Positions 1-64,000 of a stretch of DNA of 64,000 nucleotides are shown piece after piece. This DNA is from Spirosoma oryzae. Lineage in GTDB: Bacteria > Bacteroidota > Bacteroidia > Cytophagales > Spirosomataceae. The notes beneath the pieces are model-generated. The model was given only the letters and a program-made list of their open reading frames with translations, searched no databases and was not told the DNA's origin. The position numbers were made by a program, and so were the translations under genes. Each line of letters begins with the position of its first letter. Within the stretch, counting starts at the first letter, position 1. The stretch lies in assembly GCF_003002825.1 (NCBI RefSeq), contig NZ_PVTE01000021.1:1-64000 (forward strand). Direction: 5' to 3'.

Positions 1-81
<81 letters not shown>

Positions 82-92
82 AAATATTGTGT

Positions 93-110
93 GATAGAAT
101 AAATTCTATC
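93..110. repeat. Inverted repeat in the 16S leader (probable processing stem)
   Basis: A perfect 8-bp inverted repeat, GATAGAAT-aa-ATTCTATC, sits about 12 nt upstream of the mature 16S 5' end. Leader stems next to mature rRNA ends are typical RNase III or precursor-folding elements. The role here is inferred from position. Confidence 0.5.
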
Positions 111-153
111 GTTGTCATTAGCCTTAATCGGTGCTAACCTATTGATGTCAACA

Positions 154-163
154 TGTCAAAGAA
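154..163 (-). promoter_or_regulatory. boxA-like antitermination element in the rRNA leader
   Basis: On the minus strand the leader reads GTTCTTTGACATG, resembling the boxA core (TGCTCTTTAACA in E. coli) bound by NusB/S10. It lies between the proximal promoter and 16S, where boxA normally occurs. This is a motif match only. Confidence 0.4.
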
Positions 164-220
164 CGGTCTCTCTTTCGAGATGGAGGCCAACCGTTGTCGG
201 CCTTTCTTATATTTGGGAGT

Positions 221-252
221 GCAAAGGTACAACACTCATTCTTTCTTGTCAA
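221..252 (-). promoter_or_regulatory. rRNA promoter, proximal copy
   Basis: Minus strand: a -33 element TTG (252-250), 20 nt, then TACCTTTGC (229-221), an exact match to the Bacteroidota -7 consensus TAnnTTTG with normal spacing. The -7 box is followed by ACTCCCAAAT, also present in the distal copy. The promoter drives the 16S operon to the left. Confidence 0.8.
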
Positions 253-359
253 GGAAAAGTTGAAAAATATTTTTGTCAACTTTTAAACTTGTCCCCAGTA
301 ACTTATTGATAAAAAGGCAATTGAGTTGCTTTCGTCTGCCTTTCTTTCGATTTGGGAGT

Positions 360-391
360 GCAAAGGTACTCAGCTATTCTGCTCGATGCAA
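360..391 (-). promoter_or_regulatory. rRNA promoter, distal copy
   Basis: Minus strand: TTG (391-389), exactly 20 nt, then TACCTTTGC (368-360), again TAnnTTTG. A stretch of about 20 nt around the -7 box and start region is identical to the proximal copy 139 bp away. The -33 region differs in sequence, so what is conserved is the -7 box and initially transcribed region. Tandem promoters are common for rRNA operons. Confidence 0.8.
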
Positions 392-416
392 GCTTTGTTC
401 AGAAAAAACTTAAAAA

Positions 417-2048
417 TTATTTCCCCTGCATAAATGGATAGTCGATAGAACGGGGCGATACGTAGGTTTCCTTGATCGTACGCGCTGACACCCAGCGATA
501 TAGGTTCAACGCTGATCCAGCTTTATCGTTCGTACCCGATGCACGCGCTCCGCCGAATGGTTGTTGCCCCACCACCGCTCCCGTCGGTTTGTCGTTTATG
601 TAGAAGTTTCCAGCCGACTCACGCAGTCGGTTTGTCACGTGTTCCACAACAGTCCGGTCCTTCGAGAAGATGGAACCAGTCAGTGCATAGGGCGATGTTG
701 AATCAACAAGATCAAGAATAGCGTCGAACTGCTCCGGCTCATAAACATAGACTGACAGTACAGGGCCGAATATCTCTTCGCACATGGTACGGTAAGTAGG
801 ATCGTTGACGCGGAGCACGGTTGGCTCAACGAAGTACCCGATCGTATCATCGCAGATCCCCCCCGCCACCACAGTAACGCCAGCTGCCGTCTTAGCCGTT
901 TCGATGTATTCGCTTATCTTCTCAAATGAACGTTTGTCAATGACAGCGTTGACGAAGTTGGTGAAGTCTTCCACACCGCCCATCTTAACTTTACTAAGCG
1001 TCGCTTTTAGGCCTTCCTCGACAGCTGGCCACAGTGTGGTTGGAATGTAGGCTCTGGAAGCTGCGGAGCATTTCTGGCCCTGATACTCGAATGCACCCCG
1101 AACCAGGCCAGTTACGACTTCATCCACATGGGCTGACTCATGCACGACGACGAAGTCTTTCCCTCCTGTCTCACCGACAATACGGGGGTAAGACCGGTAT
1201 TTGTGGATGTTTGCTCCTATCGTTGCCCAGATTGTCTGGAAAACTTTGGTGCTGCCTGTAAAGTGAATACCTGCAAAATCACGGTGGTTGAAGATAATAT
1301 CGCCGGCAACAGGCCCATCTACGAATATCAGGTTGATGACACCATCTGGTAAGCCAGCTTCATTAAAGACATCCATAATCACCTTGGCCGATAGTGCCTG
1401 CGTATAGGCAGGTTTCCACACGATGGTGTTGCCCATCAGCGCGGCAGACGCAGGTAGGTTTCCGGCAATGGCGGTAAAGTTGAATGGCGTCAATGCGAAA
1501 ACAAACCCTTCCAGTGGCCGGTATTCCAGTCGGTTCCAGATGCCCGGTGATGAGTTAGGCTGCTGCCGGTAGATTTCGTCGGCATAATGAACATTGAATC
1601 GCAGGAAATCGATCAGTTCACAGGCAGCGTCGATTTCAGCCTGATACGCATTTTTCGATTGCCCCAGCATGGTTGCCGCATTGATCCGTGCCCGGTATGG
1701 ACCCGCAATCAGATCAGCGGCTTTCAGGAAAATACTGGCCCGGTTTTCCCAGCTAAGCGAAGCCCATTCTGCTTTTGCACTGAGCGCAGCCGAAATTGCC
1801 TGGTTTACGTGGTCTCCATTTCCCTCATAGAAGTAGCCCAGTGTATGCTTATGATCGTGGGGAGGGCTTATACGCAGTTTATGATTGGTACGAACAGCCT
1901 GTCCATTGATAATCATCGGAACATCGGTTTCGACTGAACGGTAGGCTGCTAACGCTTCTTTGACAGCTGCCTTCTCAGGAGAGCCGGGGGCGTACCCTTT
2001 TACTGGCTCATTTACAGGAGCCGGAATAGTGAAATTACCAAATGACAT
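417..2048 (-). CDS. pruA: L-glutamate gamma-semialdehyde dehydrogenase (1-pyrroline-5-carboxylate dehydrogenase)
   Basis: A 543-residue aldehyde dehydrogenase of the stand-alone P5C dehydrogenase type, the second step of proline catabolism: NAD-dependent oxidation of glutamate semialdehyde to glutamate in the cytoplasm. Visible motifs are the NAD-binding TPFNF segment (about 187-191), the general base Glu in VGETGGKDF (E303) and the catalytic Cys in GQKCSAASR (C337). The length fits the monofunctional family. No proline dehydrogenase gene is adjacent, so it must be encoded elsewhere. The ATG at 2048 is the first methionine and a TAnnTTTG box lies about 60 nt upstream. The 3' end is about 25 bp from the distal rRNA promoter; no hairpin terminator is visible between them. 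Confidence 0.95.
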   Translation of the reverse strand: MSFGNFTIPAPVNEPVKGYAPGSPEKAAVKEALAAYRSVETDVPMIINGQAVRTNHKLRISPPHDHKHTLGYFYEGNGDHVNQAISAALSAKAEWASLSWENRASIFLKAADLIAGPYRARINAATMLGQSKNAYQAEIDAACELIDFLRFNVHYADEIYRQQPNSSPGIWNRLEYRPLEGFVFALTPFNFTAIAGNLPASAALMGNTIVWKPAYTQALSAKVIMDVFNEAGLPDGVINLIFVDGPVAGDIIFNHRDFAGIHFTGSTKVFQTIWATIGANIHKYRSYPRIVGETGGKDFVVVHESAHVDEVVTGLVRGAFEYQGQKCSAASRAYIPTTLWPAVEEGLKATLSKVKMGGVEDFTNFVNAVIDKRSFEKISEYIETAKTAAGVTVVAGGICDDTIGYFVEPTVLRVNDPTYRTMCEEIFGPVLSVYVYEPEQFDAILDLVDSTSPYALTGSIFSKDRTVVEHVTNRLRESAGNFYINDKPTGAVVGQQPFGGARASGTNDKAGSALNLYRWVSARTIKETYVSPRSIDYPFMQGK

Positions 2049-2105
2049 AACGACGTGTGTTTACGGTAGCTGATATGCTGCCGGATCGGATGAAGTGATC
2101 AGACC

Positions 2106-2114
2106 GCAAAAGTA
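2106..2114 (-). promoter_or_regulatory. Candidate pruA promoter -7 box
   Basis: Minus strand TACTTTTGC matches TAnnTTTG about 58 nt upstream of the pruA ATG. No clear TTG element lies 19-21 nt further upstream, so the -33 half is not supported. Confidence 0.45.
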
Positions 2115-2221
2115 TAACGTTACCCGTACAGAATGTTATCCCGACAGGCTGGTATTGTCGGCTGCATTGCTGCGTAGATGCTTAATTTTCCGAACTTTGT
2201 CTCAATATCAGCTACTAACAC

Positions 2222-3526
2222 ATGCGGTTTTATAGTACAAACAGTCCTACCAGTACCGTTTCGGCGGAGGAGGCTCTCTTCCATAGTATGCCGGCAGATA
2301 AGGGGTTATACATGCCCACTCCCCTCCCCAAACCGGGTCGGGCCTTTTTCGATGCATTAGCCGACAAATCTTTAGCCGACATTGGCTTTGCCATCAGTCA
2401 ATTATTCTTCGGTGACGAAATCAGCGAGCAGGATTTGTATGCGATCAACCAACGCGCTTTTTCATTCGACACCCCTGTTATCAACTTACGTGACGAGCTG
2501 GGTATACTGGAGCTTTTTCATGGCCCTTCGTTAGCTTTCAAAGACGTTGGTGCTCGGTACATGGCGGCTATGATGTCGCACTTTTCAAAACGTAACGACA
2601 AAGAAGTACACATTTTGGTCGCTACCTCCGGCGATACGGGTGGAGCGGTAGCCATGGGTTTTCATAATGTACCCGGCGTTCGTGTGTCGATTCTGTATCC
2701 CACCGGGCGGGTTAGTGATTTGCAGGAAAAGCAGCTGACTACGCTGGGGGGCAACATACAGGCGTTTGAAGTGGCCGGCTCGTTCGATGATTGTCAGGCT
2801 ATTGTAAAACAGGCCTTTCTCGACAAAGAACTGAATAGTCAGCTAGCGCTATCATCGGCTAATTCTATCAACATCTTCCGGCTTATTCCACAGGGCTTTT
2901 ATTACGTTCGGGCGTACGGACAGGTTCGGGATGCGGGCAAGCCGGTTGTCTTTTCAACACCCAGCGGCAATTTCGGTAATCTGAGCGCCGGAGTTCTGGT
3001 TCAGCAGATGGGTTTACCCGTGCACCACTTTGTGGCAGCTACTAACCTCAATCAGGTTGTCCCGTCCTACATCAAGTCTGGTGTTTATGCGCCGATGACT
3101 ACGGTTGCAACGATCTCCAATGCGATGGATGTTGGCGCACCCAGCAACTTCGTACGGCTTGCTCACCTACACGGCGATCAGCACGACGCATTCCGAACGA
3201 ATATATCTGGCTACTACTTCGACGATGAGCAGACCCGGCAGGAGATGAAGCGTTTGCACGATCAATATAATTATGTAGCCTGTCCCCATACGGCAATAGG
3301 TGTACTTGGGCTTGAGCAATACCGTAAGGAATCAGGCGAATCGTTTACAGGTGTAGCCCTGGCTACGGCGCATCCGGCGAAGTTTAAACCACTCGTTGAG
3401 GAAGTAATCGGTAGGCCGGTCGCCGTACCGGAGCGGCTCGCTGTTATGGCTGATCAGACCAAACGCAGCATTCAGATCGACAACGATTACGAGTCGTTTA
3501 AAGAGGCCTTTCTTCAGGCCGTATAA
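2222..3526 (+). CDS. thrC: Threonine synthase
   Basis: A PLP enzyme converting O-phospho-L-homoserine to threonine, the last step of the pathway. The N-terminus MRFYSTN and the segment FHGPSLAFKDVGARYM carry the PLP lysine (K107); ATSGDTGGAVAMGF is the phosphate-binding loop and PSGNFGN a further fold II element. At 434 residues it matches the shorter bacterial threonine synthase class. It is monocistronic here: pruA is divergent upstream, the TPR gene convergent downstream, and a strong bidirectional terminator lies 5 bp past the stop. The usual partners thrA and thrB are not in the window. Confidence 0.95.
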   Translation: MRFYSTNSPTSTVSAEEALFHSMPADKGLYMPTPLPKPGRAFFDALADKSLADIGFAISQLFFGDEISEQDLYAINQRAFSFDTPVINLRDELGILELFHGPSLAFKDVGARYMAAMMSHFSKRNDKEVHILVATSGDTGGAVAMGFHNVPGVRVSILYPTGRVSDLQEKQLTTLGGNIQAFEVAGSFDDCQAIVKQAFLDKELNSQLALSSANSINIFRLIPQGFYYVRAYGQVRDAGKPVVFSTPSGNFGNLSAGVLVQQMGLPVHHFVAATNLNQVVPSYIKSGVYAPMTTVATISNAMDVGAPSNFVRLAHLHGDQHDAFRTNISGYYFDDEQTRQEMKRLHDQYNYVACPHTAIGVLGLEQYRKESGESFTGVALATAHPAKFKPLVEEVIGRPVAVPERLAVMADQTKRSIQIDNDYESFKEAFLQAV

Positions 3527-3531
3527 TCAGC

Positions 3532-3566
3532 AAAAAGGGGCCGGATTTTGAATCCGGCCCCTTTTT
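3532..3566. terminator. Bidirectional intrinsic terminator between thrC and the TPR gene
   Basis: A perfect 16-bp inverted repeat starting AAAAAGGGGCCGGATT, loop TTG, and ending in CCCCTTTTT. The symmetric A and T tracts give a U-tract on both strands, suiting the convergent genes. Confidence 0.92.
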
Positions 3567-3567
3567 G

Positions 3568-5388
3568 TTAATTCACAGTATCGCCCCTTAGCGCCCGGAA
3601 TCGTTTTCGCGACTCGGCGCCGTGTATACTTCCCGGATATTGGGCCAGTACCTTCTGGTAAGCCTCCATAGCAGCGGACTTGTCTTTAAGTTGTTCTTCG
3701 TAAATTTTACCCGTTAGAAACTGCGCATCATCACCCAAGATATCAGTGGCATATTTAGTCGTTACCACCTTCAGGTCGTCCAGTGCTTCCGTTGTTTTAC
3801 CTTGTCGGAGATAGGTATTTGCGCGTAACCAGAGTATCTCGTCCGCCAGGCTATGGTCACCGTATTTTTTCCACAGCTGGTTGAGTTTATCCACAGCCTC
3901 GTCGGTTTTATTCTGGAAAAGTAGCAAATCGACAGCCGCATACTCACGCATCGCAGCTTCCGTGCTATCCATACCCGTGTTGTCCACAATTAGCAGACTC
4001 AACTGTTCAGCATCGTTGGCAATTTCGCGGGAGGTGGCCAGCTTGAGCACGTCCAGAATGTCTTTCGATACGGTAAAGTCGCCTTTGTAATAGTGAAGCT
4101 TCGCATTTTTCAGCTTGGCTTCATAACCAAGCAGCTCTTCTTTCTCCGACTTTTCCACTTGTGCGTATAACAATGTGGATTCCCAGGGCTCTCCTTTCAA
4201 CAGAAAGATATCGCCCTTGTCAAGTTTGCACTTATCCACAAAACTACGGTCAGTTTTCCCCAGCCCAATGGCCATATCGAGAACTGTTATCGCTGTGTCT
4301 TTGCTGTCAAGGTAATTAGCGTACAAATTAGCCGTGCTTCGGAGGGCTTCCAGCGTCTTACCGTTTAACCCCAATTCCTGAACCATCTTCTGGTAGTCGG
4401 CGATCAGCTTCCGAATTTCAACCTTATCAACAGGGTACGTATTTTTCACCTGTTCCTCCCGGGCGTTGATCACCAACCGCCGAGCAAATGGATACAGCTG
4501 CCCTTGTGGATAAGTTGTGCATATATAGTCAAATGCATCAGATGCCGTTTTGTATTCTTTGTTGTTAAACGCTAAAGCACCCAGTTCATACACACGGTTG
4601 CCTGCCAGCTTAAGACGTTTATCCGTGGCTTTCTCCAGTAATAGTGCCCGGCTGAACTTCTGCTTCTGGGTATAGAACCAGATAAGCATGTCATTGTAAG
4701 CTAACTCGCTGGGCTCTTTCTGTATTCGCTCGTACAGCACCTTCTCAATGAGTGGCTCGTCCTTCGTATTGATATAACTCTGGAGATTAGCAAACGCAGC
4801 TTCTTTCTTATCCGATTGCTTGGCCGTATTAATGCTTTCATCGATAGCCTTTACTGTTTGGCCCGTGGCTTTGTATAAAGCCATCAGCTCGTCGCTAAAC
4901 GCCATCGGCGACTGACTCACCTCCCGACCTGTCTCAAAGCTTACAATCGCCCATTTCGATTCACCGACGTCCCGGAAGGCGCTCGCCAGTTGTTCGAGCT
5001 TCACTGTCGATACCCGCGCCGATTTAACAGCCGCCATAAATTCTTTACTGGCTAGCGTGGTATCTCCTTTTTGCTGGGCCAGCTGCCCTAGTAGTAATTC
5101 ACAAAATGGTTTACTGGCTTCGTTACCGCGCACCTGCTGCCGCAGAAACTTTTCGGCCTGCTCCGTTCGACTACTCCGCTGTAAGCTTTGTACGTACTGA
5201 TTGAGCCGAGGCCACGTCGGTTCCGTCTTAACCAACTTTGCGTATTCATCAGCGGCCTTTCCAAATTCACCACTCTTAAAGTACTCATCGGCCAGGGCTC
5301 CCCCCGTTCCCGATTGCCCGGCAACCTGACATTCACCAGATAGCCACACCGCGCACAGGCAAAGCGTCAACAACGTTTTTACCAACAT
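3568..5388 (-). CDS. Exported tetratricopeptide-repeat protein
   Basis: 606 residues with a signal peptide (MLVKTLLTLCLCAVWLSGEC) followed by TPR-like helical repeats over most of the chain. The clearest are near residues 27-75 (YFKSGEFGKAADEYAKLVK) and in the last 110 residues (LRANTYLRQGKTTEALDDL, then KSAAMEAYQKVLAQYPGS). No enzymatic motif is seen. TPR proteins of this kind are periplasmic or outer-membrane scaffolds in Bacteroidota; the partner is unknown. The possible lipobox cysteine (C20 in SGEC) is not a strong one. The 5' end abuts the candidate replication origin, so its promoter must lie inside or beside the DnaA-box cluster, raising the possibility of DnaA-responsive expression. 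Confidence 0.75.
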   Translation of the reverse strand: MLVKTLLTLCLCAVWLSGECQVAGQSGTGGALADEYFKSGEFGKAADEYAKLVKTEPTWPRLNQYVQSLQRSSRTEQAEKFLRQQVRGNEASKPFCELLLGQLAQQKGDTTLASKEFMAAVKSARVSTVKLEQLASAFRDVGESKWAIVSFETGREVSQSPMAFSDELMALYKATGQTVKAIDESINTAKQSDKKEAAFANLQSYINTKDEPLIEKVLYERIQKEPSELAYNDMLIWFYTQKQKFSRALLLEKATDKRLKLAGNRVYELGALAFNNKEYKTASDAFDYICTTYPQGQLYPFARRLVINAREEQVKNTYPVDKVEIRKLIADYQKMVQELGLNGKTLEALRSTANLYANYLDSKDTAITVLDMAIGLGKTDRSFVDKCKLDKGDIFLLKGEPWESTLLYAQVEKSEKEELLGYEAKLKNAKLHYYKGDFTVSKDILDVLKLATSREIANDAEQLSLLIVDNTGMDSTEAAMREYAAVDLLLFQNKTDEAVDKLNQLWKKYGDHSLADEILWLRANTYLRQGKTTEALDDLKVVTTKYATDILGDDAQFLTGKIYEEQLKDKSAAMEAYQKVLAQYPGSIHGAESRKRFRALRGDTVN

Positions 5389-5400
5389 TACTTTATTAGT

Positions 5401-5820
5401 TTATCTTTTTAAAAAAACGTTATTGTAGTTATTAGCTGTGTGGATATGTGCATAAAAAGATTATGCACAGGGTAATCAAGATTATGTGGATAAAACAGGT
5501 GCTTATTCACCACTCACATATAAAGTTATCCACTTTTAACAATCTATCTCTCAGCTAATTAACATTTTATCCACAAAGAGGGCCGTTTTTCAGTGTGGAT
5601 TCGTTGATAAATTTTATCCACGAAAGGCGTTGCGGAAAACTTTTGGATACCGCGTCTACATCTTGTGGATTGTCCACAGAATCGTGGTGGATATCGGTAA
5701 ATCGGAAAGCTATCCACATTCATCCACATTTCATGTCAGACTTTCTAACATGCTATCCACAGAATTTGGCAGTTATTCACATGATTATCCACAGAAAAAC
5801 TGGCTTTTTTTTAGTTAGAA
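5401..5820. other. Candidate chromosomal replication origin (oriC): DnaA-box cluster
   Basis: The 499-bp gap between the TPR gene and the methyltransferase gene has no credible gene. It contains six exact TTATNCACA DnaA boxes: 5447-5455 (-), 5461-5469 (+), 5485-5493 (-), 5567-5575 (+), 5773-5781 (+) and 5785-5793 (+). Eight more sites differ by one base: 5439, 5503, 5526, 5614, 5670, 5710, 5720 and 5753. AT-rich stretches flank the cluster (5401-5434 and 5796-5820) and could be the unwinding element. mnmG, a frequent origin neighbour, starts about 3 kb away, with a parS-like site in its leader. dnaA itself is not in the window, which is not unusual in Bacteroidota. Confidence 0.8.
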
Positions 5821-5887
5821 TAGACCTGTCTATCGGAACGGGAAAAGCAGGAGCTACTATAGCCAGCTAAGGGAAGAGTGCTGTGTA

Positions 5888-6775
5888 TTACGCTTTCTGG
5901 AAGATATAGATCAGGCTGGACCAGTCGCCTGTTCGCCTGGCTTGCCTGTTTGATGCTAAGCCTGTCAGAAAACTTTTCACGTAATCAGTACGACCGATCT
6001 GATAACGCGTACTGAGCATACTGATATAAAAAGCGTCGAATGGCATCGGCTTCTGAGCCATCAGCGTGAACCCGTTCTTCGCAAACAGCGGCTTGATGGT
6101 AGTTGGCGTGAAATGATGCAAGTGACGGGGAACGTCGTAAGCGGCCCAATATTGGCCAAAGACCTTTGCATCGTAAGAATCGGAATTCGGAACGGCGATT
6201 AACAAAGAACCTGAATCGCTCAGTAACTGATGAAATCGAGTTATCGTCGACTCCAGATCAGCAATATGTTCCAACACATGCCACAAGGTGATGACATCGT
6301 ACTTGTTGGCTGATACATCGGTCAGCCGTTCTGCAATGGGCGTTTTTAATTTTTCGCTCGCAATACGACGGGCGTCGTCATCAGGTTCCATTCCGGATAT
6401 GGTCCAGCCAGTTGCCTGACATGTTTCCAGGAATGAGCCGGTACCGCAGCCGACGTCCAACAAGTTGCCCGGCCGCTTGGCCAGCGAATTTATCAAGGCA
6501 AGTTTTGAGCGCAGTGTATACGAACGGACTCCTTTGTAAACCGTATCGATTATCCCTCCCCCACTATCGTTGTGAGAAATGTACGCGTCGGACTTGTAAT
6601 ACTGTCCGATTGATGCTGCATCAGGACGCGGATTCGTCATCCGAAAACCGCACTGATCACAGGATTGAATCGCGAAGGTTTTGTCGCTCACTAAGTAATC
6701 CTTGCAGGATAGAAATGGGGAAAAGCTTGTCCCGGCGCAAACGGGACAAGCGATAATCGTTTCAAGCGAAGCCAT
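5888..6775 (-). CDS. Class I SAM-dependent methyltransferase with N-terminal Cys4 zinc motif
   Basis: The ATG at 6775 (MASLETIIACPVC) is preferred over an upstream in-frame start at 6874, because the longer form would overlap the end of mnmG and add unlikely residues. The 295-residue protein has CPVC (C10, C13) and CDQC (C39, C42), a zinc-ribbon-like pair, then the SAM-binding motif I LLDVGCGTGSF (about 105-115) and LWHVLEHI (motif III/IV region). This matches the Methyltransf_23 type with an N-terminal zinc motif. The substrate is unknown; such enzymes act on sugars, lipids or small molecules. The gap to mnmG is 46 bp, so co-transcription is likely. Confidence 0.8.
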   Translation of the reverse strand: MASLETIIACPVCAGTSFSPFLSCKDYLVSDKTFAIQSCDQCGFRMTNPRPDAASIGQYYKSDAYISHNDSGGGIIDTVYKGVRSYTLRSKLALINSLAKRPGNLLDVGCGTGSFLETCQATGWTISGMEPDDDARRIASEKLKTPIAERLTDVSANKYDVITLWHVLEHIADLESTITRFHQLLSDSGSLLIAVPNSDSYDAKVFGQYWAAYDVPRHLHHFTPTTIKPLFAKNGFTLMAQKPMPFDAFYISMLSTRYQIGRTDYVKSFLTGLASNRQARRTGDWSSLIYIFQKA

Positions 6776-6821
6776 TACACTATGTTTAGAAAATGCAGAA
6801 ATCGTACAGGCACGGGTTTGT

Positions 6822-8684
6822 TTACCGACCCATGTAGACGAGCAATATAGAAATATCAGATGGACTGACGCCACTGATTCTGGAAGCCTGACCGATGGTC
6901 GATGGGCGCAAACGCTTCAACTTATCGCGTCCTTCAAACGAAAGTGCCTTCAACTTATCGTAATCAAAATCGATGTGAATAGCCAGACTTTCCCAACGAT
7001 CTATTTTAGCTGCGTTCTGCTTTTCGCGCAGCAAGTAGTCCTCGTATTTCAGTTCGACAACTGTCTGCTCGATCACCTCATCATTGTAGACATCGGCGTT
7101 GGGCAACGTCAAATTCAGTAGTTGAGAGACATTCTCAGCCGTAGTCTCGGGACGTTTGATAATGGTTTGTAGGCTCGACGTTTCGCGCAGCGGAGCGCTA
7201 TTTTTGTCGACAAGCCAGGCATTCACCTCGTCAGGTTTGACCTTTTTGGTTTGAATTGCTTTCGTCAGTTCCGCAATCTTTGCCTGCTTTTCGACTAGTG
7301 CGTTGTACCGTTGCGACGAGGCAAGACCCAATTGATAACCCTTCTCGGTGAGCCGGATGTCGGCGTTATCTTGTCTGAGAAGGGTGCGGTATTCGGCCCG
7401 CGACGTAAACATGCGATACGGTTCCTCGGTGCCTTTCGTAATCAAATCGTCGATCAATACGCCAATGTACCCTTCCGATCGTTTGACGGTGAATGGTTCT
7501 TTTTCATGAACAGATTGATGCGCATTGATCCCCGCAATCAGGCCCTGACACGCAGCTTCTTCATAACCGGTCGTACCATTTATCTGTCCGGCAAAAAACA
7601 GATTAGCGACCTGATGGGTCTCTAGCGTATGCTTCAACTGGGTTGGCGGAAAGAAATCGTACTCTACCGCATAGCCTGGCCGAAACATTTTAGCCTGTTC
7701 AAAACCCGGTATTTTTTGCAAGGCTCTTAACTGTACGTCTTCCGGCAACGACGTCGAAAAGCCGTTGACGTATATTTCGACGGTATCACGACCCTCGGGT
7801 TCTACGAAAATCTGGTGACGATCTTTATCGGCAAATCGGTTGATTTTGTCTTCCACCGATGGGCAGTAGCGCGGTCCCAATCCTTTGATGCGGCCGGTAA
7901 ACATGGGTGATTTCTCGAAGCCCGTCTTCAATTCATCGTGCACCGCCTGATTGGTATACGTGATCCAGCAGCTTTTTTGCTCCGTCAGCGCCGGAGTATC
8001 TGTGTACGAGAATTTACCGGGTATGGCGTCGCCGAGCTGTTCTTCCATGGCAGCATAGTTCAAACTACGGCCATCAACCCTGGGTGGCGTTCCGGTTTTC
8101 ATACGGCCACTTTCGAAGCCAAGCTCGATCAGTTGTTCGGTTAAGCCGCTCGATGCTGCTTCTCCCGTACGGCCCCCGCCAAATGTTTTCTCGCCGATAA
8201 ACATGCGTCCATTCAGGAATGTACCGTTGGTAAGTACAACGCTTTTGCTGTAAAAGAGCATACCCATTGTGGTTTTTACCCCGCAGACGGTACCGTCTTT
8301 CACAAGTAGTTCGCGCACGGAATCCTGCCAGAAGCTTACGTTAAGATTACTTTCCAACGTTTTACGCCATTCCCAGGCAAAGGCATGGCGGTCGCTCTGG
8401 CAGCGTGGACTCCACATTGCTGGACCTTTCGACCGATTCAGCATCCGGAACTGAATCATTGTCTTGTCGGAAATTATGCCGGACATACCACCGAGTGCAT
8501 CGACCTCGCGGACGATTTGGCCTTTGGCCACACCACCCATGGCCGGATTGCAGGACATCTGGGCGATTGTCTGCATGTTCATGGTGATGAGCAATACTTG
8601 CGAACCCATGGTCGCAGCCGCGTGCGCTGCTTCACAACCGGCGTGTCCACCACCCACCACGATCACATCATAGCTTGACGTCAT
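6822..8684 (-). CDS. mnmG: tRNA uridine-5-carboxymethylaminomethyl modification enzyme MnmG (GidA)
   Basis: An FAD enzyme that, with MnmE, installs the cmnm5 group on U34 of tRNAs. The N-terminus [20 protein letters not shown] is the dinucleotide-binding fold. Further family signatures are [12 protein letters not shown], the PRVDGRSL segment, CPSVEDKI and TGYEEAA. With the ATG at 8684 it has 620 residues, the usual length. A longer frame opens with GTG at 8726, but its extra residues (FHVKHF) are simply the translation of the parS-like DNA upstream, so I reject it. In many bacteria gidA lies beside oriC, which fits the DnaA-box cluster about 1 kb beyond its 3' end. Confidence 0.96.
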
Positions 8685-8703
8685 TTCAACAGTTTTTGTA
8701 AAA

Positions 8704-8733
8704 TGTTTCACGTGGAAACTTTTCACGTGATTA
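8704..8733. promoter_or_regulatory. parS-like ParB-binding site(s) in the mnmG leader
   Basis: TGTTTCACGTGGAAAC (8704-8719) agrees with the parS consensus TGTTTCACGTGNAACA at 14 of 16 positions, including the full CACGTG core. A second core, TTTTCACGTGATTA (8720-8733), follows directly but is weaker. parS sites cluster near oriC and the DnaA-box cluster lies about 3 kb away. The short frame through the site encodes FHVKHF, a known by-product of parS sequences at gene starts. Confidence 0.65.
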
Positions 8734-8754
8734 CACTATTTATGAAGCGACAAC

Positions 8755-8787
8755 AAAAAACCGCTCGCCTTTGTGCCAGACGAACGG
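8755..8787 (-). terminator. Intrinsic terminator downstream of the DUF4175 gene
   Basis: On the minus strand CCGTTCGTC pairs with GGCGAGCGG around a 9-nt loop, followed by TTTTTTG. Two pairs are G-U only on the minus-strand RNA, which fixes the direction. It terminates the gene ending at 8811. Confidence 0.85.
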
Positions 8788-8810
8788 TTGTAAAAATTGA
8801 GTGTAACGGC

Positions 8811-11800
8811 TTATTTACTAAGCTTCTGTAAATACTGGTTTGCCTGATTCTTGTAAAAGATATTGTAGTTAGGCGTCACGGATCTGAGTACTTCCGTCTG
8901 CTTGGTGAACTGCCTGTTCGTTAGCGAATCGAAGAAAGCCGGGGTCTTGGCTCTTTGCGAACGGGCTGCTTCGGCTTGCCGCTTCGGATCTTCCTCCTGC
9001 TGTTTAAGCGCCTTTTCTGATTCCAGCAAGCGGGTTAGAATCTGATTCTGCCGATCAATCGTGTTTTGGTTGATGCGTTTATTGACCAGATCAGTTTCAC
9101 TCTGATCCATCTTGTCCATCAAATCTTTCACCTGATCGCCCTGCTGTTTGCCCGCTTCAGTGCCCTTTGCACCCTCTTCCAATTTCTTGAGCATCTCCCG
9201 AATCATCGCCTGTTGCGACGCTAACCGCGATAATTCTTCTGATAACCCCTGCCCCGATTTCCCACTCTTCTGAAGCTGTTTCATCTCAGCATTCAGCTTC
9301 TCCTGCATTTCTCCCAGACCCGGGCTTTGCCCTTTCTTTCCTGGCTTACCTTTCCCCGGCATAGCCATGGCGTTCATCTGCTGCTGCATGTTTTTCAGCA
9401 CGTCACTAAGCATCAGGGACAGATTGTTAATGGAAGTCATCGCAAATTGCTGTTTCGACGAAGCCATACTAAGGCGTCGATCTTTAAGCTGCTGTACGCT
9501 CTCGTCCATGTAAAACTTCATGTTCGTAAGTTCACGCGTAACAAACGGCTGAATCTGGGCGACCCGACTTGCCAGTGCGTTGAGGCTATCCTCAATAATT
9601 TTAGCATCGTCCTGGAGCTTTAACTGTTCCTGCGACAGCTTGGTCACGCGAGGATCTTGCAGGCTCATACCACGAAACTCTTTCATGATTTTTTCCTGCC
9701 CAAATGACAAAGTAATGAGATTGTCCAGAATGCTGCGCAGGTCATCCATGTTCTCCTGCATCTCACTCATCTGGCTGGATTGCATCGATTCACGCATTGA
9801 CTTACTCATCGAGCGCATTGCTTTGGATGCCTTGCTTTGGGAGCCTGAAGCTTGCTTGTTTTTCTTTTGCTTGAGCTGCTTCATGGCCTGATCCATCTGC
9901 TGCTCGATGTCTCTTTGCTGCTCGTCGGTGGATTCAGGCTTGGTCAATTCATCTTTTTCAGCCTGCTTCTCTAACTCCTCGATCATCTTTTTCAAGGCGT
10001 CAAACTCTTCTTTAGACAGCTGTTGCTTTTGTTCCTGCTGTTCCTGCGAGCCCGCGTTATTTTCATTTTCCTCTGCCTGCTTGTCTAATTTATCCGCTTG
10101 CTTCTCCAACTGATCAGCCACATTATTGACCTTCTGTTCGAGCTGCATCTGTTTAAAAAGTTTAAGCGCTCGGTCCAGATCGCGCTCCATATTACGCTCT
10201 TTACGCGATAAGCGATCCAACATATCCGACGCTTTCTCATCCTGTCGCTTCTCCAGCAACTGCTTGAGTTGTTCGTAGAGTTGCTTGGATTCAGGATCAA
10301 GTAGCTCGTTAAAGAGCTTCTGTAGCTGCTTCAATTTTTCCTGAACCGCGTTATCTTTCTCCGCAAAACGTTGTTGCAAGTCGTTAGTCTTCTGGAACTG
10401 CTCCTGGAGTTTCTGTACTTCCCGCATCAATTCCTCTCGCTTCTGAAGAATATCCTGTAGCTGTTTTTTATCCTGAAAATCCGACGACTTTTTGGTGCGC
10501 ATGCGCTCTTCAAGCTGACTCAGTTCTTTCTTGATAGCCTGTGTCTTGCTTAGCGCCTTGTCTATATCTTCCTGCGTCTTGTCTGCTGATTGATCGACTT
10601 GCTTCTGCACATCAGCGTTGGATGGAATGGCGAAAACGAACGGCGTGGACTTGGCTGATTTTGGTCCGTGGACGCCATCATTATCCCATACCGTTACGGT
10701 GTATTCCAGCTTATCCCGTTGCCCAAGACGTAAACTATCCAGCGACCAATTGTAGACGAAGTTCTGAGAAGTGGTCGTGCGATTGAACGCAATGTCTTTC
10801 GTGTACACAGGCGATTTCTTCCCCTCCCGCTCGATAGTATACGACAGTCGAAGTTTTGAGAATCCGTAATCATCGTTAATCAGACCAGACAAAGCGACAT
10901 AGTTGTAGGTCGTTGAGTCCTCAATACGGTTGACCGAAATCTGCGGGTAGCGATCAGGAATAACCTGAATGTTATAGCTGACCAACGATGGTTTGTTGAC
11001 ATTCGCGTTGGCGAGTGAGATGCCGTATTGCGTATTCTGTACCAGTCGCTTCGACGCTACGAACTTATCCCCATCGGCTAATTGCGCTTTGATCTGGGAA
11101 CGGTCGGCGTCGAATTTAAGCACGAGCGAATCCGTATGATCGGCTGCAAACGACCAGTTCGCTACGGTACCTTCGGGAATCAGTAGGTTGCCCGCATTGG
11201 CCAGTTGCTCAGCGGGTTTGTTCAGATAAGCCGGAAATGTTAGCCGAACATCGAAGGCCAAAATTGAGGGCCTATCGATCAGCGACACCGTGTACGTTTT
11301 CGATTTGAATCCTGCTGCTTCGAGATGAAAGTCCAAATCGCGCTGTATGTTGTCGAACGTATACTTGTACTCCGATCCCGACGGCGATAGCTTCAGCCTG
11401 GTTCCATCAGTTACGAGATAGACCGATTCGGGAATAGTGTTACCCGTCAGGCTTACTGTCAACGGAAAATCTTCGTTGCGAAAGCCCTTCATCGATTTAT
11501 TCCGTACGACAAACTGGAAGGGTGCTTCTTCAACAAACTCCTCGTTGTAGTTGACAAGCCGCGTCGATGACTGCGTCAGAAAATCAGGCTTGATTAATAG
11601 CAATAACAGAATGAGCGCTAACGGTGGAATAGCGTATTTTAGAAACTGACGATTGCCACTAAGTTCTATCGCATTGGCAAATCGGTTGATAAGTAATTGC
11701 TGTGACCGCTGGTCGAGACTGGCTCGAAGCAGATCACTTTGCTCCGAACTGATGCGTTGCAGCTGAAGTGTATTCAGCAGCTTGTCCGAAATGTCGGGAA

Positions 11801-12110
11801 AGTACGTGCCGATCTGCCGGGCCGCTTCATCCGTCGATAGTGGTTTGCTCAACCCGTAAAGACCCAGCAAAGGTCGAATGATGAACTGGTAAAGACCAAT
11901 CACTACGGCGACCAGAAAGCCAAAGAAAAGCACGGCGCGTCCGCCTGAGCTAAAGCGGCCAATAAATTCAGCCGTGTTAATCAACAGATAGGCCGTACCC
12001 AGCAGGGCCACGAAAAACAGACTTCCTTTAACGAGTTGATTTTGGAAGTAGCGCCGTTTGTATTCGTCGATGCGCTCGAGTAGCGTTGAGTAAGCTGCGG
12101 ATGATTGCAT
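8811..12110 (-). CDS. DUF4175 family membrane protein with long coiled coil
   Basis: 1099 residues. Three hydrophobic segments lie near residues 29-49, 58-78 and 158-174. A beta-rich extracytoplasmic region of roughly 200-500 follows, then a very long Q/E/K-rich helical region of about 500-1060 with heptad-like runs such as LSQLEERMRTKKSSDFQDKK. This is the layout of the DUF4175 proteins common in Bacteroidota, whose function is unknown; an envelope role is likely. It ends with its own terminator and is followed upstream by a small gene 17 bp away, so the two may form one transcript. Residues 740-800 are extreme in composition (many Q, K and S). Confidence 0.75.
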   Translation of the reverse strand: MQSSAAYSTLLERIDEYKRRYFQNQLVKGSLFFVALLGTAYLLINTAEFIGRFSSGGRAVLFFGFLVAVVIGLYQFIIRPLLGLYGLSKPLSTDEAARQIGTYFPDISDKLLNTLQLQRISSEQSDLLRASLDQRSQQLLINRFANAIELSGNRQFLKYAIPPLALILLLLLIKPDFLTQSSTRLVNYNEEFVEEAPFQFVVRNKSMKGFRNEDFPLTVSLTGNTIPESVYLVTDGTRLKLSPSGSEYKYTFDNIQRDLDFHLEAAGFKSKTYTVSLIDRPSILAFDVRLTFPAYLNKPAEQLANAGNLLIPEGTVANWSFAADHTDSLVLKFDADRSQIKAQLADGDKFVASKRLVQNTQYGISLANANVNKPSLVSYNIQVIPDRYPQISVNRIEDSTTYNYVALSGLINDDYGFSKLRLSYTIEREGKKSPVYTKDIAFNRTTTSQNFVYNWSLDSLRLGQRDKLEYTVTVWDNDGVHGPKSAKSTPFVFAIPSNADVQKQVDQSADKTQEDIDKALSKTQAIKKELSQLEERMRTKKSSDFQDKKQLQDILQKREELMREVQKLQEQFQKTNDLQQRFAEKDNAVQEKLKQLQKLFNELLDPESKQLYEQLKQLLEKRQDEKASDMLDRLSRKERNMERDLDRALKLFKQMQLEQKVNNVADQLEKQADKLDKQAEENENNAGSQEQQEQKQQLSKEEFDALKKMIEELEKQAEKDELTKPESTDEQQRDIEQQMDQAMKQLKQKKNKQASGSQSKASKAMRSMSKSMRESMQSSQMSEMQENMDDLRSILDNLITLSFGQEKIMKEFRGMSLQDPRVTKLSQEQLKLQDDAKIIEDSLNALASRVAQIQPFVTRELTNMKFYMDESVQQLKDRRLSMASSKQQFAMTSINNLSLMLSDVLKNMQQQMNAMAMPGKGKPGKKGQSPGLGEMQEKLNAEMKQLQKSGKSGQGLSEELSRLASQQAMIREMLKKLEEGAKGTEAGKQQGDQVKDLMDKMDQSETDLVNKRINQNTIDRQNQILTRLLESEKALKQQEEDPKRQAEAARSQRAKTPAFFDSLTNRQFTKQTEVLRSVTPNYNIFYKNQANQYLQKLSK

Positions 12111-12127
12111 AAGGGTCGGAAAGGAAA

Positions 12128-12484
12128 TCAGGCGGCAAACACAGATTGGAAATAAGTAATAACGTGGCTTTTCAGCAGCGTTTCCTGAGCCAGCAAATCG
12201 CCGTGTGGCAATGGTTTGATCAGTGTCCAGTGCGGCCAGCCATCTTTGTCAGGACCCGCAAAATCGTAGTAGCTGGACTCGCTCAACACGCGGCAAACGC
12301 CAATGTGCATCAAGTCCTGTTTCTGTTCTTTCGAGAATCGGATGGGCCCCCTACCCAATTCCTGAACGCCGATTAAAAAGAGGACGGCATTTAGATCAGC
12401 GGGTCGTTTACCAAGCAGCTGCTGTAACTGATCGAGCAAGTTTTCCCAAGCTGATTCGGTATGTGATTTTTCGGAATCTGTCAC
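12128..12484 (-). CDS. Conserved-looking hypothetical protein (118 aa)
   Basis: A small soluble protein with no signal peptide or membrane helix. Residues 13-30 look like an amphipathic helix (AWENLLDQLQQLLGKR); the centre, ADLNAVLFLIGVQELG, is hydrophobic and the C-terminal half has aromatic/Pro patches (DGWPHWTLIKPLPHG). No family is recognised. The start is GTG at 12484; no internal ATG gives a sensible N-terminus. It lies 17 bp upstream of the DUF4175 gene on the same strand, so it is probably co-transcribed, and is divergent from comF. Confidence 0.6.
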   Translation of the reverse strand: MTDSEKSHTESAWENLLDQLQQLLGKRPADLNAVLFLIGVQELGRGPIRFSKEQKQDLMHIGVCRVLSESSYYDFAGPDKDGWPHWTLIKPLPHGDLLAQETLLKSHVITYFQSVFAA

Positions 12485-12557
12485 GTCAAAAAAGTATATA
12501 CTCCCTAAATTACAATTAATTACGCATAAGTAACGATGCGTCTTCCGGTTTCGGTTT

Positions 12558-13253
12558 ATGAAAAGTCTACTAACTGACCTGATTAATCTGCTGTTCCCGA
12601 CATTGTGCGTGGGCTGTGATCAAACCCTGCATCAAGCCGATCAGTTTCTGTGCACGGCATGTCGGCTGGCGTTGCCGGAAACAAACGACCATCAGTCGCC
12701 TGACCACAATGAATCACACAACAAGTTTGCCGGGAAGGTACCCATACGGTATGTAACCTCGTACGCTCGCTTCGTAAAAGGCGGTGTTATGCAACGAGCC
12801 ATCCATCGGATAAAGTACGAGGGAAACAAAGATGCTGCCACGGGATTCGGCCGATGGTACGGAGCGATTCTGAACGAGCATAGTTCGTTGGCTGACGATA
12901 TCGATTTGCTGGTGGGCGTGCCGCTTCACAAACAGCGGCTCAGACAACGAGGCTACAACCAGGCCGATCAGCTGGCGATAGGATTGAGTGAAACAATGCA
13001 GCTTCCAGCACGTACGGACGTACTAGTCCGAACGGAATTCAAGTCGTCGCAAACGAAAAAGAATCGGCTGGAACGATGGGCGAATGTTGAAACCGTATTT
13101 GGCGTAGCTGATGCGTTAGCTGTGAAAGATAAGCATATCGCCATTGTCGACGATGTATTGACTACAGGCGCTACAATTGAAGCCTGCGCGGCTGAATTAC
13201 TCCGGGCGGGCTGTAGGGAGGTCAGCGTCATCACGTTGGCTGTGACGCAATAA
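12558..13253 (+). CDS. comF: ComF family phosphoribosyltransferase-like protein
   Basis: 231 residues. The N-terminal zinc ribbon has C17/C20 (CVGC) and C32/C35 (CTAC). The C-terminal type I phosphoribosyltransferase domain has RLRQRGYNQADQL and the PRPP loop IAIVDDVLTTGAT (about 194-206). This is the architecture of ComF/GntX, associated with DNA uptake in competent bacteria, although many Bacteroidota carry it without known competence. It is monocistronic: divergent upstream gene and a hairpin terminator directly after the stop. Confidence 0.88.
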   Translation: MKSLLTDLINLLFPTLCVGCDQTLHQADQFLCTACRLALPETNDHQSPDHNESHNKFAGKVPIRYVTSYARFVKGGVMQRAIHRIKYEGNKDAATGFGRWYGAILNEHSSLADDIDLLVGVPLHKQRLRQRGYNQADQLAIGLSETMQLPARTDVLVRTEFKSSQTKKNRLERWANVETVFGVADALAVKDKHIAIVDDVLTTGATIEACAAELLRAGCREVSVITLAVTQ

Positions 13254-13283
13254 AAAAGGCGCTCCCCGTAGGAAGCGCCTTTC
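13252..13283. terminator. Convergent terminator between comF and gldJ
   Basis: AAAGGCGCT pairs with AGCGCCTTT around a 10-nt loop. The minus strand has a six-U tract (for gldJ) and the plus strand a shorter T run, so it can serve both genes. Confidence 0.85.
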
Positions 13284-13300
13284 ATTGTAAAAGCTTGTGC

Positions 13301-14557
13301 TTACTTATTACGACCTACACCAATCATAGCGCAGCGGAAACCAATCATGGCCGTTGCCGAATCCTGATCGAGGAAACGACGGGTACCCGGTGATAACCAA
13401 TACGCTACGTCGTTCCAGGAGCCACCTTTGTAGACGCGCAGCTTGTCGTTGATAAGCGACTGATTGTTCTTCGCATCATAGTTCTTCGCGTCATCCATGT
13501 AACCGTTCCGACGAATCGGGTTGAGGTCGCTCACATCTTGGTACGACAGCGGACGGTATACGTCATATACCCATTCGTTTACGTTACCAGCCATGTTGTA
13601 CAGGCCAAAGTCGTTGGCAGGATACGCGTAGATTTCAGCGGTGATGATCGCGCCGTCATTCGAGCGGCCAGCGATACCAGCGTAGTCACCACGGCCGCGT
13701 TTGAAGTTAGCCAGCATCTGCCCCTGTTTCCGACCCTTCTTCGGATTCCGTACAGAAGAACCGTCCCACGGATAAATCCGTTGGTTGATCTGGTTTTCGT
13801 CCATGTACTGTGTCCCGATAAGGGCTTTCGCTGCGTATTCCCATTCGGCTTCCGTTGGTAGCCGGTAGTCAGGCAGGATTGTACCGCTTTCCAGACTTGG
13901 TTTACCGGCTGGTGCTGCCGATGCCTCAGCCAGAGCCGGGTCTTCCGCCTGCTTCGACTTACGCTTCAACGAGAAGCCTCCTTTCTTCTTTGGACCACCC
14001 CCTTTTGCCAGTTCGCTATTTACTGCGTCTGACCGCCAGCGGGCATAGTCACTAGCCTGCACCCACGATACACCGACGACCGGGTAATATCGGAAAGCCG
14101 GGTAGCGAAGGTACTGGGTAACGTATGAGTCGTTGAACGACAGTGGGTTAGACCATACTGTCGTATCGGGAAGGGCAGCTCTGACGACCTCTTCCGATGA
14201 GTCACGCGTGATGGCGTTCAGGTATTCGAGATAGTGGACGTTTGCCATTTCGGTTTCGTCCATATAGAATGACTGAATCGAAACGGTGCGTTCGCGGTTG
14301 TCGCGGCTGTTCATTACGTCCTCTTCCAGCGCGCCCATCGTAAACCGACCGCCTTCAATAAAGACGAGGTTTGGGCCCGCTTTCTGACCGGCGAATTTCT
14401 TTACCTGGAAACCATCTTTCTGGTTGTAAGCAATACCGGTCGCCGTGCTTTTCTTGCCCGGCTGTACGCTCGTTGGGTGCTTTGACTTACAGGCCGAAAG
14501 AGCCGCCGTTGCCAGCAGCACATAGGCAGCTTGTTTCAGGTGATACTTTTGAATCAT
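13301..14557 (-). CDS. gldJ: Gliding motility lipoprotein GldJ
   Basis: 418 residues. A lipoprotein signal ends at C23 (ALSAC). The body is a formylglycine-generating-enzyme/sulfatase-modifying-factor domain: GPNLVFIEGGRFTMG (about 60-75), YPVVGVSWVQASDYARW, YRLPTEAEWEYAAK, NMAGNVNEWV and a C-terminal GGSWND...GFRCA. The early segment TGIAYNQKDGFQ and the insert distinguish GldJ from GldK. GldJ is an outer-membrane-associated component needed for Bacteroidota gliding and for stability of other type IX secretion proteins. mfd lies 41 bp upstream on the same strand. Confidence 0.88.
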   Translation of the reverse strand: MIQKYHLKQAAYVLLATAALSACKSKHPTSVQPGKKSTATGIAYNQKDGFQVKKFAGQKAGPNLVFIEGGRFTMGALEEDVMNSRDNRERTVSIQSFYMDETEMANVHYLEYLNAITRDSSEEVVRAALPDTTVWSNPLSFNDSYVTQYLRYPAFRYYPVVGVSWVQASDYARWRSDAVNSELAKGGGPKKKGGFSLKRKSKQAEDPALAEASAAPAGKPSLESGTILPDYRLPTEAEWEYAAKALIGTQYMDENQINQRIYPWDGSSVRNPKKGRKQGQMLANFKRGRGDYAGIAGRSNDGAIITAEIYAYPANDFGLYNMAGNVNEWVYDVYRPLSYQDVSDLNPIRRNGYMDDAKNYDAKNNQSLINDKLRVYKGGSWNDVAYWLSPGTRRFLDQDSATAMIGFRCAMIGVGRNK

Positions 14558-14598
14558 TGCTGTATTTTGTGTAAGATACGCTGGTGCTAAATTAGTGC

Positions 14599-17500
14599 TT
14601 AACTCGTCATTTCGGCCAGAACGTTATTCAACTGCTCCACCGAATCGATACCCGAATGCGTGAAAATCGGTCTTCCTTTCGACTCTTTGAGTGAGCATTT
14701 CGACGGGTTCCGCTTGATGTACTCAATTACTTTGCCAAATTGGTCGGACGTGAAGAACGCGTCATTCCCGTTAGAAACGAAGTAGCCTTTCAGAATAGTA
14801 TTCTTAAGCGTCAGTTTTTCAAGGTATAAGCGTTCGGCTTTCCAGCGCACGTTGACCATGTCAATCAGGTTGATAACCTCTTCAGGGATCGGTCCGAACC
14901 GGTCCAGAATTTCCTGACGGAAGGCTTCCAGTTCCGTCGAATTTTCGATGCTGTCCAGGCGGGTATATAGTGCCAGACGTTCCGAAATATTGTGTACGTA
15001 CCGCTCCGGAATAACAACCGGAAGGTCCGTTTCAATAACTGTGTCGGGCAGCTTCAGTTTCAAATCACCGGGTTTCGTCTCGAACAGGTCTTTGAACTCA
15101 TTTTCCCGCAACTCCTGTACGGCTTCATCCAGGACCTTGTGGTACATCTCGAAGCCCAGGTCGTTGACGAAGCCACTTTGTTCCGCACCCAACAGGTTCC
15201 CCGCGCCCCGAATGTCGAGGTCGCGCATGGCAATCTTGAATCCTTCGCCCAGATCCGAGAAATCTTCCAGCGTCTGTAGCCGTTTGCGGGCATCCGCCGT
15301 CAGTACCGATGGCGGTGGCGTGAGCAGGTAACAGAACGCCTTGCGGTTCGATCGGCCAACCCGGCCCCGCATCTGATGCAGGTCCGATAAGCCGAAATAG
15401 TGCGCGTTGTTGATCAAAATTGTATTGGCATTCGGAATGTCCAGCCCCGATTCGATGATGTTGGTCGAGATCAGCACATCGTACTCACCATCGATAAAGC
15501 GGGTCATCATCCGTTCCAGCCGCTCCCCTTCCATCTGCCCGTGGGCAACACCGACCCGCGCTTCAGGAACTAACCGCATAATCATGTTGCCAATGGATTC
15601 GATATCGCCGATTCGGTTATGCACAAAGAAAGCCTGACCACCTCGTTTGATTTCTGTACTGATGGCGTCGCGGATAACGGTCTCGCTAAACGCGTGAACT
15701 TCCGTCGTAACCGGTTGCCGGTTGGGCGGTGGCGTAGCGATGACCGACAGGTCACGGGCACCCATCAGCGAGAAGTGCAGCGTACGGGGAATGGGTGTAG
15801 CGGTGAGCGTCAGGACATCGACTTCCACACGCAGTTCTTTAAGCCGATCTTTCGTTTTAACGCCGAATTTCTGCTCTTCGTCGATAATCAGCAAACCAAG
15901 GTCTTTGAACTTGATGTCCTTGTTGACAATGCGATGCGTACCGATCAGGATGTTGATTTCACCCGACGCAACGCCTTTCAAGATCTCCTTGATTTGTGCA
16001 GCCGTACGAAACCGATTGATGTATTCGACCTTGACCGGAAAGTCAGCCATACGGTCGGAAAACGTCTTGAAATGCTGCATCGCCAGGATCGTCGTCGGGA
16101 CTAGCACGGCGACTTGTTTGTTGTCGCTGACGGCCTTGAACGCGGCCCGAATCGCGATTTCGGTCTTACCGAAACCGACGTCTCCGCAAACCAGCCGGTC
16201 CATGGGGTTGGGCCGCTCCATGTCGTCTTTAACGTCGTTGGTGGCCTTTGCCTGATCGGGGGTGTCTTCGTACAGAAACGACGATTCAAGTTCGGTTTGT
16301 AGGAACGTGTCGCGGCTGAACGCGTAACCCGGCGCGTTTCGGCGCTTGGCGTAGAGCGCAATCAGTTCGCGGGCAATGTCTTTGACCTGTTTGCGAATGC
16401 GCGATTTCTTCTGCTCCCACTCCTGCGAGCCTAGCTTGCTCATCGGCGGAGGACTCCCCTCCCGGCCCGTGTACTTGGCAATCTTGTGCAGACTGTGGAT
16501 GCTGACGAGCAGAATGTCGTTGTCGCGGTAGATCAGCCGAATGGCTTCCTGCTGATTACCAGCGTTATCGACCTTTTCTAAACCCGCAAACCGACCAATG
16601 CCGTGGTCGATATGGGTGACGTAATCGCCCGGTTGCAGCGTTTTCAGTTCACGCAGTGTCAGCGCCTTCGACTTCGTGAATTTATCCTGAACCTTGAAGC
16701 GGTAGTAGCGGTCGAAGAGCTGGTGATCGGTAAAGCAAACGATCTTCAGCGAGTCGTCGATGTAGCCTTCCCGCAGACCGATGTTAAGCGGCTGAAAGGT
16801 AAGGTGCGGATCGAGTTCTTCGAAGATGGTACGGAGCCGGTCGAGCTGTTTGAACGACTCGGCTGCGATAACGTTAGTATAGCCCTTCGCCTGATTGTCG
16901 CCCAGCGTATCAACAAGGCGTTTGAAATCCTTATTGAACGACGGCTGCGGTTTCGATTGGTACTGCTGTCGACCATCCGTTTTGAAATAGAATTTCCGAC
17001 CAAACTCGACCGTCCGAAACTCTTTAATCTGATTCAGAAACGTACGCCGGGTTTCGAACAGGTCGCCGGGGTTCGATACGACCTGAATGCCACCACTGCT
17101 AGCCAGCACCGTCTCAAAACTCTGCTCGGCTTTTTCGTAGCACTTCTCGATGATCTCCAGCGTGAACTCAACGTCTTTTGCCCAGATCGTCGTGGTAGCC
17201 GGTAGGAAGCTGAAAAACGGGTCCCGCGTTTCCTCGATCAGTTTGGTCTGAATGTTCGGGATAACGTTGATAAAGTCAACAGGGTCTGTGGATAACTGTG
17301 TTTCCGGGTTGAATTGGCGGATGCTTTCTACTTCATCGCCGAACAGATCAATGCGGAACGGGTACTCGCTGGCGAATGAAAAAACGTCGATGATACCACC
17401 CCGAACGGAAAACTGACCGGCTTCGTAGACAAAGTCCGTTTTCTCGAACTCATACGTCAGCAGCAGGTCGGCAACGAAATTTGTGTCGATCTTCTCCCCT

Positions 17501-17952
17501 ACCCGAATCGTCAGCGTGTTGGCCTGTAGCGAGCGCTTGTTGATCACTTTCTCCGACAACGCTTCGGGATACGTAACGACGAGTAAGCCGTCTTTCGGGG
17601 CTGGGTTCAACTTGTTGAGTACCTCAGCCCGCATCAGCACGTTGGCGTTTTCTACCTCTTCGTACTGATACGGCTTTTTGTACGACATGGGAAATAGCAG
17701 AATTTCCCGTTCCAGCAGATGCTGTAAGTCATTGTAAAAGTAGGCGGCTTCATCGCGATCAGTCATCACAAACAGATGATTGCCACCTACCGATTTGACG
17801 ATAGCCGACGCAAAGACCGCGTCCAGACTACCCGCCAAACCCTTGATCTGAAGTCGTTGCGGATCGCCGGTATGCTTACGACCAAACGGTTCAGATAGTA
17901 TCTGGATAAAACTATCGTTGGCGTAAAGGCCAACTAATTCGGCTGGTTTCAA
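14599..17952 (-). CDS. mfd: Transcription-repair coupling factor Mfd
   Basis: 1117 residues, normal for Mfd. From the N-terminus: a UvrB-like region (domains 1-2, about 1-330), the RNA-polymerase-interacting CarD-like domain (LKTLQPGDYVTHIDHGIGRF, about 440-510), and an SF2 translocase with Walker A GDVGFGKTE, the box IIDEEQKFGV and TATPIPRTLHF. The TRG region and C-terminal autoinhibitory domain follow. It displaces stalled RNA polymerase and recruits UvrA. The start appears to be TTG at 17952, since the first internal ATG is about 60 residues in and would remove conserved sequence. It may be co-transcribed with gldJ. Confidence 0.97.
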   Translation of the reverse strand: MKPAELVGLYANDSFIQILSEPFGRKHTGDPQRLQIKGLAGSLDAVFASAIVKSVGGNHLFVMTDRDEAAYFYNDLQHLLEREILLFPMSYKKPYQYEEVENANVLMRAEVLNKLNPAPKDGLLVVTYPEALSEKVINKRSLQANTLTIRVGEKIDTNFVADLLLTYEFEKTDFVYEAGQFSVRGGIIDVFSFASEYPFRIDLFGDEVESIRQFNPETQLSTDPVDFINVIPNIQTKLIEETRDPFFSFLPATTTIWAKDVEFTLEIIEKCYEKAEQSFETVLASSGGIQVVSNPGDLFETRRTFLNQIKEFRTVEFGRKFYFKTDGRQQYQSKPQPSFNKDFKRLVDTLGDNQAKGYTNVIAAESFKQLDRLRTIFEELDPHLTFQPLNIGLREGYIDDSLKIVCFTDHQLFDRYYRFKVQDKFTKSKALTLRELKTLQPGDYVTHIDHGIGRFAGLEKVDNAGNQQEAIRLIYRDNDILLVSIHSLHKIAKYTGREGSPPPMSKLGSQEWEQKKSRIRKQVKDIARELIALYAKRRNAPGYAFSRDTFLQTELESSFLYEDTPDQAKATNDVKDDMERPNPMDRLVCGDVGFGKTEIAIRAAFKAVSDNKQVAVLVPTTILAMQHFKTFSDRMADFPVKVEYINRFRTAAQIKEILKGVASGEINILIGTHRIVNKDIKFKDLGLLIIDEEQKFGVKTKDRLKELRVEVDVLTLTATPIPRTLHFSLMGARDLSVIATPPPNRQPVTTEVHAFSETVIRDAISTEIKRGGQAFFVHNRIGDIESIGNMIMRLVPEARVGVAHGQMEGERLERMMTRFIDGEYDVLISTNIIESGLDIPNANTILINNAHYFGLSDLHQMRGRVGRSNRKAFCYLLTPPPSVLTADARKRLQTLEDFSDLGEGFKIAMRDLDIRGAGNLLGAEQSGFVNDLGFEMYHKVLDEAVQELRENEFKDLFETKPGDLKLKLPDTVIETDLPVVIPERYVHNISERLALYTRLDSIENSTELEAFRQEILDRFGPIPEEVINLIDMVNVRWKAERLYLEKLTLKNTILKGYFVSNGNDAFFTSDQFGKVIEYIKRNPSKCSLKESKGRPIFTHSGIDSVEQLNNVLAEMTS

Positions 17953-17981
17953 GCAAATTCAGGTTGTGATATACAAACAGG

Positions 17982-18010
17982 AAAAGCCGCTGGAAGCGTA
18001 TTCCGGCGGC
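17982..18010 (-). terminator. Intrinsic terminator after the barstar gene
   Basis: Minus strand: a 10-bp stem (GCCGCCGGAA with TTCCAGCGGC, allowing one weak pair), 5-nt loop, followed by TTTTCCTGTTT. It separates the barnase/barstar pair from mfd. Confidence 0.65.
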
Positions 18011-18058
18011 ACGTAGTTGTAACAGCACGCGAAAGCGATTTGTTGCAGGTACGGTGGG

Positions 18059-18505
18059 CTATAAACTGGCCATTGACTGAAAGTCAATCTGCTCCTTTTC
18101 CAGGATCGACTGAATGCGCGGACTATCCTCAAATACAACGACCAGTTCCTTCTTATCCGTGATCTCGTCATCGTCGAGCCACTTCCAATCTTCGGCTGTT
18201 GCGTCCAGCATGTTGAATACGCTGGCTAGTTTAGCCGGGTCCCGTTCTTTACTGATTAGATCGGCTGTATTGGTGAAATACAGCACAATACGCTCATCTT
18301 CCAGCCATTGCAAATCGTTGAGAGCGTCGTTGAGGGCATCTATGTTGTAGCCAAACGAGTCTGGAAATTCGAGTACGTCGGCCATGGATTCATAAAACGA
18401 ACGAAGTGTCGTCGCGTCTTTGCCATCGACGTGCGCAATAAACCAATCGGCGAAGTGAGCTTCCAGTTCGCGTTCTGACTGGCAGATAAGTATGTTCGGT
18501 GTCAT
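18059..18505 (-). CDS. Barstar family ribonuclease inhibitor
   Basis: 148 residues, acidic, no signal peptide, hence cytoplasmic. The segment [20 protein letters not shown], then [20 protein letters not shown] and [11 protein letters not shown], is the barstar signature (helix plus the G-x-N-x-DAL-x-D-x-L-x-D-L-x-W motif that plugs the RNase active site). The length is greater than the ~90 residues of Bacillus barstar, with a C-terminal extension of unknown role. The ATG overlaps the stop of the RNase gene by 4 bp (ATGA), so the two are translationally coupled, RNase first. Confidence 0.85.
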
Positions 18506-18975
18506 TCGATTTCGGTAAATGAGCGATAGTGATCGCGGGTGTAGTAAGCGTGATCGTCGGAACTGGTAACAAGTCGCTCAGCGCCCCGGTTCTGTCCCTG
18601 AATTTTTGGTTTTACGTCCCATTCCTGATAACGCAGTCGCTGACCAGTGCTGTTCTGAATCGGTAGCTGCCGCTCGTAATTGCCGAACGTACGGCCACCA
18701 ACGTAGCCTTTAGGTGCTCGGTGATTCGTACGAACATACGCCAGTACGGTACGCACGTAGTCAGGGATCGCCAGTGCTGAAGTGGTAGCCTGATTATCAG
18801 TACTCTGCTCCGACTGATGACGATGATGGCGTTTGTGGCGGGCCGGCTGCTGCTGAACGTCAGCGGTTGGTTGCTGACTGGTACGCTGTTCGTTTCCACG
18901 ACAGGCGACGGTGGAAAACAGCAGGCTCAGTAGAAGACTGAATCGAATCAATGTGGAAAACGGGTGGGATTTCAT
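18502..18975 (-). CDS. Exported barnase/RNase Sa-type guanyl-specific ribonuclease (lipoprotein)
   Basis: 157 residues. A signal peptide ends in STVAC (C25), a likely lipobox, followed by a His/Gln-rich linker (about 30-65). The catalytic domain has the N1/T1-family signature: [24 protein letters not shown] (general base E118), AERLVTSSD (R134) and [10 protein letters not shown] (general acid H149). The residue spacing matches barnase and RNase Sa. It is paired with a barstar-like inhibitor in an overlapping gene. Extracytoplasmic placement suggests either RNA scavenging or a toxin delivered to competitors, with the inhibitor protecting the producer. I see no delivery domain. Confidence 0.85.
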
Positions 18976-19015
18976 GCGACAAACTTACTGGTAAGAAGGA
19001 TACCACCATAGCGCA

Positions 19016-19046
19016 CAAAAAAGCCCGCTACGGAGAGCAGGCTTTC
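19016..19046 (-). terminator. Intrinsic terminator after the muconolactone-isomerase-like gene
   Basis: On the minus strand AAGCCTGCT pairs with AGCGGGCTT (one G-U), 6-nt loop, then a run of six T. It ends the transcript of the gene finishing at 19049 and isolates the downstream barnase gene. Confidence 0.85.
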
Positions 19047-19048
19047 TG

Positions 19049-19345
19049 TTAATTCAGCGAAAAAAGCGGAATGCGTGCCGCAACCATATTGTGAAACATC
19101 AGCTCTGTTACGAACGGTGTCATGTATTTGATCAGCGGAAATTCCGATATCGACTCCATGACCTCCAACTCGGAATCAGCTTTGAAAATGCACCACAGCT
19201 TCTGCCGGTCTACCGACAAAGAATATGATAGTAATTGGCCTCGCTCCATCAACTCGTCGACTTTAACCCGCTGGGCCGGAATTTGATTGGCAAACTCATC
19301 ATCCATCACGGTGGGAAGGTCGAATTCGACCATGTACTGGCTCAT
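19049..19345 (-). CDS. Muconolactone delta-isomerase-like small protein (YciI/ferredoxin-like fold)
   Basis: 98 residues, soluble. The pattern MSQYMVEFDLP, then LMERGQLLSYSLSVDRQKLWCIFKADSELEVMESISEFPLIKYM and a short C-terminus resembles the muconolactone isomerase-like ferredoxin fold family. Many such proteins in genomes lacking the beta-ketoadipate pathway have no known role, so I claim only the fold. It sits 38 bp after the hydrolase gene on the same strand and may belong to the same aromatic-detoxification transcript. Confidence 0.65.
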   Translation of the reverse strand: MSQYMVEFDLPTVMDDEFANQIPAQRVKVDELMERGQLLSYSLSVDRQKLWCIFKADSELEVMESISEFPLIKYMTPFVTELMFHNMVAARIPLFSLN

Positions 19346-19383
19346 AAGCAGTGTCGTTTTGCATCGAGCCGGCTTTCATTATG

Positions 19384-20022
19384 TCAGCTTACCTGACCAC
19401 CGGCTATCAGCAAATTAACGATCTTTAGCTCATCTTCGTTGATCGTATGCGGGAAATTTGGGTACAAACGCGCCGTAACGGCCGCATTCATGCCACTCAA
19501 AATCCGCTCTGTTTCCAGTACGCGCTCTTTCGGTACGTGGCTATCACGGTCGCTGCAACCGAGGAAAATGGGCGTGCCGTCGAAATCACCGGTATAGTCA
19601 CGATTCGTCCCATCAGGACCAACCAGTCCTCCACTTAAAGCGAATACACCACCATAGCGCATGGCGTTTCTGGCGACATACTCCGACAACAAACAGGCAC
19701 CCTGCGAAAACCCAAACCAGTATAGCTGCGACGGATTGACGTTGTGGTCGGATTGCAAACGTGCCCGTAAACCTGACAGCACCGCCAGCGCCGACGACAG
19801 GTACGGCTCGTTCTCGTCTGTTGGTCGCAGAAACGAATACGGATACCAGGTATTTCCGGTGGCTTCCGGTGCCACAAAGGCGAAATCATCGGCGTCGATG
19901 TACTGCGACAGCGACAGTATATCGCGGGCTGAACCGCCCCGGCCATGAACCATAATCATCACCTTACTCGCTTCTTCGAGCGGCTTACCGGCGGTTATGT
20001 ATGCGTTTGGATCGTGGATCAT
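19384..20022 (-). CDS. MhqD-like alpha/beta hydrolase (phospholipase/carboxylesterase family)
   Basis: 212 residues. An N-terminal oxyanion loop MVHGRGGSA (about 24-32), nucleophile elbow GFSQG (S106), an acid near CSDRDSHVP and the catalytic His in FPHTINEDE. This is the phospholipase/carboxylesterase family that includes MhqD of Bacillus subtilis. The gene starts 1 bp after the stop of a ring-cleavage dioxygenase gene, the pairing seen in the mhqED hydroquinone/quinone-resistance genes. It probably hydrolyses the ring-cleavage product; substrate not proven. Confidence 0.82.
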   Translation of the reverse strand: MIHDPNAYITAGKPLEEASKVMIMVHGRGGSARDILSLSQYIDADDFAFVAPEATGNTWYPYSFLRPTDENEPYLSSALAVLSGLRARLQSDHNVNPSQLYWFGFSQGACLLSEYVARNAMRYGGVFALSGGLVGPDGTNRDYTGDFDGTPIFLGCSDRDSHVPKERVLETERILSGMNAAVTARLYPNFPHTINEDELKIVNLLIAGGQVS

Positions 20023-20023
20023 A

Positions 20024-20968
20024 TCAGTACTGTTTTACCTGAATGGGTGGCAATTCAGCTTCTACTTTAGCCCGACGTGCTTCATACTGCGCGGGTAATT
20101 TCAAGGCCGTACCTAACTCAGCGACCGACTCATCGACAGAAAAGCCCGGCGGATTGGTCGCTACTTCAAACAGCACACCACCCGGTTCGCGGAAATAAAT
20201 ACTGTTGAAGTAATTGCGGTCCTGTACGGGCGTAACCTGGTAGCCCGCCGACAGCAGCTGCTCCTGAATAGTCAACTGGGTATCGTCGGAATCGGTTGAA
20301 AACGCGACATGGTGTACCGAGCCGCCCCCCTGTAAGGCCCGAACCGCGTCTGGTGACTGTAATACGTCGACAAAATTGCCCGAGCCGCCTTTACCCGCCT
20401 GAAACCGATACAAACCGTTTTCTTCGGCTACCAGCGTGTGCTGCATTGAATCGGTCAGTAATCGAATGGTGCGATCTGGATTCTGCTCGTTCAGCGTCAC
20501 GGTATGAAAACCCCGCACGGCATACTCGGCCGGAACCGATCCGTTTTTCCAGCCTGTGCGGCTATCTTCGTCGGTGAAGACCAGTTCGATACCCATGCCG
20601 TCGAAATCTTCGAAGCGCACATACGTCTCGTTAAAGCGTTTGTTTGGCCCCGAATACGGAATGTTGGATTGATGCAGCCGGTCCAGCCAGTACTGCATGC
20701 CCGCTACCGGTACCGAAAACGCCGTGTAGGTGAGCTGACCAATCCCTTTCCGACCGCGTGGGATGCCGTCGTACGGAAAGAACGTCATGATCGTGCCCGG
20801 CGAGCCGGTTTCGTCGCCGTAATACAGGTGATACACGTCGGGTGCGTCGAAGTTTACCGTCTTCTTGACCAGTCGCAGACCCAGTATGCCGGTGTAGTAA
20901 TCGACGTTACGTTGCGTATTCCCAGCCAGGGCTGTTACGTGGTGCAAACCATTGATGAGCGTTTCCAT
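20024..20968 (-). CDS. VOC-family ring-cleaving dioxygenase, MhqE/MhqO-like
   Basis: With the ATG at 20968 (METLINGLHHVTALAG) the protein has 314 residues; the upstream frame adds an unlikely Cys/Asn-rich extension. Two vicinal-oxygen-chelate modules are present: residues 1-140 with LHHVTALAG and GIELVFTDED, and 150-300 with GFHTVTLNE, VHHVAFST and GVLFEVATNPPGF. The His and Glu metal ligands are in these segments. It matches extradiol dioxygenases acting on hydroquinones. An imperfect palindrome lies about 55 bp upstream of the start and could be an operator. It forms an operon with the hydrolase. Confidence 0.85.
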   Translation of the reverse strand: METLINGLHHVTALAGNTQRNVDYYTGILGLRLVKKTVNFDAPDVYHLYYGDETGSPGTIMTFFPYDGIPRGRKGIGQLTYTAFSVPVAGMQYWLDRLHQSNIPYSGPNKRFNETYVRFEDFDGMGIELVFTDEDSRTGWKNGSVPAEYAVRGFHTVTLNEQNPDRTIRLLTDSMQHTLVAEENGLYRFQAGKGGSGNFVDVLQSPDAVRALQGGGSVHHVAFSTDSDDTQLTIQEQLLSAGYQVTPVQDRNYFNSIYFREPGGVLFEVATNPPGFSVDESVAELGTALKLPAQYEARRAKVEAELPPIQVKQY

Positions 20969-21020
20969 AGTATAAGCTTGGTTAGAATCTGAACTGTGCT
21001 GCAAATAAAAACAATTGCAA

Positions 21021-21039
21021 TTAATGTATGTACAATTAA
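21021..21039. promoter_or_regulatory. Imperfect palindrome upstream of the dioxygenase/hydrolase operon
   Basis: TTAATGTATGTACAATTAA has TTAAT/ATTAA arms around a GTA-rich centre, in an AT-rich segment preceded by CAATTG. Quinone-responsive MarR or HxlR regulators bind such dyads upstream of mhq genes in Firmicutes. No regulator gene is adjacent here. Confidence 0.3.
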
Positions 21040-21058
21040 TGCCTAAAATTTGTTCCAC

Positions 21059-21087
21059 AAAAAAAGCCCGGTCTTCAGACCGGGCTT
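21059..21087 (-). terminator. Intrinsic terminator after pdhA
   Basis: A perfect 10-bp stem (AAGCCCGGTC with GACCGGGCTT), TGAA tetraloop on the minus strand, then a run of seven T. It ends the pdhA transcript. Confidence 0.93.
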
Positions 21088-21109
21088 CATAACGCTGTAA
21101 ATCAGCTGT

Positions 21110-22177
21110 CTATTCTTTCAGGAACGGATAGTCCGACTGAACATATACGTCTTTGTACGCTTCTTCGGGTGATGGGTACGGCGACTCTTCGGCAAACTTC
21201 ACCGATTCATCAACGATGCCTTTGATCTTCTTGTCGATTGCGTTCAGATCGTCTTCCGAAGCCAGGCCTTTTTCCAGAATGCGGGTACGAACCATTTCGA
21301 TCGGGTCACGCTGCTTGTATTGCTCAACCTCTTCTTTGGTACGGTACTTCTGCGGGTCCGACATTGAGTGACCCCGGTAACGGTACGTCCGGAACTCAAG
21401 GAAGGTCGGTCCTTCACCCGAGCGAGCCCGGTCAGCAGCCCGGCTTACGGCTTCGTGAACGGCTTCGACGTCCATCGCGTCGACTGGTTCCGATGGCATA
21501 TCGTACGATTCGCCGATGGTGTACAGTTCCGTTACGTTCGACGTACGGGCAACCGACGTTCCCATGGCGTAACCATTGTTTTCAACGACGAAGATGACCG
21601 GTAGTTTCCAGAGCATCGCCATGTTGAAGGCCTCGTGCAGCGCACCCTGCCGAACAGCACCGTCGCCGAAGAAACAGATGCAAAGGTTTTTGGTTTTGTT
21701 GTACTTCTCGGCGAAGGCGATACCCGCTCCCATCGGAATCTGAGCACCAACGATACCGTGGCCACCGACGAAATTGACCGACTTGTCGAAGATGTGCATC
21801 GACCCGCCTTTGCCTTTCGATGAGCCAGTTTGTTTGGCAAACAGCTCGGCCATTACGGCCTTCGGATCGGAGCCGAGGGCGAGTGGGATACCGTGGTCAC
21901 GATAGGCGGTAATCCATTTATCGTCTTTGGTCAGCGCCGTGTACGCGCCCGACGAGCCTGCTTCCTGACCGATATACAGGTGACAGAAGCCACGAATTTT
22001 CTGCTGACCGTACAGTTGACCGGCTTTCTCTTCGAATTTCCGTTGCAACTGCATCGACTCGTACCAGTACATGTACTGTTCTTTCGAGAATTCTGTCTTC
22101 ACAGGTTCAGGGGCTTTGCCGTTCTGCTGGGTACTCTCCGACGAAGATGCCGGTGCTTTTTCTTTGACGCTTGCCAT
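21110..22177 (-). CDS. pdhA: Pyruvate dehydrogenase E1 component, alpha subunit
   Basis: The ATG at 22177 (MASVKEKAPASSS) gives 355 residues; a longer upstream frame adds sequence not expected in the family. Thiamine-diphosphate features: YIGQEAGSSGAYTAL, the TPP/Mg motif GDGAVRQGALHEAFNMA to VVENN, and the phosphorylation-loop-like segment YRYRGHSMSDPQKYR. The N-terminal ~30 residues are low complexity. It decarboxylates pyruvate together with E1-beta, E2 and E3, none of which is adjacent. It is divergent from recF and ends at a strong terminator, so it is transcribed alone. Confidence 0.93.
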   Translation of the reverse strand: MASVKEKAPASSSESTQQNGKAPEPVKTEFSKEQYMYWYESMQLQRKFEEKAGQLYGQQKIRGFCHLYIGQEAGSSGAYTALTKDDKWITAYRDHGIPLALGSDPKAVMAELFAKQTGSSKGKGGSMHIFDKSVNFVGGHGIVGAQIPMGAGIAFAEKYNKTKNLCICFFGDGAVRQGALHEAFNMAMLWKLPVIFVVENNGYAMGTSVARTSNVTELYTIGESYDMPSEPVDAMDVEAVHEAVSRAADRARSGEGPTFLEFRTYRYRGHSMSDPQKYRTKEEVEQYKQRDPIEMVRTRILEKGLASEDDLNAIDKKIKGIVDESVKFAEESPYPSPEEAYKDVYVQSDYPFLKE

Positions 22178-22269
22178 ATGAATGAGTTCGCTAAATCGGT
22201 CGCGGCTGCGGTCGACGAACGGTAATCGGAGCGATTTCCCCGCTACCCACGAACCGAACAAACCAGCCG

Positions 22270-22277
22270 TATCTTTG
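22270..22277 (+). promoter_or_regulatory. Possible recF promoter -7 box
   Basis: TATCTTTG matches TAnnTTTG on the plus strand 92 nt upstream of the recF ATG. No TTG is found 19-21 nt upstream, so support is partial. Confidence 0.3.
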
Positions 22278-22369
22278 TTGCCAATACCAAATCAGCGCGT
22301 GTAAAACGGCACTGGTTTAGGTAACTGACAGCCGCGAAATTACGCATTCTCGCGTTACGAGCCATACGT

Positions 22370-23488
22370 ATGCATCTCGAAAAACTGAGCCTGACCAATT
22401 TTAAAAATTACGAGGATGGCCGGTATCTGTTCGGGCAGCAGGTTAACGTACTCGTCGGGCCAAATGGTAGCGGAAAAACGAATCTGCTCGATGCCGTTTA
22501 CTTCCTGTCGCTCAGCAAAAGTGCGTTCCACAGTCAGGACGCCCTGAGCATTCTGCACGATGCCGATTATTTCATTCTCGACGGTGTTTTTCAGGAAGAT
22601 ACGGGCGACACGCCGACCGAACACCAGATCAGTCACCGGATGGTGCAGATTACGATTAGTCTGCAACGGGGACAGCGGAAAGTGTTGATGGCCGACAAAA
22701 AGCCGTACGAGCGTATCAGTGAGCATATCGGTCGGTTTCCGGTAGTGCTGGTAGCCCCCAACGATACGGACCTTGTTCGTGAGCATAGTGAAGACCGGCG
22801 GCATTTCTTCGACGGTGTACTGTCGCAGCTCGACCCCGACTACCTGCGCGATTACCTGACGTATCAGCAGGTGCTGAAGCAGCGAAACAGCCTACTCAAG
22901 CTGTTTGCTGAGCGAAACCAGGTCGACAATGATATGCTCGATACATATGATGAGCCGCTGCTCATGCTAAGTCAGCGCATTCACGACGCCCGCCAACAGT
23001 TTGTGAAAGACTTTCTGCCGGGCTTTCGCGATCATTACGCGTACCTGAGCGACGAGCGCGAGGTTGTCGACATTGTCTATGAATCGGAGGTCAGCAAGCC
23101 CGACTTCGCCACCGAGTTTCGGCATTTCCGCCGGCGTGATACGGTGCTACAGCGCACGACGATGGGTATCCACAAAGACGACTACAGCTTTCTGATCGGT
23201 GGAGTACCGCTGAAAAAATTTGGGTCGCAGGGGCAGCAGAAGACGTTCGTCATCGCCCTCAAACTGGCTCAGTTCGATCAGATTCAGACCGAAAAAGGTA
23301 TTCGGCCCATTCTGCTGCTCGACGATATTTTCGACAAGCTCGATGACAAGCGAATCGGTAAGCTCATTCAGCGCATCGATGAACGCGCCTTCGGTCAGGT
23401 ATTCATTACCGACGCCCGGCCCGAACGGACGCGCGAATTGCTGGCGTCTGTACAAACCGACGTGCGTTTCTTCGAAGTAGGTGGCTGA
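22370..23488 (+). CDS. recF: DNA replication and repair protein RecF
   Basis: 372 residues, the usual RecF length. SMC-like ABC ATPase: N-terminal LSLTNFKNYEDG, Walker A GPNGSGKTN (30-38), the signature region KKFGSQGQQKTFVIALKL and Walker B RPILLLDDIFDKLD. RecF, with RecO and RecR, loads RecA at single-strand gaps. In many bacteria recF lies between dnaN and gyrB near the origin; here it is 17 kb from the candidate oriC and those neighbours are absent. It is followed by a glycosidase gene 64 bp downstream on the same strand. Confidence 0.95.
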   Translation: MHLEKLSLTNFKNYEDGRYLFGQQVNVLVGPNGSGKTNLLDAVYFLSLSKSAFHSQDALSILHDADYFILDGVFQEDTGDTPTEHQISHRMVQITISLQRGQRKVLMADKKPYERISEHIGRFPVVLVAPNDTDLVREHSEDRRHFFDGVLSQLDPDYLRDYLTYQQVLKQRNSLLKLFAERNQVDNDMLDTYDEPLLMLSQRIHDARQQFVKDFLPGFRDHYAYLSDEREVVDIVYESEVSKPDFATEFRHFRRRDTVLQRTTMGIHKDDYSFLIGGVPLKKFGSQGQQKTFVIALKLAQFDQIQTEKGIRPILLLDDIFDKLDDKRIGKLIQRIDERAFGQVFITDARPERTRELLASVQTDVRFFEVGG

Positions 23489-23552
23489 GTTATCTCACGA
23501 AAGTAAGAACGGTTGACGCCTTCCTTTCTGCGGGTAACCAACGCTGTTCCCA

Positions 23553-24956
23553 ATGTTCCCACGCCAGCTACTTGTCTTGCTACTGTTCTCCATCTGTAGT
23601 CAGGCTCAGTCAACGCTTCCCAAGCCGTTCGATTTTGCCGGGCCATTACGGGTATCTGATAATCATCGTTATCTGGTGCAGGCCAATGGAAAGCCGTTTT
23701 TCTATCTGGGTGATACGGCCTGGGAGTTGTTTCATCGACTAAATCGGGACGAGACGGAGCGCTACCTGAGCAAACGGGCTGAGCAGGGCTTCACGGTTAT
23801 TCAGGCGGTAGCCTTGGCGGAACTCGACGGGCTGAATACACCGAACGCCAACGGCGACAAGCCATTACTGGACAACGATCCGACCAAACCCAACGAAGCT
23901 TATTTTCGGCACATCGACTTTGTCATCGATAAGGCAGCGGAACTGGGCCTAGTCATCGGTTTATTGCCGACCTGGGGGGACAAACTCTTCAAGAATACCT
24001 GGGGGACTGGCCCGGAGATTTTCAACCCAACCAACGCCCGAACGTACGGACAGTGGATTGGTAATCGCTACCGAAATCGACCCAATATTATCTGGATTCT
24101 GGGTGGCGACCGGCAACCTCGGGACGGAAGCGACGACTTGGCTGTCTGGCGGGCTATGGCAGCCGGCATCGAGCAGGGCGTTGGTGGGCCCGAAAAGGCG
24201 CTGATGAGCTATCACGCGCAGCCGCTGCCGACCGACGCGGGTGGTTCAGGGAAATGGTTTCAGAACGACGACTGGTTCGACTTTTCCATGCACCAGACCG
24301 GGCACTGCCGCGACGTGGCCGTGTACGACAAAATAACCGTGAGCTACAACCGTCGCCCGACCAAACCAACCCTCGACGCCGAGCCGATCTACGAAGATCA
24401 TCCGGTTTGTTTCAACGCCAAAGACCTGGGTATATCCAATGCCTACGATGTCCGTCGGTCGGCGTATCTCGATCTGATGGCGGGTGCCCTTGGTCATACG
24501 TATGGTTGCCATCCTGTGTGGCAGATGGCTGCGCCGGGCCGTGCGCCGGTCAACGGGCCGCATTACAGCTGGATGGACGCGCTCGATCTGCCCGGTGCGA
24601 ATCAGATGAAACACGTACGCCGACTGTTCACTGCCCGCCCGATGCTGGATCGTGTGCCGGATCAGACGATTCTGCTCGACGGGGACAAAGAACCCGCTGC
24701 CCGCGTGCAGGCCATCCGGGGAATCGATCATGCGTTCGTATATACTACCGCCGGTAGGCCATTTACCGTACAACTCGGTCGTATTTCAGGTAATTCGCTG
24801 ACAGCTGGCTGGTTCAATCCCCGTACGGGTAACTGGAAGAAGCTGGAGAGTATTGCCAATGCCGGACAGCACCGATTCGTACCGCCAACGTCGGAGTACG
24901 GGCAGGATTGGATACTGACCCTGGACGACAGCAGCCGCAATTATCCCAATTTTTGA
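23553..24956 (+). CDS. Secreted apiosidase-like (DUF4038/GH140-type) glycoside hydrolase
   Basis: 467 residues with a signal peptide (MFPRQLLVLLLFSICSQAQS). The N-terminal (beta/alpha)8 domain has the DUF4038 landmarks YLVQANGKPFFYLGDTAWEL, EQGFTVIQAVALAELDGLN and IIWILGGDRQPR. The C-terminal ~90 residues (DHAFVYTTAGRPFTVQL, then GWFNPRTGNWKKL) match the putative collagen-binding beta domain that follows DUF4038. Members with known activity are apiosidases acting on rhamnogalacturonan II; others are uncharacterised. No polysaccharide-utilisation genes (susC/susD) are nearby. Confidence 0.8.
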   Translation: MFPRQLLVLLLFSICSQAQSTLPKPFDFAGPLRVSDNHRYLVQANGKPFFYLGDTAWELFHRLNRDETERYLSKRAEQGFTVIQAVALAELDGLNTPNANGDKPLLDNDPTKPNEAYFRHIDFVIDKAAELGLVIGLLPTWGDKLFKNTWGTGPEIFNPTNARTYGQWIGNRYRNRPNIIWILGGDRQPRDGSDDLAVWRAMAAGIEQGVGGPEKALMSYHAQPLPTDAGGSGKWFQNDDWFDFSMHQTGHCRDVAVYDKITVSYNRRPTKPTLDAEPIYEDHPVCFNAKDLGISNAYDVRRSAYLDLMAGALGHTYGCHPVWQMAAPGRAPVNGPHYSWMDALDLPGANQMKHVRRLFTARPMLDRVPDQTILLDGDKEPAARVQAIRGIDHAFVYTTAGRPFTVQLGRISGNSLTAGWFNPRTGNWKKLESIANAGQHRFVPPTSEYGQDWILTLDDSSRNYPNF

Positions 24957-25060
24957 CGCATAGATGCTTTTCAGACGCCGTAGCGCTGTAACCAAACGTT
25001 GGGCGATGACGTTAGCATAAACAAGTTTGCACTGCCGCAACCTCTTTTCCGATTTGCCTT

Positions 25061-26341
25061 ATGAATCGTGCCGCTCTGGTATTCATTGCCCCGGCAATTT
25101 TTCTGCTCATCGACACCTACGTCTATCAGGCTGTCCGCTACCTAAGCCGGTCAGCCAGCGATAGTACACAACGGACAATTGCCTTCGTTTACTGGGGCTT
25201 TACAGTTCTGTCGTTGATTGCGTACGTAGCCATGCAACTGCTGCCCGCCGACTCGCTGAGCCGACAGGTACGCACGTTTATCTGGGCCGGAATCGCCATC
25301 CCCTACTTCTCGAAAGTATTTGCCGTCATTTTTATTCTGATCGACGACATTGGTCGCTTCTTCCGCTGGATCGTATCGCTGTTTTACAAACCCGAAGTAC
25401 GCGAAGCCGTCGTTGATTCGAACAGTGCCGCTATTCCGGCAACGGACGTAATACCCCGTTCCGAGTTTTTGATGAAAACGGCGCTTGTCGTCGGGTCGAT
25501 ACCGTTGGTTGGCTTCTCATGGGGCATTCTGTCGGGAGCGCACGATTACCGCATCCGACGCATCAAACTGCCCCTTAAAAACCTGCCTTCCGGCTTTAAC
25601 GGAATGACCATCGCGCAGATTTCCGACATCCATACGGGTAGCTTCTTCAACAAAACGGCCGTAAAAGGGGGTGTCGACATGCTGATGGGACAAAAACCGG
25701 ATCTGGTGTTTTTTACAGGCGACTTAGTCAACAGTACAGCCAGCGAGGTAAATTCGTACATCGACGTGTTCGACAAAGTGAAAGCGCCCATGGGCGTGTA
25801 CTCGACACTCGGTAACCACGATTACGGCAAATATGTACAATGGCCCAGTGCACAGGCCGAGCGACAGAACGTACTCGACGTCATTGCCGCCCACAAGCAG
25901 ATGGGCTGGAACATTATGCTCGATGAAAACAAGATACTGGAGCAGAACGGCGACAAAATCGCGCTGATTGGCGTACAGAACCTAGGTTTCGGACCGGCTG
26001 CGTTACGGATGGGTAATCTGGCAAAGGCGTATCAGGGTACGCAGGATTATCCGGTCAAACTGTTGCTATCCCACGATCCCACGCACTGGGACGCTGAGGT
26101 ACGACCCCGCTACTCCGACATCGACGTTACCTTCAGCGGTCATACGCATGGCGCGCAGTTTGGCGTCGATCTGGGCGACGTACGCTGGAGTCCGGCGCAG
26201 TACTTCTACCGGCAATGGGCTGGCTTGTATCAGGAGGGCGATCAGCGATTATATGTCAATCGGGGGTACGGGTACATCGGTTATCCCGGCCGGGTCGGCA
26301 TACTGCCGGAGATTACGATCTTCGAGTTAGTAAAAGCATAA
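25061..26341 (+). CDS. Membrane-bound calcineurin-like metallophosphoesterase
   Basis: 426 residues. The N-terminal part has about four hydrophobic segments (near 4-24, 43-62, 76-103 and 138-160). The phosphoesterase domain faces away from the membrane: AQISDIHTGSF, FTGDLVNS, TLGNHDYG, LLSHDPTHW and FSGHTHGAQFG supply the dimetal ligands D, H, D, N, H, H and H. The layout matches the YkuE-like family. The substrate is unknown; some relatives cleave lipid A precursors or phosphodiesters. Genes before and after are on the same strand but more than 70 bp away. Confidence 0.85.
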   Translation: MNRAALVFIAPAIFLLIDTYVYQAVRYLSRSASDSTQRTIAFVYWGFTVLSLIAYVAMQLLPADSLSRQVRTFIWAGIAIPYFSKVFAVIFILIDDIGRFFRWIVSLFYKPEVREAVVDSNSAAIPATDVIPRSEFLMKTALVVGSIPLVGFSWGILSGAHDYRIRRIKLPLKNLPSGFNGMTIAQISDIHTGSFFNKTAVKGGVDMLMGQKPDLVFFTGDLVNSTASEVNSYIDVFDKVKAPMGVYSTLGNHDYGKYVQWPSAQAERQNVLDVIAAHKQMGWNIMLDENKILEQNGDKIALIGVQNLGFGPAALRMGNLAKAYQGTQDYPVKLLLSHDPTHWDAEVRPRYSDIDVTFSGHTHGAQFGVDLGDVRWSPAQYFYRQWAGLYQEGDQRLYVNRGYGYIGYPGRVGILPEITIFELVKA

Positions 26342-26413
26342 CAAAACCAAATCCGGTACCGGCGGGTTAGTGTCGCGTGTAGCTACACAGAATCGACTAA
26401 ACAAACGGTACCT

Positions 26414-27268
26414 ATGAAAATCACGTTCTTTACGCTGACTGCCTTGGTTCTATCCTTTTTCGCCCCGGAAAAGAAGCAGGAAGACACCAAAATTCCCCTT
26501 TGCCACGGCCCTGCCAATGGCATGTCGCTATTGGCCGCTAACCCCGCTTTCGCCAAAGCACACGCTGAACCGTTACCATTTACCTACGTGAGCAAGGCTG
26601 GTGACATGGTTAAGTTCAACACGCCCGACGGCAAAACGGCTGAAGGTTTTCTGCTGAAAGCCAAAAAGCCTTCCGATAAGTGGCTGCTGGTGTATCAGGA
26701 ATGGTGGGGGTTGAACGACTACATCAAGAAAGAAGCAGAAACCTATTACAACGACCTGAGCGACGTAAACGTGCTGGCGCTGGATATGTACGATGGTAAA
26801 GTCGCAACCAAACAGGAAGATGCGGCTAAGTACATGCAGGGCGCTGATCAGACTCGGTTGCAAAACATCACGAAGGGTGCCATTGCCTACGCAGGCCCTA
26901 AAGCAAAAATTGCGAGCGTGGGCTGGTGCTTTGGTGGTATGCTGTCGCTCCAGTCGGCTATCCTGACCGGCAAACAGGCCGTCGGTTGCGTTATGTATTA
27001 CGGCTTTCCTATTCAGGACGTCAGCAAGCTAAAAATGCTGGATACGGATGTACTCGCTTTCTTCGGTACGAAAGATGGCTTCATCAAACAGGAATCGGTG
27101 AAGGAATTCGAGGAGAACATGAAAAAGGCGAACGAGAAGCTGACCGTGAAAATGTACGACGCCAATCACGCCTTTGCTAACCCCAGCAATCCGAATTATG
27201 ACAAGGCTGCCACGGAAGACGCCTATAAGCGTTCGCTGACCTATTTGAAGGCGAAACTAAAGGCTTAA
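26414..27268 (+). CDS. Exported dienelactone hydrolase family protein
   Basis: 284 residues with a cleavable N-terminus (MKITFFTLTALVLSFFAPEK). Alpha/beta hydrolase fold with LVYQEWWGLNDYIKKEA (about 92-108), nucleophile Cys in VGWCFGG (C172), the acid D221 in FGTKDGF and His in DANHAFANP (H252). A Cys-Asp-His triad is the hallmark of dienelactone hydrolases. No chlorocatechol genes are nearby, so the substrate is unlikely to be the classical one. A rho-independent terminator follows 24 bp downstream of the stop. Confidence 0.87.
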   Translation: MKITFFTLTALVLSFFAPEKKQEDTKIPLCHGPANGMSLLAANPAFAKAHAEPLPFTYVSKAGDMVKFNTPDGKTAEGFLLKAKKPSDKWLLVYQEWWGLNDYIKKEAETYYNDLSDVNVLALDMYDGKVATKQEDAAKYMQGADQTRLQNITKGAIAYAGPKAKIASVGWCFGGMLSLQSAILTGKQAVGCVMYYGFPIQDVSKLKMLDTDVLAFFGTKDGFIKQESVKEFEENMKKANEKLTVKMYDANHAFANPSNPNYDKAATEDAYKRSLTYLKAKLKA

Positions 27269-27292
27269 CCAGCCTGTCCTCAGGCGATTCAG

Positions 27293-27331
27293 CGAATGCC
27301 ACGGCACCATACTGCCGTGGCATTCGTTTTT
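27293..27331 (+). terminator. Intrinsic terminator after the dienelactone hydrolase gene
   Basis: A perfect 14-bp stem (CGAATGCCACGGCA with TGCCGTGGCATTCG), 6-nt loop, then TTTTTAC on the plus strand. Confidence 0.93.
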
Positions 27332-27409
27332 ACAGCAGCGTTAAACCTTTTCATTGACTAATTGTCATACTGACAAAGGTTGACGCTTAAACAGTAAACA
27401 GACTCGCTT

Positions 27410-27727
27410 ATGAAAACGCTGAAACTAATGCCCCTGCTGATGGCCACACTGATGGTTGTTCTGCTGGCAAGCTGCGGTCCTTCGTATGTTGGTGTAAACA
27501 GCCGTCCTGCCTATGGCTATTACGGACGTCCCTATTATGGTGGCTACGGCGGTTATGGCTACTACAACCGGCCTTACGGCTATTACCGTCCACCCGTTAT
27601 CGTGCAGCGACGGACCTATATCGCACCGGCACCCCGCTACAACCCGCCCCGGAACTATGCACCTAACGGCCGTATAGGCGGTGGTGGTAATTTTAATGGC
27701 GGAGGCCGTTCACGCGGTCCGAGATAA
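27410..27727 (+). CDS. Small Tyr/Gly/Pro-rich lipoprotein
   Basis: 105 residues. A clear lipoprotein signal ends in LLASC (C22). The mature chain is low complexity: Tyr/Gly repeats (GYYGRPYYGGYGGYGYYNRP), then Arg/Pro/Tyr and a C-terminal Gly/Asn tail with GGGNFNGGGRS. No enzymatic motif. Such Y/G-rich tails suggest an adhesive, disordered or self-associating surface protein, but this is inference. It sits alone between two hairpin terminators. Upstream (about 27358-27400) is AT-rich with repeated TTGAC/GTCA elements that may be a promoter or operator. Confidence 0.7.
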   Translation: MKTLKLMPLLMATLMVVLLASCGPSYVGVNSRPAYGYYGRPYYGGYGGYGYYNRPYGYYRPPVIVQRRTYIAPAPRYNPPRNYAPNGRIGGGGNFNGGGRSRGPR

Positions 27728-27745
27728 CACCAGATTGTTCGAAAC

Positions 27746-27776
27746 AAACAGGCCGGCCTTATAAGTCGGCCTGTTT
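27746..27776. terminator. Bidirectional terminator between the Y/G-rich lipoprotein and the cyclotransferase gene
   Basis: AAACAGGCCG pairs with CGGCCTGTTT around an 11-nt loop, with T-rich ends on both strands. It overlaps the last codons of the minus-strand gene. Confidence 0.85.
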
Positions 27777-28184
27777 TGTTAGGTACTGTACGTAGTCACC
27801 GGAGTCAATTCGGCGCAGTGTGCCAACCGGCCAATTGTAGAGGTAGACCCAACAGTCAACCAACTGACCAGCGCAGGTCACCGGAACGATGCGTCGTACG
27901 TACTCGTCGGATTCGCTTTCCGATGGGGTAGCCTGAACGCCTTCATACTCGTCGAGTAGTTGCAGTAGATTCGCCTGACTATCCGGAAACAGCGTATAAA
28001 CGGACCCGTGAATCAGCGTCGATACCTCGGGAAGATACAGTGCACCCGGATAGCTGCCAACGTCATACAACGGCCCGTTGATGACGCCCTCACCCATGTA
28101 CCGACTGTGCTGGCGCAGATGTATGGCAGGTGCATTCGAAAAAGCTGCCCGGAGCGTACCGTAGACGAATAAATGAGTTGGCAT
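27759..28184 (-). CDS. Gamma-glutamylcyclotransferase-like (AIG2/GGACT) protein
   Basis: 141 residues, cytoplasmic. The N-terminal substrate-binding loop FVYGTLR (7-13), GALYLPE and the acidic catalytic region LLDEYEGV match the gamma-glutamylcyclotransferase fold, which releases 5-oxoproline from gamma-glutamyl amines. Many small members have unknown substrates. The C-terminal WVYLYNWPVG is also typical of the fold. It is divergent from the small basic protein gene at 28266 and its 3' end overlaps a terminator hairpin. Confidence 0.83.
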   Translation of the reverse strand: MPTHLFVYGTLRAAFSNAPAIHLRQHSRYMGEGVINGPLYDVGSYPGALYLPEVSTLIHGSVYTLFPDSQANLLQLLDEYEGVQATPSESESDEYVRRIVPVTCAGQLVDCWVYLYNWPVGTLRRIDSGDYVQYLTKQADL

Positions 28185-28265
28185 TGTGATTGCAGGAAAG
28201 AATTAATGTCCTTGGGTTGACAAATCTTTGTAAATTAGTGTTGTACCTGAAAATCAACGTCGATT

Positions 28266-28472
28266 ATGAAACGATCCAGTCTCGTGCTTTTGCTTGCTAC
28301 GACTATGCTAGCAACCGAAATACCCGTCGACGCAAAGGCCGGTACAGATCGTTCGACGGTGTCGGCCAGCTCGATTGGTCGCAAGCGAAAAGGTTACAGA
28401 CCACGTCGGGGCGGGTTGTTTAACACGGGTTTATTCAAGAAGAAGAACCCTTGCGGTTGTCCAAATCATTAA
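28266..28472 (+). CDS. Small exported basic protein ending in CGCPNH
   Basis: 68 residues. A signal peptide (MKRSSLVLLLATTMLATEIP, cleaved near VDA) is followed by a very basic segment (GRKRKGYRPRRGGLF) and a C-terminal KKKNPCGCPNH that could bind metal or form a disulfide. No family is recognised. Its own upstream region carries TTGACA-like and TACCTG-like elements. A short GC hairpin with a T-rich tail follows at about 28507-28530. Coding support comes from the signal-peptide pattern and isolation between regulatory signals. Confidence 0.6.
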   Translation: MKRSSLVLLLATTMLATEIPVDAKAGTDRSTVSASSIGRKRKGYRPRRGGLFNTGLFKKKNPCGCPNH

Positions 28473-28573
28473 CGGATTGTTAACAAATTGTACTTATAAC
28501 AGAGATGGGCCTTACTGGGGCCTATTTTTGTCTATACACGTTGTAAAATTCTGTGTTTCAGCGTAAAATTTAG

Positions 28574-28582
28574 TACCTTTGC
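28574..28582 (+). promoter_or_regulatory. typA promoter -7 box
   Basis: TACCTTTGC on the plus strand matches TAnnTTTG and is identical to the rRNA -7 boxes in this window. It lies about 97 nt upstream of the typA ATG and is followed by a small hairpin, GCGTTT-TC-AAACGC. No TTG at 19-21 nt upstream is visible. Confidence 0.55.
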
Positions 28583-28678
28583 GTTTTCAAACGCATCACA
28601 AACAATACGTACCGGGGTTGATCAGTGGACTGGTCCTTGCCCGGTAACCATTTTGTCAATACACAGTACACATACTGT

Positions 28679-30493
28679 ATGCAATCGATTCGTAACATCG
28701 CCATTATTGCCCACGTTGACCACGGCAAAACCACGCTGGTCGACAAAATCATTCACGCGTCTAAGCTGTTCCGGGAAAATCAGGAATTCGGTGACCTGAT
28801 CCTCGACAACAACGATCTGGAGCGTGAGCGGGGTATCACCATCGTTTCCAAAAACGTATCGGTTCGGTACAAAGACGTTAAAATCAACATCATCGACACA
28901 CCGGGCCACAGTGACTTCGGGGGTGAGGTAGAGCGCGTGCTGAAAATGGCCGACGGCGTTTGTCTGCTGGTCGATGCGTTTGAAGGCGCTATGCCGCAGA
29001 CCCGTTTCGTACTGAGCAAGGCGCTTTCGCTGGGTTTGAAGCCTATCGTTATCGTCAACAAAGTCGACAAAGAGAACTGCCGGCCGGAAGAAGTACACGA
29101 AGAGGTTTTTGATCTGATGTTCAACCTCGGCGCTACGGAAGATCAGCTTGACTTCCCGACCGTTTACGGCTCGTCGAAACAAGGCTGGATGGGTCCGGAC
29201 TGGAAGACGCCAACCGACAACATCACCTACCTGCTCGACACGATCGTGGCAACGATCCCACCGTCGCCTATCAACGAAGGTACACCACAGATGCAGATCA
29301 CGTCGCTCGATTACTCGGCGTTCGTAGGTCGTATCGCTATCGGTCGTGTACACCGGGGAACGCTGAAAGAAGGCGCTAATATGGCGCTGGTAAAAGCCGA
29401 TGGTTCGATCAAGAAAGTGCGGATCAAAGAACTGCACACGTTCGAGGGACTTGGCAAGAACAAAGTAACCGAAGTACAGTGCGGTGACATCTGCGCCGTA
29501 ACGGGTCTGGAAGAGTTCGAGATCGGTGATACGCTCACCGACGTCGAGAATCCGGAAGCCCTGGAGCGGATCGCCGTCGATGAGCCGACGATGAACATGC
29601 TGTTCACGATCAATAACTCGCCGTTCTTCGGTAAAGAAGGTAAGTTCGTGACTTCGCGTCACCTGCGCGACCGGCTGTACAAAGAAATCGAAAAGAACCT
29701 GGCGCTGCGCGTGGAAACGACCGACAGCGAAGACCGCTTCCTGGTATATGGCCGGGGTATTCTTCACCTGTCCGTATTGATCGAGACGATGCGTCGTGAA
29801 GGCTACGAATTGCAGGTTGGTCAGCCACAGGTACTGTATAAGGAAGACGACAACGGTCAGCGGCTTGAGCCGGTAGAAACCCTTGTCGTTGACGTACCGG
29901 AGGAGACGGCTGGTAAAGTAATCGAACTGGCTACGCAGCGTAAAGGCGAGCTGTTGATCATGGAACCGAAAGGCGATCTGCAACACCTTGAGTTTGAAAT
30001 TCCGTCGCGCGGTCTGATCGGCCTCCGTTCGAACGTGCTGACGGCAACCTTCGGTGAAGCGGTAATGTCGCACCGGTTCAAAGAGTACCAGCCTTACAAA
30101 GGTCCAATCCCTGAGCGGATCAACGGTTCGCTGATTTCGATGACGAGCGGTGTGGCCACGGCTTACTCAATCGACAAGCTCCAGGATCGGGGTATCTTCT
30201 TCGTCGAGCCCGGTGACGAGATTTACACGGGTATGGTTATCGGTGAGCACAACCGGCAGAATGACATCGTGGTGAACGTTATGACGGCCAAGCAATTGAC
30301 CAACATGCGGGCATCGGGTTCGGATAACAACGTGAAGATTGCGCCGAAAATATCGTTCTCACTGGAAGAATCGATGGAATACATTCAGAAGGATGAATAC
30401 CTGGAAGTAACGCCGAAATCGATGCGTATCCGGAAGATCTACCTGGATGAAAACGAACGGAAGCGTAACGCCAGCAAATTTGCTATGGCTTAA
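28679..30493 (+). CDS. typA: Ribosome-associated GTPase TypA/BipA
   Basis: 604 residues. The ATG at 28679 (MQSIRNIAIIAHVDHGKT) is chosen over an in-frame GTG 54 bp upstream, because family members begin this way. Translational GTPase motifs: G1 AHVDHGKT (11-18), G2 RGITI, G3 DTPGHSDF, G4 NKVDKENC. Domains II, III and V and the TypA-specific C-terminal domain follow. It binds 70S ribosomes, aids 50S assembly and is needed in stress or cold. It is monocistronic with a -7 box upstream and a perfect 20-bp terminator stem downstream. Confidence 0.97.
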   Translation: MQSIRNIAIIAHVDHGKTTLVDKIIHASKLFRENQEFGDLILDNNDLERERGITIVSKNVSVRYKDVKINIIDTPGHSDFGGEVERVLKMADGVCLLVDAFEGAMPQTRFVLSKALSLGLKPIVIVNKVDKENCRPEEVHEEVFDLMFNLGATEDQLDFPTVYGSSKQGWMGPDWKTPTDNITYLLDTIVATIPPSPINEGTPQMQITSLDYSAFVGRIAIGRVHRGTLKEGANMALVKADGSIKKVRIKELHTFEGLGKNKVTEVQCGDICAVTGLEEFEIGDTLTDVENPEALERIAVDEPTMNMLFTINNSPFFGKEGKFVTSRHLRDRLYKEIEKNLALRVETTDSEDRFLVYGRGILHLSVLIETMRREGYELQVGQPQVLYKEDDNGQRLEPVETLVVDVPEETAGKVIELATQRKGELLIMEPKGDLQHLEFEIPSRGLIGLRSNVLTATFGEAVMSHRFKEYQPYKGPIPERINGSLISMTSGVATAYSIDKLQDRGIFFVEPGDEIYTGMVIGEHNRQNDIVVNVMTAKQLTNMRASGSDNNVKIAPKISFSLEESMEYIQKDEYLEVTPKSMRIRKIYLDENERKRNASKFAMA

Positions 30494-30510
30494 TCGAGTC
30501 AATTTGACAC

Positions 30511-30555
30511 AAAAAAGAAAGCCCGCTCAGACACTCTGAGCGGGCTTTCTTTTTT
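30511..30555. terminator. Strong bidirectional terminator after typA
   Basis: A perfect 20-bp inverted repeat beginning AAAAAAGAAAGCCCGCTCAG, 5-nt loop ACACT, and ending in CTTTCTTTTTT. A and T tracts at both ends make it usable by typA and by the small minus-strand gene. Confidence 0.95.
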
Positions 30556-30565
30556 GCTGCTGTGT

Positions 30566-30760
30566 TTATTGATTCGCTACGACACTGACGGCAAGCGCTG
30601 CTTTCGTACCGGTAGTAAGCGTGTTGACAGGCGATGATTGCATGGCCGTTTTCGAGTCTGGAGCGGGCAAATTCGATATATAAACGTTCTGTCGCTTGAT
30701 GTGAAAATACACGCAGGCGAAGAGTAAAAAGCCTGCAATGAGTGTGAATACTTTTCTCAT
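30566..30760 (-). CDS. Small single-pass membrane or exported protein (64 aa)
   Basis: From the ATG at 30760: MRKVFTLIAGFLLFACVYF forms one hydrophobic helix after a short basic start, then an approximately 40-residue polar tail ending in ALAVSVVANQ. No family is recognised. A longer frame begins at 30823 but would add about 21 residues unlike a signal peptide. The 3' end is placed 10 bp from the typA terminator, which would serve it on the minus strand. An 18-nt palindrome lies about 150 bp upstream. Confidence 0.45.
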   Translation of the reverse strand: MRKVFTLIAGFLLFACVYFHIKRQNVYISNLPAPDSKTAMQSSPVNTLTTGTKAALAVSVVANQ

Positions 30761-30905
30761 ATCGTTGTAAAAAGTGGCACAATGTGCGTCGTTAAAGTAA
30801 GCGTACTCACTTCGTACACGCAAAGCAACAACAATAACAGCACCTGTTTTACAATTGTTGGCACTATCTAGTGAGCGGTACTAAACGTATAGGCTTTATC
30901 CGAGG

Positions 30906-30923
30906 CATAAATAGCTATTTATG
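30906..30923. promoter_or_regulatory. Perfect 18-nt palindrome CATAAATAGCTATTTATG
   Basis: A gapless dyad in an AT-rich spacer about 150 bp upstream of the small membrane-protein gene and beyond the terminator of the lipoprotein gene. Its size and symmetry suit a dimeric regulator. No cognate regulator is visible. Confidence 0.35.
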
Positions 30924-30969
30924 AATAAATTACGGAAGATAAAGCGAAAAAAATTTATCGGCTATACGT

Positions 30970-31008
30970 AAAAAAATTGCCCGGCTGTCTTAATTACGGC
31001 CGGGCAAT
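30970..31008 (-). terminator. Intrinsic terminator of the sigma/serpin/lipoprotein operon
   Basis: Minus strand: ATTGCCCGGC pairs with GCCGGGCAAT around a 13-nt loop, followed by at least six T. It lies about 50 bp past the stop of the last gene in the operon. Confidence 0.88.
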
Positions 31009-31060
31009 GTTGGTCTTACACAAAAGATAAACAAAGAAATGTCGATAAAAGGCAGCTATA

Positions 31061-31504
31061 TCATCTACCTTTTTTATAGGATAATGTTCCGCTTGATGGA
31101 CTACCAAAAAATAATTGTAAAGTACCATCAGGCAACTGATTAAAACGGGCCGTACTACCCAGTTTTGTCAGATATGAACGATCAATTTGATAGGTAGTTT
31201 GGCCTAAATCAGCTGAGGCTGTCTGGCTTAATTCCTGAATCTGCATTGTCCCGTCGACAGTGGCATACATTCGACCTTTGTACGTATTCTGCAAGCCTTT
31301 TCCCTGTACGTAGAATGACACAATATCGTGGGGTGGGTTCGCGGTATCTAACGCGAACGATAACGTTGTAGAAGCCGCCGAATCCGGTTGCATCAGTGTC
31401 CAGGTACCGACGAGGGCAGCAACGGTAGGGGGCGGCTCAACAGTACCCTGCTTGCATTGGCAAAGCAAGAGCAAACAACCTATAACCGCATAAATAGTAT
31501 TCAT
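31061..31504 (-). CDS. Small lipoprotein, lipocalin-like beta domain
   Basis: 147 residues. The signal peptide ends in LLLLC/QC (C15 or C17). The mature part begins with VAALVGTWTLMQPDSAASTT and has alternating beta-strand-like segments (YKGRMYATVDGTMQIQEL, then QLPDGTLQLFFGS), as in lipocalin-like domains where a GxW sits in the first strand. The ATG overlaps the serpin stop codon by 1 bp, so it is translationally coupled and last in a four-gene operon. Function unknown; an envelope-stress or inhibitor-associated lipoprotein is one possibility. Confidence 0.7.
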   Translation of the reverse strand: MNTIYAVIGCLLLLCQCKQGTVEPPPTVAALVGTWTLMQPDSAASTTLSFALDTANPPHDIVSFYVQGKGLQNTYKGRMYATVDGTMQIQELSQTASADLGQTTYQIDRSYLTKLGSTARFNQLPDGTLQLFFGSPSSGTLSYKKGR

Positions 31505-32730
31505 CAGTTGGCTTGGGTCGGGTCGGCTACCTTACCGGTAAACAGGATTGTCCCGGTTGTTTTTTCGTGAATGACAAAGACAAAAGGACGGTCGCAAAGT
31601 GTAGGCATTTGTAGCGATGTCGTGGATATGCCCCCGGTCGTTACGGCGGCTGCTTCGGTACCCTGCTCATCAACGGCCACGAAGGTATTTTGCTTGACAA
31701 AGCTGAGCGTCAGGCCACCGGCCGGGTTCATTTTCGTGAACGTAGCCTGATTGGTAAAAGCAACGGGCATACCCATTGCGCTCAGTACGGCGTTTAGCTG
31801 AATGTCAAAATTCATGGTAAACTTTGGTAGTCCAATATCCATACTACCTTTCGTCATACTCTGTTGCAGCGCCGACCATTCCGTTTCTGTGTAGGCTTGC
31901 AACAGCGAGTCAGCTGAGCGGTCGGCGGCTGGTAGAAGTACCGTCATTGCCAGGCGATCGTTACCGTACGGCAGTTCAAAGGCGGTGTAGCCGTCGCGGA
32001 AAGCACGACGCATGGCTACTTTCTGCCGCATCATCTGAACGGTCTTTTGTGTGCCAGACGCTAGCGTAAACGGCATACCGGCCGTCTCTTCGGACCTGAA
32101 CTGCGTTTGCCAGTTCCCCTTGAAATAGAGCGCGTTCAGCACGAACAGGACATTCTCCGGCTGAATACTATTAATCACGTTCGGAATACGCCCGTTGGTT
32201 TGCTGACTGGCCCAGTTGTTAATCTTGGAAACGGTAGCCGGATCGTTGAAATTTTCTGCCGAAACCGTCGCGTCGAAGGTCTGTTTAAGAACGTCCTGGA
32301 ACGATTGCGCTACCGTGAAGGTATTGCGGTACCAAACCGAATTGGCCAGCGTCAGCGTCACCTTCGGGTCGATTCTGGGCAGGTTTTGTAACAGATTCTG
32401 GTACGTCTGATTAGCCTCGGTCAGCGTTTGCGCATCGAGTTTCAGCGTCTTCTGAATCTGCTGAGCTGTTTGTCCGTCAGCGCCGTTCAACAGCATACCC
32501 AGCGCCATGTGCAGGCTCAGCGGTGAAATAAAAACGTTTTTATCGACGCCTTCCTGCTGACTGACGCGACTCGTCAGGTCGAAGGCGAACTGCGTAGTCT
32601 GCCCGACAAAGGGGGCTGATACACGTAAGCCGCTGGCAGTTGAATCGACAGTCGATGCTGGTGCCGTTGTAGTATTACGACAGCTGACGGCCGATACGAC
32701 GCCAGCAATTAGGAGCGGTAGCATCTTCAT
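31504..32730 (-). CDS. Serpin family serine protease inhibitor (lipoprotein)
   Basis: 408 residues. The lipoprotein signal ends at C17 (AVSC). Serpin landmarks: NVFISPLSLHMALGMLLNGA (start of the core), FVLNALYFKGNWQTQF, MTVLLP and the C-terminal signature DRPFVFVIHEKTTGTILFTGKV. The reactive-centre hinge EQGTEAAAVTTGGISTT has small residues at P12-P9 as in inhibitory serpins; by counting from the P17 Glu, the scissile bond would be near Thr-Ser, so the target protease is not obvious. The gene starts 11 bp after the membrane-protein gene, in an ECF sigma operon, so it likely responds to an envelope signal. Confidence 0.9.
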   Translation of the reverse strand: MKMLPLLIAGVVSAVSCRNTTTAPASTVDSTASGLRVSAPFVGQTTQFAFDLTSRVSQQEGVDKNVFISPLSLHMALGMLLNGADGQTAQQIQKTLKLDAQTLTEANQTYQNLLQNLPRIDPKVTLTLANSVWYRNTFTVAQSFQDVLKQTFDATVSAENFNDPATVSKINNWASQQTNGRIPNVINSIQPENVLFVLNALYFKGNWQTQFRSEETAGMPFTLASGTQKTVQMMRQKVAMRRAFRDGYTAFELPYGNDRLAMTVLLPAADRSADSLLQAYTETEWSALQQSMTKGSMDIGLPKFTMNFDIQLNAVLSAMGMPVAFTNQATFTKMNPAGGLTLSFVKQNTFVAVDEQGTEAAAVTTGGISTTSLQMPTLCDRPFVFVIHEKTTGTILFTGKVADPTQAN

Positions 32731-32741
32731 AACGAATACGG

Positions 32742-34337
32742 TTAGAAGTGATAATCGACACCGAAGCTCATACCGGTTGTTGTCGGCTGCGATCGGATTG
32801 GGGAGTCCGATGCTGTCGTACTGCCAATAGCCGGCTGGTACAGGCCAGCCAGTGAAGCAGACCAGTGCTGCGATGGGCGGTACCGGAACCGGGCACCGAC
32901 CGAAGCGGCCAACGAAAGCGAGCGGTAGATATCGTCAGCGGGCGTCACGACAACCTGATTAGCGATGGTATTTCGTACGAAAATATTGGTTAGAAATCCC
33001 CCAATCAGGGCCAGTCCCAGCCGCTTGCGGGGCCGCAGCTGATAGCCAACCTGAACCGGTACCTGAACAAACTGATAAGCGTTGGATACCGCCTGCTGCT
33101 CGCTCATACTGTACCGATTCGTCACATACGATTGAGAGGAGCCATGCTGATCCACGGCCGCAGCCGCGTAAGCGTTCGTCTGACTGATGACGCGGTCTCG
33201 GACAGCATCGACGAAGAGATTATTGACGACCTGAGCGTCTTTAGCCGTTATCATGGCTGCGCTTGCCAGACTAATCTGCGTCGGACTTTCTACCGTCGAT
33301 TGGGCACTCAGATACCCAACGCCACTTTCAATCGACCAATGCTCCGTTAGTTGGATACCCGCGCTTACCTGATACGCAATGGACCGGCTGCTACGGCTAT
33401 CGACAACCGGCGTCGTGGCAACGGCATTTCGATTGACACTGTTGGCGTAGCTGGCTACAGCCATAGGGGTAGCTGCCGATGCCAAGGCTACAGCCGGGTT
33501 GTACGCACCCGGCATAACGCTGATCGAGGCCCATTTCTCCCGTTTTTTCGATTTCGCTAACCCGTCTGTAACAGCTACGTCGCTCGTAGCGTCTACACCT
33601 GTCCAGGCGGCAGCGACTTTCGACTGGGTGGGCTGGTTCGATGACGTATTCGCTACGGCCAGTTTAGGTGCCGCAGGCGCGTTCGGTTGCCCTGCCGCAG
33701 GTGGTACTTCTGCAGCCATTGGTGACGTTGCCATCAGGGGCATAGCCGCAGCCGGCGACGGGTTAGGAGCAGATACGGACTGTATTGTTGTTTGTACAAA
33801 CCCCGACGTCTGTACAAACTGCGCTGTTCGCTCAGACTGTGCGTTGCCGTATTGCCGATCTATGTCAACGATAAGATTGCTGTTACCTGTCAGTGTAAAA
33901 GCCGGCTGACTCTCGTGCTTCGCTGCTGACCGTATGTGATGCGTATAAAATTCTGGGATTGCTTTCGCTGCGCTCGCAACCAGGGTTGTTTTGTGATTCG
34001 ATTGACTGGTGTTTGGGGTGATGGGGGCGTTTGCTGGTGCTGCTGCGGGTTGGTTTGTACGGACGGCAACCGATTTTGTCGTGCTGAGCTGATTCGTTGC
34101 TTGCGTGTACCACCAGCCGGCCAGCAACAACGCTACGGAAGCGGCTGCACCAGCCCCCCAGGTCAACGTACGCAGGCCCGGCAACAGAGCCGCTCCCCAC
34201 AGCGGTAGCACGCGGGTCTTACTGTCTTCGTCGAGCTGACGTTCGACGGCGTCCCACACGCGCTGCGGGGGCTGCTCGTCGGCTCCGTCGAACGCTTTCC
34301 GCCAGAAGTCGTCAGGAAAATGGTCCAATTCGTTCAT
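32742..34337 (-). CDS. Anti-sigma-like membrane protein with C-terminal beta-barrel-like domain
   Basis: 531 residues. The N-terminal ~45 residues contain PPQRVWDAVERQL, a motif shared with the anti-sigma gene at 49068. A single transmembrane helix follows (about 55-73, GAGAAASVALLLAGWWY). A long Ala/Pro/Ser/Thr-rich linker (about 80-290) joins it to a C-terminal domain of about 200 residues with alternating strands: YQVSAGIQLTEHWSIESGVGY, FVQVPVQVGYQLRPRKRLG, ending in SFGVDYHF, as in outer-membrane beta-barrels. Its ATG overlaps the sigma factor stop by 1 bp. I infer it holds or signals to the ECF sigma factor; the mixed topology is unusual. Confidence 0.65.
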   Translation of the reverse strand: MNELDHFPDDFWRKAFDGADEQPPQRVWDAVERQLDEDSKTRVLPLWGAALLPGLRTLTWGAGAAASVALLLAGWWYTQATNQLSTTKSVAVRTNQPAAAPANAPITPNTSQSNHKTTLVASAAKAIPEFYTHHIRSAAKHESQPAFTLTGNSNLIVDIDRQYGNAQSERTAQFVQTSGFVQTTIQSVSAPNPSPAAAMPLMATSPMAAEVPPAAGQPNAPAAPKLAVANTSSNQPTQSKVAAAWTGVDATSDVAVTDGLAKSKKREKWASISVMPGAYNPAVALASAATPMAVASYANSVNRNAVATTPVVDSRSSRSIAYQVSAGIQLTEHWSIESGVGYLSAQSTVESPTQISLASAAMITAKDAQVVNNLFVDAVRDRVISQTNAYAAAAVDQHGSSQSYVTNRYSMSEQQAVSNAYQFVQVPVQVGYQLRPRKRLGLALIGGFLTNIFVRNTIANQVVVTPADDIYRSLSLAASVGARFRYRPSQHWSASLAGLYQPAIGSTTASDSPIRSQPTTTGMSFGVDYHF

Positions 34338-34906
34338 TAGTTCGTTGTTGTTCGGGGTGGGTTGCTTGTCACTGTTCGTTCGTCGGCTTTAAGCTTCTGC
34401 AACAGCAGGCTCCGGGCACGGGCGTATTGGGATTTCGAGGTACCTTCGGCAATGTCGAGCAAATCGGCGATCTCTACGTGGTTGTAGCCTTCAATGGCGT
34501 AGAGGTTAAACACCGTTCGGCAACCCGGCGGTAATTCCTGAATCAGCCGCAGCAGATACTGGTAGTTCAAAGACGGCAGACTCTCATCGGCTTGTGGTAG
34601 CACGGGGGCCAGATCCTGTATATCACTGGTCTGTTCCCACGGCTTCTGCTTGCGAATATGTTTCAGTGCCGTGTTGATAACCACCCGTTTCAGCCAGGCT
34701 TCCAGCGGGCACTCAAACCGGAACGAATCGATATGCCGGAAAATTTTCACGAATGCATCCTGTAAAACGTCTTCAGCCTCGTCAGGATCACGGATGTAGC
34801 GTTTACAGACGGCAAAGAGCTTCCCGGCAAACCGCTCATAGAGCTGTCGCTGCACAATTCGGTCCTGCCGACGGCATCCCTCAACTAATTCGTATTCATC
34901 CTGCAT
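34337..34906 (-). CDS. ECF RNA polymerase sigma factor
   Basis: Starting at ATG 34906 (MQDEYELVEGCRRQDRIVQ), 189 residues. A TTG 39 bp upstream would extend it but gives an atypical N-terminus. Region 2 (YERFAGKLFAVCKRYIRD, then VLQDAFVKIFRHIDSF) recognises the -10 element. Region 4 (CRTVFNLYAIEGYNHVEIADLLDIAEGTSKSQYARARSLL) is the helix-turn-helix for -35. It is first in an operon with an anti-sigma-like membrane protein, a serpin and a lipoprotein. Such sigma factors usually autoregulate their own operon. Confidence 0.93.
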   Translation of the reverse strand: MQDEYELVEGCRRQDRIVQRQLYERFAGKLFAVCKRYIRDPDEAEDVLQDAFVKIFRHIDSFRFECPLEAWLKRVVINTALKHIRKQKPWEQTSDIQDLAPVLPQADESLPSLNYQYLLRLIQELPPGCRTVFNLYAIEGYNHVEIADLLDIAEGTSKSQYARARSLLLQKLKADERTVTSNPPRTTTN

Positions 34907-35129
34907 ATAAACGTTGGCATCTGGATAGAGTCGCTTACTGGACAAACGGTTGCAAGAGCAGGAAAATTTTTGCGGCTAGTCCTTTGTGGGTTGTAAGTAC
35001 GAGTGTGTGCGTTTGTTGGTGGAAAGCCGATCATGTACCAGCTCGTAGGAAAAGACCAGCTTTCTGACTGAAATTTGTCAACTTGTACGATATATTACCG
35101 GGTTGTTCGGTTTACTTTCTATTTCGTGT

Positions 35130-38114
35130 ATGCGTACCGTCTTTCGGCCTGTTGCTTTGTTGCCCCTCGTGCTTACGGCAGCCGGGTTGCTCTCATTAAC
35201 GTTGCCGGCGGGCTCGCCGGGTTCATTACCGAACCGCCTGTCGGGTCCGTTACAGGCAAATCGATTTGCCGACTCAACGGCACTGTACCTGCCTGGCGAT
35301 CTGGAAGCGACAATCTGGGCCGAATCCGCCATGCTGTTCCGACCGACAAGCATCGACGTCGACGCACGGGGGCGGGTGTGGGTCGCCGAAGCAGCGGGAA
35401 ATCGACCGGAAGGTGATGGAACGACTGACGGACGTATCACGATTCTAACGGATGGCAATGGCGACGGTCGGGCTGATAACCAAACCATTTTTGCGCAGGA
35501 CGCTCGGCTGGTACGCCCATTGGGCGTTAGTGTGCTGGGGCGGAATGTGTACGTCTCCAACGCGCCTGATCTGCTGATGTACGTAGATGAAAACGGCGAC
35601 GACCGGCCCGAGCGGGCGGAAACGGTCTTAACAGGATTTGGTGGTAAGAACCAGCGTAACGGGGTGCATCGAATGGTGGCTGGCCCCGCCGGAAACTACT
35701 ACGTCAGCGTTGGTGATGCCGTACCCTACACCATCACGGACCGCGACGGCTGGACGGTACAGGCTGGTACAATGACTGACAAGCAACCCGGCAGCGACGG
35801 CCGTAACTGGGTGGGGGGACTGTCGCTGCGTATCAAACCCAATGGTTCGGGCCTGAAAGTGATGGCCGATGGTTTTCACAACAGTCAGGCGGTGGTTGTC
35901 GATTCATACGGAAATTTGTGGCAGGCCGATACCGACGAGAAAACGCATGTGTCGCATATCAACTGGGTGCTGGAAGGCGGAAAAGCCGGTTTCTACGCGG
36001 CAGGGAATCGTTCCGCTAATCCAGTCGCCATGCCGGGTGTGATGCCCACCGGCGAGGCTATCCCGAACAGTTCATCGACCGCGCTGCTGATGAACGAAGA
36101 TGAAAAACTGGGCCTGCCTTATCGCGGCACGTTGCTCTGTGCTGACGCCCGTCAGCATCGTATCGTTGCCTATAAACCTGAAATTCGCGGTGCTGGCTAT
36201 CAACTGGTAGCCAATGAGCTGGTCAGCGGAACCGGTTCGAATGGCGATGTAAATGCGGTGTTCGAGCCTGTAGCCATGTCGATTGGGCCGGAGGGGGCTA
36301 TTTACGTAGCCAGTTGGCATGAGGCCGGAGCCAAATCCGTCGGGCGTATTTACCGCATTGCGCCGAAGGGACGTACGTTGAGAAACCCACAGATTGACTT
36401 ACGGAACACAGCCGGTCAGTTAGCTGCCTTGACGAACCCGGCTCCCCAGATTCGTATGTTGGGCTTCAACGCGCTCAAACAGCAGGGCGACGAAGTCGTT
36501 GAAGCGCTGATGCCAATGGTTAGTTCGCTGAATGCGTACCATCGGTCACGGGCTGTTTTTTTGCTGGCACAGTTAGGGCCGGAGGGGCAGTTTGAAGTCG
36601 AACGGTTGCTCAAATCACCCGAAGCGCAGACCCGTATCGTTGCGCTGCGGGCTTTGCGGAGCATCACACCTGAAAATTCGAAGGCTAATCCCGCCCTGAC
36701 TCCGTCGCAGCAGGTATTGCTGCCGTTGCTGGGTAACCTGTCCGTCGATCAGAGCGTAGCTGTTCGGCGCGAGGTGTGCGTCGCCCTGCGGGATATGCCG
36801 TACGCCGATTGCCGGCGAATCCTGGCCAATCTGGTGCAGGGGTATGATGGGCAGGACGCCTACTACCTGACGGCATTGAGCGAAGCCGCCGATGGTAAGG
36901 AAGAAGCATTGTTCGCGGATCTCCGGCCTTCGTTTGCCGCCGATCCGGCCGAGTGGGATGCCCGTACGGCTAATCTGGTCTGGGCCTTGCATACAGCCTC
37001 GGCGTTATCACTGCTAAGAAAGCGGGCTGAAGCCGATCAGTTGCCTATCGACGCCCGACGACAGGCAGTGAGCGCCATTGTCGCCATGCAGACGCCGGCA
37101 TCGCAAAAAGTATTGGCTGAGCTGACGCGGGGAAGCGACAAAGTGCTGGCCGCTTCGGCAACGGAAGCAATAAGCACACGTAAAGCCAAGCCACAAGCCG
37201 CCACGCCCACTACGCCTGCCACTACCGCTACCCCGCCATCAACGACAGACAAGCCAGACCCGACAGCTATGTCTCCGCGCGATCTGCTGGCCAGTAAATA
37301 CGGCACCTACGCGGAACGGAGCAAGGCAGTACTGGAACTGGCCCGCACCACAGATGGGGCCCGACAACTGCTCGACCTGATTGCAGAAAATCGGTTGTCA
37401 AATGCGATGCTGCGGATAGCTGGCCCTGCCTTACTGAAGCACTCCAGCACCGCCATTCGGCAACAGGCAGCCCCTTATTTCGAACCAAAACCGGCTTCGT
37501 CTGCCACCGTTACCGATTCAACGAAAGTCGCGACGCCGAAATCGGCTCAGCGCATGTCTTCCGGTAAACCGGCTGCTGAACCTGAATCGACTGCCGTAGC
37601 GGTGCGCAAACCTGTGCTCCCGGCGCCCGACAGTAACAAGACGACTGTAGCAGGCAATTCAGACAGGCGTTTGGTTAAATCCGACATCGCCGATATCGCC
37701 GAACTAACGGGAAATGCAGTAACGGGTCAACTGCTGTTTAAAGCCAACTGTAGCCGGTGCCACGTTTACAATCAGAAAGGCGTCGACGTTGGTCCGGAAC
37801 TGACGAATGTTCAGCGGCAACTGGACAAAGCTGGTTTAATCGAATCAATCGTATATCCGAACGCATCGATCACGCCCGGTTATGAGTCGTGGTTAATATC
37901 GACAACAACTGGGCAGACCTACTACGGATTCATTGCCAGCGAAACGGCACAAGCACTCGTCGTAAAAGGGGTAACGGGGCAGAAACACACGATTCCGGTC
38001 AGTGCCGTGTCGAACCGACGTCGATTTGCCAACAGCCTGATGCCGAGCGTACAGACCATGAAACTCAGTCAGCAGCAAATCGCCGATATAACGGCATACC
38101 TGCTCAAACTGTAG
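35130..38114 (+). CDS. Exported PVC-type protein: beta-propeller, HEAT repeats and C-terminal cytochrome c
   Basis: 994 residues from the ATG at 35130 (MRTVFRPVALLPLVLTAAGL, a signal peptide); an earlier TTG frame is rejected. Residues ~45-430 form a dehydrogenase-type beta-propeller (FRPTSIDVDARGRVWVAEAA, then GVHRMVAGPAGNYYVSVGDA). Helical HEAT-like repeats follow (about 430-690), then a Pro/Thr/Ala-rich linker and a second short helical block. The C-terminal cytochrome c has one CSRCH haem motif (about residue 874) and a YESW...TYYGFI segment typical of these Planctomycetes-type membrane-bound dehydrogenase proteins. A probable periplasmic electron-transfer enzyme of unknown substrate, transcribed alone. 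Confidence 0.85.
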   Translation: MRTVFRPVALLPLVLTAAGLLSLTLPAGSPGSLPNRLSGPLQANRFADSTALYLPGDLEATIWAESAMLFRPTSIDVDARGRVWVAEAAGNRPEGDGTTDGRITILTDGNGDGRADNQTIFAQDARLVRPLGVSVLGRNVYVSNAPDLLMYVDENGDDRPERAETVLTGFGGKNQRNGVHRMVAGPAGNYYVSVGDAVPYTITDRDGWTVQAGTMTDKQPGSDGRNWVGGLSLRIKPNGSGLKVMADGFHNSQAVVVDSYGNLWQADTDEKTHVSHINWVLEGGKAGFYAAGNRSANPVAMPGVMPTGEAIPNSSSTALLMNEDEKLGLPYRGTLLCADARQHRIVAYKPEIRGAGYQLVANELVSGTGSNGDVNAVFEPVAMSIGPEGAIYVASWHEAGAKSVGRIYRIAPKGRTLRNPQIDLRNTAGQLAALTNPAPQIRMLGFNALKQQGDEVVEALMPMVSSLNAYHRSRAVFLLAQLGPEGQFEVERLLKSPEAQTRIVALRALRSITPENSKANPALTPSQQVLLPLLGNLSVDQSVAVRREVCVALRDMPYADCRRILANLVQGYDGQDAYYLTALSEAADGKEEALFADLRPSFAADPAEWDARTANLVWALHTASALSLLRKRAEADQLPIDARRQAVSAIVAMQTPASQKVLAELTRGSDKVLAASATEAISTRKAKPQAATPTTPATTATPPSTTDKPDPTAMSPRDLLASKYGTYAERSKAVLELARTTDGARQLLDLIAENRLSNAMLRIAGPALLKHSSTAIRQQAAPYFEPKPASSATVTDSTKVATPKSAQRMSSGKPAAEPESTAVAVRKPVLPAPDSNKTTVAGNSDRRLVKSDIADIAELTGNAVTGQLLFKANCSRCHVYNQKGVDVGPELTNVQRQLDKAGLIESIVYPNASITPGYESWLISTTTGQTYYGFIASETAQALVVKGVTGQKHTIPVSAVSNRRRFANSLMPSVQTMKLSQQQIADITAYLLKL

Positions 38115-38123
38115 ATACTGTAA

Positions 38124-38175
38124 AACGCATCAGGGGCTGGCGAAGGAATACCTCCTCGCCAGCCCCTGATGCGTT
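38124..38175. terminator. Long hairpin after the cytochrome-fusion gene
   Basis: A perfect 20-bp inverted repeat starting AACGCATCAGGGGCTGGCGA with a 12-nt loop, immediately after the stop at 38114. It lacks a proper U-tract on either strand, so it may be a non-canonical terminator or a 3' stability element between convergent genes. Confidence 0.6.
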
Positions 38176-38196
38176 CAGAAAATAGAATTAGTGCGC

Positions 38197-38532
38197 TTAG
38201 ATGATCGCGTCGAGCAGCGCCGTAACGATAGAAACGACGAGACTGAACAGTAACGCGGCCAGTATACCGCCTACGACAAAGCCAGGTACCAGCGAAGCCG
38301 CCAGATAAACCATCAATATGTTGATGACGATCAGGAATAATCCCAACGTCATAATCGTGATGGGAACCGTCAGGATGGTTAGAATCGGTTTGACGAAGGC
38401 GTTAAGCAGACCGAGTACGATTGCGATAACCAGGTATGTACCGACACCTCCGGTGACAGAGATACCGGGGATGATGGCGGCTGCCACATAAACTGCCACC
38501 ATGCTGATGACAATGCGAATAAGTAGGCCCAT
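38197..38532 (-). CDS. Phage-holin-4-superfamily (DUF360-like) small membrane protein
   Basis: 111 residues that are almost all membrane: four hydrophobic segments near 3-22, 30-55, 58-80 and 86-108, with the internal Pro-rich turn GLLNAFVKPILTILTVPITI typical of the mycobacterial four-TM phage holin superfamily IV. This is a common bacterial membrane family of unknown function and is not evidence of a phage here. It lies 74 bp downstream of hisIE on the same strand, so it may be the last gene of the trp/his transcript. Confidence 0.85.
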   Translation of the reverse strand: MGLLIRIVISMVAVYVAAAIIPGISVTGGVGTYLVIAIVLGLLNAFVKPILTILTVPITIMTLGLFLIVINILMVYLAASLVPGFVVGGILAALLFSLVVSIVTALLDAII

Positions 38533-38606
38533 TGGGAGTGAAATTGGTAGTGAACTGAATAGATGTCAGCATCACGAACACCAAACCGGTAACCAATGTT
38601 TGCCCT

Positions 38607-39212
38607 TTACTTCGCGTGACGGCTCTGTAGCACAGCAATTATGTCGTCCAGATCCATATTTTTCTGCTCCAGCAAGACCAGAAAATGAAAGAGCAGGTCG
38701 GCGGCTTCACCTTTGAACAGATCGTCGTTATCATCTTTCGCTTCGATAACCAGTTCGACGGCCTCCTCCCCTACCTTCTGCGCAATCTTGTTGACCCCTT
38801 TACCAAACAGCGACGTTGTGTACGAGGTATCGGTCGGGTTAACACGCCGGTCGTGGATGATGCCCTGCAAATAATTGAGAAACTGGCCCTTACCCCGATT
38901 TTGCTCGTTGAAGCAGGTATCTGCTCCTGTATGACAGGTCGGACCCGCCGGCCGGGCCTTAATCAGCAGCGTGTCGTTGTCACAATCAACCAGAATTGAA
39001 TCGACGTGCAGGAAGTTGTTCGAGGTTTCGCCTTTCGTCCAGAGCCGTTGTTTGCTACGGCTAAAGAACGTGACAACCTGCTCAGCCTGCGTCTTTTCGT
39101 AGGCTTCCTGATTCATGTAGCCCAGCATCAGGATCTTCCCGGTTTCGGTGTCCTGAACAACGGCCGGTACCAGCCCTTCGGGCGATTTGTCAAACGCAAT
39201 CTCGGAATTCAT
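38607..39212 (-). CDS. hisIE: Bifunctional phosphoribosyl-AMP cyclohydrolase / phosphoribosyl-ATP pyrophosphatase
   Basis: 201 residues covering both enzymes of histidine biosynthesis steps 2 and 3. The N-terminal HisI domain (about 1-105) has MLGYMNQEAYEKT, SRSKQRLWTKGETS and the zinc ligands in VDCDND and CHTGADTC (C93, C100). The C-terminal HisE domain (about 110-201) has DTSYTTSLFGKGVNKIAQKVGEEAVELVIEA with the acidic Mg-binding residues. The start is 17 bp after the trpA stop on the same strand, so histidine and tryptophan genes are apparently co-transcribed. Both pathways consume PRPP. No other his gene is present. Confidence 0.95.
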   Translation of the reverse strand: MNSEIAFDKSPEGLVPAVVQDTETGKILMLGYMNQEAYEKTQAEQVVTFFSRSKQRLWTKGETSNNFLHVDSILVDCDNDTLLIKARPAGPTCHTGADTCFNEQNRGKGQFLNYLQGIIHDRRVNPTDTSYTTSLFGKGVNKIAQKVGEEAVELVIEAKDDNDDLFKGEAADLLFHFLVLLEQKNMDLDDIIAVLQSRHAK

Positions 39213-39229
39213 GGCGTAAAGGTAGTCGC

Positions 39230-40018
39230 TCAGGGGCGAATCGTCTGCACAAAGGACCGAATGCTCTCGGCTGATGTACCGTGGTCCTGCAAATGCCGGA
39301 TAAACGCACTACCCACAATCGCGCCGTTGGCATACTGCGAAGCCGTGTTGAACGTCTCCTGATCGCTGATACCAAAGCCGATCAAGCGGGGGTTACGCAG
39401 ATTCATGGCTTCGATACGCTCAAAATACGTCCGCATACCGTCGCTGATTCCTTTCACCGAACCGGTGATACTCGCCGACGAAACCATATAGATAAACCCG
39501 TCGGATTCCTGGTCGATAAACCGGATGCGCTCGTCGGTTGTCTGTGGTGTAATCAGATGCACGTTCAGAATGCCGTATTCGCGAAAGACGGGCGCGTATT
39601 CCGCCAGAAACAGATCGAGCGGCAGATCGGGCAGGATCACACCGTCGACGCCAACCTGACGGCACATCCGGCAAAAGTTCTCGACCCCGTACTGAAGCAC
39701 TGGATTAATATAGCCCATCAGTAAGATAGGTACAGTAATCTCCTCCCGGCAACCTGCCAACTGGGCGAACAGCGTCTTGATCGACATGCCGTTGTCCAGC
39801 GCCACGCCGTTGCTCTGCTGAATGGTTTCGCCGTCGGCAACGGGATCGGAATACGGCATACCGATTTCGACCAGGTCGACGCCCGCATCCTGCAAGCCAC
39901 GCAGCACCGTGCGTGTATCGTCGAGGTGGGGAAAGCCTGCCGTGAAATAAACGTTTAGAAGCCGCTCGCTGCGTTGCTCAAACAGAGCGGAGATGCGGTT
40001 GGTAGTGAGTGTGTCCAT
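39230..40018 (-). CDS. trpA: Tryptophan synthase alpha subunit
   Basis: 262 residues, TIM barrel. Catalytic Glu and Asp: E51 in DLVEIGMPYSDP and D62 in PVADG, with the same 11-residue spacing as in Salmonella TrpA (E49, D60). FVSTTSSIT-like phosphate loop is represented by MVSSASITGSVKG. It cleaves indole-3-glycerol phosphate to indole, passed to TrpB. It is separated from trpB by 115 bp that hold a large inverted repeat, unlike the otherwise tight operon. hisIE follows after 17 bp. Confidence 0.96.
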   Translation of the reverse strand: MDTLTTNRISALFEQRSERLLNVYFTAGFPHLDDTRTVLRGLQDAGVDLVEIGMPYSDPVADGETIQQSNGVALDNGMSIKTLFAQLAGCREEITVPILLMGYINPVLQYGVENFCRMCRQVGVDGVILPDLPLDLFLAEYAPVFREYGILNVHLITPQTTDERIRFIDQESDGFIYMVSSASITGSVKGISDGMRTYFERIEAMNLRNPRLIGFGISDQETFNTASQYANGAIVGSAFIRHLQDHGTSAESIRSFVQTIRP

Positions 40019-40028
40019 GAGTTTGTAA

Positions 40029-40116
40029 CCCAGACGTCCACGTCTGGAGGCCGTCAGGCCAACTATACAAGGCGGCAGCTTTTTGGCCTAGCGGCCTCCA
40101 GACGTGGACGTCTGGG
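40029..40116. repeat. Palindromic element between trpB and trpA
   Basis: A perfect 24-bp inverted repeat (40029-40052 with 40093-40116), extending inward to about 32 bp with one G-U pair and one mismatch; loop 24 nt (40061-40084). Each arm is itself a palindrome, CCAGACGT-CC-ACGTCTGG. No T-tract follows. Nested symmetry of this type suggests a REP-like or non-autonomous mobile palindrome rather than a terminator, although it could attenuate trpA/hisIE expression. Confidence 0.8.
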
Positions 40117-40133
40117 CTACATGACGTGCTCGC

Positions 40134-41333
40134 CTACAAATGCTTCGAATACGTACTTAAGTCCTTGTCGCCCCGGCCTGACAGGCAGACGACCACAACA
40201 TCGTCAGCTTTCAGGCTCATTTTATCCAGGGCTGCCAGCGCGTGTGCCGTTTCCAGCGCGGGGATAATGCCTTCGAGTTTACTTAGTTCAAAGCCTGCTG
40301 CCAGGGCCTCGTCATCGGTGATGGCGTAAAAGTCACCCCGGCCCGAATCGAACAGGTGTGCGTGCAACGGACCAATGCCGGGATAGTCGAGACCCGCCGA
40401 GATCGAATATGGTTCCGTTACCTGCCCGTCGTCGGTTTGCATCAGAATCGTACGGCTACCGTGCAATACGCCCGGTTTTCCCAGTGCCGTCGTCGCGGCC
40501 GAATGCCCCGACGATACACCCATGCCAGCAGCCTCAGCGGCTACGAGCCGAACCGAGGGTTCATGCAAGAAGTGGAAGAACGCACCGGCGGCATTGCTAC
40601 CCCCACCGACGCAGGCAACCATGTAATCAGGATTTTCGCGGCCGGTCTTGGCCAGTAGCTGCTGCCGGACTTCCTGCGAAATAACCGACTGAAACCGCGC
40701 GACCATATCGGGATAGGGATGCGGCCCAACGACCGATCCGATGATGTAGTGCGTATCGACCGGGTTGTTTATCCAGTGCCGCATTGCTTCGTTAGTCGCG
40801 TCTTTGAGCGTCTGACTACCCGATTTAGCCGGTACTACCGTCGCGCCCAGCATCCGCATCCGATCGACGTTCGGCTTTTGGCGCTCCATGTCGATAGCGC
40901 CCATGTAGACGATGCATTCCAGCCCCATCAGCGCGCAGACCGTTGCCGTCGCTACGCCATGCTGACCCGCGCCTGTCTCGGCTACAATCCGCTTCTTGCC
41001 AAGCCGTTGCGCGACCAGAATCTGGCCAATCGTGTTGTTGACTTTATGGGCACCGGTATGGCACAAGTCCTCCCGTTTCAAATAGATTGTAGCCCCTTTC
41101 TTCGCTGACAGGCGCTTCGCCAGAAACAAAGGCGTCGGCCGACCAACGTAATCTTCCAGCAATTGCCAGAATTCGGCCTGAAATGACGGATCGGCAATAA
41201 TCGACAGGTAGTTCTGCCGAAGTTCTTCGACGTTCGGGTACAGCATTTCGGGGATAAACGCTCCCCCAAAACGACCGTAAAAACCGGTGTCGCTCACCGC
41301 AAAAGACGCTTGCGTATCGATAGTATCTTGCAT
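40134..41333 (-). CDS. trpB: Tryptophan synthase beta subunit
   Basis: 399 residues from the ATG at 41333 ([11 protein letters not shown]); a TTG nine bases upstream also opens the frame. PLP enzyme: [13 protein letters not shown] carries the Schiff-base lysine (K97), [10 protein letters not shown] is the phosphate loop, and the N-terminal [12 protein letters not shown] is the family signature. It condenses indole with serine. The gene begins 5 bp after the vapC stop codon, so a toxin gene lies inside the operon directly upstream. It belongs to the trpB1 class that pairs with TrpA. Confidence 0.97.
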
Positions 41334-41338
41334 GATTG

Positions 41339-41731
41339 TCAATGCTTTATCAGACGTAAACCCAATGTGGGCAAATGATCAAAATCGTTGTCTGTAGTAT
41401 GAAGCTCCATGTCGAGGTAAAGAGCCGTAGCCGCAATCCATAAATCGTTTTTGCCCATGTTGCGGGCAGATGTTCCAAGTGGGTAGCTCTTTAACCGATT
41501 CTGGCTGAATGCGTCGATCTGAGCATAGTAGCTTATCAGCCCCTCTGTCACATCAACGCTCGGATATCGACTGAATAGGTCTTGGACGAACTCCCAGCGT
41601 TGAAGGCCCCAATCAGATTTTAAAGCGAAGGCTTCGATCTCACCGATCGTGACTATTGACAATACTGTCTGAGCGGGCGGTAATATTCGCCGTCTTACAT
41701 GACCGATAATCAGGTTTGTGTCGTAAATCAT
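41339..41731 (-). CDS. vapC: VapC-like PIN-domain toxin
   Basis: 130 residues. PIN-domain acidic ligands are visible: D4 (MIYDTN), E31 (IGEIEAF), D96 ([12 protein letters not shown]) and D114/D116 (TTDNDFDHL). VapC toxins are Mg-dependent RNases, often targeting tRNA or 23S rRNA. It overlaps the upstream antitoxin gene by 4 bp (ATGA), the usual vapBC order. It ends 5 bp before trpB, so toxin translation or mRNA processing could affect trpB. Sampled base composition of the pair is lower in GC (about 43%) than trp neighbours, suggesting acquisition. Confidence 0.85.
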
Positions 41732-41946
41732 ACACTGCCCTTGTCACCTTCCGCAAGCAAGGCGTCCATTGCTTTGTTTTCTGCTTCTGTAAACTCTGGA
41801 AATACACCAAAGAAGGGTTCATCGACCGTGGTAGCTTGCAAGAATCGCGCTACACCCCACCGCCGAATATCTTCGGGGCGATATGAGTTGATCTTGCCCC
41901 GTTTCATCGCCGGTATGATATCCGTTATTTCCTGGTCCACTTTCAT
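41728..41946 (-). CDS. vapB: VapB-like antitoxin
   Basis: 72 residues, acidic at the C-terminus. The N-terminal part (MKVDQEITDIIPAMKRGKINSYRPEDIRRWGVARF) is likely the DNA-binding and dimer domain; the tail (DEPFFGVFPEFTEAENKAMDALLAEGD) likely wraps the toxin active site. No clear AbrB or RHH signature is recognised, so the call rests on position, size and overlap with the PIN toxin. A 56-bp gap separates it from trpF and contains GTTG/CAAC and AACGTG repeats that could be an autoregulatory operator. Confidence 0.7.
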   Translation of the reverse strand: MKVDQEITDIIPAMKRGKINSYRPEDIRRWGVARFLQATTVDEPFFGVFPEFTEAENKAMDALLAEGDKGSV

Positions 41947-42002
41947 AATACACGTTGTTTATACGTCAACACAAACCACGTTACCCTCGTTTCTTCCAGG
42001 CG

Positions 42003-42647
42003 TTAAACAGCTTCCTCCTCTTCGATAGGACGCAGATACGACAGGATCTCTTTTACTTTCGCCACATCTTTTACACCCGGTGCCGTTTCGACCTGACTGT
42101 TGACATCGACACCGTACAGTTTGAAGCCTTTCAGCAGATTCACCTGATCGACGTTGCCGAGACCGATACCACCACTGATGAAAAAGGGCTTTTCGTTGTC
42201 GTAACGACTCAGAATGTTCCAGTCGAACGTAACGCCGTTGCCGCCGGGCTGATCGCCTTTGGCGTCGAATAGGAAGAAGTCGCACTGCGCTTTGAAGTTG
42301 TTCAGCATCGAGAAATTAAACGAATCGTCGATTCGGAATGCCTTGATGATGTTGATACCCCGGTTGCGTAGGCTGCGGCAGAATTCCGGCGTTTCTGTAC
42401 CGTGTAACTGCACGTACTGAAAATCGTACTTCTTCACCATCCGCAGAATGTAGTCCGGTGAGGCATTGACAAACACGCCCACCTTATGGATCGAGCGGGG
42501 CAGCGATTTAACTAATGTCTCGTCCAGCGTATCGCCAACGAAGCGGGGCGACTGATCGTAGAAGATAAACCCGATGTAATCAGGGCCCAGTGCAGCAATT
42601 TCTTTCAGGTTGTCGGCGTCACGCATGCCGCACACTTTGAGCTTCAT
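42003..42647 (-). CDS. trpF: Phosphoribosylanthranilate isomerase
   Basis: 214 residues, TIM barrel. MKLKVCGMRDADNLKEIAAL has the catalytic Cys (C6) of the family; DYIGFIFYDQSPRFV and FISGGIGLGNVDQV are the other signature loops, with the general acid Asp in YGVDVNSQVETAPGVKD. It converts PRA to CdRP. One bp separates its start from the trpC stop, so it is translated as a unit with trpC. Confidence 0.94.
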   Translation of the reverse strand: MKLKVCGMRDADNLKEIAALGPDYIGFIFYDQSPRFVGDTLDETLVKSLPRSIHKVGVFVNASPDYILRMVKKYDFQYVQLHGTETPEFCRSLRNRGINIIKAFRIDDSFNFSMLNNFKAQCDFFLFDAKGDQPGGNGVTFDWNILSRYDNEKPFFISGGIGLGNVDQVNLLKGFKLYGVDVNSQVETAPGVKDVAKVKEILSYLRPIEEEEAV

Positions 42648-42648
42648 A

Positions 42649-43461
42649 TCAATACGAATTAGATGGATAGGTACTACTGTAAGCTTTCACGAAGCTGTCC
42701 AGCGCCGTTGCCGGGTTGTCTGTTTTCATAAAAGCCTCGCCAATCAGGAATCCGTCGAAACCGGCATCACGTAGCGTCAGCAAGTCGTTGGGACTGTGCA
42801 AACCGCTCTCGGCGATCTTGGCGTAGGTATCAGGAATCAGATTGACGAGCCGCAACGACGTATCCAGTGAGGTAACGAAGGTTTTAAGGTTGCGGTTATT
42901 GACGCCGACCAGATCGATCGAGGTGGTCAGGCTTTGTTCCAGTTCGAGTTCGTCGTGTACTTCGAGTAACACCTGCATACCCAGTTCCTGCGCCTGCTGA
43001 CTGAAATCCCGAACCTGCTCCGGCGACAGACAGGCGGCAATCAGCAGGACGAGATCGGCTCCCCACGCTTTGGCTTCCAGCAACTGATATCCGTCGATGA
43101 CGAAATCCTTGCGGAGGATCGGTGTTTCGGGATTGGCTAACCGGGCTGCTTTCAGGTCGTCGGGTGTACCACCGAAGAAAGGTTCATCGGTCAATACCGA
43201 GAGTACCGACGCTCCGGCCTGTACGTATCCCTGCGTGGTCTGCGTTACGTCGGCGCGGTCGTTGATGATGCCTTTAGAAGGGGATTTTCGCTTGAACTCG
43301 GCGATGATACCGGTCGAATACAATCCCTGAACGGCGTCGCGGGCCGACAGACAAACCCGTTTAAAGTCGGGCATTTCCTCCAGCGCCTGGGCCGGTGTTT
43401 CGGCCATGCGGGCGGCCACCTCTATACGCTTACGGTCAATGATCTCGTCTAAAATCGTCAT
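42649..43461 (-). CDS. trpC: Indole-3-glycerol phosphate synthase
   Basis: 270 residues, TIM barrel. The N-terminal helix carries DEIIDRKRIEVAAR; catalytic Lys and Glu lie in IAEFKRKSPSKG (K52 region) and LRKDFVIDGYQ, with VGVNNRNLKTF and IAESGL at the substrate site. It makes indole-3-glycerol phosphate. It is monofunctional (not fused to TrpF) and 1 bp from each neighbour, trpD upstream and trpF downstream. Confidence 0.95.
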   Translation of the reverse strand: MTILDEIIDRKRIEVAARMAETPAQALEEMPDFKRVCLSARDAVQGLYSTGIIAEFKRKSPSKGIINDRADVTQTTQGYVQAGASVLSVLTDEPFFGGTPDDLKAARLANPETPILRKDFVIDGYQLLEAKAWGADLVLLIAACLSPEQVRDFSQQAQELGMQVLLEVHDELELEQSLTTSIDLVGVNNRNLKTFVTSLDTSLRLVNLIPDTYAKIAESGLHSPNDLLTLRDAGFDGFLIGEAFMKTDNPATALDSFVKAYSSTYPSNSY

Positions 43462-43462
43462 A

Positions 43463-44449
43463 CTAGTCGATTAGCTTGGTAAAACAGGCCAGCGCCCGTT
43501 TGCTCTCCAGTGATTCACGCGCCATGGCTACCGCGTCTTCCAGCGAACCGGCTAGTCCGGCCGTTTGCAGGGCTACGGCTGCATTGGCAACAACGGCCTG
43601 TTTCTGCGCTGGAGTGGCTTCGTCGTTCAGCACATTGAGGAAAATTTTCGCCGATGCCTCCAACGTTTCCCCCCCGGCCAGCTGATCGGCCAGCAGCGTT
43701 TGTAGCCCCAACTGTTCCGGCGTCATGATCTGTTCATTACCATTGCTGATCACTTTAAATGGCCCGGTCAGTGAGATTTCATCGTAGCCGTCCAGCGCGT
43801 GCAGAATCGCAAACTGCTTGTCGGTTTGCTGATAAAGGTACGCATATAAACGCGCCAATTCAAGGCTGAACACCCCAACAACCTGTTTGCGGGGCCGGGC
43901 CGGATTGATCATCGGACCGAGTACGTTGAAAAACGTTTTTACGCCCAACTCCTTGCGAATCGGCGCGACGTTTTTCATAGCGGGGTGAAACAGGGGCGCG
44001 TGCAGGAAGCAGATACCCGCCGTTTCCATCTTGCGCTGTAACTCGCCGACGTCGTTGGTGAACCGATAGCCCAGATACTCCATCATCGTCGACGAGCCAA
44101 CCAGCGATGAAACGCCGTGGTTGCCGTGCTTGGCAACGCGCTGTCCGGCCCCGGCCACGACAAACGACGACAGTGTCGAGATGTTGAACGTGTCTTTGCC
44201 ATCGCCCCCGGTGCCGCACAGGTCCATTGGGTCATAGGCGCTAAGATCGACGGGCAGGCAGAGTTCAAGCATGGCGTCGCGGAAGCCTTCAAGCTCTTCC
44301 ACCCGCAGGCTGCGCATCATGTACACCGTCAGGAACGACGCGATCTGCGCGGAGTTATACGCCCCCCGCCCGATACCGAGCAACACCTGCCCGGCCTGCT
44401 CCTTCGTCAGCGACTTGTACTCAAACAGATGATTTAAAATCGATTTCAT
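43463..44449 (-). CDS. trpD: Anthranilate phosphoribosyltransferase
   Basis: 328 residues, nucleoside phosphorylase-like fold. PRPP binding: DLCGTGGDGKDTFNISTLSS; anthranilate site: KHGNHGVSS and the FLHAPLFHPAMKNVAPIRKELGV loop. It transfers the phosphoribosyl group of PRPP to anthranilate. It is separated from the upstream methyltransferase gene by 19 bp and from trpC by 1 bp. The usual trpG fusion is absent, since trpG is a separate gene upstream. Confidence 0.96.
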   Translation of the reverse strand: MKSILNHLFEYKSLTKEQAGQVLLGIGRGAYNSAQIASFLTVYMMRSLRVEELEGFRDAMLELCLPVDLSAYDPMDLCGTGGDGKDTFNISTLSSFVVAGAGQRVAKHGNHGVSSLVGSSTMMEYLGYRFTNDVGELQRKMETAGICFLHAPLFHPAMKNVAPIRKELGVKTFFNVLGPMINPARPRKQVVGVFSLELARLYAYLYQQTDKQFAILHALDGYDEISLTGPFKVISNGNEQIMTPEQLGLQTLLADQLAGGETLEASAKIFLNVLNDEATPAQKQAVVANAAVALQTAGLAGSLEDAVAMARESLESKRALACFTKLID

Positions 44450-44468
44450 AGTCGAATAGGCTGTTAAT

Positions 44469-45152
44469 TTATAGCGACTTACGTAGAAGCCTTAGCATCT
44501 GATAAGCACCCTTCTGAAATTGGTAGTCAACAGGTATTATATCAGCCTGAATGTGATTAAGCTTACAATACTCCAAGACGCTGTTCAAGTGTGGAGATAC
44601 GTGACCGTCTAACGTAACTAAGGGGAAAATACGAACGTCATTTGCCACCCGGACCAACTCCTTTATTGATGTCAGATGAAATGCTTCTGACAGTTGTTCG
44701 CTGTAGAGAAAAAGCAGATGTGAACACAAGACTAGGTCGTAAGAGCTGTCAGGAAAAGGCAGGTCAGGTAGTGATATTGGGATATACCTTTCTTGCTGTA
44801 GGCCTTGCTCATAATCCGAAAGGAAGAGACTCATTGCTTCCATACGAGTGTATATGACTGCTTCAGCGTTCTGGAAGTCTGTCCAAACATACTGGTTGAC
44901 GTTGCACTTAAGTTGCTCCGCGATTGTCTGATGCGTAGCACCGATACGCTCCCTCAATTCACTTGCTGAGAAGGCGTATATTGGGTCAATAGAGGTTACG
45001 TTGTGACCTGCCAGTGCCATTTCTGCATTGAAACTTGCCGGCCCATCGCCTACTCCCAAGATTCGTTTGGTAAGATCCGTAGCTGTAAGACCGAACATAC
45101 GCTCGTACTCACGTCGCGAACGCCCCCATGGAACAACCTCAGCAAGTTTCAT
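44469..45152 (-). CDS. SAM-dependent methyltransferase-like protein inside the trp operon
   Basis: 227 residues. RILGVGDGPASFNAEMALAG (about 31-50) matches SAM-binding motif I with GVGDGP in place of GCGxG; VTSIDPIYAF follows as motif II, and SSYDLVLCSHLLFLYSE as motif IV. Sampled lines give 38-45% GC against about 60% in trpD, indicating recent acquisition. Its ATG overlaps the trpG stop by 4 bp (ATGA) and it ends 19 bp before trpD, so it is co-translated with the operon. The substrate is unknown; it is not a known tryptophan-pathway enzyme. Confidence 0.7.
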   Translation of the reverse strand: MKLAEVVPWGRSRREYERMFGLTATDLTKRILGVGDGPASFNAEMALAGHNVTSIDPIYAFSASELRERIGATHQTIAEQLKCNVNQYVWTDFQNAEAVIYTRMEAMSLFLSDYEQGLQQERYIPISLPDLPFPDSSYDLVLCSHLLFLYSEQLSEAFHLTSIKELVRVANDVRIFPLVTLDGHVSPHLNSVLEYCKLNHIQADIIPVDYQFQKGAYQMLRLLRKSL

Positions 45153-45715
45153 CGCTCTAACCAGTTTTTGATCATTTGTACGCCATTCTGGGTCAGGACC
45201 GATTCGGGGTGGAATTGTAGACCCCGCACGTCGTGACGCACGTGAGCCAGCCCCATCACGCGGCCCTGCTCATCGATAGCCGTTACACGCAAGTCGTCGG
45301 GCATCGATTCCGGCACTACCGTCCAGGAGTGATAGCGACCTACCGACAGTTCGCCGGGAATGCCGGTAAAGATTGGGTCCGATTCGTCAACGACTGTGGC
45401 GCGGTGAGCCACACCGTGCAGTACCTCGCCGAGGTTTTCCAGCCGCGCACCGTACACTTCGCCAATGCCCTGATGCCCCAGACAAATGCCCAGAATGCTT
45501 TTCTGCGGTCCGTACTCCGCAACCAGATCCTGCATGATGCCGGCTTCCGATGGAATACCCGGTCCTGGCGACAGCAGAATCTTGTCGTATTGGGCGACGG
45601 CCTCCAGCGCGATCTTATTGTTGCGGATGACGTCGGGACGCTCACCGAGTTCGCGCAGGATGTACACCAGATTGTAGGTGAACGAGTCGTAATTATCGAG
45701 AACGAGAAGTTTCAT
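45149..45715 (-). CDS. trpG: Anthranilate synthase component II (glutamine amidotransferase)
   Basis: 188 residues, class I glutamine amidotransferase. MKLLVLDNYDSFTYNLVYIL, the GPGIPSEAG loop, nucleophile Cys in GICLGHQGIGE (C78), and the His-Glu pair in LQFHPESVL complete the triad. It supplies ammonia to TrpE. It is a stand-alone subunit, not fused to TrpD. A 93-bp gap to trpE contains purine/pyrimidine-rich sequence with a possible weak hairpin. Its stop overlaps the methyltransferase start. Confidence 0.96.
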   Translation of the reverse strand: MKLLVLDNYDSFTYNLVYILRELGERPDVIRNNKIALEAVAQYDKILLSPGPGIPSEAGIMQDLVAEYGPQKSILGICLGHQGIGEVYGARLENLGEVLHGVAHRATVVDESDPIFTGIPGELSVGRYHSWTVVPESMPDDLRVTAIDEQGRVMGLAHVRHDVRGLQFHPESVLTQNGVQMIKNWLER

Positions 45716-45808
45716 AGAATTGGAGGAAAGAAGAGCGATGAACGAGAAAAGATGATTTGACTTGGTTTCGTCTTTCTTCTTTTGTCTCTCCTCTTTCGTC
45801 TAAAAAAG

Positions 45809-47239
45809 TTAAATCGTTTGCGCCTGTTCGATGGCGGTGCGAAGGGCCGCCAGCTTGTTATGTACTTCCTGTAATTCGCTCTCTACGACCGACTTCGCTA
45901 CGACACCGGCCCCCGCCTGATAGTAAAGGGTGTTGTCTTTGCTCATGAACGTACGGATCATAATGGCGTGGTTGAACTCACCATCGAAGCCCATGTAGCC
46001 GATGCTGCCCGAGTAAAAGCTACGACTCAGATTCTCGTATCGATCGATCAGTTGCATCGCCATGTGTTTGGGGGCACCGGACAGCGTACCGGCGGGAAAG
46101 GTCTCGGCCACGATTTGCAGCGGATCGGCTTCGGGCGTAAGCGTACCGACAACTTTCGAGACGAGGTGAATGACGTGAGAATAATATTGAATCTCCTTGA
46201 ACGTCTCGACCTTGACTACGTCGCAGTTGCGGCTCAGGTCGTTGCGCGCCAGGTCGACCAGCATGACGTGCTCCGCCGATTCTTTGGGATCGTCATATAG
46301 CTTCTGAGCCAGTTCGGCGTCGCGCGCGTCGTCGCCGGTGCGCCGGAACGTACCCGCGATGGGATAGATCGTGGCCTGCCGGTCTTTAACGACAATCTGC
46401 GACTCGGGCGACGAGCCGAACAGTTTGAAATTGCCGTAGTCGAAGTAAAACAGATAAGGCGAGGGGTTCAGGGATCGCAGCGCCCGGTAGACGTTGAATT
46501 CGTCGCCCACGAACGGGGTCGAGAACCGGCGCGACAGCACAATCTGGAATACGTCGCCCCGCTGGCAGTGATCTTTTCCTTTCTGGATAACGGCCCGGAA
46601 CTCGTCGTCGGTAAAATTCGACTGCTCATCACCGTTCGGGCTGAACGAGTACGTTGGGTAGTTGCGGCCCGTGATCAGATCACTGATGTCGTCGAGCGTG
46701 CTGTCCGGTTGGGTTTCGCCATCCTGCAGGTAGCTGTGTTCGAACAGGTGTAGCTCGTCCTTGAAGTGGTTGATAGCCAGCACATACCGGTACACCATGA
46801 ACAGCGATGCCGGCATCTCGTTCTCCGTTGGAACCGGCGCATTCAGCTGAATATCCTCGAAACTCTGCACCGACGGATAGCCGAAATACCCGAACAGACC
46901 ATTGGTGATAAACGAGAACGGCGCTTTCTCATGCTGAAACCGGTCCTTGAACTGTTGCAGGGCAACCGGCATAGCAGGGCGGTCTATGGTCCGAACTGTT
47001 GATCCGCTTCCGGGTAGCTGTTCGGTTAGTTGATTGCCCTTGTACGAAAACTGGGCAACCGGGTCGAAGGCGATGTACGAAAAGCTGTTGTCGTTACCGT
47101 GGTAGTCGGAGCTTTCCAGCAGGATGCTGTTCAGAAAGCGATCGCGAATACGTAGGTAGATACTGACGGGCGTGATGATGTCGGCCAGCATGCGCTTGTG
47201 GCGACTGACAACGCGAAAGGTAGACTTGGAATCGGGCAT
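45809..47239 (-). CDS. trpE: Anthranilate synthase component I
   Basis: 476 residues. Chorismate-binding domain in the C-terminal two-thirds: RGDVFQIVLSRRFSTPF, GSSPESQIVV, IAGTFRRTGDDARDAELA, VMLVDLARNDLSRNCD, TFPAGTLSGAPKHMAM and GSIGYMGFDGEFNHAIMIRT. The N-terminal domain includes the likely tryptophan-feedback element LLESSDYHGNDNSFSYIA (LLES motif). It is first in the operon. A terminator hairpin sits about 30 bp upstream of its ATG; no leader peptide with Trp codons is evident. Confidence 0.95.
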   Translation of the reverse strand: MPDSKSTFRVVSRHKRMLADIITPVSIYLRIRDRFLNSILLESSDYHGNDNSFSYIAFDPVAQFSYKGNQLTEQLPGSGSTVRTIDRPAMPVALQQFKDRFQHEKAPFSFITNGLFGYFGYPSVQSFEDIQLNAPVPTENEMPASLFMVYRYVLAINHFKDELHLFEHSYLQDGETQPDSTLDDISDLITGRNYPTYSFSPNGDEQSNFTDDEFRAVIQKGKDHCQRGDVFQIVLSRRFSTPFVGDEFNVYRALRSLNPSPYLFYFDYGNFKLFGSSPESQIVVKDRQATIYPIAGTFRRTGDDARDAELAQKLYDDPKESAEHVMLVDLARNDLSRNCDVVKVETFKEIQYYSHVIHLVSKVVGTLTPEADPLQIVAETFPAGTLSGAPKHMAMQLIDRYENLSRSFYSGSIGYMGFDGEFNHAIMIRTFMSKDNTLYYQAGAGVVAKSVVESELQEVHNKLAALRTAIEQAQTI

Positions 47240-47270
47240 GGTCGTAAGACTAATTCAGTGTGTGATGGAC

Positions 47271-47306
47271 AAAAAAATAAGGCTCACCGGGATGACGGTG
47301 AGCCTT
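47271..47306 (-). terminator. Hairpin with U-tract just upstream of trpE
   Basis: On the minus strand AAGGCTCACCG pairs with CGGTGAGCCTT (11 bp, 6-nt loop), then TATTTTTTTG. The simplest reading is the terminator of the tRNA-Pro transcript. Because it lies about 30 bp before the trpE ATG with no clear promoter between, it could also be an attenuator. Confidence 0.8.
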
Positions 47307-47431
47307 AGTATCTGTAGATAAACAGTCATAGGGGCAACCCTCATCCGGGAAAGGAAGAGTGCCACCACCAAATCATGTTTACCGTGTTGTTCATCTTGTC
47401 GAAATTGGCGGTAAGGCCGTTTGTTTCTGTT

Positions 47432-47503
47432 GTCGGGGTGGCGGGATTCGAAGACGGGCGCGTCCCCGGCCACAACCTCTATGTCCCGAACGTAGCACGC
47501 TAC
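47432..47503 (-). pseudogene. Degenerate partial copy of tRNA-Pro
   Basis: The 20-bp sequence at the 3' (acceptor/T-arm) end of the intact tRNA (47522-47541) recurs exactly at 47432-47451. A 20-bp unrelated insert follows, then an anticodon-arm-like copy at about 47471-47502 with a few substitutions. The D-arm/acceptor 5' strand is lost (CTCCCCTCTC instead). It cannot form a tRNA. Such fragments next to a tRNA are common remnants of integration or duplication. Confidence 0.8.
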
Positions 47504-47522
47504 GCTCCCCTCTCTTTTCTAG

Positions 47523-47596
47523 TCGGGGTGGCGGGATTCGAACCCACGACCTCTACGTCCCGAACGTAGCGCGCTACCAGGCTGCGCTACACCCCG
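47523..47596 (-). tRNA. tRNA-Pro (anticodon CGG)
   Basis: The minus strand folds into a cloverleaf: acceptor CGGGGTG/CACCCCG with discriminator A, D-stem GCGC/GCGC, anticodon stem CTACG/CGTAG enclosing TTCGGGA (anticodon CGG at positions 34-36) and T-arm GTGGG-TTCGAAT-CCCGC. CCA is not encoded. 74 nt. CGG reads the proline codon CCG. A degenerate copy follows 19 bp downstream and a terminator hairpin lies 216 bp away. Confidence 0.95.
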
Positions 47597-47638
47597 AATG
47601 GGACACAAAGGTAAAGGCTTTGGCTTATTCGTGGGTCG

Positions 47639-48400
47639 TCAACCGGCAATTTTTTTCAGAATAAAATTAACCAGCGCATCCGGCATCTCGTAAGTAGGCA
47701 GGTGACCAGACCCGTCGAGTAGCTCAAATGTCGCGTTGGGGAGAGTCGGTATCGTCAATTCAGACTGCACGTCGGGCGAAAGAGCATTGTCCTTATTGCC
47801 GGCTATGATCGACACCGGAACGGTGACACGGCTCATCCGGTCGGCAATGTCTTCTTTACTGCCCTCCGTCAACCAGGCATCCCAGGCTACTTGGCTGGTG
47901 CGCAGATTGTCGGTGACGATTTGCTGGCGATCCGTCTCCGAAACAGGCTTCGCGGTGATGTTCTCGAAAGTTTTGATCGCTGCCTGCTCGGTACCGTGCG
48001 TTTTCAGCATCTCCTTCCGGTCTTTATCGGGGATTGGTTCCGGGTGCGGTGGCGAAGGCGAAACCAGTAACACCTGCTGCAAACTGGTCGGCTGGCGTGA
48101 TGCCAGATTAAGCGCCACTTTGCCACTCATCGAATGACCAACCAGGACAAACGAGCTGATGCCTAATCGATCCAGTACAACTGCTACGTCGTCGGTCATG
48201 TCATCGACGCTGTAGCCTGATTCGGGGGCCGGGCTATCACCATGGCCCCGCAAGTCGACAGCAATACACCGATAGTCTACTGCTAGTTGCTCGATCACTG
48301 CCCGCCATTCCTTCGCTGAACCGCCGAAGTAGTGCAAAAAAATCAGCGTCAACGGCCCTGTCCCGCGCTCTAGGGTATGTAACTCGACTGTGGTTTCCAT
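47639..48400 (-). CDS. Alpha/beta hydrolase
   Basis: 253 residues from the ATG at 48400 ([13 protein letters not shown]); a longer frame starting at 48514 is implausible. [10 protein letters not shown] is the oxyanion region, DLRGHGDS a strand-helix turn, nucleophile elbow GHSMSGK (S90), and the His is in [12 protein letters not shown] near the end. The acid is probably in AGNKDNAL. A generic cytoplasmic hydrolase; the substrate cannot be inferred. It is divergent from the ECF sigma gene at 48524 and convergent with nothing nearby. Its 3' end is 43 bp from tRNA-Pro. Confidence 0.83.
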
Positions 48401-48523
48401 GTAACTAGTTTGTGCGGGTATAACCGGTTGTTCGGACAGGGGTTTTGGGCTGGAAAAAATTTTCAACGTTCTTCCAACCTTCCGATGCGCTGATCGCACT
48501 CTAGTACACAGCACCAGAAAACC

Positions 48524-49081
48524 ATGTTTCGCTTGGCACCATCGTCCGACATATCCGAACGCGACCTCGTCGAGCGATGTCTGTCAGCCACCGATCAGGC
48601 AATCCAGCGGCAGGCGCAGCGGCAACTGTATGAGCGATACAAACGGGCCATGTTTTCCACGGCCTATCGAATTACGAATGACTACGACAATGCAAACGAT
48701 GCCTTACAGGACGCCTTTGTGGCGGTGTTTCGAAGCCTGAATCTGTTCACGTTTCAATCGACGCTGGGGGCCTGGATTAAGACAATTGTGGTGCGCAACG
48801 CGATTCGTAAACAGCAGCTGGAAAGTCGGTTTGTGGGCATCGACGAAGTCACGCACGATCAGCCAATACCATTGCCGGATGGGCTAACGGGTGCCGAACT
48901 TGATACGGCAATCCGGACTCTGCCCGACGGTGCCCGAACGATTTTTTTGCTGGCCGAGGTAGAAGGCTATGCGCACAAGGAAATCGCCGATATGCTGAAC
49001 ATTAGCGAAGGCACGTCGAAATCGCAACTGAACTACGCCCGCCGACTTCTAAGACAGCGACTACACAATGACTATCAATAA
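48524..49081 (+). CDS. ECF RNA polymerase sigma factor
   Basis: 185 residues. Region 2: YERYKRAMFSTAYRITNDYD and ALQDAFVAVFRSLNLFTF; region 4: LPDGARTIFLLAEVEGYAHKEIADMLNISEGTSKSQLNYARRLL. It shares the layout of the sigma factor at 34.9 kb but differs in sequence. The downstream anti-sigma gene begins inside its last 14 bp, so the pair is translationally coupled. It likely controls its own operon of envelope proteins. Confidence 0.93.
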   Translation: MFRLAPSSDISERDLVERCLSATDQAIQRQAQRQLYERYKRAMFSTAYRITNDYDNANDALQDAFVAVFRSLNLFTFQSTLGAWIKTIVVRNAIRKQQLESRFVGIDEVTHDQPIPLPDGLTGAELDTAIRTLPDGARTIFLLAEVEGYAHKEIADMLNISEGTSKSQLNYARRLLRQRLHNDYQ

Positions 49082-49700
49082 CGCCTTTCCCGATCTACCG
49101 GAATACGACCCGCATCCCGACCTCTGGAATCGGATCGACGCTGAACTGACAGCTGCGGAGCGATTCGATGATCTGGTTAGCAGCCTGCCGCAGACTGACC
49201 CTAAAGCCGATCTGTGGGATTCGATCGAAGCCGAACTGGACGGACAGGTACTGCCCCACCCCGCCGTTCAGCCGTCGAAGCGCCGAATTGGTCAGGTTAT
49301 TCGGCCGTTGTGGACTGCGGTAACCGCTGCGGCTGCGGTAGCTGCGATTGTGCTGATTGGTTTCTGGACAAACCGACAGTCGGATGCCCGCGAACGAATG
49401 GAATATGCGATCGAAACGGGCGTCGCCAATACCGCTAGCCCGGTTCCGGCTGATACCGACGCGGACCGACGGGCGGAAGCATTCATTGCGCAACAGTGCG
49501 CGGCTCAGACGATCGCCTGCCAGCAACCTGAAGTACATGAACTGCGTAATCAACTGGCTGAACTGACCACAGAACAGCAACGGCTGGATCAGGAGCGGCA
49601 AACGTTCGGCGACGACCCGATGCTGATTCGGGCGCAGGTAAAAGTCGAAAATCAGCGGGCTGAAGTAACGAAAGAACTGATAACCTTACTCCGCTCATGA
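49068..49700 (+). CDS. Membrane anti-sigma factor candidate
   Basis: 210 residues. The cytoplasmic N-terminus contains a duplicated motif, DPHPDLWNRIDAEL (about 13-26) and DPKADLWDSIEAEL (about 44-57), resembling the PPQRVWDAVERQL motif of the 34.3-kb protein. A single transmembrane helix follows (about 84-103, WTAVTAAAAVAAIVLIGFW). The periplasmic part ends in a coiled coil (LAELTTEQQRLDQERQTF). It has no zinc HxxxCxxC motif. Gene order sigma then this protein is the classical regulator pair. It overlaps the sigma gene by 14 bp and the next gene by 4 bp. Confidence 0.75.
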   Translation: MTINNAFPDLPEYDPHPDLWNRIDAELTAAERFDDLVSSLPQTDPKADLWDSIEAELDGQVLPHPAVQPSKRRIGQVIRPLWTAVTAAAAVAAIVLIGFWTNRQSDARERMEYAIETGVANTASPVPADTDADRRAEAFIAQQCAAQTIACQQPEVHELRNQLAELTTEQQRLDQERQTFGDDPMLIRAQVKVENQRAEVTKELITLLRS

Positions 49701-50617
49701 AGGCACGATTGAGACTCTGGCGGCTACTGATCTGGTTTAGCCTGTACTTGGCCAGTATGCCCGGACGGGCACAGCCTGCGCTTCAGGTCGTGACGAAAGT
49801 GGTGGAGAAAGAACTCCCCTACTCGGCTGGACAACGGCTGCGACTGACGGCGGAAAAAGCTGACGTGACTATTCATGGCTGGACTCGACCGGTGGTATCG
49901 ATTCGGTTGCGGCTGACGGCCAAGCACCCCGACCGGGCTGTTGCCGAGCGGGAAGTCGGGTACCAACAGTATACCCTGCAAGCCAACGGAAACGAGATTG
50001 AGCTGGCAAACCACTATGCCGTGCCGCGTGGTGCCGGAAAAGTGCAGAGTCAACTAAAGGCGATTTACGACATCAGCGTACCGGCTGGCGCGTCGCTGCT
50101 GCTCAAGAATTCGTTTGGTGATATTCGACTTGCTGATCTGACTGGCGATACGAACCTGACCTTTGAATTCGGCAAACTGTCGCTTGAGGACATGGGCGGT
50201 AAGACGACTATCCGGTCGAGTTATGGCGATATCGACGGACGTGGTGTCGACGGGTCGCTGCTGCTGACAACCGAGAAGGCGGACGTTAGCCTGCGCGACC
50301 TGGCTGGTCGGGCTGTTGTCAAGAGTCGCTACGGCAAGCTGACCGTCGTACCGCATCCGTCGCTGACCGGTCTGTCGGTCGAAGCTGCCCGCACGGATGT
50401 TCTCCTGGCGGCCCGGCGTATCGGCGACTTCCAGTACGACGTCATCACCACATTCGCCGATATCCGCGTGCCCGAAGCGCAGCAGGCTGAATTGGGAAAA
50501 CTGGGTAGCAAGCAAACCTTCACCTATCAGCCGCCTGGTCGCAAACCCCTGATTCAGATACAGGACAGCTACGGTAACGTGACCATACAGGCTGATAAAC
50601 CACTCGTAGACCGATAA
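49697..50617 (+). CDS. Exported DUF4097-type beta-helix protein
   Basis: 306 residues with a signal peptide (MKARLRLWRLLIWFSLYLASMP, cleaved near GRA). The mature chain is a run of short beta strands with repeating S-x-G-D/D-I turns (LLLKNSFGDIRLADLTGDTN, then TIRSSYGDIDGRGVDG, KADVSLRDLAGRAVVKSRYG), as in DUF4097 adhesin-like domains that form a beta-helix. Start overlaps the anti-sigma stop (ATGA). DUF4097 proteins are commonly encoded with ECF sigma/anti-sigma pairs. Function unknown. Confidence 0.8.
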   Translation: MKARLRLWRLLIWFSLYLASMPGRAQPALQVVTKVVEKELPYSAGQRLRLTAEKADVTIHGWTRPVVSIRLRLTAKHPDRAVAEREVGYQQYTLQANGNEIELANHYAVPRGAGKVQSQLKAIYDISVPAGASLLLKNSFGDIRLADLTGDTNLTFEFGKLSLEDMGGKTTIRSSYGDIDGRGVDGSLLLTTEKADVSLRDLAGRAVVKSRYGKLTVVPHPSLTGLSVEAARTDVLLAARRIGDFQYDVITTFADIRVPEAQQAELGKLGSKQTFTYQPPGRKPLIQIQDSYGNVTIQADKPLVDR

Positions 50618-50635
50618 TCCATAACCAATACGTTC

Positions 50636-51910
50636 ATGAAAACAGGAAACTTAATCGGCATCGTCGGGCTGGCGTGCCTGGGCGTTACGGCCGCTAACGC
50701 CCAGCAATGGACATTGGGTCCGAAACTAGAGTTAGGGTTGTCGGCCCGATCAACGTCGGTGAACGAGGTGATGATTGGCGATGTGTCGGTGGAAAGTGGT
50801 GCCAATGCCGGTGACGCGATGGGTGCCGGGATCGGCGGGTTCGCCCGATACGACCGCTCGCGCTGGTATGGGCAGGCTGAGTTGCTCACGCAGCGGGCCA
50901 ACGTAGCTAACTACTACATCAGCGGACCACAGGTAGGCTTCGCCGACTATGTTCGCGTATCCAGACTTGCGGGGCGACTACTGGGAGGCTACAAACCGCT
51001 GCCGTGGCTCCGCTTCTCTGTGGGGGTAGCTGCAAACCAGTACCGGCGAAACCAAGAAAACTACTATGCATCCACTATCGCTAACGAATACCGCTTGGCT
51101 GAGCAATACCCAACTGACAAAGACAGGTTTCTATCGGTTGCCCGAACGTACGAAGTTGGCCAATCAGTCAGCCAAAGCCTTAAAGCGGTATCGGCGGACA
51201 TGCTGTTCGGTATTGGCGTTGACGTGGGTGGGCTTACGATCGATATCATAAATAGTAGTTCGCTGACGCCGGTTGTCGATGGCATTACGCATCAGGGGCA
51301 GGTGTACGACCTGCGTCAGAAATACAGCAACTGGTCGCTGCAATTGGGTTATCGGCTGTTTCCGGTTAAGGCGCATCTGCTGGCCCCGCGTCGGTCGAAC
51401 CGGGCGTACGAGCGCATCAAGAAAGACATACCCTTCTACCGTAATGAGGTTCATATCGCCGTCGGGCTGCTCGGTGAAGACATCGGCAGTGCCTTTCTCT
51501 ACGAAAATCGGTACACGCGTTATCTAACCCGGCGATTTGGCTTGTCGATAGGCGCAAATATTATGCGGCTGTCTGGGAGTTACTATCTGCCTAGTCAGAC
51601 AACGGAAGTGCAAGTGTTGCCCGCTGTCCGATTTCTGCCGCTTTACAGCCGTAGACATATCATTGGGCTATCTGTTGGGCCACTACTTTGCTATAAGTCA
51701 GGCTATACTGTATCCTCTGGCCGGTATGGGGGTAATGGTCCGGCAACAGTCAATCTGCGAAACGATTCAGAAGCCAGCACATTCTCGGCCAGCATACAGG
51801 GTACTGTCGATTACCAGTTTGCCATTTCTGATCGATTACTCTTTGGTCCGTGGCTCCGGCTCTCGTCAGATTACGCTTATGCCGGTATTCAGGCTGGCTA
51901 TCGCTTCTAA
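50636..51910 (+). CDS. Outer-membrane beta-barrel-like protein (first of two)
   Basis: 424 residues. Signal peptide MKTGNLIGIVGLACLGVTAANA, then alternating hydrophobic/polar strands: GPKLELGLSARSTS, IGGFARYDRSRWYGQAELLTQ, WLRFSVGVAANQYRRN, and the C-terminal strand ending in YAYAGIQAGYRF, with a final aromatic as in barrel proteins. No recognised family beyond generic outer-membrane beta-barrel. Third structural gene of the ECF sigma operon (18-bp gap from the DUF4097 gene); next OMP gene starts 20 bp after its stop. Substrates unknown. Confidence 0.7.
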   Translation: MKTGNLIGIVGLACLGVTAANAQQWTLGPKLELGLSARSTSVNEVMIGDVSVESGANAGDAMGAGIGGFARYDRSRWYGQAELLTQRANVANYYISGPQVGFADYVRVSRLAGRLLGGYKPLPWLRFSVGVAANQYRRNQENYYASTIANEYRLAEQYPTDKDRFLSVARTYEVGQSVSQSLKAVSADMLFGIGVDVGGLTIDIINSSSLTPVVDGITHQGQVYDLRQKYSNWSLQLGYRLFPVKAHLLAPRRSNRAYERIKKDIPFYRNEVHIAVGLLGEDIGSAFLYENRYTRYLTRRFGLSIGANIMRLSGSYYLPSQTTEVQVLPAVRFLPLYSRRHIIGLSVGPLLCYKSGYTVSSGRYGGNGPATVNLRNDSEASTFSASIQGTVDYQFAISDRLLFGPWLRLSSDYAYAGIQAGYRF

Positions 51911-51930
51911 CCCTTACGTCTACACTAACC

Positions 51931-53127
51931 ATGAGAAAGGCATTGATAAATCGACTGGCTATTATCGTTGGCGTGATACTGGTCAGCGGAGCCGCTGTGG
52001 CACAGGTATCACCGTACCGATTTGAAGTAGAAGCCGGTGGCGGGCTGCTACGACTGCCTGACGTGGCCTACAATGGCTGGTCAGCCAAACAGCAACTGAC
52101 GGCATATATCAAACCACGGCTGGGCGTCTCCGTTGGTATAAACTGGGCTGGTACGACTAACACCGCCCCACTCTCCTACCTGCCTAATCAGTATGGCTTG
52201 CCTAATCCGGCACGGCTTAACGAATTTTACGTTCGTACGGATCGTATGCTCGATCTGTCGGCGGTGATATTGCCTATTCTGACCCGTCATCACCAAGTTT
52301 CCGTACGAGTTGGTTTATCAGCCTACCGCAGTAAAACGACGCAGGTCGATAGCCTGATCTATCCAAATCCACGTGATCGCTCAAGCTACGAAACGGTGCT
52401 GGACCAGCGCACAACGGACCGGGTGTCGCCTTTACTTGGCGTTGGCTACGACTATCGACTATCGAATCGCTGGTCGGTGGGGGCGTATGCGACGGCGTAT
52501 TTGAACGCACCCGATAAGCAAACCGTATCGACGTTTGGCTTGCGTTCAGCGTATCGATTCAACATCAGTGCCGATTCGCTCGGGCTGTCGGTAATCGACA
52601 AAAGCACGATACGAACAGGTATCCGGTTGGCTGGTAATGTGTCGGCATCGAACGAGCGCACCGTTGCCGACGTCTACAGTATTCGGGGAATTGGGGGCGT
52701 ATGGGCCGAGGTGCCGCTTTCGCTGACCTGGCAATTCCGGACGGAACTTAACTACGCACAACGCAGCGGGCAGACTAACGAAGTACGAACGGGGCGCGTG
52801 CGGTTTCTGCCGGGTGTTGACAACCGAAATTATCTGGAAATTCCCTTGCTCTTCCGTAATGAAGTTGCCTACAAGTGGCATCTGTACGTAGGGCCTTACT
52901 TCGCCACGTTGCTAAATGGTCGGGCTGAATTGGATGGAAAGCTAGTCGCGGTTGTACCGCACTCCGTTGTTGGGGTAATGCTGGGTGCCGATTATCAGTT
53001 GTCCGATCGCTTTTCAGTGGATGCCCGCTATCAGCGTGACCTGGTTCAGTTGTCGAGTCGGCCTTACGGTGGGCTGCACGGTTTTCAGCTAGGCCTGAAC
53101 TGGGCATTTCAACGCAGCAACCAATAA
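51931..53127 (+). CDS. Outer-membrane beta-barrel-like protein (second of two)
   Basis: 398 residues from the ATG at 51931 (MRKALINRLAIIVGVILVSG, signal peptide ending in GAAVAQ); the earlier in-frame start overlaps the previous gene and is rejected. The barrel-like strands include GGGLLRLPDVAYNGW, LTWQFRTELNYAQRSG and a C-terminal GLHGFQLGLNWAFQ. Similar in size and layout to the gene upstream but not an obvious copy. It is last in the operon, and its 3' end is folded into a 15-bp stem that can also serve the convergent GH1-like gene. Confidence 0.7.
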   Translation: MRKALINRLAIIVGVILVSGAAVAQVSPYRFEVEAGGGLLRLPDVAYNGWSAKQQLTAYIKPRLGVSVGINWAGTTNTAPLSYLPNQYGLPNPARLNEFYVRTDRMLDLSAVILPILTRHHQVSVRVGLSAYRSKTTQVDSLIYPNPRDRSSYETVLDQRTTDRVSPLLGVGYDYRLSNRWSVGAYATAYLNAPDKQTVSTFGLRSAYRFNISADSLGLSVIDKSTIRTGIRLAGNVSASNERTVADVYSIRGIGGVWAEVPLSLTWQFRTELNYAQRSGQTNEVRTGRVRFLPGVDNRNYLEIPLLFRNEVAYKWHLYVGPYFATLLNGRAELDGKLVAVVPHSVVGVMLGADYQLSDRFSVDARYQRDLVQLSSRPYGGLHGFQLGLNWAFQRSNQ

Positions 53128-53145
53128 CGTGTTGCTGCGTTGAAA
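53107..53145. terminator. Hairpin spanning the stop codon of the second OMP gene
   Basis: TTTCAACGCAGCAAC pairs perfectly with GTTGCTGCGTTGAAA (15 bp). The TAA stop (53125-53127) lies in the 9-nt loop. There is no long U-tract, so termination is weak or uses another mechanism; it separates the convergent genes. Confidence 0.6.
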
Positions 53146-53157
53146 TACGACTGATGC

Positions 53158-54504
53158 TTAGATTTCTACTTTCAGCCGGGCCGGGCGGTCAGATATTTCG
53201 AGCATCTCGGCATGTGGCACGATCGTAATCTGACCAAACTCGTCCAGAATTCGCCTATACGCTTCGGCGACGGGCCGGGGCTTACGATCCAGGTCATACA
53301 AACCGCATTCGTTGACCCGGTTGTTTTGTTCGGCTAGCTGCGTGTCCCAGTCGATCTGATCGATCAGGCTGTACCAGGTAAAGCCCAGCACAGGCACACC
53401 ATCATGGCGCATCCGCAGAATGCTGATCCACTGTTTGTTGAGCCAGCTGGGGGCAATATCGGCTTCGAACACGTTGGTTTCCGTGTGCATCACCGGCTTG
53501 CGATAGCGGAGGTAATAATCCTTGGTGATTTCGTACCAGCCCAGCACATCCATCGAAATCTGAATCGACCCGTCTGGTAGCCTAATGCGCTCGTTCCGGC
53601 CGTAGTAGTCGTTGCCCATGATCTGGTAGCCCGGTGGTTGTCCGGTCATAAACCAGTCGTATTCCTGCCGGGTCATGCCATTATCGAGTAGGTACATGCC
53701 AACCGTGGCCGAGGGCGGATTGGCGTACAGCAAATCGAGGGACAGGAAGCGAAGTTCGTTCTCCATCGAAATGTCGGGCGAGGGCGACGCATACAGTTCG
53801 TGCGTATACTCGGCACTTTCACTCTGGACGATGATGCAGTCGTTGCGGTGTTTGGCGATTCGTTGCGTACCGATGATACTGGCAGCTACAGCATGTTTCA
53901 TCGCCGTCACAAAGCCTTTGTCTGACTTCAGTTGTTCGTTCCAGATGCCGTCTTTACCGCTCGCTTTGGCCGTGACGTAAATCTCGTTGACGGGCGTGTA
54001 GTAGCGAACCCACGGGTAGCGTTTGGCTACGGCTTCGGCGTATTCCGCGAAGTGCATGGGTAGTTCCGGATTCTGAAAATTATCTACCCAGTCGGGTACG
54101 CCAAAGTGCATCAGATCGAGAATCGGCGTGATGCCCAGCCGCTTGATCTCGCCCATCGCTTCGTCGGCGAAACTCCAGTCGAACTTGCCGGGGCCTTTGT
54201 GAATGTCGTAATACGGCAAGCCGTAGCGCAATACTTTCAGGCCCAACTCTTTTACCAGACCCAGGTCTTCCTTGTATCGGTCGTAGTGTCCGCATTCCCG
54301 CAACTGATCGCGCCGGACTTTGCCCTTTTTGATCGTTGGGTAAGAGCATTCGATACCCGTTGCAAACATGAAGTTGCTGGGCATGTCGGTGGGGAGTCCC
54401 CGGCCATCATGTCCCCCGGCTCCGCCGAACTGATCGCCGTCGTAACCGGCCTCCCCTACTTCTTTTTTGATGATGTCTAAAAATCCTTTTTTCTTGGTTG
54501 CCAT
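53158..54504 (-). CDS. Glycoside hydrolase family 1-like protein
   Basis: 448 residues from the ATG at 54504 (MATKKKGFLDIIKKE). Clan A (beta/alpha)8 features: FMFATGIECSYP, acid/base Glu in YYTPVNEIYV (E174), nucleophile Glu in VMHTETNVF (E342) and the late WYSLIDQIDWDTQLAEQNNRVNECGLYDLDRKPRPVAEAYR of GH1. The N-terminal ~40 residues are Gly-rich and non-catalytic. No signal peptide, so cytoplasmic or attached to other proteins. It is a divergent GH1 relative; substrate unknown. It lies 95 bp downstream of the GMC oxidoreductase gene on the same strand. Confidence 0.8.
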   Translation of the reverse strand: MATKKKGFLDIIKKEVGEAGYDGDQFGGAGGHDGRGLPTDMPSNFMFATGIECSYPTIKKGKVRRDQLRECGHYDRYKEDLGLVKELGLKVLRYGLPYYDIHKGPGKFDWSFADEAMGEIKRLGITPILDLMHFGVPDWVDNFQNPELPMHFAEYAEAVAKRYPWVRYYTPVNEIYVTAKASGKDGIWNEQLKSDKGFVTAMKHAVAASIIGTQRIAKHRNDCIIVQSESAEYTHELYASPSPDISMENELRFLSLDLLYANPPSATVGMYLLDNGMTRQEYDWFMTGQPPGYQIMGNDYYGRNERIRLPDGSIQISMDVLGWYEITKDYYLRYRKPVMHTETNVFEADIAPSWLNKQWISILRMRHDGVPVLGFTWYSLIDQIDWDTQLAEQNNRVNECGLYDLDRKPRPVAEAYRRILDEFGQITIVPHAEMLEISDRPARLKVEI

Positions 54505-54599
54505 GCTATTGTGTTGGAGAATCAACCCCTGATAACGGATCAGAATGATGTCTTTGTGATTTGGCAAAAAGGGGAAAATAACCGCTGCTGGTGAGAACG

Positions 54600-56159
54600 T
54601 CAGACGTTCAGCCGGTTGCGGTTGGCTAAAAACTGATCGGCGGTCCGCAGCGACAGGGCCATGATTGTCAAGGCCGGGTTGACGGCGAGCGCACTAGGGA
54701 ACGTCGAATTATCGCTGATGAACAGATTCGGAACGTCGAACGATTGTCCATCGGCATTGACAACATTTGCCCCGCCGTCGTGACCCATCCGGCAGGTACC
54801 GATGATGTGCGCGTTTCGCTGGTAGGCCCAGATGTTTTTGGCACCGGCGGCTTCCCAGATCTGCCGCATGATCTTGTCGGCGTGGGCGGTCATACGGTGT
54901 TCATTCTCCCCGTTCGTGAAGTGAACGCGTGGCTTGGGTATCCCCCGCCCGTCTTTCTCGTCCGACAATTCCATGTAGTTGAAATCGTAGGGCAGGCAAT
55001 CGCCCAGGATGTTGATGCCGGCAACGTGGTTGTAGGCTCGCGCTGCCTGCTTGAACGCTTCCCCCCACAGGCCCCGCTGACGGGCCATCTGCTGCAAATA
55101 CGTTACGGGCATTACGCCGATCGACTGAAGCAGGTACCCACCTGCGAAGTCGGCATCGTCAGGGCGGTGAGTATCTTCCGAAATGACGGAACCTGGAATG
55201 CCTTTGTAGGGTCGGATGTCTTCGTCGAATTCGCCCCAAATCTGCAAACCGGTGTGCGCCATGAAGTTACGGCCCACCTGACCGCTGCTGTTGGCCAGCT
55301 GATTCAGCATGAGCAGTCGTGGGGTTTCGATAGCACCGGCACAAAGGAAGACGTAGTTGCATTTCTGCCGTTTCTCCTGTCCATTCTGAAGATAAACAAC
55401 CTCACTGATTCGTCCGCTGCTGTTTTTTACCAGCTGCGTAACATAGCATTCCGACCGTAGCTCGGCACCCTTGCTTAGCGCCAGCGGAATGTAGGTAACG
55501 TCCATGCTTGATTTAGCGCCGACGTTGCAACCGGCCTGGCAAAAACCCCGGTTCGCGCAGGCGGCCCGGTGGCCCAGTCCTTCCTGATGACGCCCTGCCG
55601 ACAAGGCTGCGTTAGCCGCCAGCGACGTTTTAATGCCCACTGCCTCGCAACCGCGCTCCATCAACTGGCCGGCACCGTTTATGGGTAGTGGAGGCATTGG
55701 GTACGATCGCTTGCGGGCCGGACCCCAGGGGTATTCCGAGGGGCCGGAAACACCGATAAAGTGTTCAATTTCGTCGTAGTAAGTAGCGATCTCGTCAAAG
55801 CTGATCGGCCAGTCGACACCCACGCCGAAGTCAGTTTTTAGTTGCAGGTCGTCGGGCTGAACGCGGGGCGTGTAAGCAGTATAGTGTAAGGTCGAACCCC
55901 CTACGCCAATGCCGGAGTTGTTGCTGCCGAACGGAACGGGGTCGGTGCCGGCGCTGAGTCGTTCGTCGTTCCAGAACAGTTTGTCTTGCCCAACCTCGTC
56001 GGTTGGAAAATCCTTCTTAGGGTCCCAGTACTGACCAGCCTCCAGCGCGACGACCTTCAGACCGGCCGCTGCCAGACGGGCCAGCAAGGGCGCACCGCCC
56101 GCCCCCGTACCGATCACAATCGCGTCGACTGTATCGTTGAGGCTATATTGATTGCTCAT
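54600..56159 (-). CDS. GMC-family FAD-dependent sugar dehydrogenase, large subunit
   Basis: 519 residues. FAD-binding VDAIVIGTGAGGAPLLARLA (11-30) and the GMC substrate loop IGVGGSTLHYTAYTPR. Three cysteines C201, C207 and C211 in ACANRGFCQAGC match the C-x5-C-x3-C spacing associated with a [3Fe-4S] cluster in FAD-glucose-dehydrogenase-type large subunits. The C-terminus has the catalytic His/Asn region (HIIGTCRMGHD, and VNPALTIMALSLRTADQFL). The partner small-subunit gene starts 54 bp upstream. It probably oxidises a sugar or polyol with a linked electron acceptor. Confidence 0.88.
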   Translation of the reverse strand: MSNQYSLNDTVDAIVIGTGAGGAPLLARLAAAGLKVVALEAGQYWDPKKDFPTDEVGQDKLFWNDERLSAGTDPVPFGSNNSGIGVGGSTLHYTAYTPRVQPDDLQLKTDFGVGVDWPISFDEIATYYDEIEHFIGVSGPSEYPWGPARKRSYPMPPLPINGAGQLMERGCEAVGIKTSLAANAALSAGRHQEGLGHRAACANRGFCQAGCNVGAKSSMDVTYIPLALSKGAELRSECYVTQLVKNSSGRISEVVYLQNGQEKRQKCNYVFLCAGAIETPRLLMLNQLANSSGQVGRNFMAHTGLQIWGEFDEDIRPYKGIPGSVISEDTHRPDDADFAGGYLLQSIGVMPVTYLQQMARQRGLWGEAFKQAARAYNHVAGINILGDCLPYDFNYMELSDEKDGRGIPKPRVHFTNGENEHRMTAHADKIMRQIWEAAGAKNIWAYQRNAHIIGTCRMGHDGGANVVNADGQSFDVPNLFISDNSTFPSALAVNPALTIMALSLRTADQFLANRNRLNV

Positions 56160-56213
56160 AGACTGTTGAGTTGTACATCCGTACCGACAGGTCGATACAG
56201 TGATAAACGGTGA

Positions 56214-56810
56214 TTAGTTGATCGGTCGGGGCTCGCGTGCTTCCAGATCGTTTAGTTTAGTACGTTGCCAGGTTGGCACGTCGGCCATGCCGACATAGCC
56301 GATTTCTTCCTGACCCAGCGGGTGCGAATAGTACGCACCTACGGTTTCGGCAAACAGCTCTTCGAAAAAACGGTCGGCGGGTACCTGCTGCCAGGTAATA
56401 CCGGGGGGCGTACCCGCCTGAATCGCGTTCAGTACTTCGTCCTGCTGTTCTGTAGGCAACTCGCAAAAGGGCGCACCGTACAAGGCAACGGCACTCTCGT
56501 CGGTTGCTTTCAGGCCCAGCCGGTACGCGTCCCGATCGGCGGGCATGCTGTCGTAACGCCATCCGTCGGATTGATTTCCGGTCAGCCGTTCGTCGATAAC
56601 GCCTACGATGTCGATACGACCCGCCGGATTGTCCTGCGGTAGGAGCCGGTCGATAATGCAGGTAAGCAGCTCGGCTTCGTCAGGCTGAAAAAACGTGGGC
56701 TGTCGGCGGGGCTTTTCCAGTCGCTCCGTCAGCGTCTGCCGGGTAGCCTCGGTAACGTCGTCTGTCTGAAGCAGCGCGCGTACCGTACCGGCGGGATAGT
56801 GATAGTCCAT
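56214..56810 (-). CDS. Gluconate 2-dehydrogenase subunit 3 family protein
   Basis: 198 residues, soluble. Alternating helices: FQPDEAELLTCIIDRLLPQD, AYRLGLKATDESAVALYGAP, LPTEQQDEVLNAIQAG and RFFEELFAETVGAYYSHPLGQEEIGYVG, the conserved end of the family. It is the partner (gamma) subunit of the GMC dehydrogenase encoded directly downstream. No Tat or Sec signal is seen, so the complex is probably cytoplasmic unless exported by another route. Confidence 0.87.
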   Translation of the reverse strand: MDYHYPAGTVRALLQTDDVTEATRQTLTERLEKPRRQPTFFQPDEAELLTCIIDRLLPQDNPAGRIDIVGVIDERLTGNQSDGWRYDSMPADRDAYRLGLKATDESAVALYGAPFCELPTEQQDEVLNAIQAGTPPGITWQQVPADRFFEELFAETVGAYYSHPLGQEEIGYVGMADVPTWQRTKLNDLEAREPRPIN

Positions 56811-56845
56811 GGTATGTTGTTCAATGTTTGTGGTATACTCTTTTT

Positions 56846-56926
56846 GTCGTCCCGACGTAGGAGGGGTCTTCGGTAGCTTCCAGTGTATAACGTATCGCCC
56901 GAAGATCCCTCCTGCGTCGGGATGAC
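56846..56926. repeat. Palindromic interspersed-type repeat between the dehydrogenase and SDR genes
   Basis: A 28-bp imperfect inverted repeat: left arm 56846-56873 and right arm 56899-56926 with a 25-nt spacer. The right arm read on the minus strand begins GTCATCCCGACGCAGGAGGG, a string reminiscent of REP/MITE families in many genomes. The three non-Watson-Crick positions are all G-U in the plus-strand RNA and C-A on the other strand. Confidence 0.75.
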
Positions 56927-56974
56927 AGAAGCGAGAGTAAATCGCTGTGCCTAGACAAACCTTGAACCCGCCAA

Positions 56975-57841
56975 TTAGCCCAGCTTACCACCCGTCACTT
57001 CAACGATGCTTCCGGTGATGAAGCTGCCATCCTCCGACGCTAGTAACACGTAGGCTGGAGCTAGTTCTTCCGGCTGACCCGGTCGGGCCAGGGCGACTTC
57101 ATGGCCGAAGTTCTTGACTTCATCCTCGGGCATCGTTCCGGGAATATTGGGTGTCCAGACCGGGCCGGGTGCCACGCAGTTGACCCGTATGCCTTTTTCG
57201 CCCAGTTGTATGGCCAGTGATTTGGTAAAGGCGTGGATGGCTGCCTTCGTCGCCGTGTAATCGACCAGAATCGGATTGCCGACAATGCCGACGATGCTAC
57301 CCGTGTTGACGATACAATCGCCTTTCTGAAAATGGGGCAGCGCAGCCTGCGCCATAAAGAAATAAGCGATGATATTGGTGTCGAACGCCCGGCGGAGCTG
57401 CTCTTCCGAAATGTCTTCCAGCTTTTCCTGCGCCATTTGGTAAGCTGCATTGTTCACCAGAATATTCAGCGAGCCGTAATGATCGACGGTTTGTTTTACC
57501 GCGTCCATGCAGTTTGCCTTCTGGCGTACGTCAGCCTGGATGACCAGGCACTGCCCACCCTTCGACTCAACCAGTTTCTTGGTTTCAGCTGCGTCGTCCG
57601 AGTTTTCGTTGTAGACGATAGCGACCTTAGCCCCCTCCATTGCAAAGGCGGTCGCCACGGCCCGACCAATGCCGGAGTCGGCACCGGTGATGATGGCTAC
57701 TTTTCCGGCCAGTTTGCCTGCTGCTTTATAAAAGTTCAGTTCGGTAGCCGGCTTTGGCGTCATCTCGGATTGCTTAGCTGGGTACTGCTGTTGCTGTGCC
57801 GCGATCTCTTTTGACGTCGGGCGAAATGGTGTTTCGTTCAT
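56975..57841 (-). CDS. SDR family oxidoreductase (glucose-dehydrogenase/YhdF-like)
   Basis: 288 residues, Rossmann fold. Cofactor loop ITGADSGIGRAVA (51-63), NNAA (130-133), catalytic S182 in NTGSIVG and the Y195-x3-K199 pair in DYTATKAAIH. The N-terminal ~40 residues (PAKQSEMTPKP) are typical of the stress-type SDRs. The final GGKLG motif is standard. It probably belongs to the sugar-oxidation group, separated from the dehydrogenase small subunit by the palindromic repeat. Confidence 0.88.
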   Translation of the reverse strand: MNETPFRPTSKEIAAQQQQYPAKQSEMTPKPATELNFYKAAGKLAGKVAIITGADSGIGRAVATAFAMEGAKVAIVYNENSDDAAETKKLVESKGGQCLVIQADVRQKANCMDAVKQTVDHYGSLNILVNNAAYQMAQEKLEDISEEQLRRAFDTNIIAYFFMAQAALPHFQKGDCIVNTGSIVGIVGNPILVDYTATKAAIHAFTKSLAIQLGEKGIRVNCVAPGPVWTPNIPGTMPEDEVKNFGHEVALARPGQPEELAPAYVLLASEDGSFITGSIVEVTGGKLG

Positions 57842-57942
57842 GAGTATTCGTAGTAATAGGTGCTCAAGGGGTTACAAGCGAAGGCTAAACCGGGTGTAGT
57901 GGCCGTTTGTTGCCCGCATCGATTAAACAAACCGATGTTCAC

Positions 57943-57980
57943 AAAAAACGGGTATCCCGGCACCAAAGCCGAACTACCCG
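57943..57980 (-). terminator. Terminator after the DUF2141 gene
   Basis: Minus strand: CGGGTA pairs with TACCCG, with an inner GGC/GCC pairing, followed by TTTTTTG. It ends the gene finishing at 58005. Confidence 0.7.
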
Positions 57981-58004
57981 CCGAAAACGTATACGGTTAA
58001 TCGT

Positions 58005-58451
58005 TTACAACTCCATCATGCTAACCTGAACGGCCTTGTTACCGTCGAGGGTAAATGCACACTGGTCGAACGTGGGTGGCCCCATGAGCATCGTCACGTT
58101 CGAAAAGCCAAAGGGCTCGGCCGGCATTTGACCCGAAAAATCCATCGTTTTGTTATCGTTCATATCCTGGAAGATGCGAACAGCGTACTTGCCCGGCTTC
58201 AGATCGCTGAACGTTACTACTGCATCACCCGTGGCGGGTACGTCGATGGTCTGCGTAACGGCCGACTTACCGGAAAACGTCTTGTCGTCGGTAGCCAGGC
58301 CCACGTAGAACTTGCCGGAGCGTTGGACGATGCCGGTTACGGTGACGGTCAGTTTGTGTGTGGCGGAATCGGCGGGCGCAGCTGTTGTGCGAGCGAATGA
58401 CTGGGTAAGGACAGCAACGAGCAGGACGAGTGTAAAGAGGATTGATTTCAT
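58005..58451 (-). CDS. Exported DUF2141 domain protein
   Basis: 148 residues with a signal peptide (MKSILFTLVLLVAVLTQSFA). The mature domain is a beta-sandwich: KLTVTVTGIVQRSGKFYVGL, VVTFSDLKPGKYAVRIFQDMND and NKTMDFSGQMPAEPFGFSN, all DUF2141 landmarks. Function unknown; these small periplasmic proteins are common in Bacteroidota and Proteobacteria. Transcribed alone. Confidence 0.88.
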   Translation of the reverse strand: MKSILFTLVLLVAVLTQSFARTTAAPADSATHKLTVTVTGIVQRSGKFYVGLATDDKTFSGKSAVTQTIDVPATGDAVVTFSDLKPGKYAVRIFQDMNDNKTMDFSGQMPAEPFGFSNVTMLMGPPTFDQCAFTLDGNKAVQVSMMEL

Positions 58452-58606
58452 GGAAGCTGACGGTCGTGTCGGTTAAGTCGGGCGGTATTGCCCGGCCTGA
58501 CAAACATAGCAGGTACCAGAAGCCCTGTGCAACTCGCAGGGATGAACAGTACGAATCTGGGACGATTTGCACGAAAAAACTGCCTTTGGGATGAATGGGC
58601 GGCTCT

Positions 58607-60535
58607 TTAGTCGTTGTTCAGTGTCAGATTGCCGACCTTGTTGTAGCGAATTTCATCCTCGGCCAGCATCTGATTGATCGTCTGCGTCAGCATCTCTTCG
58701 TTGGTCTGCGCAAAATAGTGAGCCAGTTGTTTGGGCGACACGCCGGGTCCATTGGCCAAGGCGACATAGGCGCGTACTTCAGCCCGGACGGCAGCATCGG
58801 CCTGCTCCGCCTGCTTCTTTCGTTTCAGGCAATTGTCGCAAATACCGCAGCGGTCGTTGGTGCGTTCGCCGAAGTAAGCCTGTAACAGCCGGGTCCGGCA
58901 CTGGGTCGGATGCTCAGTGTACAGAATGGCCGCGTTGACTTTGCGCAGGGCCTGCTCCCGCCGGCGTTTCAGTTCGGCCACGTCGATAGGAAGCGTAGGT
59001 GCATCATAGCGGGGCGTCAGAAACGTAAGCTGCGGTTTGTCTTTCTGCTTCTCATAGACAACGACATTGCGCTGATGCAGCGACTCCAGCATGGCAACGA
59101 TCTCCGGCTGATTGATCAGAAACGTCCGCGCCAGTGTCGACTCGGAGATGGTGACGAAGTCGGTAAACAGTTCGCCACCGTAGTAGCGTAGCAGCAGTTT
59201 CAGAAACGGATCGAGTTTGGGGTTCATCACCTGAAACTCGTACAGTTGCCGATTGTCCAGCGCCATCACCAGCCGCGACGGGTGGAAATAGTTTTCGTTC
59301 AACTGAATCAGCCCTTCGAGTTGCAGTTGTTTCAGCGCGTAGTGCGTTTCGGTTGGCGGCAGGTCGTAGGTATGTGTGAAGGCGGCAATGTCGAAATCAT
59401 AACTGTTGAATTGCCCCCCGCCGACCGGTACGGCTGTGTAGTTGGCCAGTGCCTGATACACGCGACGCAGCATCTCGACCGGCTGATACACCTGCTCGGT
59501 ACGTTGCCGTAGCTGCTCCAGATCGGCGGGTGCGTAGAGCATGACGGCATATGCTTTCTGCCCATCACGCCCGGCCCGGCCCGCTTCCTGGTAGTAGGCT
59601 TCGAGCGAATCGGGTACGTCGAGGTGAATGACCACGCGCACGTCAGGTTTGTCGATACCCATACCGAATGCATTGGTCGATACCATCACGCGGGTTTGGT
59701 TTTGCAGCCAGGCATCCTGTTTGGCGGTGCGCTCCTGCGTACTCAGACCCGCATGGTAAAAATCAGCTGACACCCCCTGTCGATTGAGCCAGTCGGCCAT
59801 GCGCTGCGTTTGCCGACGGCTGCGTACGTACACGATGCCACAACCCGGCACCCGGCTCAGAATGCGTAATACCCGATCTTCTTTCTGCTCGGTTTGCAGG
59901 ACCGAGTACGACAGGTTGGGTCGGGCGAACGTTTGCCGGAAAACAAGCGGTGGCTGATCCTTGAGCGACCGGATGGCCAGCTTGTCGATGATATCATTCT
60001 GTACGTCGGGCGTAGCAGAGGCCGTCAAGGCAATCAGGGGCGCGTCGGGAATCAGCTCACGAAACTCAGCGATTTGCAGATACGGCGGTCGGAAGTCGTA
60101 ACCCCAGGCCGATACGCAGTGGGCTTCATCGATGGCCAGCAGACAAACATTCATCTGCTTGACCCGCTCGATGACCAGTTCCGTCCGCAGCCGTTCGGGC
60201 GACAGGTACAGAAATTTGGTGTTGCCGTAGATACAGTTGTCGAGCGTCGTGTCGATCTCACGGTAGTGCATGCCCGCGTAAATCGCTGCCGCCGGAATCC
60301 CCCGCCGACGCAGCTGATCGACCTGATCTTTCATCAGCGCAATCAACGGCGTTACGACGATACAGACGCCTGGCATGGCCAGGGTCGGTACCTGAAAGCA
60401 GATCGATTTACCACCCCCGGTGGGCATCAGTACGAGCACATCCTGCCCGTCGAGTACAGCATTGACCACGTCTTCCTGCATGGGCCGGAAGGCGGAGTAA
60501 CCCCAGAATTGCTGTAAAATTTGCCGAATGGTCAT
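58607..60535 (-). CDS. recQ: ATP-dependent DNA helicase RecQ
   Basis: 642 residues from the ATG at 60535 (MTIRQILQQFWGYSAFRPMQ); an upstream frame adds 13 unlikely residues. SF2 helicase motifs: I MPTGGGKSICFQ, II AIDEAHCVSAWGYDFRP, III ALTASATPDVQ, VI QEAGRAGRDG. The zinc cluster CRTRLLQAYFGERTNDRCGICDNC and the C-terminal winged-helix/HRDC-like part follow. RecQ unwinds forks and recombination intermediates. The 329-bp gap upstream has only weak promoter-like TACCTTCG. Confidence 0.95.
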   Translation of the reverse strand: MTIRQILQQFWGYSAFRPMQEDVVNAVLDGQDVLVLMPTGGGKSICFQVPTLAMPGVCIVVTPLIALMKDQVDQLRRRGIPAAAIYAGMHYREIDTTLDNCIYGNTKFLYLSPERLRTELVIERVKQMNVCLLAIDEAHCVSAWGYDFRPPYLQIAEFRELIPDAPLIALTASATPDVQNDIIDKLAIRSLKDQPPLVFRQTFARPNLSYSVLQTEQKEDRVLRILSRVPGCGIVYVRSRRQTQRMADWLNRQGVSADFYHAGLSTQERTAKQDAWLQNQTRVMVSTNAFGMGIDKPDVRVVIHLDVPDSLEAYYQEAGRAGRDGQKAYAVMLYAPADLEQLRQRTEQVYQPVEMLRRVYQALANYTAVPVGGGQFNSYDFDIAAFTHTYDLPPTETHYALKQLQLEGLIQLNENYFHPSRLVMALDNRQLYEFQVMNPKLDPFLKLLLRYYGGELFTDFVTISESTLARTFLINQPEIVAMLESLHQRNVVVYEKQKDKPQLTFLTPRYDAPTLPIDVAELKRRREQALRKVNAAILYTEHPTQCRTRLLQAYFGERTNDRCGICDNCLKRKKQAEQADAAVRAEVRAYVALANGPGVSPKQLAHYFAQTNEEMLTQTINQMLAEDEIRYNKVGNLTLNND

Positions 60536-60864
60536 ACAAGGCTGATGGCTCAGCGAATTGCGATCGTTGTGCACCCGTTGCTAGCACGAAGGTACACACG
60601 GACACAGATAACCGGAATGTAACAACTGTCGTTCATGGCTGCGTTGAACAACGCTACGATTGATTCCCGCTTGCGCCAATCTGTACGCACGGGAAAGCCA
60701 ACCCGCTATTCAATCAGAAAATGAACGTTAGAGCGGGTAGTAAGCTGCCTTTTTACGTTTCTGTACTTACCTTGAGCATTGTCGCCCAGTACCGATTCGG
60801 GAAACGACTCACGCTGACAATCAGACTATAAGCAAACTCAATCGTTATTGACTACTACTTGTAC
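60536..60864. other. Intergenic region between recQ and the T9SS metalloprotease gene
   Basis: 329 bp without a credible gene. The minus strand has TACCTTCG (60594-60587), one mismatch from TAnnTTTG and a possible recQ promoter. A short ACCCGCT/AGCGGGT dyad lies at 60700-60738. The plus strand has TACCTTGA-like sequence near 60766 that could serve the downstream gene. Nothing else stands out. Confidence 0.35.
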
Positions 60865-63528
60865 ATGCTAACACGCTCCTCGTCAACCGCCCGACGACTT
60901 TCCGTAGTCGGCTTCGTTCTCAGTATGCTGGTATTACTGGCTGGTATCGTACAGGCTCAGCCAAAATCACCCCAGCCGGGTCCGACTGACTATCGGCAGT
61001 TTGTTCGTTCCGTGCGCTCGTTTGAGGGGCCCAAGACAATCTGTTACGCCAGCGATCGAAACGAATTTACGCGGGTACTGGCTCCCGAAGCCATTCGAAA
61101 CCGGCTCAACAACCCCAACGCCCGTCAGGCTGCCAAAACGGCGAATTTTCTGGTTAGCTACACCGGCTTCACGGCTGAAGCACAACGGGCGTTTCAGCAG
61201 GCTGTCGATATCTGGGCGACACTGATCGTATCGCCGGTACCTATCCGGATCAAAGCAACCTGGTCATCGCTAAGTCCGGGCGTGCTGGGCTCCGCTGGTC
61301 CATCGACAGTACGCGTCGGTAGTGATGGGGTACAAAAGGCGCTCGGGATCTATCCTATTGCGTTGGCGGAGAAAATCGCCCGTCGCGAATTGAACGAACC
61401 CGACTCGTCGGACATCGACGCCAACTTTAGTCGTAATGTCAACTGGTATTACGGGCTGGATGGTATTACGCCCGCCGGGCAGTACGATCTGGTAACGGTG
61501 GTGCTCCACGAAATCGGGCATGGGCTGGGCTTTATCGGTTACTACGGTACCACCGGTACGACGGCTTCCTACCAGACTCCCTACCCGGCGGTGTTCGACC
61601 ATTTTGTGGAGGATAGCCAGGGCCGGAAACTGGTCGCCAATACCGACGCTTATCCGCTGGGGTCGAATGCGCTGTATCGGCAGCTGACGGGCAATAATCT
61701 GTTCCTCAACGGGCCGGTGATGCAGCGTACGGTTCGGCAGCGGGCCAAACTGTACGCGCCGACGACCTTCAGTAAGGGGTCCAGTATTTATCACCTCGAC
61801 GAGTCGACTTATCCGGCCAAAGACACCAATTCGCTGATGTCGCCACAGGTTGGTGCGGCCGAAGCCATTCACACACCCGGTCCGCTGGTGCTGAATTTTT
61901 TCTCGGATATCGAGTGGAAAACAACGTCGATCCTGCCCACACCGCTTGCTGACAGTGAAGACAGCCGCGACCTGGTTTTTCAGACGCGGGTAATCAGCGA
62001 TACAACGTTGATAGCGGGATCGGTACGACTGTTTTACCGGAAAGGGCCGCCGACAGCTACCGATACCACCTACACCGCCGTTTCACCAACTGCCGTTGCT
62101 GGTGTCGCGGATACGTATGCTTATACCTTGCCGGCGTCGATCGCCCAGGGCGACGTCTGGTACTATTATCAGGCGCAGGACGCATCGGGCCGAACGTTCA
62201 CCAGTCCCGGAAAAACACCCGCAGGCGTTCAACTGGCGTACCGAGTGCAGTCTGGCCCCGACCGGGTACCACCAATCATCCGCTACAATCCCGACAAGAA
62301 CTTCATCATCAACCCAGGCCTGACCGATTCGCTGGTCGTGCGTGCATACATCGCCGACGACCGGGCTGCTGGTGTCGGAAATGCGCAGCTGGAGTACCAG
62401 GTCAATGGAACCGCGCAGCCGTCAGTGACCTTACGCTACACGCAGTTTGTCGCCGGAGGGAGTGTGTATGATAGTGTATATTATGGCCGTGTCGTGTTTC
62501 CGGCTAATCTGCTGAAAGCGGGGGACGTCGTTACATACCGCATTGTGGCGCGTGATTCGGCGCGGGCCCGGAACCAGGTAACTAGTCCGACGACGGGCGT
62601 TTACAGCCTGAGCGTTATCGCTCCGCAAGCGACGGTCGATCAGTATACAACCACGTTTGCCAGCACGACTGTCGCCAGTAATTTCGTGGGGTATCGATTC
62701 GGCATCAGTACGCCGAACGGGTTCTTGGATCCGGCGATTCACTCTGAACACCCGTATCAGAACGGGGCTAACTTTCGCTATGAAACCAACGCTGAATACG
62801 TTCTGCTGTCGCCAATTCGGGTGAAAAGTAATCCTGATAGTGCCAGTATTCGGTTTAACGAGATTGTGCTGGTCGAGCCGGGGGATGCCGGAAGCCGCTT
62901 CGGATCGGCCAACTTCTACGACTACGTCATCGTAGAAGGATCGGTCAACTACGGACGTACGTGGTTTCGACTGCTCGACGGGTACGATTCACGCGATCAG
63001 TCGGACTGGCTAGCGGCTTATAACCGTAGTACGTCGACCGATCAGCTAACCGGCGAGACCAACTCAACTACGGTAGGCTCACCGAACCTGTTCAAACTCC
63101 GGGAGTTTTTTATTCCCACAACAGGCTATGTACGGGGGGGCGATCAGGTCATGATTCGATTCCGGCTGTTTGCCGATCAGTTGTCGCATGGCTGGGGCTG
63201 GGCCATCGATAACCTACAGATTCAGGTACCACCTCCACCACCGGTACTGGCGACCGAACAGGGCCGCGATGGATCGTTCAACCTGTATCCGAACCCGGTC
63301 AGCAACGGATTGGTGCGAATCGACGCCGTCCTGACCAAAGCCGTTCCTGAAGCCAGAGTGACCGTAACGAATGCGACGGGCCGAACGCTTCGGCAGCAGT
63401 CGGTGAACGTAAACGGACTGACAATCAACGAACAACTCGACCTGACAAACCTACCCGCCGGGCTGTATTTTGTTAAGCTGCAGGCTGGAGAAACGACGCT
63501 GACGCAGAAGCTGCTCATTGCGCGATAG
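60865..63528 (+). CDS. Type IX-secreted metalloprotease-like protein
   Basis: 887 residues from the ATG at 60865 (a TTG two codons earlier is rejected). Signal peptide (MLTRSSSTARRLSVVGFVLS, cleaved near VQAQ). Zinc motif TVVLHEIGHGLGFIGYYG: H215, E216, H219, but residue 225, where metzincins have a third His, is Gly. Bacteroidota T9SS type A sorting domain at the C-terminus: NLYPNPVSNG, then GLYFVKLQAGETTLTQKLLI. Between lie beta-sandwich-like regions and a jelly-roll-like segment near 640-790. It needs the T9SS for surface export; gldJ in this window belongs to that machinery. Confidence 0.8.
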   Translation: MLTRSSSTARRLSVVGFVLSMLVLLAGIVQAQPKSPQPGPTDYRQFVRSVRSFEGPKTICYASDRNEFTRVLAPEAIRNRLNNPNARQAAKTANFLVSYTGFTAEAQRAFQQAVDIWATLIVSPVPIRIKATWSSLSPGVLGSAGPSTVRVGSDGVQKALGIYPIALAEKIARRELNEPDSSDIDANFSRNVNWYYGLDGITPAGQYDLVTVVLHEIGHGLGFIGYYGTTGTTASYQTPYPAVFDHFVEDSQGRKLVANTDAYPLGSNALYRQLTGNNLFLNGPVMQRTVRQRAKLYAPTTFSKGSSIYHLDESTYPAKDTNSLMSPQVGAAEAIHTPGPLVLNFFSDIEWKTTSILPTPLADSEDSRDLVFQTRVISDTTLIAGSVRLFYRKGPPTATDTTYTAVSPTAVAGVADTYAYTLPASIAQGDVWYYYQAQDASGRTFTSPGKTPAGVQLAYRVQSGPDRVPPIIRYNPDKNFIINPGLTDSLVVRAYIADDRAAGVGNAQLEYQVNGTAQPSVTLRYTQFVAGGSVYDSVYYGRVVFPANLLKAGDVVTYRIVARDSARARNQVTSPTTGVYSLSVIAPQATVDQYTTTFASTTVASNFVGYRFGISTPNGFLDPAIHSEHPYQNGANFRYETNAEYVLLSPIRVKSNPDSASIRFNEIVLVEPGDAGSRFGSANFYDYVIVEGSVNYGRTWFRLLDGYDSRDQSDWLAAYNRSTSTDQLTGETNSTTVGSPNLFKLREFFIPTTGYVRGGDQVMIRFRLFADQLSHGWGWAIDNLQIQVPPPPPVLATEQGRDGSFNLYPNPVSNGLVRIDAVLTKAVPEARVTVTNATGRTLRQQSVNVNGLTINEQLDLTNLPAGLYFVKLQAGETTLTQKLLIAR

Positions 63529-63547
63529 CCGCTGCCACAGGCGGGCC

Positions 63548-63591
63548 ACGGGGTCTTTACTACCGACGAAAACGGGTGGTAAAGACCCCGT
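63548..63591 (+). terminator. Hairpin terminator after the metalloprotease gene
   Basis: ACGGGGTCTTTAC pairs perfectly with GTAAAGACCCCGT (13 bp, 18-nt loop); a T-rich run (GACTTTTTTA) follows about 10 nt later. It ends the upstream gene before the next coding start at 63619. Confidence 0.65.
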
Positions 63592-63618
63592 TTCGTATAT
63601 TGACTTTTTTATAGCCTA

Positions 63619-64000
63619 ATGCGCCAAAGCGTACTGTTCTTCCTGGTTCTTCTCACGGTCGGTTGTTCACCGGTCAGCCGTATTGCCCGTCTGGTACGGA
63701 CAGACACTCGTTATACCGATCACCTGACTGGGGTTGCCCTGTACGATCCGGTCCGTCGGAAGGCGCTGATTCAGCACAATGCCGATCAACTGTTTACGCC
63801 CGCGTCGAACACCAAGCTGCTGAGTTTTTACGCCGGGCTGTTGTATCTGCCCGATTCGTTACCCGCGCTGCGCTACACGATTCAGAACGATTCGCTGATT
63901 TTCTGGGGAACTGGTAACCCCTTGCTCCTGCACCCCGTCCTGTCCGATACGAGTGTTCTGGCTTTTTTGCGAAATCGACCGGAGACACTCGTTTTCTCCC
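63619..64000 (+). CDS. D-alanyl-D-alanine carboxypeptidase/endopeptidase (PBP4/DacB family), 5' part
   Basis: The open frame runs from an ATG at 63619 to the window edge (127 codons, no stop). A lipoprotein signal MRQSVLFFLVLLTVGC ends in C16. The S13-family active-site SxxK is in FTPASNTKLLSF, preceded by GVALYDPVRRKALIQHNADQ, both typical of PBP4. These are low-molecular-weight penicillin-binding proteins that trim or cleave peptidoglycan cross-links in the periplasm. Partial; the rest of the gene lies to the right. Confidence 0.85.
   Translation, partial: MRQSVLFFLVLLTVGCSPVSRIARLVRTDTRYTDHLTGVALYDPVRRKALIQHNADQLFTPASNTKLLSFYAGLLYLPDSLPALRYTIQNDSLIFWGTGNPLLLHPVLSDTSVLAFLRNRPETLVFS

What the first reader, a model, noticed from the sequence alone, without database searches (positions are those of the whole stretch)
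5401..5820. Candidate chromosomal origin with at least six exact DnaA boxes
Seen: six TTATNCACA boxes and eight one-mismatch boxes in about 360 bp of a gene-free, AT-rich spacer, in both orientations. Known: oriC regions contain clustered DnaA boxes and often lie near mnmG/gidA. Here mnmG, a parS-like site and a co-directional rRNA operon are all within about 6 kb. dnaA is not adjacent, so an annotation based on dnaA position would miss it.
Basis: partly seen in the sequence, partly recalled or inferred. Interest (0 to 1): 0.72.

Follow-up and report, generated by a model that had tools for sequence, protein, structure and literature searches.

The report
Chromosome replication origin beside mnmG
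This spacer is very probably the place where this Spirosoma bacterium starts copying its chromosome; it lies far from the dnaA gene that is often taken as the marker of that place, and similar clusters next to the same genes are found in many of its relatives.

Summary
Reading it as oriC is supported. The cluster is in 30 of 30 same-genus loci, window included. Sampled GC skew of two relatives turns from minus to plus in the interval holding this locus and back about half a chromosome away. dnaA is 0.7-2.8 Mb away in 12 of 12 genomes and has no box cluster. Among 80 Cytophagales loci the cluster goes with mnmG beside the TPR gene (44 of 47, against 2 of 33). parS-like sites mark mnmG in 40 of 47. 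The weakest 50 bp of the window adjoins the array and carries TTATT/TTGT motifs. Against: at fine scale the skew turn in one relative is about 3-24 kb to the side, and an order-level genome shows no skew signal. Extra: exact boxes lie inside the adjacent TPR coding sequence above synonymous shuffles. An ordinary kind of element, correctly found; replication itself was not testable.

The parts
5389..5887 (.). Intergenic spacer proposed as oriC
   Evidence: No ORF of 100 aa or more; box cluster; orthologous spacer with cluster in 30 of 30 same-genus loci, window included
5386..5435 (.). Proposed DNA unwinding element (its first 3 bases are the start codon of the TPR gene); TTATT at 5393-5397, TTATTGT at 5420-5426, TTATTAG at 5429-5435
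   Evidence: Least stable 50 bp of the 64-kb window by nearest-neighbour sums; partly conserved in the 30-row alignment; TTATT/TTGT are E. coli ssDUE-binding motifs (passages of PMC10316083)
5439..5447 (-). DnaA box, 1 mismatch, R1-like position next to the DUE
   Evidence: kept with at most one mismatch in 19 of 30 aligned spacers, window included
5447..5455 (-). DnaA box, exact
   Evidence: kept in 29 of 30
5461..5469 (+). DnaA box, exact, not conserved
   Evidence: kept in 3 of 30
5485..5493 (-). DnaA box, exact
   Evidence: kept in 30 of 30, exact in 26
5503..5511 (+). DnaA box, 1 mismatch, not conserved
   Evidence: kept in 2 of 30
5526..5534 (+). DnaA box, 1 mismatch
   Evidence: kept in 30 of 30
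5567..5575 (+). DnaA box, exact
   Evidence: kept in 29 of 30
5614..5622 (+). DnaA box, 1 mismatch
   Evidence: kept in 25 of 30
5670..5678 (+). DnaA box, 1 mismatch
   Evidence: kept in 27 of 30
5710..5718 (+). DnaA box, 1 mismatch, not conserved
   Evidence: kept in 3 of 30
5720..5728 (+). DnaA box, 1 mismatch
   Evidence: kept in 11 of 30
5753..5761 (+). DnaA box, 1 mismatch
   Evidence: kept in 15 of 30
5773..5781 (+). DnaA box, exact
   Evidence: exact in 30 of 30
5785..5793 (+). DnaA box, exact, R4-like position at the far end
   Evidence: kept in 30 of 30, exact in 27
3568..5388 (-). TPR-repeat protein gene flanking the DUE side
   Evidence: Pfam TPR hits; a match at E up to 0.001 in 56 of 59 genomes, own included, some of them weak or partial
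3887..3895 (+). Exact DnaA box inside the TPR coding sequence (codon site 500)
   Evidence: enrichment over synonymous shuffles
4232..4240 (+). Exact DnaA box inside the TPR coding sequence (codon site 385)
4505..4513 (-). Exact DnaA box inside the TPR coding sequence (codon site 294, residues TYPQ)
   Evidence: codon conservation at percentiles 97.1 and 99.5 for columns 295 and 296
5888..6874 (-). Methyltransferase-domain gene between spacer and mnmG (likely real start near 6775, by inspection of the translation)
   Evidence: Pfam Methyltransf_23 5.8e-33; translation
6822..8726 (-). mnmG/gidA, read toward the spacer (likely real start near 8684, by inspection of the translation)
   Evidence: Pfam GIDA 4.2e-163; translation
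8704..8719 (.). parS-like site at the 5' end of mnmG
   Evidence: a site at the same place in 40 of 47 syntenic loci
8719..8734 (.). Second CACGTG site beside it, only partly parS-like
1..81 (-). 5' end of 16S rRNA, cut by the contig edge, pointing away from the spacer
   Evidence: Rfam RF00177, 55.7 bits

Best explanation
The spacer is the chromosomal replication origin (oriC) of this Spirosoma. Proposed working: DnaA binds the conserved boxes (leftward-facing ones mainly at the left end, rightward-facing ones over the rest) and fills the weaker ones between them; the DnaA oligomer next to the AT-rich stretch 5386-5435 melts it; DnaA holds the strand with the TTATT/TTGT motifs as in E. coli, and the helicase is loaded there. 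ParB on parS at mnmG, about 3 kb away, would mark the same region for segregation. Shown here: box cluster, its conservation, weakest duplex, motifs, skew switch at about 145-kb resolution, parS-like sites, no rival at dnaA. Inferred: DnaA binding, melting, helicase loading, ParB binding.
For: Density above shuffles. 3-7 exact and 11-17 boxes with at most one mismatch in the 1.5 kb upstream of the TPR gene in 30 of 30 same-genus loci. Within the spacer, box positions are 79% and other positions 51% identical to the window; 8 of 14 boxes are kept in 25 or more of 30. GC-skew switch in 2 of 2 sampled same-genus genomes. dnaA 0.7-2.8 Mb away in 12 of 12 genomes (coordinates) and without a cluster. 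Cluster in 44 of 47 Cytophagales loci with mnmG upstream of the TPR gene and 2 of 33 without (Fisher p 2e-16, rows not phylogenetically independent). parS-like site at mnmG in 40 of 47, any such site in 1 of 33 loci without mnmG. Least stable 50 bp of the window adjoins the array. TTATT or TTGT within 30 bp of the edge box in 29 of 30 same-genus loci (shuffles mean 8.6, max 15) and 34 of 47 named loci (20.2, max 30). Own DnaA keeps R399, R407, Q408, K415, D433 and H434 of E. coli (roles recalled).
Against: The fine-scale cumulative skew minimum in G020 is at 1430565, 20 kb right of the spacer; with gene strand regressed out the best change-point is 1428001 and the supported interval 1414001-1434001 still misses the spacer (1410172-1410663) by about 3 kb. 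Keto skew exceeds its permutations in G020 but not in G008; AT skew and gene-strand bias in neither; G045 (order level, 20 samples) shows no signal in any measure. Of 21 TPR loci outside the genus only 6 hold 10 or more boxes per 420 bp, 5 hold 5-7 and 10 hold 4 or fewer. E. coli ssDUE residues V211 and R245 are L and K here, T435 is S. Skew in three further complete genomes was not obtained.
Confidence: 0.95

Rival explanations
1. A DnaA-titration or regulatory cluster (datA- or DARS-like, or a DnaA-controlled promoter of the TPR gene), with the true origin elsewhere within some tens of kb.
For: Fine-scale skew turn about 3-24 kb to the right in G020; the cluster abuts the start of the TPR gene, so effects on its promoter are possible.
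Against: No comparable cluster of exact boxes elsewhere in the own genome; in 400 kb around the locus in G020 the best 420 bp more than 2 kb away holds 4 near-boxes; the cluster adjoins the least stable DNA of the window with DUE-type motifs; TPR genes without mnmG beside them mostly lack it.
Confidence: 0.04
2. The origin is at dnaA, as the start of the G017 record suggests, and this locus is an unrelated conserved element.
For: In the G017 record the DnaA-domain match is at 400-885, so the record appears to have been started at dnaA.
Against: dnaA lies inside the minus-skew arm, not at a switch, in G020 (710 kb) and G008 (5.44 Mb); no box cluster in 13 of 13 dnaA loci.
Confidence: 0.005
3. 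A chance or compositional pile-up of AT-rich 9-mers in a spacer.
For: The spacer is AT-rich.
Against: 2000 dinucleotide shuffles never exceed 2 exact or 5 near boxes; cluster in 30 of 30 same-genus loci, with boxes more conserved than the rest of the spacer.
Confidence: 0.005

Closest known systems
Escherichia coli oriC (NC_000913, 3925744-3925975)
   Same: AT-rich DUE with TATTGT and TTATTAG followed by a leftward TGTGGATA box, then an array ending in a rightward TTATCCACA; mnmG nearby; dnaA not adjacent, about 42 kb away
   Different: Here mnmG is on the side opposite the DUE, is read toward the origin and is separated by a methyltransferase gene; the array spans 355 bp; parS-like site at mnmG; a TPR gene flanks the DUE. 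GATC content and IHF sites were not tested
Cytophaga hutchinsonii oriC used in replicative plasmids (Xu et al. 2012, Appl Microbiol Biotechnol 93:697)
   Same: Same order; an uncultured Cytophaga (L256) has mnmG, methyltransferase, 8 near-boxes (0 exact) and TPR gene in the same order
   Different: The paper is not held; only its reference line was seen, so where that oriC lies was not compared
Thermotoga maritima oriC (PMC10316083, passages seen)
   Same: DUE with a TTATT motif next to a box array that includes an inverted box
   Different: No run of three or more DnaA-trios in register in the spacer other than in an A tract; other box consensus

Membership tests
Bacterial chromosomal oriC (DnaA-dependent) | Cluster of DnaA boxes above chance | tested here: met
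   6 exact, 14 with at most one mismatch; maxima of 2000 shuffles 2 and 5
Bacterial chromosomal oriC (DnaA-dependent) | Adjacent AT-rich, easily melted element | tested here: met
   Least stable 50 bp of the window, 5386-5435; melting itself not tested
Bacterial chromosomal oriC (DnaA-dependent) | At the GC-skew minus-to-plus switch | tested here: met
   At about 145-kb sampling in G020 and G008; at fine scale about 3-24 kb off in G020; no signal in G045; not testable in the own draft genome
Bacterial chromosomal oriC (DnaA-dependent) | Conserved in position among relatives | tested here: met
   30 of 30 same-genus loci; 44 of 47 named loci with mnmG synteny; without regard to synteny 6 of 21 loci outside the genus hold 10 or more boxes per 420 bp
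Bacterial chromosomal oriC (DnaA-dependent) | Cognate DnaA with box-binding residues | tested here: met
   R399, R407, Q408, K415, D433, H434 kept, T435 is S (the role of these residues is recalled)
Bacterial chromosomal oriC (DnaA-dependent) | Highest marker frequency, autonomous replication | not testable with these tools
   Needs reads or an experiment
B. subtilis-type DUE with DnaA-trios | Run of three or more [T/A]A[G/A] triplets next to a box | tested here: not met
   Only an A/T-tract match at 5812-5813 on the minus strand
E. coli-type DUE | TTATT/TTGT motifs beside the first box | tested here: met
   5393, 5420, 5429 in the window; 29 of 30 and 34 of 47 loci against shuffle maxima of 15 and 30
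E. coli-type DUE | DnaA ssDUE-binding residues V211 and R245 (recalled) | tested here: inconclusive
   L222 and K256 in the own DnaA
parABS origin domain | parS near oriC and a ParB gene | tested here: met
   parS-like site at 8704 and in 40 of 47 syntenic loci (rule written after first hits); ParB_N match at C4:42484-42762; binding not tested

The most novel reading that the evidence does not exclude
The origin does not stop at the spacer: the protein-coding TPR gene on the DUE side carries a second, codon-embedded set of DnaA boxes under selection, so that the DUE has boxes on both sides and one arm of a two-part origin is written inside a gene. In Cytophagales the block mnmG-parS-box array-DUE-TPR gene would be one co-inherited origin cassette; where the TPR gene has no mnmG beside it (mostly Hymenobacter and Pontibacter) both the spacer array and the coding boxes are largely absent.
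Probability: 0.4. Interest if true: 0.6.

Novelty: new member of a known kind. Interest (0 to 1): 0.4.

Why it matters
It places the origin of Spirosoma, and probably of many Cytophagales, at a recurring gene neighbourhood (mnmG with parS-like site, TPR gene) instead of at dnaA. Records rotated to dnaA, and growth-rate estimates from ori/ter depth that assume it, would be off by about 0.7-2 Mb in the ten same-genus complete genomes examined. The spacer is a candidate for oriC plasmids in this group. The boxes in the coding sequence give a testable case of an origin element that overlaps a gene.

Tried and rejected
DnaA-trio motif of the B. subtilis kind: scanned, only an A-tract match. Other small box groups in the own genome: C6:72383-72424 and C4:140738-140777 are inverted repeats (terminator-like by inspection), C20:46811-46844 lies in a coding frame, C12:144517-144537 is a pair; none rivals the spacer. 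Gene-strand bias and AT skew did not exceed their permutations in any of the three sampled genomes. mnmG loci of 15 genomes whose TPR locus lacks mnmG hold at most 4 near-boxes per 420 bp, so mnmG alone does not predict the cluster; their origins were not found. My first DUE-motif count included CTATT, added after looking; the report uses without it. The relaxed parS rule was written after seeing the hits. Rows dropped before counts: L029 from the TPR-gene box test (29 of 30 used), L232 and L243 (the two discordant loci) from its set without synteny, and 15 of 47 mnmG genes by a length filter (32 used). In the set of 33 without mnmG, L231, L232 and L260 have under 3 kb of DNA upstream, so mnmG could not have been seen there. 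Papers: ten searches of an open-access library gave no listing of a Spirosoma or Cytophagales origin beside mnmG and a TPR gene (listings only, weak evidence of absence). Passages were seen of PMC5288383, PMC2768785, PMC5891637 and PMC10316083; no paper was read whole.

Full report
WHAT IS THERE. The window is the first 64 kb of contig C21 of a 6.57-Mb draft genome in 75 contigs. Its genus is very probably Spirosoma: contigs of same-genus genomes have the same lengths as named Spirosoma records (G021:C8, 199662, S. panaciterrae; G029:C2, 520592, S. luteum; G034:C12, 911509, S. arboris; G025:C183, 173301, S. spitsbergense). From left to right: the 5' end of a 16S gene pointing left (1-81), an aldehyde dehydrogenase, a threonine synthase, a TPR-protein gene on the minus strand (3568-5388), the spacer, then a methyltransferase gene and mnmG, both on the minus strand.

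NO RIVAL CLUSTER OF EXACT BOXES IN THE GENOME. All 117 exact boxes were listed through two half-patterns (63 and 54). Eleven of the 117 are in the window: 6 in the spacer, 3 in the TPR gene, 2 further right. The only other group of three within 100 bp, C6:72383-72424, is a palindrome upstream of a gene that looks like bioF (name by inspection). dnaA is on C5; its 3.5-kb locus has no exact box. One-mismatch boxes were not listed genome-wide.

CONSERVATION IN THE GENUS. A TPR match at E up to 0.001 is in 56 of 59 genomes, own included, some weak or partial. In the 30 loci fetched, window included, the 1.5 kb upstream of the gene holds 3-7 exact and 11-17 boxes with at most one mismatch; two further same-genus loci have 12 and 13 per 420 bp. 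Four of the 35 other same-genus genomes gave no usable full-length match (G002, G012 and G033, fragmentary assemblies; G003, nearly complete, only a partial match inside a very long frame) and were not followed. In the 30-row alignment, box positions are 79% and other positions 51% identical to the window; 8 of 14 boxes persist in 25 or more of 30, while those at 5461, 5503 and 5710 are nearly private. Loci of one genus are related, so these are not 30 independent tests.

ORDER LEVEL. Of 23 genomes outside the genus, 21 have a TPR match. In those 21 loci (densest 420 bp anywhere in the locus) 6 hold 10 or more boxes, 5 hold 5-7 and 10 hold 4 or fewer; mnmG was not looked for in these. A scan of named genomes gave at least 585 relatives, of which the best 80 were kept. 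With a cluster defined as 5 or more near-boxes per 420 bp in the 900 bp upstream of the TPR gene, it is present in 44 of 47 loci in which mnmG is found upstream and in 2 of 33 in which it is not. Exceptions: L239, L245 and L248 have mnmG but only 3-4 boxes; L232 and L243 have the cluster without mnmG in the stored DNA (L232 has only 2.25 kb upstream, L243 has 7.7 kb). Of the 33, 25 are Pontibacter (13), Hymenobacter (9) or Adhaeribacter (3). At least four of the 80 are the same genomes as among the 30.

SKEW. In G020 the best two-arm fit puts the minus-to-plus switch between 1368416 and 1512460, with the orthologous spacer at 1410172-1410663, and the return at 4.11-4.25 Mb; in G008 between 1092825 and 1238535, the spacer just right of 1103335, return at 3.86-4.01 Mb. 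Scores 1.035 and 0.974, permutation maxima 0.622 and 0.698 (100 each). Keto skew gives the same switch intervals but exceeds its permutations only in G020 (0.657 against 0.553; G008 0.509 against 0.533). AT skew and gene-strand bias do not exceed theirs. G045 (another family, 20 samples) shows nothing in any measure (all). In 400 contiguous kb of G020 the cumulative minimum is at 1430565. Genes for about 16 kb to the right of the spacer are mostly head-on, which shifts skew; with gene strand regressed out the best change-point is 1428001, support interval 1414001-1434001. A small offset therefore remains unexplained.

dnaA. In 12 of 12 complete or near-complete genomes the distance between dnaA and the TPR locus, from the coordinates and taking the chromosomes as circular, is 0.70 Mb (G020) to 2.8 Mb (G040); in the ten of the same genus 0.70 to 2.05 Mb. 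In G017 the DnaA-domain match is at 400-885 of the record, 1.0 Mb from the locus. The dnaA loci hold at most 3 near-boxes per 420 bp.

ANATOMY. The least stable 50 bp of the entire window is 5386-5435, against the left end of the array. Read toward the array it ends TTATTGT, AG, TTATTAG, CTG, then the leftward box TGTGGATAT. E. coli oriC, fetched for comparison, has TATTGT, TTATTAG and then TGTGGATAA. Passages of PMC10316083 state that the TTGT/TTATT motifs in the E. coli DUE bind the DnaA complex and are crucial for initiation. TTATT or TTGT lies within 30 bp of the edge box in 29 of 30 and 34 of 47 loci, above shuffles of the same segments; TTATT alone in 21 of 30 (shuffle max 12) and 28 of 47 (max 24); the longer forms TTATTAG/TTATTGT in only 3 of 30 (max 3) and 8 of 47 (max 5), so the close likeness to E. 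coli is not general. Boxes in the left third lean leftward (78 of 127) and in the right third rightward (125 of 159) in the 30 loci; in the 47 there is hardly a lean on the left (93 of 176 leftward) and a clear one on the right (124 of 164 rightward). DnaA is 38% identical to E. coli DnaA; the recalled box-contact residues are kept except T435S, and the recalled ssDUE residues are changed to L and K.

parS. By a rule written after the first hits, a parS-like palindrome lies within 1.2 kb of the mnmG match start in 40 of 47 syntenic loci, often as a pair; elsewhere in the locus in 2 of 47; and anywhere in 1 of 33 loci without mnmG. The window has one at 8704-8719 and a weaker one beside it. A ParB_N match is on contig C4.

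BOXES INSIDE THE TPR GENE. Exact boxes occur at 1.16 per kb in 29 same-genus TPR genes (60 boxes; 26 of 29 genes have one or more), against 0.014 per kb (23 in 1.6 Mb) in the 80 samples from G020 and G008. Shuffling synonymous codons within each gene gives 8.65 on average, maximum 17 in 300. Named Spirosoma to Larkinella (12 genes, at least four shared with the 29): 12 against 2.0 (max 6). Other Cytophagales with synteny (35 genes): 25 against 5.6 (max 12). TPR genes without synteny (31 of 33): 3 against 1.2 (max 5). mnmG (32 of 47): 3 against 2.9 (max 8). In the genus the boxes fall at 7 codon sites, 4 of them used often (12, 7, 22 and 14 of 29 genes). At two of these (294, TYPQ; 469, IVDN) four of the six third bases that lie inside the box are in codon columns at the 97th percentile of codon conservation or above; the other two are at 38.8 and 85.2, and column 472, whose third base is outside the box, is also high (95.7). 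The other two frequent sites show no unusual codon conservation (88.6 at most). Shared ancestry inflates the shuffle test. This is suggestive, not shown.

VERDICT. Functional proof is missing.

Noticed in passing
window 3887-3895, 4232-4240, 4505-4513: Exact DnaA boxes inside the TPR coding sequence, above synonymous shuffles in loci with mnmG synteny and much less so without.
   Followed up: partly
L285 2884-2925 (G000:C6:72383-72424): Three exact DnaA boxes within a palindrome next to a gene that looks like bioF; possibly a transcription terminator that happens to contain the box.
   Followed up: partly
G017:C1:400-885: A single-contig same-genus record that appears to start at dnaA, about 1.0 Mb from the likely origin.
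   Followed up: no
L256 4043-5137: Six parS-like sites in about 1.1 kb at the 5' end of mnmG in an uncultured Cytophaga.
   Followed up: no
window 5805-5829: Conserved T-run and following stretch at the right end of the spacer in the 30-row alignment, role unknown.
   Followed up: no
window 5888-22261: Most longer ORFs for about 16 kb right of the origin are read toward it, head-on to a rightward fork; the same in G020.
   Followed up: no
L217-L268, loci without mnmG; L269-L283: In 15 genomes (mostly Hymenobacter, Pontibacter, Adhaeribacter) neither the TPR locus nor the mnmG locus has a TTATNCACA cluster; their origin lies elsewhere or uses other boxes.
   Followed up: partly
G003:C1:727999-728679: A nearly complete same-genus genome with only a partial TPR match (50% identity) inside a 5585-aa open frame.
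   Followed up: no
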